64,000 nt of DNA, taken from assembly GCA_037043015.1 (NCBI GenBank), contig CM073327.1:5686727-5750726 (forward strand). Reading direction: 5' to 3'. Shown piece after piece: positions 1-64,000 of this stretch; position 1 is the stretch's first letter; every line of letters begins with the position of its first letter. This DNA comes from Bryum argenteum. Its lineage: Eukaryota; Streptophyta; Bryopsida; Bryales; Bryaceae. Under the pieces are notes generated by a model. That model worked only from the letters and a program-made list of their open reading frames with translations. It did no database searches and was not told the DNA's origin. The position numbers and the translations under genes are program-made.

Positions 1-618
1 ACTCCGCCTACCCGGACTTCAGCGATCTAGGGGGACTCAACCGATGGTGTTCTCGGGAGTTGGTTGAGCGGCCGGAATCCCTTCCCGGCCGCTGTAATCC
101 CGAGACGCTACACGGACCGACCGGACCAACCCCTAAGTGGCAAGTGCCGTTCGCTAGCCGCACTCCTCCCCCGTCGCCTTCTCTACCTCCCGTACTACTC
201 TCCGTTCAAGGACGGAACCGCTCTCTCTTTGCCCGGATAGCAAGGGTCCTCTGACTCTGCAAACACCCCGACCAATGAGACAAGACAGGGAAAAGGAGAA
301 GGACACACAATCGACACACACGCACACACACGAGGGAGATGAGAAAGAGGCGTGCTTGCACTTTGGATTAGGGTATTGCGAGAATCAATCAAAAAGACCC
401 CGAGGAGTATCCTCCCCTCGGCTAAATGCATCCTCCTCTCTGGCATCCCAAGAGAGGACAAAATCCTGTGCCAGGGAATCTTTCTAAATCTAGCCTCTGA
501 CACTCTAGCGCCGTCATCCTCCTACTCGCCATAAAGGCACTAAAATCTAACCCTATCCTCGGCCAGGTGCACCCGCCATCAATCAACTCGGCCCTAGTCC
601 TTCCCCGTCGCGCTCATC

Positions 619-1155
619 CTACTTCGCAGCCTCGGCAGTCTCGGCAGTCTCGGCGGTCTCAACCTTCTGCGCTCCCAACCCGGGTTGGGAGGTGACCTCC
701 TCCTCCTCGTTCCCCGTCTCCTGGAGCACTGGAGCGGTCTCTTCACTCCCAAGGATCTCAGTGTCCCCTGAAGGCATCGGGGCTGAGGTGTCCGGGAGTG
801 CCTCTCCGATCTCCGGGACATCGATCAAGTCCTCGGGGATGAGGGGGGCGACCTCCGCGGTCAGCACCTTCTTTGGGAGGGCCTCGCCGTCAGAGGGCTC
901 CGACGGATTGGTTAAACCCGGACAGCGAGGCATCTGTGGCTCCTCGGTTACCAGTCCGGGTGGCCGGGTATCAGCCTCCCCCTCCTATCCTGGTTGGATC
1001 GTGGCCTCTAGGGCAGGAATAGGACTCCTATCCTCGGGGTCCACAGTCCGGACCGGGGAAATGGAGGAAGGATCCCTTACCCGGGTATCCTCCTCTGCTA
1101 TCCGAGAAGCCCCTCCTTCCACCGAGGTTATGCCTCCCCGATTTGAGGTAGACCC
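619..1155 (-). pseudogene. acidic low-complexity reading frame, unassigned
   Basis: Read on the minus strand, this stretch encodes a Glu/Pro/Thr-rich, disordered-looking chain with short repeats such as VETAETAETAEAAK at its end. It is crossed by one in-frame TAG (around 985). No domain is recognised. It could be the acidic tail of another copy of the gene A family, a retroelement gag-like leftover, or chance coding in GC-rich DNA. The composition differs from the AT-richer DNA just to its right. Confidence 0.2.
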
Positions 1156-1175
1156 GAGACTGGTCGGCTAAGCTC

Positions 1176-1981
1176 TACCCGGGCACTCATTGGTCGGACT
1201 AAGTACGGTGAGTCCGTGCCCGAGTTTTAAAAGCAAAGACTAGGAAGCAAAAGGCGGGTTAGAAATTCCGCTATCCTATCCTGCCCACTAAGCTTTAGGA
1301 TGTCCCCGGGCAGGCAGGTCCCTGGCCAAGCTAACCCTACCCGGTTACTACCCGGATAGCCGGTTACCAGGGCGTTATTTATCCTATTTAACTACTACTA
1401 AGCACTATCCGGACCAAATTGGGGCAAAAACGAAAAAATGAGGTTTGACAGTTCCTCACTACCTCGGAGGAAGAGAAACAGCCGCCGATAGCCATCGCCA
1501 TGAAGATAAGGAAATTAAGTTGCATGCCCTGTCACAATGCAGGAAAGCTCATGAAAAAATGACGACTCGTAAATGAACCAAATACCAGCCATGCGCTGTC
1601 AGAAGCCTTTATGAGAGGCGGCGTCCGCTTTCCCAGCAAAACCAAGGTACTTTTGGTAACATTCTGTACTAGATCGACTATGGAAAGGGACTCTTTTTAC
1701 CAAAAACTACTGGTTATTCAACTAAAGCAGCATGCTACCCACATCCCCATTCCCTAATCATGACTGTGTGAGCCAAAAAAATCGAAGTTTGGATAATTTT
1801 TGAGTGAAATATGCCCAAAAACAATTTTGGCCCTTTGACCGGAAAAATCACAATCATCGTTACAAGTTATTTAGCATATCAAGTGTGCATTTGAAGGCTT
1901 TAAACATGTAGTTTCACGATCAATGTGTTGATTTGTACTATCCTCCCTTAAACAACATGAAATTCGTACTTTTGATGATTT
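1176..1981. other. no gene seen
   Basis: This is intergenic sequence. The first 250 bases are GC-rich with recurring CCCGG/CCGGATAG words like those at 1-600. The remainder is AT-rich. I see no coding frame, terminal repeat or RNA gene. Confidence 0.4.
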
Positions 1982-4900
1982 TTAGCAGACCATGAAGTAC
2001 TTTCTGAATGGCAAAATAGTACAAATATATGTTTGTTCCCTATGTTTTTTGAGGTGAAGTACAATAGAATCATATTGTTCATTGGGTTTGTCACCATCGT
2101 CGCTAAAGAAACAAGTACTTTTGCATGTAGAGGACTTATAAACCGGTCGTTGAAGTTTATGACCCCCTGCAGAAATCAAAAAAGACGTACTAAGTGATCC
2201 ACCGTAGTGTGCTTCCACCCAGTTGTGCGTAATATGATATTGAGTTCGGACGTCATCCGCCGCCCGATGAACTATGTGACCGAGAAGGAGATCGAGAAAG
2301 GTGCCTGACAACTCGGACTCCTTGTGGAGCATGCATGCCCAATCTTTCAGTTTGAGGGAGACATCCACCAATTTGAACGGATTTGGTCCGAAGAACCTCA
2401 GACTTGATCCGCAATTTTGAGGACGTATTTTAGGGGGCCTGCATGTCATAGTGTCCCGGACTTAGATTGATTCGAGTGTCGTTAGTCATATTCCGATATC
2501 ACATGCACTGAATACTATCGAAACCTCACAAGAGTAGATGTAGACGCATAATCTGGAATGTCGTACCTCCGTCTGAGCATTGTCGTAATGAGTCCAAGCT
2601 TCTGCTCCACTTTCGCAGGATCCTCTTTAGCGGCATCGTAACAAAGTGACGGTTCGGTGCCCCAGTCAACGCTATCGGAAGTACACAGGCTTGCGTTCTC
2701 GGGCAACATGCAACGGTACGCTGCCAGTCTTGGCTCATTTATCTCTACAATCCGTTTTGCGAGGCCCGGATGCTTCCATATGTCTCCAGTATTTGATAGC
2801 TTCACGAACTCACAAGACTCCTCGATCTCGGTCTGTGACCAGCAGTGTTTATACCCTCTACTTTGAACGGTTATCGGCAAAGGATTATCGACTGCAGACA
2901 GCGATATTACATGAGGTGTCTCCGGCTCATAAGCACTATCGCTATCCAACCCAACATTGTCGACCGATGCACGGACTTTCCCAACAGCATCTGCGGTTTT
3001 AAGTAACGAAGACAGTTGTGAACTACCGTCCATCGGAAATTCCCCCATGATCTGCGTCCAAGGTATGCGTTGTGAGTCCTCGGGGTCATCTCGCATCTGA
3101 AGATTCGAGATATCGTCTTCGGTGCAGGGTGCCGGGTCCAGCTTATCGGCGTTTCCGATAAGTGGTCGTTCCTCCATGTCATGAGCCTCCGAGAAGGTAT
3201 GTACCTGCATCTCCAGCGTTACAGTGTCGTCATCTATCGCGTGAGGCATCTCGAGATGAGGTATCACCGGTGTGGACGTATCGTGGTCTACTTGTTTAAT
3301 GGTATCGACCGGTGTAACTGCAATACGCGATTGGGATACGAAGTATCCCTCATCCTCCGGGTCCATATGCTGAGCGATGGATGAGCCTGCTCCATTATCC
3401 TGGACTTCGGAATTTAACCATTCCGTCCTCGTCAAAGCGGAGATGGCGTCAATGCATTTCTTCACTCCTGTCGCGCGAGCTACATCGGTGTTGAAGTCCA
3501 CCACCACCGTTGTGAGACGGTAGGTTGGAGCGAAATGCATGTCGAGGTTCTCTCGAGATAAGCAGTACTCTTCCAGCTTCTCCCACGTCCGATAAGTGTC
3601 CCTGTCTGTATTCACCCATTGTTCGATAAATTTGTCCGGATATCGAGACGCTACATCAATAACTGTACGCGCACGCACGACGGTCACGAACTCCGATAAG
3701 GGGGATAAGGGATTCCCAGCCATGTCGTATATGCTCTTCAAAACGTCACGCACAGGGGTGCCACACCCATAGTCCTCTGATTCAGCTACATTCCCCAAGA
3801 GGAAAGGACTGATGTTTTCGTACATGTCACACGCAGCGTCCCAATTGAAAACGGAGAGGTCACTGTAACTCCCCAGCAAATCTTTGCTCAGAACACGTTT
3901 GGGATGGCAAATGTTATTACCTCTGCAAAATCCGTCCACATGGTCAATTACCCATACAATGTGTAACGGCAAAGAATGTCGAAACACGCAAGCGAGCCAC
4001 AAGTACTCCAGTACAAGCTCACCTGCGATTGTATCCCCTGCATACAAACCAGCACTTTAGAAGTTTGACCTCAGCAGGAGGTGTCACTGCGGGTAGTTTG
4101 GTACGTTGTAACAATTTAACCACCTCTCGTGCTTCGTGTCTGTCGTGTGACCAAGGCATATCGTGAAGAATTTTACGAATATATGTATTCTTCGCACAGA
4201 AGTCGAAAAGAAGATTGTAGTCCCACCGGATAGCCTGCCATTGAAATGCGTGCTCTTCGTCCCATTTTGCAATGCGCGAATGAAAGGTTTCATGCCTCAA
4301 TCGTACAAGGCTATTGGTCCTCTCTTCTTTACCGAACTCCCACTGCGCTATCTCCTTATTCCGCTGAACATACGCCCAAGTACTCTTAATCAAAGCATCC
4401 CAAGGTCCGTCAATGGCGTCAGACACTGGGGTGCTGGCGAGTTTACATGTATCCATGAGTTCGTCAACGATACTTCTCGGAATTCCGGATAGCATAGCTT
4501 TACCAAACGCAAAGGCCCACAATTCATGGTTACTGCCATCGCCGACCATGGTAGACACATACTCTCGAAATTGAGCTTCAGATTCAATATCTTCAAGGCA
4601 GGACGCCAAGCCGCATACGAGAAGTACGTACGTGACGTTACCGGCAAGCTGGGTTTCGCGACCTCGTTGCGATCCTCCCGCATTTCGGTCTGCGCTATGT
4701 GCCACATCTCTCGCATATAAGAATCTCGTAGGGCTTCAAGATCTTTCGCCCGCATTCTCGCGACTGGATCGCTGTAATCTGCTTTCACTCTATTCACCGA
4801 AGTAGGGATGGTATCGAGTAGGGGGCGCGTCTCTGCCTCCTGCATTGTACCAGTTCGGACGACCACTTCAGGGTTCGAGATCCTCGGCGATATCGGCAAT

Positions 4901-5823
4901 GCTACGTCGCATGGATCGATACTGTCTTGTGCGTGCGCAACTTCCTCCCTGTCTCTCGTCGTCGCATCCTTCGATACGTCCGTAGCCATCACGCCCTTAT
5001 CACCAACGCATTGTGCTTCAGAATTCAACTCTCCGGCTGTATCCATGTCCCGATATGGGCTCGGCATACGATAGTTCACGTCCGAACTGTCCTCCGTGGT
5101 AGAGTCAGCGTGTTTAGGTTGTGAACGCTTCTTACTTGACCTTGCCGCTATGCCATCTTCGTTGCCATCCCTGGATCTTTTTCGTTCGGATCCGGCATTT
5201 ACATGAACAGTAGTCGAATCCATAATTCTCCTAATGTTAAGGCTCTTCCTCTTGTTGGGGAGATGAGAATCCTTCTTCAACAGGGGACTCATTATCGATG
5301 TCCCCTCCCCACCCTTCTCCTTGCATCCAGGAGTAATCTCAGAATTACGGGCCCGTCTTGCTGTTGGCTGTGGCGTCGCTATTTTGAACTCATGCATGAT
5401 CTCCTCGTCCGAGAGGACTTCGCACATTCGCTCAACGAACTTCTCGTGTTGCGCTACTAGCAAATTCGGATAACACTGAAGCTTCTCCAATTTTACTTGA
5501 CACTGGCCACAATGGAAATGGACGTTTAGTCTGTGCTTCTGCATCTCGTGTTTGCAATGCATACATAGGAAGGATTTGGGCCCCCTCCTTCCAGTATTAA
5601 CTTCCCAGACTGGCCCGATAATATCCGACTGTGGACCGTGCATCTGGACAACGCGATCTCTGGCCTCTCGCGGCGTCCACGTTTCGATAAAGTGATGACC
5701 TTTGACGTAGAAGATCTGAACAATCTTGTTCTGCGCCTCGTCGATCTCCCACGGAAGGGACTCTTTCGGAGTGTCCGGAGGCACAGCATTCTTACAGTCG
5801 CAATTGACATTGTAAGTTCGCAT
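1982..5823 (-). CDS. gene A: multi-exon protein, zinc-binding N-terminus, Ulp1-like-family C-terminus
   Basis: Gene of unknown function. The first exon (from ATG at 5823) has a zinc-binding pattern FLCMHC...HFHCGQC around residues 85-110, then a basic and acidic linker. A helical region follows (about 4650-4040) and ends ...KLLKCWFV before a splice donor CAG/GTGAGC. The next exon starts after TTTTGCAG near 3925 (GNNICHPKRV) and runs to about 2530 with VRARTVID and RENLDMHF motifs, a long acidic linker and a PSLCYDAAKED motif. The last segment (2449-1982) contains DWACML...SGTFLDLLLGHIVHRA, shared with the Ulp1-like part of gene BC. That segment lacks a clear His-Asp-Cys triad here. A one-frame jump near 4640-4655 is needed to keep the conserved helical segment, by comparison with 63219-64000. 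It could be a real break or an assembly indel. The gene lies head-to-tail downstream of its paralogue BC. Family and exon structure are seen by comparing copies; the protease link is inference. Confidence 0.55.
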
Positions 5824-6361
5824 GATGGTGAACCTAACTCCTGTTCAGCAGATGTTAGTTCCGCTGTCTGATTTTGATATCTAACGACATTGCGATGAAA
5901 ACATCCGCTGTTTCAGCAACTCCATTTCTACATGATCGTGTCTTTTTAAGAACACACTTTCGAAACAAACACCAAGAAAAATGTACACCGTACAGATAAT
6001 ACTTACCAGATGGTACCGCCTGCCGATAACGATCCGAGGACGAACTGAAAATGAACGCCGATAATACCAACACACACTTCGAATCGCTTTCAAAACGCGC
6101 GCGCACTCTTACATGGCGAGATTAAATCGGAGCTTCTCCTCACTAAGCCGGACTAAGTATGCATAGACGTAATGAACATATGAAATCGCAACCGGATTCG
6201 TGTGAAAATGAAGGCCATTATCGTCTGCGCACTTGAACACACTCATTGTAACCGTACAAGATATTAGGGATTCGTGTGAAAAAGGCGGCGCTATAATGAT
6301 GGCCATATCGATGATTACGATATTTATGGATGAAATTATGTAGATGAATGTAGTGACGCTG
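5824..6361. other. upstream region of gene A, no gene seen
   Basis: AT-rich sequence between the gene A start and a short tandem repeat. It probably holds the gene A promoter and 5' leader, but I see no decisive motif. An AG just before the ATG (around 5840 on the minus strand) could be a splice acceptor, so an upstream exon is possible. Confidence 0.3.
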
Positions 6362-6530
6362 ATGCATACGGACTCACTCCGCGAGCTGGGCGATATGAGT
6401 CCCCGATAAGGACACTGCATACGGACCTCCCTCCGCGAGCTGGGCGATAGGAGTCCCTCATAAGGAGACTGCAGACTCACCTCACTCCGTGTGCTGGGCG
6501 GAATGTGTTCCCGGTAAGGATACTTTCTCC
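6362..6530. repeat. about 54-bp tandem repeat, three copies
   Basis: Three imperfect copies of a unit with the words CTCCGCGAGCTGGGCGATA and GAGTCC follow each other at about 6362, 6416 and 6470. The copies differ by several substitutions, so the array is not recent. It lies between genes A and BC. Confidence 0.7.
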
Positions 6531-6804
6531 AGGTCGCGCGGTGAGAATTCATACTGCGATATGAGACAGACAGCATCTGCAAAACACATTATCATACTTA
6601 GGAGCAGTGTATACGTTGAGGGGAAACATTTACATCGTAATGCAATGGTCCATGGAGAAATTTAAAAAGTCATGTGAACGCACAGTTTACGTGCTCAATA
6701 TGTACGAGAGGGACCACGTATGGGACGACTAATGTTCATTTCGATAAGTCTACCAGTTCCCGCAATTCAATCTATGGTACGGTAAGCTACACTCCGTCAT
6801 ATCT

Positions 6805-8514
6805 TCATCCATTCTGCGGCGCTTTGTCGGGAAACAATTCGAGCGGAGGTTTCCTCGGCCCTTCGCCGCGCACTTCGATAACACGGAAGGAGGCGATTCG
6901 TAAACGCAGGGTCCTCTCAATGTCTTCAGCGGAAACTCCGATATCGGGCATCCCTGCCTCAGAACTCTGCAATGAATATGCGTCGATCTGCATCCATTCG
7001 TGAGTTACTATTGGCGAGAATCCCTCAGGCGGGGAAACAATCTCGGTGTACAAAGCCTGCACTAACCACAACCTCAGTTTTGGCCCCCTCCAATCCAGCC
7101 ACTTGTGTTTCTGCAGCTTAGTTGGATTCACTCTCGCAGCCCGGCCACGCAGAAGCAAATATTGCCAGAAGGCAAATGAAGATGTCAGCGAGCACTCCCA
7201 AGCCTCTCGCTGCTGTGGTAATTGGAGAGGACGTCGCCTTCTTCTCTGCCAGGTCGTCCATGGTTTCGTTCCCGGCTTGCAACCTCTCGCAAGAGCCCAT
7301 GCCATCTGCAAGACATACACAAAATTATTTGCACGATCGTCTTGATGGTAATTCATCGTGTCGATGTGCCACGTAGCTTCGTCCTCGAGGATGAAGATGC
7401 TCCAATGCGATTTGTACTAGTATGGCACGATAAGGGTATTTTCGCACCCACTTTCTGTCCTCAAAAATCCACATACAAATAATATCAATACCCCCCACGT
7501 CATGTTCTCCTCATCCAGGCGATTTTGTATCGCTGACGAGATCCAATGGTGCGCCACTTGGTATTGGTCCATTATAAATCTTTCTGCGCGATACACGATA
7601 TGTCGTAAGAGGAGGTCCACAAATTGGCCATAGAGCTCTCTTGCATTCATGAAAATGCAACTCCAGTCCCCCTGCTCCAGTGGTAGTGCCATAGCTTTCC
7701 TAATATTCGGACCGAAGACTATCATATCGCCCATCACGTCTTCTAGTTTCGAGCCTGGAGGTCTGCGACAAAGAAATCAGATCATATCATTACTCGTATA
7801 TACATTTCGATAAGTTGGAATATGGAAACCAAATCTGCCAAGAAATCACCTGCGTTTGAGGATTTCGCATAGAAGACCCAAATTCACTTCCACCTCCTGC
7901 GCTGTGTCAAGCGCCGCCTCGTAACACAATGTGGGCTCTTTACGCCAATTCGGCCATTTCGAAGTGCAGGCACGAAGACTATCCGGTAACATACATGAAT
8001 ATGGTGGCTCTTCGTCGGCGTAATCAGACTTCGGTTCCGCTAGCTGAACGAGGAGGTTTGGGTGGAAAACAACCATACGTCTATTTCCACGTATTCCCTT
8101 CCTCACTTCTTCCTTCATTCGCTGCCTCCACTTCGGCGATAAGCCCACCTGTCAACACACGTCGCCCATAGCATCGCGTAAGGGCGGATCAAGATGGATT
8201 TCTATAGGCGAACGAGGCCAGTCGTCATGATAAAGGAGAATGTTTGCGGGACATTCTCCAACAAACTCAATCGTACTCAAAACCCATATACGGGGTACAT
8301 CCCAAGGATTAGGACGCATTGGTGGTAGAGCCGATAAGTCCTGTGGGGGATTCCCTCGACTACGCCGAATCTCATGGCGAAGACGTTCAAGACTGGCATC
8401 AGAGTCTCCGTGTGATGGGGAGTCCTCTCGACCTTCTTCACTATCTACGGGATCTTCAATTACCTGAGACCATCCGATAGGCGTTGACATACCGTCGTCT
8501 TCTCCTACATGTGG
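6805..8514 (-). pseudogene. gene BC, 3' portion: Ulp1 (C48)-like cysteine protease segment
   Basis: This is the downstream end of the interrupted paralogue of gene A. From right to left it holds an acidic linker, a segment with PTLCYEAALD (matching PSLCYDAAKED in gene A), then FGPN...GDWSCIF...ELYGQFVDLLLRHIVYRAE. A minus-strand run HWSIFILEDE...WHIDTMN follows near 7400, then LPQQREAWECSLTS. The order His, Asp, Gln, Cys in these blocks fits a C48/Ulp1-type peptidase. An in-frame TGA lies near 8150 and the C48 blocks sit in different frames around 7400, so the copy is broken or has unrecognised introns. The right edge is the LTR of the chromovirus insertion. Paralogy with gene A is seen directly; the protease assignment rests on motif order only. 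Confidence 0.5.
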
Positions 8515-9807
8515 TGTCGCGCACCTCTCCTTGAGGAGTGCCCGCAACACCAAGGGCCCAAGGGGGACACCGGAGTGACGCCCGGGCCTTGGGGTGCCAA
8601 GGTGAAGGGAACCTAAGTGGGCCTAGTGTGGGAGAGGACCCCGGGCGTTGGAGACGCCTCTCACCCACGGAGACTAGGAGCCACGAGGGAATGGACATGG
8701 GATTATGGAAGCTCATGTTGCCACGATTCCGGGATGCTAAGGAGCACCTCATTTGGAGGTGCGAGCTAAAAGTTATGGGAGTTGGAAGATTGTGGGACTA
8801 AAGGGAGTGCTGTCCAGGGACAGTGCTGGACTGGGAAGCTGGCCCGGGACTCTCGAATCTTCAGAGGGGCATAACTCCCTCAATACTTGTCGGAATGAGG
8901 CAAGTAAGGTGTCTATCGGCATCTACTTGACGAGTAGATGTCGATAGAGTGGTCGCTCGTCGCGTTTGGATGCGGGACGAGGTAGATACGAGCCCTGGAA
9001 GGTTCGGGAAGTCTCCCGGGGCCTTCCAGCGGCTAAGGCATTGGGAGATTGGGTGGTCTTCCAAAACTAAGAGGTGTGAGGGTCCAGCCCTTCACCTAGG
9101 ACCAGGGGCTGCCGAATCCCACAGAGTATACTATGGGGAGGGCTGGTCTCCTCCCCACTCCCATGGTGCCTTGGTGGTGACCAAGGTGGGAGTCCCAGTG
9201 GTGTGGCTAGTGTTGGGGCCTCACCATGGGGACTCCCAAGCCAAGGTGAGTCCCAATGGGTGGAGCTAGTGTTGGGGCTCCACCATGGGGACTCAAAGTG
9301 CAAAATGAGGCACGGTGGGTGGAGCTAGTGTTGGGGCTTCACCACGGTGGCTCATAAGGACAAGGTGAGTCCCGGTGGGGGAGCTAGTGTTGGGGCTTCA
9401 CCACGGGGACTCATATAGGCAAAATGAGGACCATGAGTGCTACCGATGTGGGGTGGTGTCTCACCGCCGGCGTTGTGATTACTTGGTGGCCTTGGGGTCA
9501 CCATGGTGGTCGTGGGCGGTGGTGAGGAGACACCACCAAGTGCGGTTAGGCCGCGTGGTATGGGAGTGCCACCAAGTTGGGCCTTGGACATAAGTGGAAG
9601 TCCGCACCTAACCATTGGCTACCTACGAAGGAGTTGAGTCCCGGTTGCATGAGTAGGAGGGATTGATAACCAAGCGGTGAGCTTGGTGGTTGGTATGGAG
9701 AGCTAACTTTGTGCATGTGGGGGATGTGCGAGTTAGCGCTCGTGACACTTTGCTAGAGTTGGGAAAAAGTTGGTGTAAGCTAAGGTGAGCTAGCAAGGGT
9801 TGCGACA
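8515..9807 (+). repeat. 5' LTR of the chromovirus
   Basis: The 1293-bp repeat matches 27674-28966 almost perfectly and starts TGTCGCGCACC. Its right third (about 9180-9430) contains four to five tandem copies of a unit of about 62 bp carrying GGAGCTAGTGTTGGGGCT. Reading frames inside the LTR are not considered genes. Confidence 0.95.
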
Positions 9808-9809
9808 CT

Positions 9810-9822
9810 TGGTATCGAGAGC
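9810..9822 (+). other. primer-binding site, initiator tRNA-Met type
   Basis: Two bases after the 5' LTR the sequence reads TGGTATCGAGAGC. This closely resembles the TGGTATCAGAGC complement of the initiator tRNA-Met 3' end that most plant Ty3 elements use. The position fixes element orientation as plus. Confidence 0.8.
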
Positions 9823-10007
9823 GGGCTTTTTTAGTACCCAAGTGCAAAGTTGTGAGGAGCAATGGGCAAGAAGAAGACCATTTAGGGTGATGAGCCCGGA
9901 GCTTCAAGCGGCCACGCACGAGGGGGAACAAAGACCCCGATCCTACAAGTGAGGCTCATTCTCATGACTCCAATGAGCAAGCTGCCACTAGTGAGGGCAA
10001 TGAGCAA

Positions 10008-11576
10008 ATGGAATTGTCACTTCAAGAGGAGCCCTTGGGTGAAGAGGAGCGCTCTAGGTCGAGACGCCTAGAGTCTTCCCAAGGGGTGGAAAAACAAGAT
10101 CCTCAATTGGCTTTCCAAATGAGAATGCTTGAGTTTATGGACTCCGTGAATCAAGAGCTCAAGCGTGGGAAGGAAGAAAGGGATCGCCAAGAGAGGTTGA
10201 TTGAACACCTCATGATGCAAAGGTCCCGACTTTCATCTTCTACCAAAAAGTTGGCTAAGGTAAACATGCCAAGCACCTTCTCGGGACTTGGTAAGGCAAG
10301 GAAGGTGAAGGAATTCCTTCTTGAGATGGATAACTACTATGATGTCCAAAAGCCGGATGAGGAGGACAAGGTTTCCATTGCGGTGACATTTCTCAAGGAT
10401 CATGCTCTTCAATGGTGGACAAGCAAAAAGGAGCAAGAGCCGGAGTTGGTGGTAAACTTGACTTAGGGTGGCTTCAAAGACTTGTTGAGTGAACGCTTCA
10501 CACCAGAGTATCAGGAGTTGAGGGAAGGCATGAACTTGGTGCAAATGAGGCACACTGGGTCTCTCAAGGCCTATGTGCGTGACTTCAATGCCCAAATGAA
10601 TGCCACACCCAAGATGGATGAGTTCTCTAAGAAGTGCATCTTTTTGGGTGGGCTTCAAAAGTGGGTGGTGGATGCCTTGTTCAAGTTCCCAAAACTTCCT
10701 GAGGATGTGGCGGGCATCATCAAGATTGTTGAAAGGATTGAGGGTGATGGACCCGAGAGGAAGTCAAGTGGCCCCTCTCAACAAAGTGGATCAAATAAGA
10801 ATGCGGCTCGAGGCAAAGAGCGCAAGAAGTTTGGCTTTGGCAACAAACACAAGGGACAAGTGGATGGTGGAGCCTCTAACAAAAAGGAACACCAAGGGGG
10901 AAAGCCATCGAAAGGGGGAGACAAACGTGATGACACCAAGGCCAAGAGGTGCCATGGTTGTGGCAAGATTGGCCACTTCATTGCGGAATGCCCCGACAAG
11001 AAGGTGAGTACCATTGCAAGTCTTGCTTGTGTTGAAGACCGCATACTAGAAGGAGGTTTTGTGGCCAAGGCAAGTAGCCTCAAGCCAAGGCCGGGCCTCT
11101 TGTTTCTTGAGGCCCAAGTGAAGGACAAAGATGTCTCATGTTTGGTTGATACAGGGGCAACGCACTCCTTCATGAGTCCCAAACTAGCAAGGGAGTTGGG
11201 CTTGCCACCGCAAAAAGGCAAGCAAGCCCATCAATGTGCGTTTTGCAAAGGGCGAACCGCACAAGACGGAGGAAGTGGCGTTGCAAGTGACCTTGAAGTG
11301 TGGGACATTGGAGTTTGTTGAGAATTTCACATTATGTGAGATGGATGAGGTAGACCTCATCTTAGGGGATACCTTCTTTGAGGCGCACACAGTGGATGTG
11401 AGGCACAAGCCAACACGGTTAGTGGTGCGCCGTGATGGCAAGGAGTTAGTGTTGAAGTTAACTCGTGGCCCTTCAATAGCGGGGGGCAAATTAAACTTGG
11501 TCTCTTTAGACCAAATGTTGGAACATCAATTTGTGGTGATGGCTCGTGAAGAGCAACTTGGGCATGAGGGGAAGGG
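10008..11576 (+). pseudogene. chromovirus gag and aspartic protease region
   Basis: Gag-type helical sequence is followed by a CCHC zinc knuckle (CHGCGKIGHFIAEC, around 10950-10990), then the protease motif LVDTGATHSFMS (around 11140-11180) and the second half of the protease domain. Gag packages the element RNA and the protease matures the polyprotein. The region is part of the 8515-28966 element and carries some coding breaks. Confidence 0.85.
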
Positions 11577-12803
11577 GTGCAACAACCACTTCCCAAAGAA
11601 ATTCAAGAGGTGTTGGCCAAGTACAAGGATGTGCTTACCAATGAGTTACCCAAAGAGCTACCCCCAAGAAGAGAAGTGGATCACAAGATCGAGGTGCTAC
11701 CTGGAGCTGAGCCACCTTCTAAGGCACCTTATCGGTTAAACCAAAAAGAGTTGATGGAGCTAAAGAAGCAACTAAACGACTTGTTGGAAAGGGGTTATGT
11801 GAGACCAAGCAAGTCACCATATGGTGCACCGGTCCTCTTTGTGGACAAGAAGGATGGCAAGCTTAGGATGTGCATTGATTATAAGGCCTTGAATAAGGTG
11901 ACCATCAAGAACAACTACCCTTTGCCTCGAATTGATGATCTCTTTGATAGATTGGCGGGAGCTAAGTACTTTAGTCGCATAGACTTGAAGTCGGGTTACT
12001 ACCAAATCCGCATTGCGGATGCGGATGTAGAAAAGACCGCGTGCCGCACAAGGTATAGGTCTTATGAATTCCTTGTGATGCCCTTTGGGTTGTGCAATGC
12101 ACCCTCAACATTCACAACCCTTATGAACACCATCTTTCGAGAGGAAATGGATGACTTTGTGATTGTCTACATCGATGACATCTTGGTGTTTTCCAAGACG
12201 GCCGAGGAACATGCAAGGCACCTTGAGAGCGATCTCATGAAGCTTAGAGACAACAAGCTTTATGCTAATGGGGAAAATAGTGAGTTTGCACAACTTGAGA
12301 TGGAGTTCTTGGGCCATGTGGTTACCGGAGATGGAATCAAGCCGGACATGAAGAAGGTGAAGGCAATTCAAGAGTGGAAGCGGCCTTCTACACAAAAGGG
12401 GCTTAGGTCATTCCTTGGCCTAGCAAACTACTATCGCCGCTTCATACGCAACTTCTCTAAGATTGCCAAGCCTTTGTCCGACTTGTTGAAAAAAGGGGTG
12501 AACCAAGTATGGGATGAATTTTGCTACCAAGCCTTTGAGGAACTCAAGAACAAGTTGTCATCTCCACCAGTGTTGAAGTTCCCTGAGTTTGATAAGCCCT
12601 TTGAGGTCCACACAGATGCAAGTGACTTTGCCATTAGAGGCGTCTTGATGCAAGATGGTAGGCCAATTGCCTATGAGAGCAAGAAGTTGGATGGGTGTCA
12701 AATGAGATGGCCAACTCACGAGAAGGAGCTCTTTGCGGTGGTGCATTGTTTGAAGACATGGCAACATTACTTGGGGTTGCACAAGACTAAGGTCTACACC
12801 GAT
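11577..12803 (+). pseudogene. chromovirus reverse transcriptase and start of RNase H
   Basis: A typical Ty3 reverse transcriptase. It has [20 protein letters not shown], then [27 protein letters not shown] and the catalytic YIDDILVFS (around 12170). RNase H begins with [12 protein letters not shown] (around 12600). The domain is interrupted at 12803 by the nested LTR element and resumes at 25194. Confidence 0.9.
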
Positions 12804-14581
12804 TGTGAGCCCTAATCCCGGTTGCCCGGTTTTAAGGTCACAAGTTGGGTCGAGATGGTGGGGTGCAACCTAAGTAGCAGCCTTCCAAGCAACGGACTCC
12901 AATTTCATTCAATCAATCAAGCAATCAATTTCATTCAATCAATCAAGCAATCAATTTCATTCAATCAAGCAAAAGAGCACCATTCATGCAATGAACTCAC
13001 CACAATCATCACCACATCAAACAAAGCAACCACACATGTTTTTGGGCAATTAAGTTGCCATTTCCAAGATAATGTTATGTCTAGTATCTAAGATACTACA
13101 AATCTACATTGCATAAAAGAAAACACACAAGGAAAAAATATAACAAGGAAGGAGGAGCATCTCCCTCCTTAAAAGCGCTGTCGTCACCAGTAGGGTCTCC
13201 TTGGTAGAATAGTGATTTCTCCCTCGTCCTTGCTCCAATGAGAGTGAGCTTGGTCTCGTTGGAAAGGAGACTCGACAACGCTTCTGGATCTCTAAGGCAC
13301 GCCTCCCAATTCTTTGTCAATCGTGAGATCTCGTCCTTCAAAGTCGGCCCTCCCACTCTGCCGTCGCCAGTAGGGTTTCCTTGGTAGAATCGCGATTTTC
13401 CCCTCGTCCTTGCTTCAATGAGAGCGCGCCTAGTCTTGTTGGAAAGGAGACTCGACGACGCTTCCAGATCTCTAAGTCACGCCTCCCAATTCTTTGTAAA
13501 TCGTGAGATCTCGTCCTTCAAAGTCGGCCCTCCAACTCTGCCGTCGCCAGTAGGGTCTCCTTGGTAGAATCACGATTTCTCCCTCGTCCTTGCTTCAATG
13601 AGGGCGCGCCTAGTCTTGTTGGAAAGGAGACTCGACGACGCTTCCAGATCTCTAAGTCACGCCTCCCAATTCTTTGTAAATCGTGAGATATCGTCCTTCA
13701 AAGTCGGCCCTCCAACTCTGCCGTCGCCAGTAGGGTCTCCTTGGTAGAATCACGATTTCTCCCTCGTCTTTGCTTCAATGAGGGCGCGCCTAGTCTTGTT
13801 GGAAAGGAGACTCGACGACGCTTCCAGATCTCTAAGTCACGCCTCCCAATTCTTTGTAAATCGTGAGATCTTGTCCTTCAAAGTCGACTCTCCAACTGCT
13901 GCCCTCCTACCTTGTCACAACTCACGCCAAATCTCTCAAATCTTCAACAACAACATTCCAACAACAATCAATCACCAAACTAAACTTAGATTGAACATTT
14001 TTTCTCTACACCTCCTTCCTCACTTTCTTCCTCTCTCACCCACACACACCTAGACTCCCTCCTCTAACCGTTGCCATAGGTGATGGAAACCTCTAAAAGC
14101 TTCATTCATCGCAAGGATGATTTTTCATCCGTTAGTTTCCATCCATCCAAATTTCTTCTAGCCCCTTTCACACTCCTAACTCCCTAGAACCTAAACCATG
14201 CCAATTACTACTCCTACAAGTCTAGATTAGCAAGATAGGACTCTAAGGAGATCCACTACCACCGCATTTGAATAGGTCAAATACCAAGCCTCACAAATAC
14301 ATAAAACTTAAGATAACCGAATACGGAATAAGAGAAATTGGAATTTACCCAACTCTCCTAAACACCCCCAATTCTAACTATGAATTATTAACTACTTCAA
14401 TTATTCAAGACCTAAAGCAAATACACAAGAATCCCAAAACACTCTAATCCCAACTAACATATGTTGGGTTTTTAGACTAAATGGGTAATACGCATGTTTA
14501 ATCACTACATAATATGTATATTTGGTCAAAACCTTGCGATAAGGTTTTTCCCGCGGAAGTGAACCATCTCGAGGGTTCACA
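12804..14581 (-). repeat. 3' LTR of the nested Ty3 element (minus strand)
   Basis: A 1778-bp direct repeat of 23411-25188. About 20 differences are visible by eye, clustered near the left end and often single-base indels. It contains the 180-bp tandem array described separately. Confidence 0.95.
13175..13895. repeat. 180-bp tandem repeat inside the LTR, four copies
   Basis: Units marked by TAGGGTCTCCTTGGTAGAAT recur at about 13190, 13370, 13547 and 13727, a period of about 180 bp. The same array occurs in the other LTR (23795-24502), so it is part of the element and pre-dates the insertion. Confidence 0.9.
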
Positions 14582-14672
14582 GGTGTCGGCCATCTGCGGG
14601 GCATTTTCCCAAAATGCAACGGACTCAGGGTCTCGAAGCTGGTAGGCAAATGCTCCCATTGGGCTCGCACGG

Positions 14673-15906
14673 TCACATGTGGTACAACTTACACCGCTCG
14701 GCATTTGTGCGAGCGGGAAAAGGAGCGCCATCTAATGTCGCGAGTTGGACGGTGTTGTTTGGACGGACATCCCTTACTTCAAATGGGCCTAGCCATATGG
14801 CATCAAATTTGCCCGGAAATTCCATCCTTGTGGCATCTTGGAGCATAACTAAGTCTCCTGGAGCTAAAACCCGCTTCTTATGAAGCTTGTCAAAAGCCAA
14901 CTTGCGGCGCCGAGCCATTGTCTCAATATGTTGAGCGCTAAGGCGCCGGGTCTCGCTCAACCCTTCAAGCATGAGGACTCGATCGTGGATAGAGTCCGAA
15001 ATGGGGAGTCTAGCCTCGATTGCTATGCGCAAGGAGGGGATCTCGATTTCGATGGGTAAAACCGCCTCTATCCCATAAACTAGGGCAAACGGGGTTTGCT
15101 TTGTGGTGACCTTGAACGTGGTCCTATATGCCCACAAAGCGGCATTGAGTTTGGTATCCCAATCCCGTTTGTTGTCATGGATAGTCTTCCTCAAAATCCT
15201 CACGATGGTTTGATTACATCGTTCGGCTAGGCCGTTGGTTTGAGGATGGTAAGGGGTGGTTTTACGGTGATCAATCCCGTAAGTCGTGGTGAGTTCCTCA
15301 ATGAGGTCGTTGAGGAAATGGGTGCCCCGGTCGCTAACCAAAACCCGTGGCACCCCAAAACGAGAAAAAACATTCTCAAACAAAAAGAGTGCCGTGGTTT
15401 TCTTATTTGCCACTTTGACCGCCTTGGCCTCTACCCATTTTGTCAAATAATCGACATGAGAATGATGTACGCCATTTGGCGTGATGACGTGGGGTGCACC
15501 GGGCCCACGTAGTCTATTCCCCACTTCTCAAAAGGAAGCAAGGGTAGCGAGGGTATTAAAGGGAACGCCATGTGGAGGTCATTCCGAGCAAACCGTTGGC
15601 ATGCGTCACACTTGGTGGCGTGCCGGTGGGCGTCGGCGAACATGGTGGGCCAAAATACCCGGCTCTAAGGATTTTTGGGCGGTGAGACGGCCCAAAAAAA
15701 TGCCCGCCGCACATGTCATCGTGGCATGCCACAATTATGCGTGATGCCTCGGGCTCACTAACACACCGGCGTAGGACCCCGTCAATGCCCCGCCGGTACA
15801 ACCGGTTTGCTATAATAGCATAGTGGCGGCTATTGACACGGATCTTGCGCCGCTCATTGGCATCTAGGTGATCGGGAAGTTTTTGCGTCTTCAAAAAACT
15901 CCGCAA
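14673..15906 (-). pseudogene. nested Ty3 element: integrase
   Basis: The integrase zinc-binding end (ATKCDACQRFA, around 15600) precedes the catalytic core with WGIDYVGPVHP, VDYLTKWVEAKAV, SDRGTHFLN and YHPQTNGLAERCNQ, then the C-terminal region. It inserts the element cDNA into the genome. The frame is broken, and the protein belongs to the 12804-25188 element. Confidence 0.85.
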
Positions 15907-18335
15907 TATAGGTGTCCCGTGGGTGTCACCGTGATGGAGAAAAGGTTGGCATCGGGAAGTTCATCCTCGATGTCAACCATGCCCATTGCTTCGGACAACC
16001 GTGAGAGGTGGTCCGCTTGAAGATGCAAGCGGCCGGGTTTGTATTCCACGGTATAATCTAGCTCCTCTAGGAGCAAAACCCATCGTGCCACCCGACCGCT
16101 AAGGTCGGGTTTGTTAACCATGTAGCATAACGCTAAATGATCAACAAAAAAACACCACGGGATTCATGAGTAAGTAATGCCTAAATTTTTGGCACTAAAC
16201 ACCATGGCCAAACATTCCCTTTCCGTGGTGGAATAATTCCTTTCCGCGGCGTTAATTGGCGGCTAGCAAATGCCACGGGCGGTCCTTGCCGTTAGGTCCG
16301 TGTGGTTGACACAATGTAGAACCCACACGGCTACCGCCGATGCATCACAATACACATGAAATGGGATGTCCCAATTGGGGGTACAAGGCATGGATAGGAG
16401 GTCAACTTGGTCTTGAGGGCATCAAAACCCTCTTGACACTCCCGGTCCACTCAAATTTGACCTCCTTCCTTGTGAGGTTGGTCAAGGGTATCGCGGCCGT
16501 GGCATAATCGGCCATGATGTCCCGATACCACCCAAAAAATGGCCAAGAAAGCGCGTTATACGCCTTTGACCGAAGTTGGGGTTCAAGGTTGAGAATTACT
16601 TCAACCTTTTCGGGTCCGGTTCCTTGCCGGCCTTGGAAACCACGTAGCCCAACAATACCCCTTTTTGTACCCCTAGGTACACCTTGGCGGGATTTAAGGA
16701 GAGGCGGTTTCGACGGCACCGCACAAAACACTCACGCAACATTGCGTAATGTTCCAATGCACTTGTTTGGGTGCTAAAATCGTCAATGAAAACCGACATA
16801 GACTTATGGAGGAGATCAAAAAAGATGGACGTCATGACTCTTTGGAATGCCGAGGGTGCGTTGCACAACCCGAAGGGCATGACCACATAGATGAACGTCC
16901 CCCACGGAGTTGTGAAAGCGGTTTTGTGATAATCATCGGGATGGATGGATACTTGGTTATATCCCGAGTATCCATCTAGGAAGGTGTAGAGCTCATGCCC
17001 CGCCACCTCATCCAAGATTTGGTTTACAAATGGAAGGGGAAAGTGATCCTTTTGGGTGGCTTTGTTTAAACGACGATAGTCGATGCACACCCTTAACTTC
17101 CCATTTTTCTTCTTCACAAGCACCATAGGGGACACCCAATCCGTGATTTCCACCGGTTTAATGAAACCCGCCTCTAAGAGCTTTTCCAACTCGGCTTTGA
17201 CCACGAGTTGGAGGCGGGGTTCATTCGGCGTTCCTTTTGCCGAACCGGTATGGATCCCGGAAGTAGGGGAATTGTGTGTTGGGCAATCTCCGGTGGGATG
17301 CCCTTGAGGTCTTTATAAGACCAAGCAAAAATATCCCGGAATTCGAGGACAAGACCTTTGAACCGCTCAATTTCTTCCTGGGATAATTGAGCCCCCATTT
17401 TGATGGGGCGAGGCTCTTCGCCTTTTAGAGACACGTCCACATCTACGCAATCGTTGATTGGGACCGTGACCGGGTTGGTGGGGCCGTGATACCAATCACT
17501 TGGCACCGCGGGGTAAATAGGTAAATCGGAACCCACCTCCAAGTTAGTGGAGGTTTTGCGGAAATGAAGGGGAGGAGGGAGGATTTCTTCCTCTTCCATT
17601 AGCCCTTCAAAACCGAGGCTTTGGGTTCCGTCTATCTCGAGGTTGTAAACCACTTCATAATCAACCTCATCAACCAAGGTTGTTACCCCGGGGTATAGGT
17701 TTACCGGTTCTTCCAAAACTCTCATGGTAGTGATGACATTCACCGATTGTAACATAGGGGTTTCAAGGTCCTCGGGATGATTCCGAAGCCATGTGGCAAA
17801 TTCACCGTCATCCTCCCAATCATAAAGTCCCGGCCCAAGGTTTCTAATCGGGCCTAAATCGATGGGATTGATTCCCGGGACCAACGCGGGGTGTATAAGG
17901 TCCACGTGTTCACCATCGGTGGATGGCATGGTTTTAGGCACTTCTCCAAGTGTTCCTAAGGAGGTGGGTACCCGGCACCCGATGGTCACCATTGATCGGT
18001 TTCCCGGCGGACCAAATTGTAACGTTGATTGATTGATGGACCAACGCTCATCGGCGTTGGCCCTTCTCAACCAATCCCTCCCTAAAAGGATGGGATAAGC
18101 GGCCTTACTAGCCTCAAGCTTCAATACATGGAAAGTCAATGGATAGACTTCCCCTCCCGCTTCCATGTGGCAATTGGCGATTTCGCCAAGTGGAGTAATT
18201 GGACGTTGGTCCGCCACCTTGACAATGTAAGGAAGGGCCGGTAATATCTAAGCCTAGCTTAGCCATCGTGATGGAGGACATGACGTTGATGCCACTACCG
18301 TTGTCAACAACGGGCGCCGGGATGATTCTATCCAA
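15907..18335 (-). pseudogene. nested Ty3 element: protease, reverse transcriptase, RNase H
   Basis: Leftwards from 18335, the protease-type motif VDNGSGINVMS is followed by a long spacer. The reverse transcriptase follows (about 17204-16596), with KKKNGKLRVCIDYRRLNKAT and [15 protein letters not shown]. The catalytic block reads VFIDDFS. RNase H-like sequence reaches to about 15900 (VEYKPGRLHLQADHLSRL). Broken in several places. Confidence 0.8.
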
Positions 18336-18499
18336 AATAGAGACATCAATCTCGGCGCACCGTCATCTACCAACGGGCTAGTGTACATTTTAGCGGCCAT
18401 TACCACCTTCCGAGATCTCCGGGGCATTGTCGCCCCTTCTTTGAACTCTTTCCTCAATGAGGGGGCTACCCGGATAAGTTGGGCTATGGATATATTAGC

Positions 18500-20684
18500 C
18501 CTAATGGTGCAAAGATCCGTCCAAAGGTCATAATCCGCCGCCGGGTTGAACACCCGGGTACCCTGAGCCGCCTAGGGGATCCCGGTGTCCGGACTCCGCC
18601 GTGTCTACAAACCGATAGAGGTCCTCTACCTCATCATCAAGAGGTTCTAATTGGATACCCTCCATTGAGGGTTGGTCCAAGGGTGGGTCCGGGGAAAACT
18701 CATGCAATTGACTCCTCAAAAACTCCTTCACGGCCGGGATATCCGGTTCCTCTTCCGAGTCACTACCCTCTCGGGATAGTGTATCAAGAGGTGGATTATT
18801 GGCCCGTTGTTGCCGTGTCATGACCGCCACATGGTGTTCAACCGGTTCCCCCACTACCATAGCAACCACGGTGTCCACCTCCTCATGTATGATTAAATGC
18901 ATACTTTGATGTATAGGGGGTTGGCCCGCGTTTGGGGTGACCCCCGTGGTCGAAGGACCACCGGGAGGTACAACGCTATTCCGGACGTCTTGGGAGACCA
19001 TTGGGTTGGCGTATACCGCCGGCGGTTGAGCACTAGGGGGGACCGGTTGCATCCCCATGTAATATTGGACCGGGGGATTACTTGGTCCCGCACCTTGACT
19101 TTGGTCCGACGGTGGTGGAACATAACTAGTAGGAGCCATTGGATACCATGGAGTCGGGTATGTTTGTAAAAGGTACCCTTGTGCCGGCTTATCATAGAAG
19201 AAGCCTTGGGTGGGGGTTGAGGAGCTTGAAGCCCCCGGAGCGGTTTCCGGCTTTGCCTTTTTTTGGCGGAAACACCGCTCGGTGGGGTGGTTGTCCCCAC
19301 AATTGTCACACACCACGCCGGTCTCCACCCAACACTTTCCCGGACCAATGGGGTGAAATCGCCCACATGTAGGGCACGGTGTCCCTTTTGGTAATGGTGG
19401 ATTAACCCCGGTTGGTTTTGGCGGTGTAGGCCGGCTATGTGGTGGGACATACGGGCTTGGATTAGGTGGACTTGGGCAAAATCGGGGAGTATGACCAAAT
19501 TGCCGGCAATTTGTGCACCAAAGGTTAGACGGGTGTACCCCGGTCTCACTTACAGGTGGTGGTGCATTCATGCTTTTAGCATTAATGGCCATGGTCAATT
19601 GGTCCCCTAGAGACTTGATGGTGTTCATTATATCCACCTTAAGATCATCATTGGCCTTTTTAAACCGTTCCTCTAATTCCGCCAACCGGTCCACCTTAGG
19701 AGGTTCCGGTTGAGGGTGCCATTGAAGTTGAGGAGCGGTGGCCTTGAATCAAGGGGTTGGGTTGAACATAACCGGGGTATATGGTGCCATAGGCCTAGAT
19801 GGCTCCCCGGGTTTTGACCCTCCTCCGGGAGGTTTCGTAGTGAGTGGGGATAAATGAAGGAACCGGGGCCACCGATCGGGCCCACATCCGGTTATTCTCC
19901 TTCTCGATACTCTCCACTCGACGGGCAGCGGTTTGGGCATCACCCACCGTTCGGGGCATGGAGTTCAACACATCCCGGATTGTGGATTGTTTGTTGAATC
20001 CTTGGATGAAGTAATACCGGATGGTGTCATCGGTCAAGTGGTTGCCCACGAACCTTGTTACCACCGTATTAAACCGGCGTACATACTCCGTGATACCCTC
20101 GGTGGGCCCCTGCCTTATCTCCGTGAGGGCCACCAAGGCATTTTGTTGCCCGGTCTCGGGCCTAAATTGCCTTAGAAAAGCCGTTTGTATGGTCGGCCAA
20201 TCCACAAACGTTCCGGGGGCGTGTGAGCGGTACCACTCATATGCCGCTCCCTCTAAGGTAGTGGAAAACCACACCAACCAATAGTCTTCTTCGGGAATGA
20301 CATTGGTCACGAGGGTTTCAATATACCTCTCAATATGATTGGAGGGTCCCGTGAGCCATCCCGGAGAACTTCGGAAGGTGCGTGGGCATGCCCATGATGC
20401 TAACCTAACCCCACGGGCATTACTATTGGAAGCCCTCGTGGGGCCATCATTGCATCCGCCGGGTCAGGGGCAACCGGGGGTATCGGGGCGCCCGGGTTGA
20501 ATGGTTGCGCCATGAGAATAGGACCAACTGGGACCACCGGAATCGAGGGGTTTTCTACCTCTGGAGCCCCCCCTTCCAATTCCTTAGGTTGAACTCCTAC
20601 TAATTGACTAAATCTACCTTGCGTACCCTTGTGTGATGGTAATTCACGGTACGACCTTCCCGATCGGAGTGTTACCATTGGCAA
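18500..20684 (-). pseudogene. nested Ty3 element: gag
   Basis: A retrotransposon gag domain (about 20310-19900, with WLVWFSTTLEGAAYEWYRS and ITEYVRRFNTVVTRFV) is followed by a Pro-rich region with three Cys/His knuckle-like motifs (CTNCRQFGHTPRFC, CPTCGRFHPIGPGKC, CDNCGDNHPTERC). It packages the element RNA. The domain order supports minus-strand orientation. Confidence 0.8.
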
Positions 20685-20689
20685 TTGCT

Positions 20690-23410
20690 CCTTTGGTCGT
20701 CATTGAATATTGACTACCGGAGAAATTAGCGCCGATGTCACCCTATCAATGGGAAATTCACCTAGGTAGATGGGAACTTGGGGGGATAAACCACACTACT
20801 AACTAGTAGGTGGAAAATCCGATCCTTGTTGAACTTAAACCAATCGATCGGTTCCCTTAATGGCCGCGAAGACAACTCTAAGTGTAACTCCCTAACTCGC
20901 TTAGGTAAATGAGATGACACGATAAAGGTAACCGGTAATGGGCATGGTAAAAATGACAAATGATAATCCCTTGACCCTTTCTAAGAGTGCCCAAATAAGA
21001 GGGGAAGAGATCGGCGACCTTGTCCTCCCGGCTATGGGCCGGATCTCCCTAGGTCACCGCGCACGACGTCTTGCCGAAGCGGGGAAGGCCAAGCCTTTAG
21101 CCCACGATGCCCTCAAATTTGGTAAGCACGGAGAGGAAAGGTGATCGTTGATACCGGGTTGTGCACCCCGGCACCACGTCGGGCTTAAGCCACACACCCT
21201 TTTCCTTCCACTCACACTCCTCCCATGGGCGAGGAGTGAAGGTAACGGATAAAATTGGTTCGTACCGTGCCAATGTCCCAAGTACCTCCTCGGTCCCACA
21301 CTTCCCAAGTCTCCTAAATTCCTTAACCCCTAGTCTAGTTGTTATGAATTAAGAGGCCTAGAAAAACCCGCAAGCTTACTAAGCTAGATTCGACCTAAAT
21401 CAAGCAACCGGGACCTCTAAAGACTCTAAAAAGACCAAGGGAAAAACAAGGCAAAGATACAAGGACTTCAATTTAGGCTTGGTAAATTTTAACACGAGTT
21501 TTTTACTACAATTGTAAACGAATGGTCCTCCGCCCCTCACCGTGATGGTGCACGTCGTCTCGGGAGTGGTAACCACTCAAGAACCCCGCCGGGTTCTTGA
21601 ATGGGCGGCATCACCCGGTCCACTCCCACTTTCCGATTGGGCTTCCGGACCCACGAGAGGTTTACAAGAATTTTAAATGGTTAAGTTTAAACACCAAGGT
21701 TGGACCACAAAACCTCGATGGACGGGTGAAGGGCAACTCATGGGTTCAACTCGCAAAAACAAACTCTCAAAACCGTTGGGGCATCACTGCCAACGGTCTC
21801 GATTTCAAACGATGAAAATGGTCCCGCCGGTGATTAACCCGACCTCACCACATACGAAAAACCTATAAAATAAAGCAACTACACACAAGTGAAGTCACCC
21901 AACAATGGTGAACTTACACTTTCGTTTGAAAATTGCCAAACTAAACACAAGTAGCTTTTTACCCAAGTGGTAAAGAAAAACTACTGGCGCCCATGAGTTA
22001 GGCTAAACCGGGGTCCCATCCTACAAGGGTAGGGCACGATGTGTTAAAAACACACCCCGGGCGTCATGTGAGAAGGGGCAGATTACTATTATTAGTAATC
22101 TGCCTTACCTCTCTCAATAGACTACAAAAAAGACAAGGGAAAGACTCCCCTTGACACCCAATTGCTTGGGTGGTAAATACAAGCCAACCCAAAACTTCCC
22201 ACCACAAAAAAACAATAAACGGTTCCCAACAACACCGATGGGCCTTGGCCAAATGGCCAACACTCCCACCTCGTGTCCGGATCAGCCGGCTCACTAAGTT
22301 ACAATCCCCCCCACGAAAAAAAACAACAAAAAAGGAACAACAAGGTTTACAAAAGCCCCTCCTTCTTGGCTACACAAACAACCCACGGTTAATTGATGTC
22401 AAGTACAATTGCACCTCCACTCAAGTTTTAGGGCCGGTTTTAATAAAAACCATGGTTTGCCATCCAATTCTTCCAACTTCTACAGATTACTATATTTAGT
22501 AATCTGCCCCCTTCACAAGCCCACTTCAAAATTTAAATCAAAACCAATTCAATCAATCCAAAGCACCCTTACAACAACCCAAAACTCCTATCCAAGCAAG
22601 TAGCTTAACTAATATAACTCAAAACTAAGCATCAATTTGAACAACACATGAAAATGAACTCCTTCTCCTTCAACTACAGATTACTATAAATAGAATCGCC
22701 CCCAAGAGTGCACCTACACAATCCACTCAACTTAGTTAAATCAAAATGCAATGAAAGATCAAAGCTCCACCAAGAATAGACAATGAACCAAGACCTTTAA
22801 ATCAAAACAATTTTAAATCAAAAGAAAATTAAATCAAAGAAAAGATAATCAAAACTTAAGGAGTAGAACAAATTCTTCTTGCAAGCTCCAAGTTCCCTTT
22901 CCTTCACAACACACAAGGCTCACAAGAAGGTTAGAACCACAAAACATCCACTTACAAAGTGGGACCAATTCAATTCAAATCAATCTAATTCAACTTAATT
23001 CAATTCCATGAAGACAAGCCCCATAAGCTTTCAATTAAAACTTCAAGGATCAATTAGAAATTTCCAAGTTGAACAACCAATCAAAATTCATGCCCAATTC
23101 AAGATTAATTCAAAGCAAGATTCTCAAACAAACCACTCAATCAATTCAAACATTATAAAACCCAAAGCAAAACCAACCAATGAGTAATCAAAGCTTCAAT
23201 TCTCACAAACACAATCAATTCTCACAAACACAATCAATCCATCCAAAAAAGAAAAGGCCAAAAAGCAATTAAGCTTGAATCCCTAGAAATCACAGCTTAC
23301 TATTTATAGTAAGCTGGTCCTTTTCTTTCAAATTGAATACCTATAAAAGAGACAAAAATCAAACAAAAATTAGAAAAAAAGCATCCACCTCCCGGCAGAC
23401 GCACCAATTA
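20690..23410 (-). other. leader of the nested Ty3 element, with repeated stem-loops
   Basis: This is a 2.7-kb stretch without a supported gene, between the 5' LTR (right) and gag. It is poor in G on the plus strand, and it contains four related 24-base stem-loops at 22079-22102, 22483-22506, 22677-22698 and 23293-23316. The minus-strand sequence just inside the LTR (23386-23410) reads TGGTGCGTCTGCCGGGA, a plausible primer-binding site. Confidence 0.6.
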
Positions 23411-25188
23411 TGCGAGCCCTAATCCCGGCCGCCTGCTTTAAGGTTTTAAGGTCACAAGTTGGGTCGAGATGGTGGGGTGAACCTAAGTAGTGACCTTCCA
23501 AGAAACGGACTCCAATTTCATTCAATCAATCAAGCAATCAATTTCATTCAATCAATCAAGAATCAATTTCATTCAATCAAGCAAAAGAGCACCATTCATG
23601 CAATGAACTCACCACAATCATCACCACATCAAACAAAGCAACCACACACATGTTTTTGGCAATTAAGTTGCCATTTCCAAGATAATGTTATGTCTAGTAT
23701 CTAAGATACTACAAATCTACATTGCATAAAAGAAAACACACAAGGAAAAAATATAACAAGGAAGGAGGAGCATCTCCTCCTTAAAAGCGCTGTCGTCACG
23801 TAGGGTCTCCTTGGTAGAATAGTGATTTCTCCTCGTCCTTGCTCCAATGAGAGTGAGCTTGGTCTCGTTGGAAAGGAGACTCGACAACGCTTCTGGATCT
23901 CTAAGGCACGCCTCCCAATTCTTTGTCAATCGTGAGATCTCGTCCTTCAAAGTCGGCCCTCCCACTCTGCCGTCGCCAGTAGGGTTTCCTTGGTAGAATC
24001 GCGATTTTCCCCTCGTCCTTGCTTCAATGAGAGCGCGCCTAGTCTTGTTGGAAAGGAGACTCGACGACGCTTCCAGATCTCTAAGTCACGCCTCCCAATT
24101 CTTTGTAAATCGTGAGATCTCGTCCTTCAAAGTCGGCCCTCCAACTCTGCCGTCGCCAGTAGGGTCTCCTTGGTAGAATCACGATTTCTCCCTCGTCCTT
24201 GCTTCAATGAGGGCGCGCCTAGTCTTGTTGGAAAGGAGACTCGACGACGCTTCCAGATCTCTAAGTCACGCCTCCCAATTCTTTGTAAATCGTGAGATAT
24301 CGTCCTTCAAAGTCGGCCCTCCAACTCTGCCGTCGCCAGTAGGGTCTCCTTGGTAGAATCACGATTTCTCCCTCGTCTTTGCTTCAATGAGGGCGCGCCT
24401 AGTCTTGTTGGAAAGGAGACTCGACGACGCTTCCAGATCTCTAAGTCACGCCTCCCAATTCTTTGTAAATCGTGAGATCTTGTCCTTCAAAGTCGACTCT
24501 CCAACTGCTGCCCTCCTACCTTGTCACAACTCACGCCAAATCTCTCAAATCTTCAACAACAACATTCCAACAACAATCAATCACCAAACTAAACTTAGAT
24601 TGAACATTTTTTCTCTACACCTCCTTCCTCACTTTCTTCCTCTCTCACCCACACACACCTAGACTCCCTCCTCTAACCGTTGCCATAGGTGATGGAAACC
24701 TCTAAAAGCTTCATTCATCGCAAGGATGATTTTTCATCCGTTAGTTTCCATCCATCCAGCCCTTCTAGCCCCTTTCACACTCCTAACTCCCTAGAACCTA
24801 AACCATGCCAATTACTACTCCTACAAGTCTAGATTAGCAAGATAGGACTCTAAGGAGATCCACTACCACCGCATTTGAATAGGTCAAATACCAAGCCTCA
24901 CAAATACATAAAACTTAAGATAACCGAATACGGAATAAGAGAAATTGGAATTTACCCAACTCTCCTAAACACCCCCAATTCTAACTATGAATTATTAACT
25001 ACTTCAATTATTCAAGACCTAAAGCAAATACACAAGAATCCCAAAACACTCTAATCCCAACTAACATATGTTGGGTTTTTAGACTAAATGGGTAATACGC
25101 ATGTTTAATCACTACATAATATGTATATTTGGTCAAAACCTTGCGATAAGGTTTTTCCCGCGGAAGTGAACCATCTCGAGGGTTCACA
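23411..25188 (-). repeat. 5' LTR of the nested Ty3 element (minus strand)
   Basis: A 1778-bp direct repeat of 12804-14581. It contains the second copy of the four-unit 180-bp tandem array (about 23795-24502). It is followed on the right by the target duplication CCGAT at 25189-25193. Confidence 0.95.
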
Positions 25189-25193
25189 CCGAT

Positions 25194-26877
25194 AATGTGT
25201 CTTTGAAGTATTTTGAGACACAAGCACAAATGAGTGCCAAACAATTGAGGTGGCATGATACTTTGGCGCTCATGAATGTGGACTTGATCCCCAAACCGGG
25301 CCGTGACAATGTGGTGCCGGATGCGCTAAGTAGAAAGGAAGAGTTTCATGCCATGAGCACCACCCAAGTCTTGCGGCTCATGTATAAGGATGAAGGCAAT
25401 TGGGAACGGCGGATAAGAGAGGGGTACATGAAGGACCCCGAGGCACAACAAATGCTTGGTGATCTTAGGAAGGGCAAGAAGCTCAAGGAGATCAAGTTGG
25501 TGAATGGATTGCTCAAGTATAAGCAAAGTATTGTGTATGTTCCTCAAGGCAAGCTTAGATTGTTGGTTTTGAAGGAGGAACATGATAGTCTCATAGCCGG
25601 CCATAGGGGAGAAAAGACAACCATTGCAACGGTGTCAAGTAGGTACTATTGGCCGGGGATGAAAGATGACATAACCCACTTTGTGAAGACTTGTGTGAAG
25701 TGCCAACTTAACCGGGCTTCATATCAAAAGCAAGCGGGCTTGTTGCAACCATTGGTAATTCCGCCGGGTCCTTGGCATAGTGTGTCTATGGACTTCATCA
25801 CAAGCCTTCCCGAGTCGCAAGGGTATGATGCCATCTTAGTGATGGTGGATCGGTTTAGCAAGTTGGCTCATATGGTGCCAACTAGAGAGAAATCTGCAAA
25901 TCGCGCTTGAGACCGCCAAGATCTTTCTCGATGCATGGTGGAAGCATCACGGGTTGCCAAGAGTGATTGTGTCGGATCGAGACCCAAAGTTCACAAGTGC
26001 ATTTTGGAGACACTTCTTTAGGAAGGTGGGAACCAAGTTGACATTTAGCACTCGCTTTCATCCCCAAACAGATGGGCAAACCGAAAGGGTGAATGGGGTC
26101 TTGAACCAATACTTGAGGAACTTTGTGAGTGCGGACCAACGTGATTGGGTAGACTATGTGGGGTTGGCGGAGTTCGATTACAATGCGGCCACACACTCGG
26201 CGACTAAGGAGTCACCTTTCAAAGTGGCCTATGGAGTGGAGCCACTCCAACCTCGCCGACTTAGCTCTCGAGGGGACACATTCAACACCGAGTTCAACCA
26301 AGATGGTGAAGACTTGGCCAAGAAGCGGGAACATATGTTGGAAAAAACCAAGTTGTTGTTGGAGAAGGCAAGAAGGCGCTATGAGAAGCAAGTCAATGCC
26401 GGAAGACGTGAAGTGGAGTATGAGGTGGGACAAAAGGTGTTGTTGAATGTGAAGAACTTCACCATGCCCGAAGGCCTCACTCCAAAGTTCATGTCCAAGT
26501 TTGCGGGTCCGTTTCCCATTGTGGAACGGGTGTTCAAAGATGTGTATAAGTTGGAGCTACCACCTGAGATTAAAGTGCATCCAACATTCCATGTTTCATT
26601 GTTAAAGCCATTCAAGGAGGATACCTTGGGGCCGGATCGCAAGCAAGTGATTCGGCCACCACCAGAGTTGGTTGGACAACATTTGGAATATGAGGTAGAG
26701 GCCATCCTCAAGAGCATGAACCTCAAAAACAAGAGCAAGGAATACCTTGTGAAGTGGCGAGGATACCACGAGAAAGAAGCAACGTGGGTGGCGGCAAAGG
26801 ACATGGTGAATGCTAAGGAGGTGGTGGAGAACTTTGAGAAGAATAGGAGCTCCAACAAGAAGCAACGTAGGCATTGA
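25194..26877 (+). pseudogene. chromovirus RNase H end, integrase and chromodomain
   Basis: The chromovirus polyprotein resumes with VVPDALSRKEEFH (the RNase H-integrase link). The integrase zinc motif (HDSLIAGHRGEK...CVKCQLNRA, about 25580-25710) and the core (MDFITSLPES, SDRDPKFTSAFW, FHPQTDGQTERVNG) follow. The C-terminus ends in a chromodomain (about 26690-26840) with EYLVKWRGYHEKEATW. Chromodomains of this family steer integration to modified chromatin. Confidence 0.9.
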
Positions 26878-26879
26878 TG

Positions 26880-27673
26880 AGGACATCAACCTCCGTAGTG
26901 GGGGAGGATGACTTGTAGCTTGGGCGTAGATCCACAACACTTGTACTTGTTCTTTGGATTTGGCAATAAAGTTTGGCTTTGGTGTGTGCAAAGAGAAGAG
27001 TATGAGATGGAGTCCTAGTCTTGTACTTGTGCTAAGTTGGTGGAAGAGGGAGAATAGAGATGTGAAACCGAGTTGGGAAGGCCGAGTAATGGGGACCAAG
27101 GCTAGGAGAAAGAGTGGATAAAACCATGAAGTCCCTTGGCCTTGGGCTTGTCCGGGCGGGGACAAGGTAATGGCGCGTGCTCATAAAAGCGCCACTCCCA
27201 CAAACTAGTGCAAGCTAGTGCATGGGAGTCATGAACCCATGCCTTGAAAGAGATAGTGGGATCCAAGTTGGGCGGAACTTGGCATTACCCCCGTGCGATC
27301 GAGTCGTGGTGTAAAAGCCATCTTGGGTTTGCAACCAAGACAACTTGGTGGAAGCATTGAGGTCCAGCCTAGCAATCAAGGAAGAAGTGTTAGGCTAGTG
27401 GAGCCTAACTTGGAGAGCCAAGGTAAGGGCAATCCAAGAGGGTCTCAAAGTAGGTGGGTCTAGAGTAATTTAGTTGCCTTGGAAGAGGTCCAGGGTACTA
27501 AACGGACCACCTAGTGACGACACCTTTGAGACTTTGCCAAAGTTTGAGAGTGCATTGTGGGGTCGCGCCCGGTGAAACACAATGCGCACCAATGGGGATG
27601 GCAACCCAAGAGTTGGTGTGACCGACTACAAGTATAGTCGATGAGGGCATCGACTCCATTAGGTGGGGGTGAG
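26880..27673 (+). other. chromovirus 3' untranslated region with polypurine tract
   Basis: Noncoding sequence between the polyprotein end and the 3' LTR. Its last bases, AGGTGGGGGTGAG (27661-27673), are a good polypurine tract for plus-strand DNA priming. Confidence 0.7.
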
Positions 27674-28966
27674 TGTCGCGCACCTCTCCTTGAGGAGTGC
27701 CCGCAACACCAAGGGCCCAAGGGGGACACCGGAGTGACGCCCGGGCCTTGGGGTGCCAAGGTGAAGGGAACCTAAGTGGGCCTAGTGTGGGAGAGGACCC
27801 CGGGCGTTGGAGACGCCTCTCACCCACGGAGACTAGGAGCCACGAGGGAATGGACATGGGATTATGGAAGCTCATGTTGCCACGATTCCGGGATGCTAAG
27901 GAGCACCTCATTTGGAGGTGCGAGCTAAAAGTTATGGGAGTTGGAAGATTGTGGGACTAAAGGGAGTGCTGTCCAGGGACAGTGCTGGACTGGGAAGCTG
28001 GCCCGGGACTCTCGAATCTTCAGAGGGGCATAACTCCCTCAATACTTGTCGGAATGAGGCAAGTAAGGTGTCTATCGGCATCTACTTGACGAGTAGATGT
28101 CGATAGAGTGGTCGCTCGTCGCGTTTGGATGCGGGACGAGGTAGATACGAGCCCTGGAAGGTTCGGGAAGTCTCCCGGGGCCTTCCAGCGGCTAAGGCAT
28201 TGGGAGATTGGGTGGTCTTCCAAAACTAAGAGGTGTGAGGGTCCAGCCCTTCACCTAGGACCAGGGGCTGCCGAATCCCACAGAGTATACTATGGGGAGG
28301 GCTGGTCTCCTCCCCACTCCCATGGTGCCTTGGTGGTGACCAAGGTGGGAGTCCCGAGTGGTGTGGCTAGTGTTGGGGCCTCACCATGGGGACTCCCAAG
28401 CCAAGGTGAGTCCCAATGGGTGGAGCTAGTGTTGGGGCTCCACCATGGGGACTCAAAGTGCAAAATGAGGCACGGTGGGTGGAGCTAGTGTTGGGGCTTC
28501 ACCACGGTGGCTCATAAGGACAAGGTGAGTCCCGGTGGGGGAGCTAGTGTTGGGGCTTCACCACGGGACTCATATAGGCAAAATGAGGACCATGAGTGCT
28601 ACCGATGTGGGGTGGTGTCTCACCGCCGGCGTTGTGATTACTTGGTGGCCTTGGGGTCACCATGGTGGTCATGGGCGGTGGTGAGGAGACACCACCAAGT
28701 GCGGTTAGGCCGCGTGGTATGGGAGTGCCACCAAGTTGGGCCTTGGACATAAGTGGAAGTCCGCACCTAACCATTGGCTACCTACGAAGGAGTTGAGTCC
28801 CGGTTGCATGAGTAGGAGGGATTGATAACCAAGCGGTGAGCTTGGTGGTTGGTATGGAGAGCTAACTTTGTGCATGTGGGGGATGTGCAGAGTTAGCGCT
28901 CGTGACACTTGCTAGAGTTGGGAAAAAGTTGGTGTAAGCTAAGGTGAGCTAGCAAGGGTTGCGACA
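27674..28966 (+). repeat. 3' LTR of the chromovirus
   Basis: The 1293-bp copy of 8515-9807, differing at about five positions by eye, mostly single-base indels. It is followed by the target duplication TGTGG at 28967-28971. Confidence 0.95.
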
Positions 28967-29076
28967 TGTGGAGTCGGTGCTGGCGGATCCACCAGTATCG
29001 GCGGTTCTTCGACAGAACCGCTAGATGTCGCCGCATGAGATATCTGCCGTGGATCTGGCAGAGGGGAAACCACCGG
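28967..29076 (-). pseudogene. gene BC, internal fragment between two insertions
   Basis: A 110-bp remnant of gene BC between the chromovirus and the 14.5-kb TIR element. The minus-strand frame is Pro/Ser/Glu-rich and open into the sequence at 8514, across the chromovirus target site. This supports a shared origin with the 6805-8514 piece. Confidence 0.65.
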
Positions 29077-29102
29077 TGTGAGCGTTGAGCGGTGAGCGGT
29101 AA
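29077..29102 (+). repeat. left terminal inverted repeat of the 14.5-kb element
   Basis: 26 bp, an exact reverse complement of 43585-43610. A further GAGCGGTAAGG word follows at 29109, so short GAGCGGT units are repeated at this end. Confidence 0.85.
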
Positions 29103-30034
29103 AGTTTGAGCGGTAAGGAAAAAAAAAAAGAAAAAAAGAGTTAATGGCCCTATTACCATGGAATGGGGGGTTCTGAAATTTTGAAATGGTCATTTTTAGG
29201 CATAAAAGTACCCAAAACCGTGGACATAGGTCATAAAATATATCAAAAATCATACGCACTTGCAAGTTTAAATAAAAGTTAATTAAATTATGGGCTGGCA
29301 TCATCATGTGTAACCAATACAATTCAAATCATATAACAAAATCTAAACGCCCAATTTTGGATGGCCCATTAATGTAATCAATAAGATTAATTTATTGATA
29401 TTAAGATTTAAAGACTATTTAGGGTTTACGTCATCAATTTCCTATTACACTTGTCAGGATTATATGTAAATGCTTTGGTTTATAGAATCTCAAATTTTTC
29501 ACTAGAGGTCGTCATTCCGTCTCACTTGTAAGGTGTACAGAAAGACATTCATTTGGCATTGTAGTGGTCCGAGTTCGATTCTCCTCGGCCTCGTTTGAGC
29601 GTTGCATTGCGTCTTTAAGCCGCTATCCTGAGCTACACAAATATCGGACTATAGCCCCTACCAACATTGGCAAGATTCAATCCCTCCAATGAAAATTTAA
29701 AAAAACCTTCTCAAACTTTTAGTCTGCATTGAGTTTAGAACTTAAACATTTACATACATCGGTGCATTGAATTTAGAGTTTAAGAAGTTACATCCAAATT
29801 AGGGCTGACGTCACCGTTAAAGGCAAACTTGGCTTTGGATTACATTGATTGAGATACTTAGGGTAATACTTGAAGCACTTAGTGTAGCTTAAGCTGTAAA
29901 CGATAATCACATTAAATAAATATATAAAACCATATCTATTGAAAAACACAAATACATGGTATAGCAGTAATAGATCAATGTAAACGAATACTCTAGTACC
30001 ATGTCCCAGCATCGGGTAGAAAACAAATCACACT
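29103..30034. other. left subterminal region, no gene seen
   Basis: AT-rich sequence without a coding frame. It holds the mirrored subterminal word near 29215. At 29505-29592 a tRNA-like fragment has a B-box-like GAGTTCGATTC and pairable ends GAGGTCG/CGGCCTC, but no convincing A box or anticodon arm. Confidence 0.4.
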
Positions 30035-33000
30035 CTAGGCAGAAGGTGTAGTACCATTAAAGTGCTGATCACACTGATCAGCCTCAAAGTCTATAAACTT
30101 AAGCACACTATTGTTATAACGTCGACGTGGAGTGTCCGAGAGAATGGGAGATGGAGCTTGAACAAACTCTTGAGCAAGCCGCTCAGCGTACGATGGTAGG
30201 GTGAATTTTGATGGAGGGCTCTTGTAGAGATGAGCATTGCGAGTCAATCGCTCCTTCAGACCTGCGATCCTAAAATTGCAAAGAAAGTCAGTTCAACAGA
30301 TTTGTAAGTGCTAAATAAAAAATCGAGAAAAAGAACACAAGATGGAATTACGCACCAATGAACTTTCGTGGCTTCTTCACGACCGGTTCGTCAGAGTCAT
30401 AATCCGCGGGAGGGGCAGATTCTCCACTTTCTTCATCACCGGGAGGACCATTCTTGTAATCGGCTAGCACACCATCAAAGATTTCTTCGTCAGGTTCCAT
30501 GGCGATGAGGTGTCGGTTGGAGCGCGCGCAAGCAATTACAGATGCACCTACAAATACAGAAGCCCGCGTTAGAAAAGCGAAGTGTGTATAAACGAACTCG
30601 AATGTAGTGTTTACGGAAACATTACATGTACTAGCGCTCCAATCGAAGACTATACCTCCGTCGTCCGTGAGACAATCGACGAAACACTGAATGAAGGAGG
30701 GGTCCTTTTCTCGTGAGCCACGCCCGTATGCATCGTCCGGGCGATAACGTAATGTTTCTTTCTCTGCAAAGTTACAGAGGTGGTCTTCCTCATCAGGTAC
30801 GATTGCCACACCCCCGTATGCGTGTGCCACTTGCCGAGTCTGGAACTTCGAAACATACTCTTTACGAACATAGACTTTGATGTGGAAGCAGTGAGTCTGC
30901 AAAACACAAGTAAAAATACGTTAACATAGAAGCATAGTCGGAAATAATCATGAATCGTGAAATTTAAAATTGGAATCATTACGTACTCTTTTGGTTTGGG
31001 TGCGGTAGAGGCCATAGGAAGGGGATTATATCCCCACCGGTCTCGAACTGCATTTAAAACCATATGTTGCGGGACTCGAAATCGAGAGTACGCTCGATTC
31101 TACGACATTTTGGATGCATGAGAAGTATGGCTCCAACGTCCGTCAAATGATAAGCGGCAAACACGAAGAGGCTCTCAAAGTAGGTTTTGTCACGCCGATT
31201 CCAGGATGGAATTTCATTGGAGACACACCCGAACAGGCAAGTTTTCGGGAGCATCTGCAAAAAAATGAGATCAATTCCTGGATGCTTGGGTTCATACTCC
31301 ATCGCCGAACACGGGTACTTACGGTCTTTGCCAATCTGAGATAGAAGTGAAAATTTAGATACTGGCTACTAGATTCACAAGTACTCAACTTACATATGGA
31401 AAATATAAATGACAAATGTATGAAACAATACCTTCTTGATGTGCTCAACGATATCGAGGATTTGCGAATCCCATTTTGCGCTCTTCGACGATCGATGAAC
31501 CAAGTCTCCCAATGTTGCCCTTCTCGAGATACATTGGCGAGTCACCGAAATTTTTGACGACGAGCCGCTACCAATGTGATTGGGTTTCGGAAGAGGGCGT
31601 TTGAAACAATGGTCAGTGATGCGCGACGCGAGATCATTGTGAGTTGTGGTCCACGGTGAAGGATTGAGGAGGGGACCCCGCATTCGTAAGTCCACCTGTA
31701 GAAAGTCGAGTCGATCTTGCATTGCGTCGATTTGCATTGTTTGTCACTCCTCTCAAGCCCGAGTCGACAAGATCTTCCGCCCCGCAATGTCATCCGGGAG
31801 GGGAGCGCTTTCTTTCGATTCTTGCTCGAGATCGACTACGGGTTCCGCAACAAAGATTATGTCGCTTCCTGGTTGCACGAGACTTGGGCACTGCAACTCG
31901 TGACAAAGGAGAGGAGATTGGATCTGGTGCATCTGGTAAAATGGACAAGTCGTCATCGTCCTCGTCGTCAATCTCCATCGGTGCTGAGTCAGCTGGGTTG
32001 TAGCCGATTTCAAGAAGATGCTTCTCCTCCTTGTGGACGTAGTTGTCGCCGCACTCAAGGAACCATCCACCGTCGACAATTGGGAGTTAGTAAACCGTTC
32101 TTGTTGGGGAGGAGAAAAAGTCATGGGGATCATTCGTTTTACGACGACGTCCTCGAATTCCATGGGAATGGAGAACGAAGGTAATGCTCCCTTGGCAACG
32201 AGCTCTTGTTTTTAAGTACCTACAAGGAAGTAAACAAATTAGATAGGGAAAATTGATTACGTTGAACAATGTTCTATAATATTATATAGGAAAAGGAATA
32301 CATACCGGAATACAAGCCGCTTAATTGTAGCTTTGCCTCCAGTAATTTTTCGAAGATCCGAGCCTTTAATGAACTTCGGACTTGCATTCGGAGCAAGATA
32401 GATTCCGAATGCCTTCTCCCATAAGAGTAGCCTCCACTTCTCGACATACTCAGATGGCTTTAGGACAACACTAGACCACTCAATGTTGAGGTTCTCGTTG
32501 TCTATAAGATTCTGCAAATCACTTTCTAGTGATTGCTCAAGCTGAGAATACAGGAAACCAGTTAATATTTCAAGTAACATATAAACTCAAATTCTGTAAT
32601 GACGGAACAAAAATCCAAGTTACCTGTGCCCAAAGAGAAGCACGATGAAGAAATGAAAGCAAAGCTTTATCTTTCATAGGGCGATCTTCAGGGAATCGAA
32701 ATGATCGTCGATCGTCGTTTGATGAGTTCCACCACTGCAGCCACTTTGCCTTGAAATCGAAGTGCACATTCGTAGTGGCGACCATGTGTAAGCGATCAAG
32801 CGTCATGTCTGGTTTTAGGTTTTGGCTGTAATGAGAGTTAATCTGCACATCAGACCCACATTGTTGATTGGAGGAACAGAACGTATAAAAAGATACAGTT
32901 TAGAAATCAAAGAACCAAACGACCAATACCTCTTTCGCAAAAACCTTCCCGAGTTTGATATTGGCCACAGCCACCATCTTGTCGAAATTTTTGCCACGAA

Positions 33001-36000
33001 TTAATTTGATTTCAGCCTTAATAGCGTTATCCATGGCACTCCATACTCCCGGTCCAGTTTGTTTATCTTTTGGAACCGCGGCGTAGTACGCGGCCTCAGC
33101 ATCGTCAGATTTTTTCGCTAACCTCCTCTGAATAACAACCAGAACACAAATGAGAATTTGTTTTAAATCAAATTGGAGAAGAGGAGTCGAGCAAATATGT
33201 AGTGAGCTTACCGCGTATAGAAACTTTACAAATACGTCTATTGTGACAGGATACCAAGTCTCTCTTTTTGCTTTGGCGTTCTTACAGATCCTGTAATCTT
33301 CTGGAGAAATGAGGTCCTTGAAATCTTCAAATTTCAACTTTCCAAACTTCCTCATGCGTTGGAGTTTCGCACACAAACTGTCTTCGACGTGATCATGTTC
33401 AGTAGACCTACAACATATGACGAAGGATGAGATAATTTGAAGATGACAATATCATAAAAAGAAAAAATTCTTAAAAATGCGACATTCGCTTACCAGTTAA
33501 TATCGTTCATAGCATCGAGGAGGAGATTGCTCTCTCCACGGGCATCGAGGACGATGCAATCAACCGAAATGTACCACGAGGGATCATTCTTGTGGTACCT
33601 CTCTATATGGCGCATCCAGGCTGTAACACGGTGGTTACCTTCGTAGACATAGAAATATTTGTCACAAAGGTTATGAAGATCTGGATCAGAGCGCAACGTA
33701 CTCTCGAACTCTTCATTCGCGGCTTTCCAAAGCGGGTTCCTCCAAAGTTCATCTTCATTGTCTACAATCTTTTCTCGGCCTTTTCTGTCAAAGGGAGAAA
33801 CGTACATTACCCGATCGCCTTCGCGGTATCCTTTGTTGAACTCATTCTCGAGTTTTCTGACATCTTGTTCTGAGATCGGGCGAACCTTCGGATAACAAAC
33901 GAGGCGACAAAGAGGAATTAGCATACGAGACTTCTTAACAGGTTTGTAGCGTAACCTGTTAATGATTGCAATCGAATCACTCTTGTGGAGCATTCGCATC
34001 TCGTTCGCACTCCAGTCGGGGTCCTTGTTCTGAAGATGCGTGGGCATGTGAATCAATCCGACGTTCACCCCTTCTGGCAATGTAGATTCTTCATCATCCG
34101 AGAGGGATTGGTGTCCATCAATGTCTTGAGTTGGTAGATGAATATCTTCAGCGTTGTGAGGTGTGTCACTTGAGACTCCATTGCATTCGGCTTCCACAGG
34201 ATGGCAATCAGTTTCCAAAGAACTGTTTTGCGGAACTCCCGATCCCAAATCTTCAACTATGAGTTCATCCACGTTCGAAGATATAGTTTGTAAAGGATTT
34301 GGATGAGGCAGGTTGGCATCGTCATCTTGATTGAGATGTACTTGATCTATGATCATCTGGCAAACCAGTAAATCAAATTTAACACACAACAATAAGCATA
34401 AGATAGTATAAAATGAACAATATTAAATAAAGACGATTACATAATCTTTATGTAATTTAGAATATGATAAACATATCATAAACAGTTCCGATAAAACGAA
34501 GACTGATGCATCTTTGCAGCAAGTCTTGGAGAACGTCTCGGTGCAAGTCTAGCAAATTCTTTTGCCTGGATCCGAAGAGCTTTGACCTCATTCTTTTTAA
34601 TTCGCATGTTAACTTCACGCCGATCAACGTTAGCACGTGAAGTGTGACGGACAGGTGAGGCAGGAGGTGGAGTTTCCGGAACCGATGACAAAGCTATTAC
34701 TAATCTGCGGGACTCAACGTAAGCCAAAACATGGTCTCTCAAAGCGGAGAGGTCACTATCTGCATCAGATTCTTCATCTGGCTGAACAACATGTCGCGTT
34801 GAAGTTTCCTGCAAAAAAACCGCCAACCCAATAATCAAATACCAAACAAGAATAAACTTAACTTAAAGAAAAATAAAAACAACGAACACGTTCATTTTGA
34901 ACACCAAGTATACACATAAATTCATAATTCAAGTCCTACCAAGCACTTGATATTCGGCCATGAAAAATTATAGCACAAACTAGTCTTAGCCATTCACCAT
35001 GAGGTCCCCGATAGGCAATAAAACAAACAGGCTCATTGCCAGACCTCGCTCAGAGCACCATAAAAAAATAAAAAGCTTGTCGGACCAAATTCATAATTCA
35101 CAGCAAATTCTACATGTACAACGGCCCAAACCAGGCACACACATGCACAACGAGGACCCCGAGAGGCCGATGAAAAAGGTGGCTCAGCCTTGAGCTTAAT
35201 CGCCAAACCTCTTTCGCCAGCCCTCGCACCACCATGTGGATGAGCAACCACGGCATCTGCTGAGCATCTCACCGACCTTCGAGGCTTCTCTAGGGGTCAA
35301 CTGACCGACCTTCGAGGCTCCTGCTGGGGTTAACTGACCGACTTCGAGGCCCCTCGTACAGACTGAGGATGAGCTTAACGCTGCTCACTCGAGGAGAGAA
35401 AAAGTTAAAAGGAAGGCAGACCATGAAAGAATACAGGATGTGCCGAAATTGGTCCAGACTTGCGTCGACGCAAGTCTGACGCTTGTCGGACCATTTTCAA
35501 AATTCAAACCAAAATCTACATGAACAACGGCCCAAACCACGCACACACATGCACAACGAGGACCCCGAGAGGCCGGTTATAAATCTGGCTCAGCCTAAAG
35601 CTTCATCGCCAAACCTCCTTTTGCTGAGCATATGATCGACCTTCGAGGCCCCTGCTGGGTCAACTTTCCCGACCATCGAGGCCACTCGTCAAAACTGAGG
35701 ATGAGCAGAACGCAACTCACGAGGAGATGAATGAAAAATGCAAGGCATACCATCTGAATGTGGACTTGATCTGACTGACATTCGAGGCCTCTGCTGGGGT
35801 CAACTTCCCGATTTCCGGGGCCCCTCGTACAGTCTGAGGATGAGCATAACGATTGCTCACGTGAAGAAGAAAGTTAAATGCAAGGCAGACCATGAAAGAA
35901 AACAAGATGTGCCGAAATTGGTCCAGACTTGCGTCGACGCAAGTCTGATGCTTGTCGGACCATTCTCAAAATGCAAAGCAAATTCTACATGTACAACGGC

Positions 36001-36865
36001 CAAAACCACGCACAACATGCACAACAAGGACCCCGAGAGGCCGTTTAAAAAGCTGGCTCAGCCTTGAGCTTCATCGCCAAACCTCTTTCTCCAGCCCTCG
36101 CATCACCATGAGGATGAGCAACCATGGCATCTGCTGACATATGACCGACCTTCGAGGCCCGTGCTGGGGTCAACTGACCGAACTTCGAGGCCCCTCGTAC
36201 AGACTGAGGATGAGCGAAATGAAACAGGGAAGCAGGTCATCTTACCGACCTTCGAGGCCCCTGCTAAGGTCAACTGACCGACCTTCGAGGCCCCTCGTAC
36301 AGACAGAAGATGAGCAATCCGAAACAGGGAAGCCGGTTCAACTTACCGACCTTCGAGGCCCCTATTGGTGTCAACTGACCGACCTTCGAGGCCCTCGTAC
36401 AGACTGAGAATGAGAAAAACGAAGCAGGGAGGCCGTCAAGTTGACCGATGAACTAAGTTAGGGTTTATTGAATTGCATACCTTCAAGTTCCGTGAGTCGA
36501 AGTTTTCCAACGCTGCTGGACGATGGGTCGCTTGGCCCCAATTCGGATAAGTCCTGTAAATGGAAGAGAAGAGACTCGACTCCGACGTTGAGGAACTCAC
36601 ATTCTCCAAATCCTTGGCGACAAGCTGCTCTCCTCTCATCACGACTTCTCCGTCTTTTCGCAACACGTCTTCCTCCTCTCCACGCAGCTCCATCTGCTCG
36701 TGGACTTGATCTGCCATTTCTCCTTCTTTTTCGAACTGAGCACCTCTTTCCTTCAATTTGAAACAAACGTAAGTGAAGCAACAACTGTGAAAAACAAGGC
36801 CGTGTAATACAAATCACCAACTTCACAAAGGAGGTTCGCATTCTATATTTATCTGTGTCAGCCAT
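30035..36865 (-). CDS. many-exon protein: ParB-like segment plus beta-class DNA methyltransferase-like C-terminus
   Basis: Exons supported by GT-AG sites and frame include 36865-36812, about 36752-36604, 36554-36482, about 34810-34480, 34356-33493 and several shorter ones from 33376 to 31440. Downstream exons are at about 31350-31130, 30896-30626, 30547-30356 and 30268-30035. The 34356-33493 exon ends in YVYEGNHRVTAWMRHIER...ISVDCIVLD, resembling a ParB/sulfiredoxin-fold core. The 31300 exon carries GIDLIF then FVFAAYHLTDVGAILLMHP, like the strand after the catalytic loop of N4/N6 amino-methyltransferases. Exons at 30650-30450 give GGIVFDWSAST then ASVIACARSNRHLIAMEPD, like the cofactor-binding motif I. 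The order (catalytic region before motif I) is that of beta-class DNA methyltransferases, and bacterial and phage enzymes of this class are sometimes fused to ParB. The DPPY position is not recognisable (LQML instead). The exon near 32000 shows a frame jump. The gene runs divergently from the transposase gene in the same TIR element. Confidence 0.45.
35030..36430. repeat. intronic tandem repeats, two scales
   Basis: A unit of about 410-470 bp containing CCCCGAGAGGCCG and a palindromic 22-mer recurs about three times (words at 35110, 35517 and 35985). Inside it a shorter word, GACCGACCTTCGAGGCCCCT, recurs from 35270 to 36400. The array fills a long intron of the methyltransferase-like gene, between the exons at 34810 and 36482. 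Confidence 0.8.
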
Positions 36866-37139
36866 CTCGAATCAGCTTTTGTCAGCGCTAATCCCTCTTT
36901 TCTTTTAAAAAACTACGCTACCAACTACTCAGTCATCACTGCCGCGGCGTGCTGGATATCTAACTTAAGGAGCCATTAATTTCTACTGTTCCATTAGCAG
37001 CCTCTCGCACGATCGATCCTCCTCAACCCAGAACGACGAGCGACGCCTCTTGAGCCTCTTGAAAGGTCAAAGCGACAGATGCCGCTGGAGCTTCCGGGAG
37101 TCAAGCTGCTTCTCGCAGATCCGCTGTCGGCGGAGGTCC

Positions 37140-37690
37140 CTATTTCGGCCAAGCCCTGGCCCCCCTTGCCGACCATACGGAGGCCCTACCTCTGCCATAC
37201 CCTCGCCCCCATCCCGACCTGACCTTCCCTGAACCTGGCTATACCCTGAACCCCCCTAGCCGCCCTCAACCCTGCCCTACCCCGGCTATACCCTGGCCAG
37301 CCTTTGCCGTTCTTACCCTGGCCCTACCCCTGCCATACCCTGGCCCCCCCTTGCCGACCTTACCCTGGCCCTACCCCTGCTATACCCTGGCCCCCCCTTG
37401 CCGTCCGTACCCTGGCCCTACCCCTGCCATATCCTGGCCCCCCTTGCCGACCTTATCCTGGCCCTACCCCTGCTATACCCTGGCCCCCCCTTGCCGTCCG
37501 TACCCTGGCCCTACCCCTGCCATACCCTAGCCCCTCCTTGCCGACCTTACCCTGGCCCTACCCCTGCTATACCCTGGCCCCCCTTGCCGACCGTACCCTG
37601 GCCCTCCTTGCCGACTTTACCCTGGCCTTACCCCTGCCATACCCTGGCCCTACCCATTTTATACCCTGGCCCTACCCTGGCCTACCTTAC
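37140..37690. repeat. C-rich minisatellite, about 47-bp units
   Basis: Units containing TACCCTGGCCCTACCCCTGC repeat at about 47 bp. From about 37350 two variants alternate (CCGACCTTACC...CTGCTATA and CCGTCCGTACC...CTGCCATA), giving a dimer of about 95 bp. The strand asymmetry is extreme: the plus strand is C-rich with few G. Long frames here are a by-product. Confidence 0.85.
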
Positions 37691-37924
37691 CACCTTAAAA
37701 TTCACCTTAAAATCACTAATTTTTTTCACGCATCCATAAGAATACGCAGAAATTGGATAGAACATAAATACCATTTGCATTAATTATATATTCCTGAGGT
37801 ACAAACTATAGACCTGTATGTAACTGACACCTACAAGTACGAACAAGGTGTCCGCAAGTACGAAATTGGCACTTAGTCATGAGTTCAATTATATCAAGGA
37901 ACTCTGAAATGTCATAAGTTTAAG

Positions 37925-38651
37925 CTACATCATACCGAAGAATGGACTCTCGTTGACTGTATACTTAATTAACCCTAAGTCCTCCCAGAATACCAGGAAG
38001 TAGGGAATATCATGTACCTCCTCTAATTCTTCGGCACTTGTCTCAAATTCATCCGTTGTATTATCCGGTGCTTCCTGAAGAAAAGAGGCTACTGCTCTCT
38101 CGGATGAATCATTGACTCTTTTCTCATCAGACATTGCTGTTTCATCTCCTGATTGACTCTCCTCCTCTTCTGTTTCTCTACGGTCCTGAAGACATCACAT
38201 GTTCATATTAGTTCATATACATATTCAGGAATTTTTTAACCTTTACAAAGGTATAAAGTAGACATGACTTTAATACCTCATATAAAGGGTCTACACCTCC
38301 ATCGCCATCCCCATCCTCGCAAGCAATCACGGTAGATGTCTGGATCAGTCTTCTACGCCCTTCCTCCTCCTCTTCATCAGCTTCGTCCGTTCCAACACTC
38401 TCTGGGACACTGTCGAGGTTGAGCGATCGCATTTTGATAGTCCGCCTGAATGGCGGTAGCACATCATCGTCGATCAAGATATCGTACCCGTCTGGCTCCC
38501 GATCTTCACAGCTAGAGCTTATCCCATCGCGCTTACGCAAAGCACTACGCCTCTGTGCTTTGGAATTCGTGAACTTCGTACCACCCCTCCGCTTCTTCTT
38601 TCTCTGAGCTATTTCCTTTCCTCTCTCACTACCGCTAGCGATTTCGTCCAT
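37925..38651 (-). CDS. small acidic protein, two exons, unknown function
   Basis: The start ATG at 38651 opens MDEIASGSERGKEIAQRKKK, a basic stretch like a nuclear localisation signal. An acidic run and DPLYE follow, then a donor GTATTAAAG near 38278. The second exon starts after CTTCAG near 38188 and continues with acidic residues to a TAG at about 37925. No domain is recognised. It could instead be the 5' part of the methyltransferase-like gene, whose first exons lie 1 kb downstream on the same strand. It starts about 500 bp from the divergent transposase gene. Confidence 0.4.
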
Positions 38652-38689
38652 GCTGCTTGCAACGAGGTAACTTATCACACGTTCCACCT

Positions 38690-39175
38690 AACTAGTCCAA
38701 GCTTTCTCACCACAAATGAAGAGGTCGAACTATTGGTTTCACCTCCATTATATGAGTTCCCTCAGGCGGCCAAGAAACCCTAATCAGCCACCGTGTATTC
38801 TCTAACGTTTGCCTATGACGGTGACTGACAATCCAAAATAAGCTAACTTTTGAACGCATCTATTATCCAACTAAATCTCTGACAATGACTGCCGCCGTCA
38901 CTTTACCTTCTACACCTACTTATTTTGTAAAGGAATCTAATATTTTAAATCCTAAGTACTTAATGCAATTATGTCACTCATGATATTTTAAGTATTGTAA
39001 GTAACGTGATTTCAAATCATCGTGCTCACGATTCCGAATTTCGGGTATGTATTTGATTTATTATATAAAATTACATCTTATAGGAATCCAATACCTATGC
39101 AAACACCCAACACCAGTTGCACGTATTTGAACAGTCAAAACGCACCTGAAACTCTCTTTCTTCGCGCACTTGTTG
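38690..39175. promoter_or_regulatory. divergent intergenic region between minus-strand genes and transposase gene
   Basis: About 0.5 kb of AT-rich DNA lies between the start of the minus-strand acidic gene and the plus-strand transposase ATG. Both promoters must lie here if the starts are right. I see a TATTATATAAAATT run near 39058 that could serve the plus-strand gene, but nothing decisive. Confidence 0.35.
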
Positions 39176-42100
39176 ATGTTGTCTTCCTCGCCTGCGTCTA
39201 TTATGGCATCATTCGCTCCCCTGCCTCCCGCTGCAGATGTCATTGCCATTAGATCTGAAGACTTAAGCCCCCCCATTTGCATTCCATCGGGGGTGGATGG
39301 AGTTGCAGAAGTCACTCCTTCTTGGCTAGCTATACGTTTCGGATTTGATGAGTCCTCCCTCTGGTTAGAGCATCAAGTCTTAGACCCAAACACTAATCTT
39401 GTGGAGTACTCTGTCTTTGTCGAGCCAGTCGCCCTTGAGGGAAACTGCAAACTGTATAAGCTACGACCCGGACAGTATCGACTGTATGGCATGACAGAGT
39501 CCGTCATGAACGCCTCCACTGTCCTCCTCACTCCTCGTAGTTCCTCTACTATCTCCACTGTTCGTCCAGTTCTTGCTCGTGTCAAAGTTGAACCCGGACT
39601 TGAAGTACGAATTGATATTTCTGATTCATCTGACGATGAAAGAAAAGCGACCATCCAGTCCGCGACCATCCAGTCCCGTCGTCTATCATCGAACCTGCCT
39701 CCCTTCTCCCCTAGTTCTGAACACACTCTCAGAACCACCCCCTCTTCTCTTCCCGCGTCTAAAGTTATAAAACCCAAAATCATTCTTCCCTCTCTCCGTA
39801 GACTAGGTAGTATGTCTCGCAACAAAACTCTACTCAAAAAAATAGATTTCCATTCCATTCGTACTCACAGCGTCTCTTTCCTGCCCCCCACTTTCAATGG
39901 TGATGTCCTGTACATTCTCCCTCCCGTTCTACCAACTACTTCTGTCAAGGTAGCCAAATCTATGCAGGGGATGGACAAAAGATACGACGGCCACGTGTGG
40001 ACCAGAACAATGACAACTAACATCAGTAACAACCTCGGCTTGTCTTTCCGCTACTCTAACTGTGTAGGTCATCTTCAATGCCACAATGAAAACTGCGGCT
40101 TCCTGCTACGACCTGACCGCAGAGCACAAGTTAATGAGGTGGAGTTTGAGGGCTTTACCAAGGACCCCTTCTCTATCGGCCACGCGCCTCCTCCTTCTTC
40201 AACACTGGTCTGTAAGATCTGCAAAGAACCTCCCGTTTGTGTTGCTTTATGCCCTGCTAAAATTTTCTATGTATTCGGAGAGGAGAGACAAGAGCGGGCG
40301 TGTGTGCATATCGGTACGCACGAACATCCTGTCAAGGTCGGAGACTACAGATGTGCACGTAAAATAATTGATGAGTTAATAGAGGAGCACGTAGAACGTA
40401 ACCCACATGCTACCACGTCCAAAATAGTCATGGAGGCTAGCAAGGACTTACTCGGAAACTTACTTCTCCGTGAAGAAGGTGACCCTGTAACCTCCAAGCT
40501 CACCCTCCAGGAGCTAGAACCTATCTTCGATCAGTGTAAAGAGCTGAACTCTCCGAGCGTCAGGAATCGAATTACCACTTTTAGGCACTTGCGCAGATAC
40601 GGTGTTCTTGATGGGATCACCAAGCTTCGAGGCCTTAGCAACTGGGCTTACATCCAACGTAACCAGTTCCCGGGCCAAGGAGATGAAAGTGACAAAGTGT
40701 TCATTTTCAAGATGTCCGAGGTCGGCCCCGGAAGCGGTGTTGACCTTGTTCGTCGTATGCAGCCCCGAGGCGACCTCTCCCATGCGTGGATGATGTTCGA
40801 CCACGTCAAGCGTGTCAAGAACTGGAAGACCATGGCATGCCACGTTTATGACTCAAAAATCTGCCGCATTCTAACTATTGCATGCTGTGATTTCCAGTCT
40901 GAAGACGGAGATGCTCAAATCGTCTTCTGGAAGAACCTAAACCACGCTCGGGCGCGAACGGAGTCGAGCGCGCCGCGGTTTCAAGGGTTCATGGGCGATA
41001 AAGGTCGCAAGCCAACCGAACGCTGTGCGGATCATTTATGGCTCCGGAGACCCTAAAGTTCCCATGGAAGGCCGCGAGCGGACTTGCTACTTCCATTGGA
41101 CGCAATCCCTAGAGAAACACACCAAACAATACATCGTGCACGAACTGCAGGATCAACATCGCCATCTTTGTAAACAATACAAAGATGCACGCACCATGGC
41201 TGAGGCAGAGACAAGATACTGGGCAATCCGAGCGTGGTGGGCGTCGGCGCATGCTACCTCCGAAGTTGGATTAGGTCACCTCGAACACTGGCTTGCATTC
41301 TGGCATTTCCGATATAGGCAGTGGGGTGGCTTCATGGAATTGGTGAGTCCACAGTCACTGTAGCAATTATATACACGTGAATTATTGTTTAGTAAATCTA
41401 TAAAATATATTTACTTTTTTAGTATAGAATATTCTGCTTCTCTGATCTTTTTCCAGCAACAATTATTTTTTTAAATAAACAAATAACATTCTATTTTTAG
41501 ATCAGACTTGCTGTGACGCAAGTCTAACCGGCTCTGGATATTGAGATGATCTTTTTTTGTTACTAAGTCAAATGTCTTTGCACCTTGCAGGAAAATAAAT
41601 ATTCAGCAGAGGAGTTGGCGGAGATGCCTTCATGTAACCTTGCGGAATCTATCCATAACAAATGGTTGCAAGCGTCCGGCAACAAGGGTGGGGACTTGTA
41701 TGTTGCAGCTGTTGATGATTATGTTCGTGCTTTCCTCCAAGTTGTGGGTTACCACGACTTCAACGGAGGTGGTAAGGGTGGAGGTGGACCAACATCCGAA
41801 GAACTATTACTTCGTGTTGCCCATAAAGCTCAACGAACCGGCGATCCATCAGGCCTCACAAAGGCAGTTTCTGATTATCCAGGAGCTGAAAAAATTTGTA
41901 CCCGGGACGCCCACCTTGAGGGGGCCGAGGTGTTCGGATCCAAGAAACGTAAGGCTGATGTTCCAATTGGAGCTGATGATGAAACGCACAGACTTGACAC
42001 CGTGAGCTACTCACGTCCTCGAATTGGAAGAAGGGTTACCCGAGCTTGTACTGAAAATCTGAGTACTATCCATGAAGAGGATGAAGTTGAGGAGCTACCG

Positions 42101-43030
42101 ACAATACCATCCACTTTTCCTGCACCTAGTATTGAACGTGTGACCGCTGTTCAGGAGACTAAAGTAGACGAGAGGTTGTGGCACATTGCCCGTTTGAGGG
42201 AGAATTCTGCTAAGGCTTGTTGGGGTATCATGCGAAAGAGTAAAAAGAGATGTGACTCACGAATTATTCAGAAGGGGAAGGCGACCCCAGCTCCAACTTA
42301 CACCGGAGTATGGCAACGCCCTCAAGAGGGGCCAAGAAAAATTGATCAGTTCTTTTTTTGTGCGGATGATATTGACAGGTGTGTGAAGGGTCATCGTCGC
42401 AAGTGGATTGAGCCATTCTCTCAAAGCGAGGATAGACCCCCTATTCCTTCAATATAGCATGTTAAGATAGGGACTAACCTCACACGTGATGAAATGGAGG
42501 CGTTAGAGAATGCGGGCTTTCGACTACCACAAAAAGAACAGCTTCCTACGCACCGCACTTTCAATAATGTTGCCCCACCAAGAGACTTGTCCCATATTCC
42601 AGTCCCGGAGAAGCCGGACGTGTTCCCTAGGTCAAGAAGATCGAAGAACATGAAACGCATTCCAGCTATGACTTCAAAGCACATGAAGAATATTGAGTCT
42701 GCCACCTCAATGCAGGCCAAAATTCTGAAGGTGACTATGATCCCGCAGCCTGGTTTTGGATGTATCGTAGAGTTGGAGTCGGATTCGGATGCAATTTATA
42801 GACTTTCAATTAGTAAATTCCCGGATTGCTCATGCCCTGTGTTCAAGAAAACAATTTCTTCGTTAGGACGGAGAGATCCATACCGACCGTGCAAGCACCT
42901 ATACTACATCACTGTATTGGTTTGCAAATTTGATCCGGATGCAGACCTCTTCATCCACGCGGCCACTCTTAGTTTCAATGAGGTGAAGAAGATTCTGGAG
43001 GGAGGAATCCTAGACCTTGCTACAGATTAG
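39176..43030 (+). CDS. Mutator-like transposase with GCM-type and SWIM zinc fingers
   Basis: The gene begins at ATG 39176. After a variable N-terminus, a WRKY/GCM-type zinc finger spans about 40060-40330 (CVGHLQCHNENCGF...CKICKEPPVC...CVHIGTHEH). The transposase core follows, with the first catalytic Asp in ACCDFQSEDGDAQIVFW (around 40890), then ERTCYFHWTQSLEKH (around 41075-41120) and the likely catalytic Glu in NLAESIHNKW (around 41640). A donor ATTG/GTGAGTCC at 41342 and acceptor CTTGCAG at 41590 define one intron. A SWIM finger (CSC...CKH) lies at about 42826-42903. A frame jump is needed near 41000, and an in-frame TAG stands at 42455-42457 between the core and the SWIM part. The copy is therefore probably non-functional, or the stop and jump are assembly errors. 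It would mobilise the 29077-43610 element. Confidence 0.75.
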
Positions 43031-43584
43031 AATGCCTTATATCTCCTCATCTACGTACGCTATATGTTATTAATATGATTGGGTGCTCCACACTGTATGT
43101 GATATTTTTGCAAAACTTACTAAATATTAATATACCATTACATACATGTACAGTAAACCTTGCCAATTTGTCTAACTCGGAGTACTACTCACTTAGAAAT
43201 ATTACCTTAGAAACTTCTTGACATTTAAAAATTTGTGATTTACTATCGAGTTTTGTAGCTCAAGTCTCACAAAATTCAGGGAATTTAAGCCTTATGTCCA
43301 CGGGTTTGGGTCACTCGGAGTACTAAACACTTAGAAACATTACCTTAGAAACATCTTGACATTCACAAATTGCGATTTACTGTCAAGTTTTGAGCTATAG
43401 TCTATCCAATTTCAGAGAATTTGAACCTTATTTCCACGGGTTTGGGTCACTAAATCCACGGTTATAAGTCTAGAATATTCGAATATTCTCAAGAATATTC
43501 GAAAATTATACTCAAATTTTTTTAAAACTTTTTTTAGAAACTTTCTTACTAAAAATACAAAATCAGCCATAAAAATTTAAAATC
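43031..43584. repeat. right subterminal region with 138-bp duplication
   Basis: AT-rich. A segment starting CTCGGAGTACTA at about 43176 is repeated at about 43314 (period about 138 bp). Each copy ends in CCACGGGTTTGGGTCACT, which mirrors the left subterminal word near 29210. No gene seen. Confidence 0.7.
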
Positions 43585-43610
43585 TTACCGCTCACCGCTC
43601 AACGCTCACA
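43585..43610 (-). repeat. right terminal inverted repeat of the 14.5-kb element
   Basis: 26 bp, an exact reverse complement of 29077-29102. It directly abuts the coding-like fragment of gene BC, with CGG at the junction. Confidence 0.85.
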
Positions 43611-44016
43611 CGGTAGCAACGTCCATCTGGCGGAGATTCGCAACTCCGGCCGCCGGAATTCTGAACACCGCGTCGGCTGTACTGAAGTGATGCGGCCCTG
43701 CCGTCGATAGCAGGTCTCGCATCCTGCGCCGGCGTCACGTCTCCATCGACTACGATAGCACGTATCGCCTCCTGAGCCGGCGTCGTCTCTCCCTCGACAC
43801 CGATAGCACCTCTCGACTCCTGAACAGGCTTCGTGTCTCCCTCGACACCGATAGCAGGTCTCGACTCCTGGGCCGCCGTCCGGTCTACCTCGACACCGAT
43901 AGCAGGTCTCACCTCCGCGACCGGCGTCCCGTCTCCCTCGACAACGATATGAGGTCCCGCATTCTGAGCCCGTGTCCCGTCTCTCTCGACATTATCTAAC
44001 TGAAGTGCCTCCCTCC
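43611..44016 (-). pseudogene. gene BC, linker fragment with 60-bp coding repeats
   Basis: On the minus strand this reads as an acidic repeat protein with units like VEGDTTPAQESRPAIG, about 20 residues (60 bp) each and about six copies between 43700 and 44000. The left end is cut by the TIR element and the right end by the hAT insertion. Its frame continues exactly into the sequence at 62129 across the 8-bp target duplication CTCCCTCC, so it is the linker region of gene BC. Confidence 0.7.
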
Positions 44017-44139
44017 CAGGGTTGTCAAATCGGTCGACATTCGGGGTAAACCTAGTCCGCGGACGTAGTTCGGACTATGTCGACCGGGACCATAGTCCGG
44101 ACCATGGTCCGGGGGGGTAAATGGGAGTTACCCGGTGCT
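44017..44139 (+). repeat. left hAT end: TIR and palindromic subterminal motifs
   Basis: An 11-bp TIR is followed by paired words GGTCGACAT and ATGTCGACC (about 44032-44083). A 16-bp perfect palindrome CCGGACCATGGTCCGG lies at 44097-44112. Similar CGGACCATGGTC words lie at the right end, so these are candidate transposase-binding sites. Confidence 0.7.
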
Positions 44140-44584
44140 GGTAACTGGGGCGTTGGATCATCCACCGGCAAATCATCTCGGCCGTCGGATCTTGATCCCG
44201 ATCGGCCGACCGACCCCGACTCGCCGCCGTCGAGATCGGACGGCCGCCGACCGCATCAAATCCTGGCCGTCGGATCAAGATGGAACGTTGCGGGCCGTTG
44301 GATTGGGGCGCCGTCCGCATGCCCGACGGCCGTCGGATCGGCGCGCCGGCCGATGATCGGCGGCCAGTGGTCGGCCGTCCGACGGACGGATCGGCTCGGC
44401 AAAACTGGCGGCCGGGTCGGCCAGCGGTCGGTCGGCTCAAGAAGCGATCGGTCGGCCTGGAGGGCGGTCGGCCAGGCGGTCGGGCCGTCCGGCCGGTCGG
44501 CCGCGTCGGCCATCCGGGCGGGCCGTCCGATCGGTCGGCCAGGCGACCGATCGGCCGTCCGATCCAGGGCGGGCCGTCGGCCGC
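44140..44584 (+). promoter_or_regulatory. GC-rich repeat tract 1 (promoter module of the kinase-like gene)
   Basis: Dense short repeats of CGGTCGGC, GGCCGTCGG and CCGATC type end directly at a TATA box. The same kind of tract precedes three other genes in this element. The long frames on both strands here are by-products of composition. Confidence 0.55.
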
Positions 44585-44592
44585 TATAAAAG
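44585..44592 (+). promoter_or_regulatory. TATA box for the kinase-like gene
   Basis: TATAAAAG inside GCCGCTATAAAAGGCCGACC, facing right, about 225 bp before the ATG at 44811. Confidence 0.6.
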
Positions 44593-44810
44593 GCCGACCG
44601 GCCTCCTTTTTTCTCACTTCTTTCCTCCATTCTCACGAAGAGAGGATGCGGAGTTTCTCTGGCTGGGAATTCTTTGTGATTCCTGTCCACTGGCTCCTTG
44701 TCTTTTGGAGGAAGGAAGTCACTTGTTATACGGGGGGAGTTTTTGCTCTTTTTTTTTTTTGAAAGTTTTTAAAAACTTCACACTTTACATATTTCCTTTT
44801 TGGGATCAAG

Positions 44811-46290
44811 ATGCCAAGGAGAAGAAGAAGAAGGGTGTTGCGAACTTCTTTGAGAAGTTTGAGCCTCATGAGGTCCCGGCGACGCTTGTAAGGTATTCTT
44901 GATAGAATTTACCGTCAAATTCTATGAGGCCAATGATCTTCGAGCATTGGAAAGCAAATATGTGAGATATCGGGAGGAGGGCATCCGGTTCAAGATTGAA
45001 ATGAGAGATCTCATGATAGAAGTGCTTCAAAGATCCGAAGTGGGTAGCGAGAGACAGAGAAACGAGGGTTCATGTGGTTTTTGGAGAATAGGGTGAAGGA
45101 TGCACTGAAATCCCAAGGTTGTAATAGCCAAATATGGGAGGATATTTCGGGAGGGTGATGAGGATTTCGTTGACGTGGTGAATAGGGTGATTGTTTTTCC
45201 GCCCAAATGAGGGCATTTTCAAAGAATTCACACCGTCGAGGCTCGGAACATGGTGGCAATCGCTAGAGGGACGACAAACTCAAACCATGCGATTGACTCA
45301 TTTGGTTACCATTCCGGATACGACTCAAATCATACGAGTTGACGACACGAGGTTGAAGGGACGGTATGGTACTATTGTCAAAGTTCGCTTCAAGGTGTTG
45401 CGGGCATTGAACCATTTTGGGAATCTGCTTTGCAAAAACTTCCATTCACCACTTGACACGACCGGAGTTGGCAAAATTGGAGCATATGAATGAGTCTATG
45501 GCGATAAGGATTGGACACCGGTGTGATCCGCTTTGTGGCCATTCATCCAGTGAAGAATCAAGGCTATGCGTTTGGTGGAATGGCGGGACTATTCGAGAGA
45601 TCTTTGAACCGCGATATGGATTATGGTGACGATGTCTTTGTACATTTGAACTTTGGGAATTACCCGACGACGAAGTTATTCGGGCGCATCAACTGATTCG
45701 ATTCCGTAAAAAACGGACAGAGCTTGCTTGGGCGTTGTTGCATATCATGAACGAGGTCCACAAGAGCCACCACCTCCATAATGATATATCTCCAGATAAT
45801 ATCCTTCTCCACTTCCCCGCCGATGAATCACGAGTGTATATCGGAGTATGCGATTGGGGTTCTCCACAACGGTTCGGAACCAATGCAATCCCTTTATACA
45901 TTTACAAAACGTGAGGAGATGGTGGAGACCCTTCGAAAACGTTATTGGGTAGATCCACGAGTGGCGTTCTTGTACAAATCGGGTGAGGATTTACAGGTTA
46001 TTCCAAAATACTCGATTGCTTCGGAGGAGTTTGCCACGGCCCGTATAGCACAAAGAATTAATGGGATGACCATGTCTACGGCGTCACGAGCTTGCAACGT
46101 GAAACCGAAATACTTCGGTATTCTCCAATGAAGACCTTGCACAAGCTTTCCATCTTTACATGGATAGAGTATGCAACGAGAGTCGTGACGGCGCTGGAGG
46201 GTTGTCCCATATCATCTCACGGTTTAGCGATATGTTTCATTGGCCTACGCCTCGTGAGCATTTTCGGACGAATTACGAATAGGAGAACGT
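44811..46290 (+). pseudogene. protein-kinase-like gene, frame-broken
   Basis: Scattered frames together give kinase landmarks. There is a glycine-loop-like RLKGRYGTIVKVRF around 45360 and a beta-sheet-like RFVAIHPVKNQGYAF around 45525. The catalytic loop HNDISPDNILL (45772-45804) has the invariant Asp and Asn, and VYIGVCDWG (around 45850) stands where DFG is expected. The reading frame must change several times between 44900 and 46250, so it is probably a pseudogene unless the indels are assembly errors. A Lys-rich start follows the ATG at 44811. The gene sits just inside the left hAT end behind a TATA box and GC tract. What such a kinase would phosphorylate is unknown. Confidence 0.55.
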
Positions 46291-46299
46291 AGAATTTGT

Positions 46300-47217
46300 T
46301 TTACGCATATCGGTTTTATTATAGTTTATGAATTAGTATGTTTGTTCTATTTTCGATTGCAACAATACTCTTTGTTTCAAATGCATTGCATGCCTTTCAA
46401 ATTTTGGCCCACCAAGTATACTTATGTTTATTATAATATTTTGCCCCTTTGCACCATTTGGATGAGGCCTTTAGGGTAAAGCCCCGAAAAAACCTATTGA
46501 TTCAATTTTTAAGTGTTGGTTGGGTAATTCAAATTTAGCGATTTATCTTCTATTTTTCTTCTCATATGTTTATAAGCGAATCACTACTGAAATTCCAATA
46601 TTATTTAAGTCATAATATTTACCAATTTTACAGTGGCAGCCTCCAGAAATTACCAACACAAGCTCAAAATGTATTAGTAAATTCTGAATTACATATTTCA
46701 GAATTTGTCAAAATTCTAGATTATGGAAAACTGTTAGAACTAAGTTACCTCAAAAATCACAAACTCCTACACTCACATACCCCACTCTAAGTTCTTTATA
46801 ATACGAAATATACGTAATGACGTGCATGTTTTACTATAGTATTGTTCGGACTGCTTTTTAGAAAATAACTTGTAAGAATGTCAATCAAGAGGAATGAGCC
46901 TCCCAAATTTTGCATGAATTTACTACATTTGATTACATATAGGGAAAAAATATGTCCAAAATTTTGTTGGTAACAATCGCCAACTCCCCCTTTGCACCGT
47001 GGAGACACTGCCTCCGAAGCAAATCCCAAATAAAGTTTTAAACAAACTGGTTAATAAATGGAATCATAACATATTTACTCAAATAAATGTGTAATATAGG
47101 TTATGGTTCTACATTCCATATATCATTCATATGATGTCCGTTTACCAACAAAACATGGTTAAGAAGGTCTTAAAAAATGACCTCTACCATATGGAGAATA
47201 GAGTTCTCATCCAAATA
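46300..47217. other. AT-rich intergenic DNA, no gene seen
   Basis: Nine hundred bases between the converging kinase-like gene and the Tyr-repeat gene. It holds only short chance frames. Poly(A)-signal-like words are present on both strands but none stands out. Confidence 0.4.
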
Positions 47218-48860
47218 CTACATGTACGTACAGTACATTACAACATGCCTATATGTAAATGTATAACTACTTTGCATCCTAGTCCTTATCATATTGTGTT
47301 CCACTTGGCCCTGCTTGGTCTGAGTACCGCCCTCGCGAATAAGCATCATACAAGCGCCGCTCGTCAGAAATACGATCATTTTCAAGCTTGCGGATGTACT
47401 CCGCTTGACTTTGAATTGTTGCCTCTCGTAGTTGTCTTTCAAACTCGCATCTTCTTCTTCACGAGTTCGGAATGGTGGCGGGGGAGTGTTGTTACTCCCA
47501 TATGCATGTTGGCCATACCCTGGATATGGATACTGAGTGATATGCTCTTCACGATCCTTGTTCCGGTAATTCCAACTGGGCTCGTATTCATCTCTTGCTT
47601 GACTTGGAGTACGGTACTCGGGATTGGTAATAGCTCTACCGTACTCGCCGTGATGATCATGCGTATCTCTTGAATACGTTGGTCTAAAGCTATCTGGAAC
47701 CTCAGGTCTTCTACCGTATTGGTTGTGAGCATCGTATGATCCAGTAGGATACGTTGTGGGGTACCTTTCTCGAATGTTAGGTCCTCTCCCATACTGGCCT
47801 CGAGACTCGTATGTGTCCCTTGGATGTGTTGGGATATGGTACTCTGGACTACTGGTCCCTCTACCATATTGGCCGGGAACATCGTTAAATTCCCGAGGAT
47901 ATGTTGGCGTATAGCTCTCCGGAGCACTCATTCCACCGTATCGGCCTCCCGACTCGTATGTATGTATCCCGAGGATATGTTGGCATATATCTTCCTCCAG
48001 CATTCGGACTTGTATCGTGTTGGCCTCTGGATTGGTACGTATCCCTTGGATGCTCTGGCCTATATGTCTCAGGAGTAGTGGTTCCTGGACCGTATATATT
48101 GCTACCGGGATAATACCCACCACTTCCTATGCCAAAAGAGATTGGTACCATACCCCGTTATTATTTGCGATTATAATTATCTCTTGTGTGACCCCCATAT
48201 CCCCTCGGAGGTGTATGTTGTTGATGTTGATTGACATTCGTATCCCCTGGAGGTGTGTCTTGTTGATGTTGTGTTTGACCCTCGTATCCCCTCGGAGGTG
48301 TATCTTGAGAAATTCGTGTCTGACCTCCATATCTCCTTGGAGGTGTACTTTCTTCATCTTGAACTTCCGACATCTCCGTATATGTCCGATTTGACCAAAG
48401 GGGCATACAATCACTGGGTCCAAGCCAACTAGTTGGTATGAAATCATGGCTCCGATCCACCCGGCAACATTCAAACCTCATTACGGTGCTCCAATTCACG
48501 TTCTTATGTAGAACGATTTACGCCCAAACCATAGCCATGTTGGAATATACCATGATTTCCGGCCTAGTATTCCGTACTCCAACGGCAATGGTCACTTCAT
48601 GATAACGAAGTGTGAAATGTTGACTTGTGCAACTGCTGGCTAGTCCTTCGCGTCGTGGCCCTGATATAATCGCTTGATTTCTTGGCCATAACTTCATGAG
48701 GTGTTTCATCTTCACATATCGCTTGCACATGGTGCAATTCCAAATTCTCGCCGGTTCATCTTCCCATCCATCTTCGCAACACAATTTGGATCGTCGATTG
48801 CTTCCCAATCCATCTCCGGGGCCTTGCCCTTGGGTGCACTAGTACGTCATTCCTCGGCAT
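47218..48860 (-). pseudogene. Tyr/Pro/Gly-repeat protein with a domain shared with the 54959 gene
   Basis: The start ATG at 48860 follows a minus-strand TATA box at 48998-49005. The N-terminal part (in shifting frames, about 48800-48640) contains GWEDEPARIWNCTMCKRYVK, matching GWELEVTEYWTAQICKKYVK in the plus-strand gene at 55100. A segment of TPPRGYEGQT repeats (about 48370-48190) follows. A longer array of about 20-24-residue repeats of the form YGRG...PEYHIPTHPRDTYESRGQ (about 48120-47560) comes next, then a charged tail. The repeats are low-complexity and could form a condensate-like or structural region. The frame changes at least twice. Function unknown. Confidence 0.45.
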
Positions 48861-48997
48861 ATTGTTCACCACAACAAAAAAAAAAAACGCAAAAAAATGG
48901 CGTCGATTATCAAGAGGGGACTCGAGGAGCGCAATCGACATGGAAAACCACAATACCAGGGCGCACACCGAGTGAGAAGAAATGAGCCCCGGTCGGC

Positions 48998-49005
48998 TAT
49001 TTATA
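48998..49005 (-). promoter_or_regulatory. TATA box for the Tyr-repeat gene
   Basis: TATAAATA on the minus strand, inside GGTATAAATAGCCGACC, about 140 bp upstream of the ATG at 48860. It directly abuts GC tract 2. Confidence 0.55.
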
Positions 49006-49490
49006 CCGATCGCGGCGGGTCGGCATTCGCCCGTTCCCCGGCCGTCCGATCTCCGTCGGCCATGGCCGATTCCGCCATCGGTCGGCGGAGATCGGTCGGC
49101 CAATCCGATGCCGCATTGGCGACCGATGCGAGCCGCCCGATCGGTCGACAGATCCGTCGCGGCCGTCGGATCCGGCCGGGCCATCGCGGCCGACCGATCC
49201 GTCGCGGCCGACGGATCCGGCGGCCGCCGTCCGGCGGGGTCGCGAGGGCGGTCGGCCGCCGTCCGTCGATGCGGTCGCCCGGCCGTCCGATCTGATGCGC
49301 CCGGCCGTCCGATCGCGGTCGCCCGCCGTCCGATCGATCGCCGGCCGTCCGTCGTCTGATCGCCCGGCCGTCCGATCTGATGCCCGGCCGTCCGTCTGAT
49401 CGCCGGCCGTCCGTCTGATCGCCGGCCGTCCGATCTGATCGCCCGGCCGTCCGTCTGGTCGGCCGTCCCCCGTCCGGCCGGGCAGGGCTT
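49006..49490 (-). promoter_or_regulatory. GC-rich repeat tract 2 (promoter module of the Tyr-repeat gene)
   Basis: Repeats of GGCCGTCCGATC, GGCCGTCCGTCTGATCGCC and CGGTCGGCC type. The right half is a near-tandem array with a period of about 20 bp (about 49265-49460). The tract ends at the T run. Confidence 0.55.
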
Positions 49491-49498
49491 TGTTGTTT

Positions 49499-49499
<1 letters not shown>

Positions 49500-49545
<46 letters not shown>
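49500..49545. repeat. 46-base T homopolymer
   Basis: An uninterrupted T run directly beyond GC tract 2. On the minus strand it is a poly(A) run, so it could be the tail of a retroposed sequence lying to its right (followed inward by TTTAAT), or simple expansion. Its exact length is unreliable in any assembly. Confidence 0.8.
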
Positions 49546-49547
<2 letters not shown>

Positions 49548-51494
49548 TAAACAACTGTTGGGTTTCCATAGGGAGAAGAAAATGAACGCGATGGAGAACC
49601 AAGTCTTGTTTTTGGATTTTTTCAAACATGAGGCATGCTTTCCCATGGCCCACAAAGAAAGGAATTTTTTTTTAATAGTTCTAGTCTTGGAGTCCAAATT
49701 TCCTCCACATGACCTAAACCAAGTCTTCTACAATGTTGTACGGTTGGGATCTAGATTGCTAACCTTTATTTTCATCTCTTGCACTTTGCAAAACGTGTGT
49801 TTCTAGGCTCTAGAGTCTACACCCCCTTGGGCATTTGAGGTTAAGGGTTACAAACTTACAATGAACATGTATTAGCTTAAAAATATATTTTCTCATGAAC
49901 TATAATAGAAGGCTATTGGCGTTCATGAAAATATGTGTACGTATAAAACATATAACATATAAATTTCATTATACATACATGCGTCCCAAATTTAGAACCA
50001 GGGGATGATAGAATCTATCAGATCCTAATTTGTGTCTTCCATGTCAACAATGAGGTTTTATGTAAATAGACGTGGTTTTATTTATACCGTATATAATAAT
50101 TACTCGTATTTTCTAATTTCATTCTTATTCACATTATAATTAGAATACTTCAAAATGACTTAAAGGAACAAAATAAGTTTTTTTTTTTTTTGCCAATTGG
50201 ATCTAAGATTATATACTCCCCAAACGTAGTGCCTATTTTTAACCAAATGACGCATTATCAAATGAAGGGTCCTATATTGAAATGAAGATGCACAATTTAC
50301 ATTCTCAAACATGTAATATTGTAATAGACTTATAGAGCATGTGTGACCATTTAGTTTCATAACTTTGGTATTACCGTGTTAGGCCTTACATTGACCACAT
50401 TTAGACATAAGAATAGGCTTAATCAAAAAAACATTATGCCTAAACAACTCATTCTATTATTGGCTATTTTTGTTTGACACCCTTGAACTAAGGTAGGAGT
50501 ATATTTATAATGTAGTACATATCATTGTACTTAATTTGCACATATTCTTTTTCCATATTTATTAGTACCATTTTTTTATTGTATTTATTTGAATAATTAT
50601 TTATTTACCTCTTACAAAGGTAATAGAAAGAGGACTCTATTGTTTTCTATTTCGCAATCACAAATAAAGAGAAGTAAAAAGGAGACAAATAAATTTTTGA
50701 AAATATCCAACTCTAAAAGTTTTAACATATCGCATCAACTTATAAAGATTGGTGTTGGAAATCTTTGGAAACTCAATTGTGTGTGGAATGAAAATAAGGG
50801 ATTCGTGTATGCATGGTGTAGTATTGATTTATATTTTTAATCAATTAGAATGCCACTTTTCTCCATCGCATTGTTATTATTATTGACATGGAATAAATCA
50901 CGAGTTTGTTGCAAGGAATATATTGATAGTATTTTCAACATTCAACATAGCATCTAAGATTATAGACTCCCCAAACCTAATGTCCATTTTTTACCAAATG
51001 TCGCATTTCCAAAATAAGGGTCCTATATTAAAATGAGGATCCTCAACTTACATTCTCAACCATGCAATATTGAAATAGAGTTATAGTTGTAGGTCATGTG
51101 CCCCAAAGTTGAGTCATATAACCTCATACACTACGAGATCATAATATGTTAGTACACAAGAGAATTTACGAAATTTCATCACTTCTAGATTGAAGTGAAA
51201 ATTCATATAACAAAGCTACTGCAATCATGAAATCTCTAAGTAAACCATAAACCTAAACCCTAAACCCTAAACCCTAAACCCGGAACCCTAAACCACTAAA
51301 CCAATATCCGTGAATAAAGAATATATAGCATTTCACAAATCAACATAGGATTCCTTTTTCATTGTGTAATAATCACCGAGAATCTAATAACGAAAATGAG
51401 AGGGGATTAAAATTTAAAAAGGATCCTATGTAATTTTGAAAGATTCCGAGAACACAATGGAAACTAAGAATAAAAAAAAAAAAAAAAACCCGAA
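49546..51494. other. AT-rich noncoding region with internal duplications and a telomere-like tract
   Basis: No supported gene. A block at 50201-50345 (ACTCCCCAAACGTAGTG) is repeated in diverged form at 50952-51100. Blocks here also recur at 52505-52690 and 54045-54165, so the region grew by duplication. Confidence 0.5.
51247..51293. repeat. interstitial plant telomere-type repeat
   Basis: About five consecutive AAACCCT units with degenerate edges (CCTAAACCCTAAACCCTAAA). It lies inside the hAT element. It supports a plant origin and may reflect break repair or an ectopic promoter-like telo-box. Confidence 0.75.
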
Positions 51495-51690
51495 GCGGGC
51501 GATGGCGATGTACGATCGGTCAATCTGGGCCGCTCGTGCCCGGCCGACCGATGGGACCGACCGCATGACCGGCCTACCGACCGGCCCGGCGACCGCGGAC
51601 CGGCCGAGCGACCGGGGACCGGCCCGGAGACCGGCCGGCCGGCCGGCCTGCGGTCGGCTATCCGTCGGTCGGTCGGCGTACCTCCCTCCC
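51495..51690. promoter_or_regulatory. GC-rich repeat tract 3, without a recognised gene
   Basis: Short CCGACCGGCC and CGGTCGGC repeats follow an A run at 51474-51488. No gene with a TATA box directly abuts it. Only TATATTTA near 51777 lies on the right. It may be the remnant of a fifth module whose gene has been lost. Confidence 0.4.
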
Positions 51691-54430
51691 CCTCCTCTTC
51701 TTGCCTCTCCCCAGAAGGCCAGAACTCCCGTTTCCTCAACTTCTCTCACTTCCCTGCATTGCATATTTGCATTTCTATATTTAGCGTCTCGCGTACACGT
51801 GGCGTCTAAATCGGGGTAGGGAATGTTCTGACAAGGGAATGTCGGGAAGATCTCTTTGTCAGAAACAAGAATGTTTTATGACAAAGATACTCTAGGCTCC
51901 AAATAACTCTATAATAAGGGACTCCTTGCAAGAGGAGTCAAGGCCAACATATCTCCCATGCCTATTCCCCCATTAGTGAAGGTGTTGGGAGTTGGTGCCC
52001 ATTTTTTCTAGAAGGAAAACGAAGGTTATGGGGCCAATTCTTATTATTAGCGAGAGTCCATGTTTTAGATTTGTTCTCATTGATTTTATTTCTTACAAAT
52101 ATTCTTTCTTAATTTGAATGAAGAGAACGCTTTTAGGCCATGAATTTTCATTCATTTCTTGAATGTCCCAACTTTTGTCAAATATTGATCCATTCTCACA
52201 AGGAGATGTTTTCATGTATTGGCCCCATTAATGGCTTGGCCCCTATTGTGCACTTTGAGGTGGCCCTAAATCCTCTCATATCACTTTCCGGACTTTTTAC
52301 CTATTCCTTGATGAGAGTATACTTATGTCTAACATTGGAGAGATCTAAGTATATATTAAATGTAGGTGAGCATGTGTGAGTATTTTGTTTTCATAACTTT
52401 GGTATTACCGTATTAGTCAATATTTAAACTTCCTATTTAGCCCTTAAGTTGTCCACATTTTATGGTCTATATTATTTCATGTGCATTTAGAAATAATTTC
52501 ATCGTTGTGTATTAATTTGAGTAATTATTTATTTACCTCTTGTAAAGGTAATTGATATACAGTTCTATTGTTTTCTATATTGTGATCATAAATTAAGAGA
52601 AGTAAAAAGCGTTACAAATAAATTAATAAAAATATCGCACCCTATAAGTTTTTAACATATGGCAATAACGGCATTAACTTATAAAGTTATAATCATATTT
52701 GATCTTGTACACGTATAGTACTTCTATTTTATGTTAAATGAAGTTGATTATTCTTATATTAGAAACTTTGATGGATTGATTAGGGAATAGAATGATTTGA
52801 ATAGCCATTGCTTTTTCATTTAGAGTATATTGTGGATGAAATCACTTGAGCATAGGATATAAGGTTCATGGTCTAGGATTTATTAATTTCCCTAGCTAAT
52901 ATTTTTATTTTTCCATATCCAATACATTATTTTACAAACCTTTGTAGGCTAATTCCTTTATTATATATTGGACATGTTATAGTCTCATCCGGGATGTTGG
53001 TTCTTAATCGGGTCCCCTCTAAAATGAAAATAATAAAATAAATAATATATATACACTATACGGTAAAGATAGAGCGGTTTTTGCTAAAAACATATTTAGA
53101 GGTAAAGTCACTCTACATAAATAGCGATTTAATGCTAAGATTTTATTTAGAGTTAAACAAGTTCTATATAAATAGTGGTTCTACTTAAATACATATTTAG
53201 AGGTAAAGCAAATCAATTCTACTTTGTGTGCGAGAACTATAAATCAAAAAGTACATACATAAGTATATATACTATACATGTATTGATGTATACAGAAATA
53301 TTATATTTATAATAAATTCAACAATAATACGATACAATTATAATATATATTACATATAATATATACCTTCATATACATATTATACTATGAAACATAAAGT
53401 ACATACATAAATATACATATTCTAATTTATTAATACATAGTATATACGTAAATATACATATCCTACTTTAAATATAAATGGTTTACATACATGAAGAGTT
53501 AGATTTCTATAATTGATCTATTAATAAGATTTGTTTTTAGAAATTGGAAAGTAAAAGACTATAGAAAGACTTTTAGGTGGATATATAAACTCATGGGTAA
53601 GATGGAAGAGACTATTTTTTGTCGTGAGTTCTTTGGTTATATTTATATACAATTGTTATATTCGATATGAAAATTGGAGTTTGTATCTATCTATCTTCTT
53701 GAAGAACAAGAATTACCAGTTTATAATTATCCTATTAGTATAAGAAATTCGTTGCAAGGGAGACGGTTAAGTAGAAACTTTTAAGCGACTAGGTCTAATT
53801 TTTTAAAAAAACCTAAAACAAATTTAAATAAAACAACTTTAAATTTGTAGGAAAGTTTACACAATTTGGGAATAAAATTTTATCCACATTTCTTATTTCT
53901 TGAGATCTATCTCACGTTTTTTACATGCGCTTCTTACGTTGGTAATTGTATTTTTAATTCAAAATCACTCAAAACATAGAATTTGGTACAAAGGGTGGTT
54001 ATTTAGTCTCCATTGAGGATGCCCTAAAAAACATACTCTTGTAAGTCATGTGCATAAAAGTTTGATTCATAGAGCCTCATAGATTGCGAGATGATAATTT
54101 ATTAGTGCACAAGAGAATCTACTAAATTTCATCATTTTCGATTGAAGTGAAATTCATAACAAGTTGGTTTTGAGGGGTTTTGGCACTTTTTACGGCTACT
54201 TTATACTAGAGGCCATTTGAAGTTGGGCCCATTTGGAGTTGAGCCCACTTGGACTTAAAGTGTGCCTTAACTTTAGCTCTACTTTACAAAGTGGGTCATA
54301 GAGTGGATCTTGCAATATAAAGTCCTAATGCCCACTTCGAGGGCCCAAATTTAATATTTTAGAGATAGATAGATCTTCATTGGTTGATGCCTAGGGTTTG
54401 TAAAGGGGCACAACAAATTTTGGGGTTAGG
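51691..54430. other. AT-rich noncoding region, no gene seen
   Basis: Contains a diverged duplicate (52370-52690) of 50340-50760, sharing TTTCATAACTTTGGTATTAC and TAATTATTTATTTACCTCTT. A very AT-rich stretch with ATATAC words lies at 53220-53500. A duplicate (54045-54165) of 51090-51220 is also present. Only short chance frames. Confidence 0.5.
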
Positions 54431-54781
54431 GTTTAGAGGGCGGCGGCGGCCGCTCCGCTGAGCCCGGCTGCGAAGGTTCGGCCCGGTCGGTCGGTCGGCG
54501 GCCAGGCCAGTCGGTCCGGGCGATCAATCGGACGGTCCCGATGGCCCCACGGCCGTCCGGGGTCGGTCAGCGGTCCGGGGCGGTCGGCAGTCCGGGGGGT
54601 CGGCAGCGAGTCCGGGGCGGCGGCGGTCGGTCCGGGGCGGTCGGCAGTCCGGGGCGGTCGGCGGTCCGGGGCGGTCGGTCGTCGGGGGACTGGACGGGCC
54701 TGCGGGCCAGCAATGATCGGCCGCTCGGGGCTTGAGGCGGCTAGGCCGGTCGGTTCGGTCGGCGGTCCGGCATGAGGGCAC
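54431..54781 (+). promoter_or_regulatory. GC-rich repeat tract 4 (promoter module of the gene at 54959)
   Basis: Repeats of GGTCGGCAGTCCGGGGC type, with periods of about 18-20 bp, ending directly at a TATA box. Confidence 0.55.
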
Positions 54782-54789
54782 TATAAAGG
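54782..54789 (+). promoter_or_regulatory. TATA box for the gene at 54959
   Basis: TATAAAGG in the context CACTATAAAGGGCCGTCCGG, 177 bp before the ATG. The context closely matches that of the TATA box at 44585. Confidence 0.6.
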
Positions 54790-54958
54790 GCCGTCCGGCT
54801 TCATTTTCCACCACTTCCTCTCCTCATGGTAACCCAATTCGAATTGCCTCCGATTTGCTAAGGCGCTGCGCATTCTAGTTGGAGAGGAGAAGGGGTCGGT
54901 TTTTTTCACATTTGTTGCGGCCGCTTCGTCCCGTGGATCCTTCGGTGATACTTGCACG

Positions 54959-57091
54959 ATGACGTCGATCGAGAACGTGAACACGAGTATGGAGGTGGAG
55001 AATTCGATGATATCGTGAGCGCCTAAGAAGAGGAATAAACAAAAAGGTGCAACTCATGGACTGAATTGGGAGATTTTAGAGAATGAAGACATTAAAGCGG
55101 AACGCGGTTGGGAACTGGAGGTGACGGAGTATTGGACCGCTCAAATTTGCAAGAAATATGTGAAGATGTTTCACATTGGCAAGCTTTGGCTTAAAGAATG
55201 TCATGCAGTTCATACCAAGAACTTTTGTTGCAACCCGGCAACATGCAAGGATGATCACTTTATCCACCGTGCAGAGGAAGTATGGCGGGCCTTGTTCGGG
55301 GATCGTGCCAAAACAAAAGGGTACTTTTGTTACCAATTGTTGGCAATGGTATATGCTGAGTTGATACTACAGCGGAAGATAAATTGGAGCACGTACCAAA
55401 CTAATACTCAATTTCCGCTTCGCATTGAAAGGAAGCAGAAGCATATCCCGGATTGCTTTGATCCACAATCTGCCTTGACAAAGCATATTTTGGAGGTTTT
55501 GAGGAAAAAAAAAAAAAAACAAAGGCTGAAGAGGATACAACGGAAGATGAGAATGTCGTTACAAAGGATACAGACATTCCTCTTGCCACGGATGGTCTAT
55601 CAAACGAACAATCTGCAGTTGATAGGCTTCGGGATGTAAACGCAGTTGGAGAGCAGTCATTGGAAGAGGCGAATGCAGTGCAAGATCAGGTGGGGGACTT
55701 AGAGAATGTAGTGGAAGAGGTACTCTCCCCTCTCATTCCAGATAACCCTATTATTCCCAATGGCCTAAATTTGACCGATAATAATCCAAAATCGAATGAG
55801 GCAGGGCCAAGTAAACCAATGGAAACAACATCCATGCCAGATTCCATTACTCCGCAGATGGAGAAGGATTGGTGGTCAAATTTCGAAGAATTATATGAAG
55901 GAGTACCAAGCAACAAGAAACTGCGAGAGTATCTCACTTCTATTGACGAAGTAGCGAAGGTCATATACGACGAAACCATTCCAGATGGTGAGACGAAGAT
56001 GAAGTGGGAAGACACCAAAAAACCCATATATTGCAAGTCGGACCGAGATGAAAGTCGGGGTTGAAGTTGTTCTTTGCTATGGTTCCACGGTTTTTAGAAT
56101 TGGCTCAAACTCTTGCCATAATGACGCCTCGAATGCTAGAAGCAGCTATAGACTACGAGAAGATATCAAAGGCATGGCTCCCGTATGTGAAAGCAAGGAT
56201 AAAGGATACGGAGGAGTTTATAAGTCTTCAGGATAAGTATAACGTAGCAATTACCGTGATTGACAAGGTGGTTTATGATTTCAAACTTAATGGATATGAG
56301 CGCAGAAAATCCCCGTACTACTGCAATCTCATGGAGCAAGCGATGAACATTTTGAATCCTCCCGAAGAAGGTGATGTGGAAGATGTCCCCGTAAATCCAA
56401 AAGATAATTCTCCAATTTCAAAAATTGGAGAAAGGATCGAAAGGGAAGGTGATCTTATCCCATCTAATAATGATGGGAATAATAAGAGTGATGGCCCGGA
56501 GATGAAAGGTACTCCATCATGCGAGCCAGGGCCTACGAGGGCGAGAGAGGACATTCAAGAGAAGGAAGCACGGTTCAAGACGCGGAGAAAGGAAAACAAA
56601 TCATCGATTTGGACGATGATACGGAATCGGAGGACAATGGAAGGAGGGGTGTGCGTGTAGAGGATGATACACATTCGAAGGGAAAAGATTGCCTACATAA
56701 TCAATGTCCTAAAGAAACATTGGAAATGCAATTGGAAGCGATGATGAAGCAGAGAGATGAGGCACGAGTGAACTAGAATCCATACGAATGACATTGAGAA
56801 ATGTGGATTATACACCACGCGAAGAGAACATATTGCCTTGGTTGGCTTGGGTTCACCGACTTCAAGATAGGGAGGCCATGGTTTCAAAGGCACAACATAA
56901 TCAAGAAGATCGCCGCCAAATCATGTGGTTCGAGTGAACATGTGAATACATCATTGGAGGAATTTAAAAATACGAAAGATTACGAGAACACGAACCTACT
57001 AAGGTCACTATTTGGGGTGATGTCGAGGAGATGATGGAGCGAACAAATTTCAATCGGATGGGAAAAGATGATGATATTGATTGGAGTTTGG
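54959..57091 (+). pseudogene. unknown acidic/coiled protein with Cys-containing N-terminal domain
   Basis: ATG at 54959 opens MTSIENVNTSMEVENS, then an in-frame TGA stands at 55016-55018. The same frame continues with a conserved-looking domain (about 55060-55500) holding GWELEVTEYWTAQICKKYVK and NFCCNPATCKDDHFIHRAEE. The first half matches the minus-strand gene at 47218-48860. After an A run at 55505-55519 the frame changes to an acidic linker. Further changes near 56055, 56575 and 56770 lead through a helical part (RFLELAQTLAIMTPRMLEAA) to a coiled end (ENILPWLAWVHRLQDREAM). At least four breaks make it a pseudogene unless they are assembly errors. It could be one gene with the RING protein that follows 60 bases later. 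Confidence 0.45.
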
Positions 57092-57154
57092 AAGTAGCGT
57101 AAGGATGGGTGCCATACAACTCATTCTCATCGCATTTTGTGGAATCAAATCGAA

Positions 57155-58242
57155 ATGTCGTTTACACATGCGACCCCCACCGACAATATCAAGGAAAAAT
57201 GTGGCATGTGCCGATATCATTTCGGTCCAGAAGGAGCGTACACACTAGGCCAATGTGGCCATAACTTTCATGTTACTTGCATAGCAAGCGCTGCCCGGGG
57301 AAAATCATCATGTCCTATATGTCGTTCTCCAATTAGCACGAGATTCTACGAAGTGATGGGGATGCGCGATGTCATGCCACCTGGGCACGAGTTCAACCGA
57401 TGGAATCTCCCTTTGGATCAACTTCCAAAGAAACTTCACAACTTTCGTGAGTGGGGGAAAGCACTTGAATGGGATAGTTCAACATCAAAACACCAGCTCC
57501 TCATGCATGATGTAGGCGAGACAGATCCATTGCTTTGGATGACACGTGACTACGAGGTGGAGATTAGGGCGCGAGATATTGAAGACAACGAGCAACGAGA
57601 GATGTTTTGCCGCAACTTTGGAGGACATTGGAGTACTGAACACAATCGTTTCTTCCGATTCCCTCCAAAGAGAGTGGAGAAGGGAGAAGATGGTTTGTGG
57701 CATGAGGTAACAAGTGACATTGAGTTTGGAGAGGAGTACAAGAAGTACGATGATAGGCCGATTGGAAGGGCTTTAGTCCTAGCCAAGTTGGAAGAGGCCG
57801 CACACTTACGGATTTCAACGAAGGAGGAATCTTTCAAAGACGCAGATCGTACTTTACGGGAGGCGGTAGAGAAATTTGAGTCGCGCATTAAGAACATCAT
57901 TACTCATTGGACGACAATGATCAAAGACCCGGCCGGAGTTATTGGTGTCTATCACAAAGAGAGGACTCCTTTGTGAAGGATGTGGTGGGACGAATCGAGG
58001 AGGCCATGAAAATCTTCCGTTCCAAAAATGCTAACCCACCCAAGAAACGGAAAAGGGATGATGGCAATGAGAGCGACGAGCGATTGGATGTCGGGCAACA
58101 ACAGAGAAATTGCTGCGTGGATCAAGAATACGACGAGGGCGGTAGAATTGCTAGACCAAGCCAAAGACCCCGGACTCGTAGTATAGCAAATACAATTGAT
58201 CTGAGAAGAGCATTCAGTTGCGATGTAATAGAAATCCAGTAG
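57155..58242 (+). pseudogene. RING-H2 finger protein, E3 ubiquitin ligase-like
   Basis: The first ATG is at 57155. A C3H2C3 RING lies at residues 15-60: CGMC, then CGHNFHVTC, then CPIC, with the usual spacing. RING-H2 proteins recruit ubiquitin-conjugating enzymes. The rest (about 210 residues) has no recognised domain and ends in charged, helical sequence. The frame closes at 57976, and the C-terminal half continues one frame over (KDVVGRIEEAMKIF...PPKKRKRDD, a likely nuclear signal) to a stop at 58242. One break near 57950 is therefore likely. No GC tract precedes it, which fits read-through from the gene at 54959. It converges on the hAT transposase, whose stop is 260 bp away. Confidence 0.65.
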
Positions 58243-58504
58243 AAGCGTAGACGGTTAAGGAGGGTTACAGTTCCCGGAATAGGGTCGCATACCATTTTGG
58301 ATTTGTAATGCATGGTTTTTATAATGAAGTTTTTTATTTCTTATGATGTAATAGTCTTTTGTTGACTATTCACCGACATTTTCGACACAAAATAAAGTAC
58401 GAACATATCAACAGTTTGGTAATAAAGTTTCACGAGCTATACTATCTCTAGCATACACGAAGTATGCTAGACCTCTACTACGTGTCTGAGCATGTAATTA
58501 ATGT

Positions 58505-61408
58505 CTATTCATCCACATCGGTAGGAATTGCATAATCGCTGTCTCCTTTTACTTCAGCTCCGCTAGATCCCGTAGGGTCATCTTCGAAATCACTACTAAC
58601 TTCTTGTTTGATTCTTCGTTTGTGACTTCCCGAATGAATGATCTTGAATTTTCCCGCATTCTCAATGGCATCAAGGGGATTCTTCGGTTTATCATGAAGA
58701 AAGCGGAAGCATTGGAGCTTTACGTTTCGTCATAACTCTTGGAGGCTCCTTCTTCCGTAGCCCCAACCTCCCGGAAGGTTCTTGTATCCCAATTGAAGAA
58801 GCGGTACATCCGAGTCACTAGAGATTCCGCCGGAATTGGAACGTCTTGTTCGAGGTCGCACTTGATTTGAAAGTGACACCAAACGTTTGGAAGATTTCTC
58901 CATCATCAGAGGGACCTCTAAATCACATTTTTGAAATAGAGACCGAGAGGCAACAAGCAGTAAAGCGGGTTCGTCGCGATGGCGGACGTCATTTATCGTT
59001 ATTGGATCCAACGTAATAAAGACGGCCATGAGTATCATCCCCACGATTTTCACATTCGAACAACGTTCTCGTCCGTATTTTGGAGTTAGTCCGATGCGAG
59101 GGGTATTATCACATGTGACTTTGTCGGTATCCTTTTGAAACCGTGGTAAATGAGCTAGGGGCAACAATTCATCTGGATCATCCGCCTCGACTTCATCGTC
59201 AACAACAAAGTCATACGTGGTGTTCGGGACGTTCAAAGCATCTTGCAAGCTCATAGCGGGGATGCTATTGAGGTCATCTTCTAGGTCCTCCAAAACGTGA
59301 TCCGAAAAGCCTTCACCAATTGAGTTATGGGGGTTTCTTCATCCTCGGAGTCACGTCGTCACGATCCTCTACATCCAAGTTCTCCGAGTACCACCTCTTC
59401 TCATCCGTTAACTTTGCGTTTGCAAGTAACTTTGAGTTGGTGTATACAAAGACCAAGTCATCTCGCCTTTCCGGTAGCAACCGATTCCGCTTCCTATCGT
59501 GAACGAAAGAGTAATCGCTCCAATTGCGTTCGCACGCCGACGATGACACGGTTTGAGCTAGGATTCGCTTTGCAATCGAAGCAAGAGAGTTTTCCAACAA
59601 ACCCTTCAATTTCCCACCAAACAAAGGGAGAACATTTCGACTCGGAGGATCCAACATCTCATGAAATGGTGCACTCCTCATTCGAAATGCCATATATTCA
59701 TTCGCCACATCATGATAAGTGCCCGGAGCACATAGAGTTTTTAGAACACGCCCGCACCCATGCCGGACCTCGTATCATCATCTCTGCTAACTCTTTGTCA
59801 TGTAGTACATAAGGATTCAAAAGTGCACCAAAGACAGAAAGCGATCTGTTGTCATCATCTTTTTCCTTGCGTAGAAGTTCTCCTTCGCAATGTCCGCTAA
59901 ATCCGTCGGGAGTGAAAATGGTTCGTAGATAGCGTCGACATGCTTCTCGAGCCGACGAACGATATGCAAAGCCTTGCCCGTACAAGGCTCCTTGCCGTCG
60001 AATTCCCGAAGAGCATACACTCATCGGGGCCACCATATCTCGGAAGTTTGTACAACGCCTTCCAAAACCGTCATCCAAAACCACTTTTTTCTTACGTTGC
60101 GGGACTCCAATAATTTATCTCTAGTGATAGAGACTTCTTCGAGGCATATGACAACCACTGGGGATCTACAACAGTTTGCTCCAAAGAATCGCGAACCCGC
60201 AATAAGCGATCTATCATTATAAAATTGCACGCAAATCTTGTTTTCCTGTGCATCAATAGGCTAAACCTTGTCTCATGTTTACGAAACACGGCTAAAGGCA
60301 TTTGACGATTTTTGATGAACTTGACCAAGCCCTTGGCCTTTTCCAAAGTTTCTTTCACCCATGACGCCTTTCTCCAATCTTCCAACAACAAATCCATCGC
60401 ATGCGTGGCGCATCCTCGAATGAATATATGGGGATAATCCTCAACGACTAATCGAGAGGCATTAATCATTACGAAGCGTTGTCCGTGCGGACTTGGACAA
60501 CGTTCTCGGGGCCAACTTGTTTGATGAACTTGACCATGATAGAGGCCATATACATTCTTGTCTCTTTTCTTTGCCGGTAGTATCGACGGGGCGCCAAGAA
60601 AAAGCTCTCCAAATAGAGTCACTAGCATTGCATTTACAAGAGGGCGACTACTCACTGATGACCATCCATCCATGGCTAAAGTTCCCCCCGAACTTCCGAA
60701 GGCTCTCCTTGAGTCTACTATCTAGTTTTCCTTCTAGATCACTTTTTACTTGTCCCAACAACTTTGTCCGAATGTCATGGTAAGAAGGTGGGACATATGG
60801 TTTTCGGAAAGAAGCGGTTTTCATTACGGCTTCCTTGAAGATTGATTCCGTGCTACAAAGAACGGTACGTTTGCTTCATAGAAAAACTTTGCCCAAAGTA
60901 TGTCTAGTTCCCGCCTATCCGCTTCAGCAAAACCATCTTCAATCACAGATTGTTTCATCGCCCTATTGATATGCCCACCAACCCTCACTTGTCCCGCAAA
61001 GTTAGGAACGGCGGAGATTGATCCAACTAAAGGTGTTGATGGAATCGAAGGGTAGCTTGAAAGATCCCACGCAAGAGTCTCCACCATGGGACCTTGGCGT
61101 GCCAACATTCGGAACTTCTGATGACGATGGTATTGAATGAAAACCGCTCATTTCTCCATTATGTGGAGGGAACCGCCCGTCACATCTTCGAAATAAATCC
61201 ATCACTCGGGTGTTCAATTTTGGACAAAGCGTAACTGTATTAAGGCGGACCCCACGCTTGCCTTCATAACCAAGGTGACTGAGCCGCCGTTCTAGCCTCT
61301 TGCTCATAACCTTATGACAGAGATTGCATTGGACAATGGGGTCGTGGTAGGTTGGCCTTGTACTTCATGAACATCGGTGAACCAAGGTGAGGATGATTTG
61401 TTGGCCAT
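58505..61408 (-). pseudogene. hAT transposase, BED/DUF659/dimerisation type, frame-broken
   Basis: ATG at 61408 opens MANKSSSPWFTD. A BED-type zinc finger (VQCNLCHKV...RLSHL, about 61340-61270) lies in the next frame. Then come FFYEANVPFFVAR (around 60860) and the DUF659 core with DGWSSVSSRPLVNAML (around 60665-60620). YPHIFIRGCATHAMDLLLED (around 60430-60370) and TRFSLLMHRKTRFACNFIMI follow. The C-terminal hAT dimerisation domain is clear (SSSACERNWSDYSFVHDRKR, about 59540-59480). An unusual extension of about 250 residues follows, acidic then basic (SGSHKRRIKQE), to a stop at 58505-58507. The frame changes several times (near 61345, 60100, 59820 and 58730 among others), so it is probably inactive as read. 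It cuts and pastes this element using the CAGGG ends. Confidence 0.85.
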
Positions 61409-61607
61409 TTTGATAGGTAGGACACCTCAAAATGATCAAACGTGGTAATAGATATGTAGAAAAAAATGTCAAGAGTTCGTAAACGAACTCTGCACTTCCG
61501 AACTCAATACGTACCAAGCAACGGACACATAACATAAAGTTATGCAGCTCAGAGACTTTGGGTCGCATTCACAATTCGGAAGTGAAATGAGGCCTTGTGT
61601 CTCTTCT

Positions 61608-61615
61608 CTTATATA
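61608..61615 (-). promoter_or_regulatory. TATA box for the hAT transposase
   Basis: TATATAAG on the minus strand, about 200 bp upstream of the transposase ATG at 61408 and 60 bp inside GC tract 5. Confidence 0.55.
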
Positions 61616-61670
61616 CCTTCAACCCTGAATTTGACCGTTGAAATTTGAATTTCTGCCGTTGAATTCAAGT

Positions 61671-62000
61671 GGTCGGGGCTTCGGAGCCGGCCGACCTCGG
61701 CGGTCGCCACAGCGGTCGGCGGCCGACCTTGCCGGTCGCCGCAGCGGTCGGCGGCCGACCTCGCCGGTCGCGACAGCGGTCGGCGGCCGACCTCGCCGGT
61801 CTCGGGGCCGGTCGGCGGCCGACCTCGCCGGTCTCGGGGCCGGTCGGCGGCCGACCTCGCCCGACCGCACACCGGTCGGCCTCGGGAACGTCGGTCCCGG
61901 CACCGGTCGGCCGGTCGGAGAGTCGGACGGGGGTGCGGTCGGCCGGTCAAACGGTCGGACGGGGGTGCGGTCGGCTGGACGGGGGTGCGGTCGGCCACCT
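61671..62000 (-). promoter_or_regulatory. GC-rich repeat tract 5: 32-bp tandem repeats at the right hAT end
   Basis: Units starting GGTCGGCGGCCGACCTCGCC recur at 61746, 61778, 61810 and 61842, a strict 32-bp period. Looser GGGGGTGCGGTCGGC repeats follow to 62000. The tract is both the transposase upstream region and the right subterminal region, so it may bind the transposase as subterminal repeats do in other hAT elements. Confidence 0.65.
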
Positions 62001-62070
62001 GTCGGACGGTAATTTACCCTAGGTAAATTATAAAAAACCCGTTATGTCACCGACAGGTCCTAGGGGCTGA

Positions 62071-62128
62071 GGACGACCGGACCATGGTCGACCGGTCGCC
62101 CCCTGGTCCGGTCGTCCTGACAACCCTG
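62071..62128 (-). repeat. right hAT end: TIR and 14-bp hairpin
   Basis: GGACGACCGGACCA (62071-62084) is perfectly inverted at 62104-62117 (TGGTCCGGTCGTCC), directly followed by the TIR 62118-62128. The hairpin overlaps a CGGACCATGGTC word shared with the left end. Confidence 0.75.
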
Positions 62129-64000
62129 CTCCCTCCCATCCCCAGCACGCGAGTTATCACCCATTTCTAACATCGACTCCGGTCGGGGCTGCTTATCGGA
62201 ATCAGGTGCTTCAGTCCGATCAGCCATCATGTGGGGGCTCTCCGGTGTCCGAGTCTCCTCTGCTCCGATGTTTTCGCGCTGTTCTTCTCGCGTAATGTCG
62301 CGAACGATGACCCTAAACCCGCCTTCTCCATTGGGGATCGCGCGTGTGCCAACGTCTGCGAGTACATCCTCATGCTCTGTCGTCGCAGCAGTATTCCCTT
62401 CCGCTGAAACAGGCAGTTCTTCTCCATCCCGTACCGCGATAAGTGCTTTCGCACCTTCGATGTCCCTACTCCTTATCGAGACCTCCGGCGCGTCCTGCGG
62501 GGCAGAAGACGTTTCACATCGATTCCAGAGTTCGAGGCATAACTGCGTAACTGCAGTCCCACAAGCCTGCGTCTGGGCTCCCTCACAGCACTCCAAACCG
62601 AGAGCAGCTTTAACATCTGCAGGGGTACCAAAATGGTGTCCATTAGGAGAAGACATAAATAAAAAAATCAAAAAAGATTAATGATCATATCGTGGCTTCG
62701 TAGTTCCCGAGGAAGAGGACATACGTGAAAGACCGCCGACATAAAAGAGATCAAGATTTTCCCGCATGATGCACTGGTCGTCGAGCATTTCCCACTGCTC
62801 CCTACAGCTGCGATCAGTCCGGGTCCAATTCAACACGAACTCTCGTTCATGTCTACAGGCCAGGTCAATGACTGTGCGTGCCCTTACGCGATAAATGAAC
62901 TCGAGAACATCATCACGCAGAGACTGCCCAGCCCTGTAAGGATCTCGGAATATCATTTCTTCCCCGATATTGAACTCATTCGCGTCCAAGCTACCAAATA
63001 AAAACAACCTAGAACAGTATACTTGCATTGCGCCTCCCCAAACACGATTAAAATCGCGAGGCGATAAGCCATCTGGTGGTGCCGGCAATTTGGCATGAGG
63101 ATGGCACATATTACTCCCCCTGTGAAACCGATATCAACAAACCGATAACGGTTAGGTGCTATTACGATATGGGTACTTTCATTGTTCTGCGATTTTGAGT
63201 TTACTGCCTCGGACGAACTTAAGCAACATTACTGCATCCAAACACCGATATCGAAATATGTTTCACAAACCTGGAGCTTGCACCGGTGGCGACAAACCAA
63301 CATTTGAGGAGCCTTGCTTCACGTGGAGGTCGCATAGCTTCTACTCTCGCTGCCTTAAACTTCAAGACAACCACTTTCGCCTCTTCCACAGTATGCGCCC
63401 ACGGCATAACCGGCAGTATCGCCCTTACATGCATGTTCAGAGCACAATAGTGGAATAGAAGGTTGTGCCCCCACTGCAGACTTTCGCAATCTACGCCGAA
63501 CTCCATATCCAATTCCTCCAGCCGAGATCTCAATTCTGCTTTGGTAGAATGGACAAGCTGATCTAACCGCTTACTTTTGGAGCATTCCCACTCCCTAATC
63601 TCCTCTTCTCGCTTCATATACTCCCAAGCTTCCCGCACAGCATCCTTCCACAATGGTTTTGGACTATCGCCCCACGGCTCTGCAGACCCGGTCACCAGAG
63701 GGGTACAGCTTTGCAATATCCCGAGAGGTACCGCTTGTGATATGAAGGCTGTTCCAACCGCACAACGAAAGCGTTCAGTGTTCTGCCCGTTCTCCACGAT
63801 TGTCTGTATCAAATGTAGCAGATCATCTTCGGACGCCAGTTTTTGCTTGTCGGTTTCCGATACCAGTCCGTGACTTAATAAAATTTGCAGGGCAGGTACA
63901 GGTAGGCTATTTGGAGGTTTATCTTCCGCTACTGGCTTGAAGTATTCGGCGCCAACCTCATCCCGAACCCTTTGCTCTGCGAGAATTCTTCGTGCTTTCA
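62129..64000 (-). pseudogene. gene BC, 5' portion (paralogue of gene A), runs off the window
   Basis: From the right edge leftwards an open frame matches the helical middle of gene A: LLFHYCALNMHVRAILPVMP against LLFDFCAKNTYIRKILHDMP. It then reads ARLLKCWFV before a donor CCAG/GTTTGTG near 63265. The next exon begins after TTTCACAG near 63122 (GSNMCHPHAK) and carries VRARTVIDLA and MRENLDLF, ending near 62722. The following exon, after CCCCTGCAG near 62622, starts DVKAALGLECC and passes into an acidic linker that the hAT element cuts at 62129. Exon positions and motifs agree with gene A, so the intron pattern is conserved between paralogues. No break is seen in this part, but the four-way split makes the whole gene non-functional. 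Confidence 0.65.

Follow-up and report, generated by a model that had tools for sequence, protein, structure and literature searches.

hAT elements are the textbook one-gene transposons; to our knowledge, the transposase is the sole gene of ordinary autonomous hATs. Members of the superfamily, among them Ac/Ds, hobo, Tam3, and Hermes, are characterized by 8-bp target-site duplications, short TIRs, a C-terminal dimerization domain, and short derivatives with the same ends.

What of DNA elements that carry further genes? MuDR, with mudrB, and En/Spm, with tnpA, are autonomous plant DNA transposons whose extra genes are of use to the element, as are those of the VANDAL/Hiun MULEs; we know of no kinase or RING ligase among the accessory proteins of any of these. 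The Starships of fungi are giant DNA elements with several genes besides a recombinase, and they vary in cargo. ToxhAT of wheat-pathogen fungi is a 14-kb gene-carrying element formerly called a hAT, and in Pack-TYPE elements (Pack-hAT) hAT ends enclose other coding sequence. According to one paper, the range of hAT TIRs is 5-27 bp, Starships use a tyrosine recombinase (YR), and ToxhAT is non-autonomous, the authors now favoring Tc1/mariner as its likely affiliation given TA duplications and 74-bp TIRs (PMC12506042). Two others describe VANC anti-silencing genes in VANDAL/Hiun MULEs (PMC10398659, PMC5735166), and a fourth describes Pack-TYPE elements as non-autonomous and containing gene fragments (PMC8903248).

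The element described here has all the hAT features listed above. Unlike ordinary autonomous hATs, it is about 18 kb long and has three further genes. Unlike Pack-TYPE elements, its family combines whole genes with a transposase, in a fixed set that is partly under selection. Unlike Starships, whose first gene is the tyrosine recombinase, it has a hAT transposase and fixed content, and no recombinase was among the Pfam hits of the element frames scanned. VANDAL/Hiun, MuDR, and En/Spm differ in belonging to other superfamilies and in encoding other proteins. We read the element, with a probability of roughly 0.88 for the structural and evolutionary part, as one frameshifted copy of a family of giant cut-and-paste hATs whose working form has a fixed set of four genes.

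Element boundaries and insertion site

The window, meaning the whole stretch of DNA analyzed, is 64,000 nt from Bryum argenteum (GCA_037043015.1, contig CM073327.1, 5,686,727-5,750,726, forward strand), position 1 being its first letter. The hAT-type element spans window positions 44017-62128 (18,112 bp) and is bounded as follows.

44009..44016, unstranded: target-site duplication, left copy CTCCCTCC; single copy at the empty site on C4 (L036)
44017..44027, + strand: left TIR CAGGGTTGTCA; extended left end, 108 genome matches, control 0
44017..44354, + strand: left terminal region; retained at 85-86% identity in the 3 short derivatives read
61717..62128, + strand: right terminal region; all or most retained, at 86-90% identity, in the 3 short derivatives read
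62118..62128, - strand: right TIR TGACAACCCTG; extended right end, 85 genome matches, control 0
62129..62136, unstranded: target-site duplication, right copy CTCCCTCC; identical to the left copy

The TIRs match exactly over 11 bp, a length inside the hAT range, and the 8-bp duplication is exact on both flanks. A preliminary description had claimed these very ends and a hAT transposase, and both were confirmed, the latter by its DUF659 and Dimer_Tnp_hAT domains. The 8-bp duplication, TIR length, and dimerization domain place the element among the hATs, with the catalytic D-D-E residues and activity being putative. Extended end patterns (<=2 mismatches) occur genome-wide 108 times for the left end and 85 times for the right, versus 0 for the reversed controls of both, so the ends are not a product of chance. 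The two terminal regions are likely the cis-acting ends.

Does the genome contain the target without the element? The joined flanks are matched over all 180 bases at two sites, one on C4 (98%) and one on C7 (96%). An empty site with a single CTCCCTCC, of the kind that the preliminary description had suggested looking for, is found on C4; the site on C7 reads CTCCGTCC. Both are paralogous or related sites.

Genes and modules inside the element

Judged by frames and domains, the recognized genes are four: a protein kinase-like gene, a gene called KYVKM here, a gene that joins a paralogous domain to a RING-H2 region, and the hAT transposase. They lie among GC-rich modules.

44280..44600, unstranded: GC-rich hypervariable module, upstream of the kinase gene
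44811..46279, + strand: protein kinase-like gene; ~495 aa in relatives; frame disrupted in the window copy
47279..48860, - strand: KYVKM gene, function unassigned; N-terminal domain with KYVKM motif, then repetitive low-complexity C-terminal part
49000..49500, unstranded: GC-rich hypervariable module, upstream of the KYVKM gene
51500..51720, unstranded: GC-rich module, no recognized gene beside it
54420..54800, unstranded: GC-rich hypervariable module, upstream of the RING gene
54990..58225, + strand: long RING gene (start codon not fixed); N-terminal domain paralogous to the KYVKM gene, middle part, C-terminal RING-H2 region
58508..61408, - strand: hAT transposase, DUF659 + Dimer_Tnp_hAT; single exon of ~965 codons; frame disrupted in the window copy
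61660..62020, unstranded: GC-rich 32-bp repeat module, upstream of the transposase, inside the right end

Five gene modules had been proposed. The GC-rich modules do number five, but they accompany four genes, the one at 51500-51720 being without a recognized gene. That the modules are copies of one another was rejected, their similarity being weak, low-complexity, and mostly compositional. Two paralogous genes and a separate RING-H2 gene had also been proposed. The paralogy holds at the level of the domain, but one paralogue and the RING-H2 region share one frame, which rules out five separate genes; that frame is disrupted in the window copy and open for 1122 aa in another copy of the family.

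The transposase frame of one copy matches PF05699 (E 4.8e-9) and PF04937 (E 8.2e-21) in Pfam. The RING-H2 domain matches PF13639 (E 7.4e-9, above the Pfam cut-off), and its product is predicted to be of ubiquitin ligase type. The kinase gene matches PF00069 weakly, with a score under the gathering cut-off. Both the kinase-like and the RING-H2 gene noted in the preliminary description are therefore present. Across 28 relatives, K212, E231, N334, and D329 (the D of HND) of the kinase are invariant, and D352-W-G is invariant or nearly so; these correspond to the catalytic Lys, Glu, HxD, Asn, and D-x-G positions of protein kinases. By its sequence, the product is an outlying kinase. The KYVKM gene (47279..48860) has no Pfam match, no homologues of the middle part of the RING gene were scored, and no structured RNA was found in the element at Rfam gathering scores.

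Many other family copies have broken frames, as the window copy does. Are these breaks real? Coding parts contain 84 private 1-bp deletions, of which 32 fall in single bases versus 43.6 expected, a slight shift to runs. Homopolymer sequencing error was rejected as the sole cause because the deletions barely favor runs; the frameshifts are likely mostly real decay, with assembly error a further possible source. In one copy, the kinase aligns in one frame, with two stops, to residues 1-495 of a relative, and other copies have open frames of 509 aa (kinase) and 1122 aa (RING gene).

Copies in the genome and mobility

Does the set of genes move as a unit? Probes for the kinase, KYVKM gene, RING, and transposase find 75, 76, 71, and 68 copies genome-wide. 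The ends form 73 pairs, spaced at 1.3-1.6 kb (4 pairs), 5.9-8.5 kb (19), 11-16 kb (2), 17-19.4 kb (27), 19.6-32 kb (17), and more (4). All four gene probes occur in order in 23 of the 27 pairs of 17-19.4 kb (the other 4 miss one probe each) and in 16 of the 17 pairs of 19.6-32 kb, several of which probably hold further insertions. The four genes are thus together in 39 of the 44 pairs of 17-32 kb, and 41 of these have the transposase probe. A left end is listed 0.8-2.6 kb upstream of 66 of the 75 kinase loci, and within 25 kb of 72.

The preliminary description stated that the idea of mobile cargo would fail if other copies enclosed only a transposase, or if TIRs and duplication were found together nowhere else. 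Neither is the case. One of 68 transposase loci, searched over 60 kb upstream, lacks all three cargo probes; by this count, there are practically no near-identical transposase copies that lack cargo. Perfect 8-bp target duplications, all different, flank 12 of the 16 copies read; without the window copy, TIRs and perfect duplication occur together in 11 of 15; among full-length copies, 9 of 13 have one and 4 do not. Ten other copies are collinear with the window copy end to end, and all eleven are 94.8-97.8% identical pairwise. The end search suggested earlier thus returned numerous copies that agree in gene order but lie in different flanks, with target duplications of their own. Read from these flanks, the 18-kb unit inserts whole with 8-bp target duplications, and the four genes move together.

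What do the shorter pairs contain? No gene probe lies in 22 of the 23 below 9 kb. The 6-7 kb elements with the same ends were considered as carriers of alternative cargo and rejected: frames reach <=160 aa in L033 and <=225 aa in L034, and the six frames scanned gave no Pfam match. The two look like non-coding derivatives.

Selection on the genes

In 13 copies, relative N/S was measured for substitutions common to several copies versus private ones. For shared substitutions, it is 0.32 in the kinase, 0.39 in the RING region, and 0.37 in the transposase; for private ones, it is 0.83-0.85, the kinase value of 0.85 being close to neutral. By this measure, purifying selection acts on all three of these parts along the replicating lineage. 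Shared values of 1.10 (RING-gene middle), 0.68 (N-terminal part of the KYVKM gene), and 0.70 (stretch before the RING) do not differ from neutral. For the pooled cargo, the difference between shared (0.57) and private (0.73) substitutions is not significant (Fisher p 0.115), for the RING region alone it is borderline (p 0.088), and private substitutions pooled over the cargo fall below neutral (p 0.004). Non-coding control frames range from 0.78 to 2.16, so single N/S values are noisy.

A sister family and more distant relatives

A sister family, with 218 right ends, has RING regions 55-63% identical to those described here. At 12 of 59 sister RING loci, a listed sister kinase in the same orientation lies 10.9-24.9 kb upstream (control placements, 0), and at 20 of 59, a listed right end lies 3.3-6.1 kb downstream (wrong placements, 0). 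These placements show that kinase, RING, and right end follow one another in the sister family as they do here, at matching distances; at the one locus where it was read, the sister transposase (60.6% identical) sits in the same place, beside the RING gene. For another sister copy, two 1-kb stretches were searched for the ends without success.

Kinase and RING relatives also form large sequence clusters (126 and 107 members) in another moss. Loci M758_UG082900, KC19_VG055000, and M758_3G001500 represent the kinase and RING clusters. Among the listed relatives, the one plant given a name is Ceratodon purpureus, and one relative is labeled a Bacilli MAG. A viral or prokaryotic source of the kinase was rejected, since neither IMG/VR nor GTDB contigs yielded a relative with the pattern method at its sensitivity.

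Why are the extra genes there?

Could the extra genes serve the host, as stress or defense genes spread by the element and kept by host selection? Plant signaling makes frequent use of kinases and RING ligases, and purifying selection is silent on the beneficiary. However, a listed element end occurs no more than 25 kb upstream of 72 of the 75 near-identical kinase loci, and no clear set of host copies freed from the element appeared at that sensitivity, diverged loci having been sampled (87 of 1087 candidates scored). The near-neutral private substitutions of the kinase also fit selection on the element lineage, not on a host locus. We consider host benefit improbable, though the best of the alternatives.

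Chance capture of the Pack-hAT type, in which an ordinary hAT recently took up host genes that have no role for it, is considerably less probable still. Plants are known to have hAT ends enclosing captured gene fragments (PMC8903248), and some parts of the cargo are without significant selection. Against this stand the co-travel of the four genes in most long end pairs, selection that is as strong for the kinase and RING region as for the transposase, and the clusters of relatives in another moss, as well as the order and spacing of the sister family. Long-term retention, suggested in the preliminary description, gains support because the kinase and RING region are selected and because the sister family spaces its kinase, RING, and right end alike, with the transposase in the same place at the one locus read.

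A virus or virus-like element integrating by a hAT transposase is marginally less credible again. Teratorn is reportedly a comparable combination, of piggyBac and a herpesvirus, and large DNA viruses also carry kinase and RING genes, as this multigene giant does; however, no capsid, polymerase, or packaging family was among the Pfam hits (in the subset of frames scanned), and the kinase has no relative in IMG/VR at the sensitivity used. A composite of nested unrelated repeats can be dismissed: large plant elements are often nests, and several pairs over 19.6 kb probably contain insertions, but the end-to-end collinearity, perfect duplications, and common gene order of the copies refute it.

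Proposed mechanism and significance

The best reading is, then, a hAT of autonomous type whose accessory genes, of predicted function, are obligate. The term "cargo" may mislead, as the extra genes behave as accessory genes that belong to the element itself. The transposase would bind the ~340-bp and ~420-bp terminal regions, excise the unit, and insert it elsewhere; these are proposed as binding regions because the short derivatives keep about nothing else. The kinase and RING proteins would work on the element's behalf: most likely, they would either modify or clear away factors of host silencing or repair, or adjust the amount of transposase. Such a selfish role, argued by analogy with accessory proteins of some other plant DNA transposons, has in our estimate slightly less than an even chance.

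A broader proposal is more tentative. An old moss lineage of giant autonomous hATs may encode a regulatory set (kinase, RING ubiquitin ligase, and paired domain) that defeats host silencing or steers transposition; it would predate the split from Ceratodon, with many copies on moss sex chromosomes annotated as host genes.

hAT transposition has moved 18 kb repeatedly. In the present hAT, three genes besides the transposase form a fixed set, and by the substitution measure, purifying selection on the kinase is as strong as that on the transposase. The family is a case in which a cut-and-paste transposon with predicted protein-modifying enzymes can be tested directly, and the kinase and RING expansions annotated in moss genomes, including those on the Ceratodon sex chromosomes, may be transposon genes.

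The element and its insertion site

The element spans 18,112 bp between exact terminal inverted repeats (TIRs), with the 8-bp duplication CTCCCTCC flanking it on either side; on re-reading the sequence, the repeats, duplication and length all proved to be as first described. Its features are as follows.

44017-44027, left TIR, exact end of the 18,112-bp element
44811-46279, + strand, gene 1, kinase-like (relatives of about 495 aa)
47279-48860, - strand, gene 2, unknown function, no Pfam match
about 54990-58225, + strand, gene 3, gene 2-like domain, middle part and RING-H2 region
61408-58508, - strand, gene 4, hAT transposase (reading frame and Pfam)
62118-62128, right TIR, exact end of the 18,112-bp element

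What does the target look like without the element? With the flanks fused at a single CTCCCTCC, all 180 bases align to C4:26784817-26784996 (98%) and to C7:6757927-6758106 (96%), and element-free related sites therefore exist. The preliminary description had suggested looking for an empty target with a single CTCCCTCC, and the C4 site is one; at the corresponding place the C7 site carries CTCCGTCC. The element sits within a reading frame (window 43592-44016 and 62137-62677) that contains repeats and belongs to a small family, with related places on C4, C7 and C1; as read by eye, this frame continues across the flanks once they are fused with a single CTCCCTCC.

Gene 1 is 95% identical to P0046, 78% to P0047 (Ceratodon M758_3G001500) and 48% to P0087 (Ceratodon KC19_VG055000; 126 member sequences). 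Across 28 relatives there is little or no variation at the lysine, glutamate, HND, N and DWG positions, and the PDB matches, to kinases, are weak (best E 5.5e-4). One relative, P0065, is labelled a Bacilli bacterium MAG protein; no gene 1 relative was found in GTDB contigs, so P0065 is probably a misassigned plant contig. The N-terminal 120 residues of genes 2 and 3 are 33% identical (E 1e-21). In P0027, a gene 3 relative, the middle part runs into the RING in one frame, and another element copy has a 1122-aa open frame for gene 3; Ceratodon M758_UG082900 (107 member sequences) is 52% identical. Among the gene 4 matches in PDB that are of a fitting kind, those to Hermes transposase score best, yet they are not significant (E at least 0.24). 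Frameshifts break genes 1, 3 and 4 in the window copy.

Five gene modules had been proposed; the multi-gene content stands, while the number falls to four recognised genes. The AT-rich stretch at 49800-54400 (down to 27% G+C) contains a GC-rich module at 51500-51720 without a recognised gene, adjoined by about nine plant telomere-type TAAACCC units (51241-51302), inside the element. In the first 11 copies, the frames of at least 130 aa listed there, after very R/G/P/S/A-rich frames were filtered out, all overlap this module, and the two frames scanned had no Pfam match. A fifth gene may have been lost from this stretch, or it may hold an RNA gene. Elsewhere in the window (10482-12815, 14673-15524 and 25954-26877) lie pieces of LTR retrotransposons of Ty3/gypsy type, with reverse transcriptase, RNase H, integrase and chromodomain.

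Copies and gene order across the genome

The giant multi-gene hAT family is real and repeated. Across 258.8 Mb in 25 contigs, the extended left end has 108 matches and the extended right end 85 (at most 2 mismatches), with none for either reversed control. Joining 104 left ends (100 from the listing of the 108 matches, plus 4 from a separate search) to the nearest of the 85 right ends that shared the strand and lay no more than 60 kb away gave 73 pairs, some of the longer of which may be wrongly paired. Four 36-base gene probes, identical in the first 11 copies, were searched at up to 3 mismatches and matched 75 (kinase), 76 (gene 2), 71 (RING) and 68 (transposase) places, with none for the controls.

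End pairs by size, with gene probes in the order kinase, gene 2, RING, transposase
1.3-1.6 kb: 4 pairs
5.9-8.5 kb: 19 pairs; 22 of the 23 pairs below 9 kb lack all four probes, the other (8.5 kb) having kinase and gene 2
11-16 kb: 2 pairs; one with three probes, one with none
17-19.4 kb: 27 pairs; order complete in 23
19.6-32 kb: 17 pairs; order complete in 16
38-59 kb: 4 pairs; all four probes in each, one with extra nested probes

The incomplete pairs of 17-32 kb lack the transposase probe (three) or the RING probe (two). All but one of the 68 transposase loci have at least one of the three cargo probes within 60 kb upstream, and, among the matches listed, a left end lies 0.8-2.6 kb upstream of the kinase in 66 of 75 loci and within 25 kb in 72.

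Sixteen copies were read: that of the window, ten from pairs of 17.6-19.0 kb, two on C1 (X and Y) picked for another kinase-probe variant, and three short ones. Perfect 8-bp duplications flank 12 of the 16, every one different. Copies G and I have an altered left end and no perfect duplication, copy H has CTAGACCT and AGTCTAGT at its ends, which would nearly match given a small insertion, and the 8-bp flanks of copy Y do not match. The first 11 full-length copies are collinear and pairwise 94.8-97.8% identical; X and Y are 93-96% identical to the remaining full-length copies. Searching with the element ends, as had been proposed, thus returned many copies with the same gene order and their own differing duplications, and the main point of the preliminary description, a giant hAT element carrying several genes, was correct.

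The short relatives L033 (1-8122), L034 (1-7530) and L035 (1-2264), of 7.1, 6.5 and 1.26 kb, have perfect target duplications and share little with the giant element beyond the terminal 340-420 bp; six frames scanned in L033 and L034 gave no Pfam match. Kinase loci are frequent on C1 (26 of 75, against 12.8 expected by length). The two kinase-probe types differ by chromosome: C1 has 23 of 39 of the first and 3 of 36 of the second, and C6 has 3 of 39 and 13 of 36 (Fisher p 3e-6 and 0.004, with no correction for relatedness). This skew may have arisen by local hopping or in separate bursts.

Has such an element been described before? Among the titles and abstract openings listed by searches of the open PMC library, none concerns a hAT whose kinase or RING genes form a conserved set. 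By term search, the whole word hAT is absent from the main text of the review Giant Transposons in Eukaryotes (PMC6431247) and of a 2026 review of gene capture in plants (PMC13317346).

Selection and proposed mechanism

Substitutions in 13 copies were split into private (post-insertion) and shared (replicating lineage), with the neutral expectation for N/S derived from the private spectrum. Frames were assembled piecewise from copies with an open frame, omitting the first 106 or so kinase codons. Shared N/S relative to neutral is 0.32 for the kinase (p 2e-5), 0.39 for the RING region at 57232-58225 (p 0.004), 0.37 for the transposase (p 4e-8) and 0.45 for the repetitive part of gene 2 (p 0.006). 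These shared values show selection on the kinase, RING region and transposase. In the same 13 copies, no departure from neutral was found for the N-terminal parts of gene 2 (0.68) and gene 3 (0.45, p 0.11) or for the gene 3 middle (1.10) and pre-RING stretch (0.70). Private values by part are 0.54-0.85, none individually significant (pooled cargo 0.73, p 0.004). Comparing shared with private values gives p 0.016 (kinase), 0.0004 (transposase) and 0.088 (RING region); for the pooled cargo (shared 0.57) no significant difference was found (Fisher p 0.115). Premature stops number 19 private and 1 shared in the cargo, and 4 and 2 in the transposase. Six frames of non-coding stretches, as a control in the 11-copy set, gave shared values of 0.78-2.16.

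In the proposed mechanism, the step that the copies demonstrate is that the unit inserts as a whole and duplicates 8 bp of target. Short derivatives keep about 340 bp on the left and up to 420 bp on the right, GC-rich arrays included, and these parts would be the ends bound by the transposase. Genes 1-3 may act in trans for the element; VANC of VANDAL elements is a precedent for an element-encoded helper. Against a purely host-serving role, lone kinase copies decay near-neutrally and the lineage is constrained.

A sister family and the age of the kinase

The RING query (98 of 852 first-look candidates scored) splits the genome loci into the giant-element family and a sister group, 55-63% identical, of at least 59 loci; long stop-free frames, of up to 1159 aa, occur in several of them. 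At one sister locus, L042, the RING gene is adjoined by a hAT transposase in the same orientation, 60.6% identical over 589 aligned columns, beyond which lies the right end TGACATCCCTG. With at most 3 mismatches, this end matches 218 places, 100 of them listed, and its control none. Among the matches listed, it lies 3.3-6.1 kb downstream of at least 20 of the 59 sister RING genes (wrong placements 0), 15 of them at 3.8-4.2 kb (window element, 3.9 kb). The sister kinases number 54 loci at 50-56% identity (87 of 1087 candidates scored), a count from which one at 54% that belongs to the giant-element family has already been removed; again among the matches listed, the right end lies 14.5-32.2 kb downstream of at least 18 of the 54 (wrong placements 0; window element, 17.3 kb), and a sister kinase lies 10.9-24.9 kb upstream of at least 12 of the 59 sister RING loci (control placements 0). 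Random placement, for which some contigs were assumed to be 17 Mb long, gave a mean of 0.36 such kinase-RING pairings and a maximum of 4 in 500. A search of two 1-kb stretches for the ends of another sister copy did not find them.

How old are these kinases? In a tree of 25 kinases, with nine inner forks lacking resolution and four long-branch rows, the copy from this genome groups with P0046 (99/97) and Ceratodon P0047 (95/94), and P0087, the high-copy kinase of the Ceratodon V chromosome, falls in a separate clade with P0077 and P0082 (100/100). From the placement of P0047 versus P0087, two element-type kinase lineages are therefore probably older than the split of Bryum argenteum and Ceratodon, assuming that the Ceratodon genes are element-borne.
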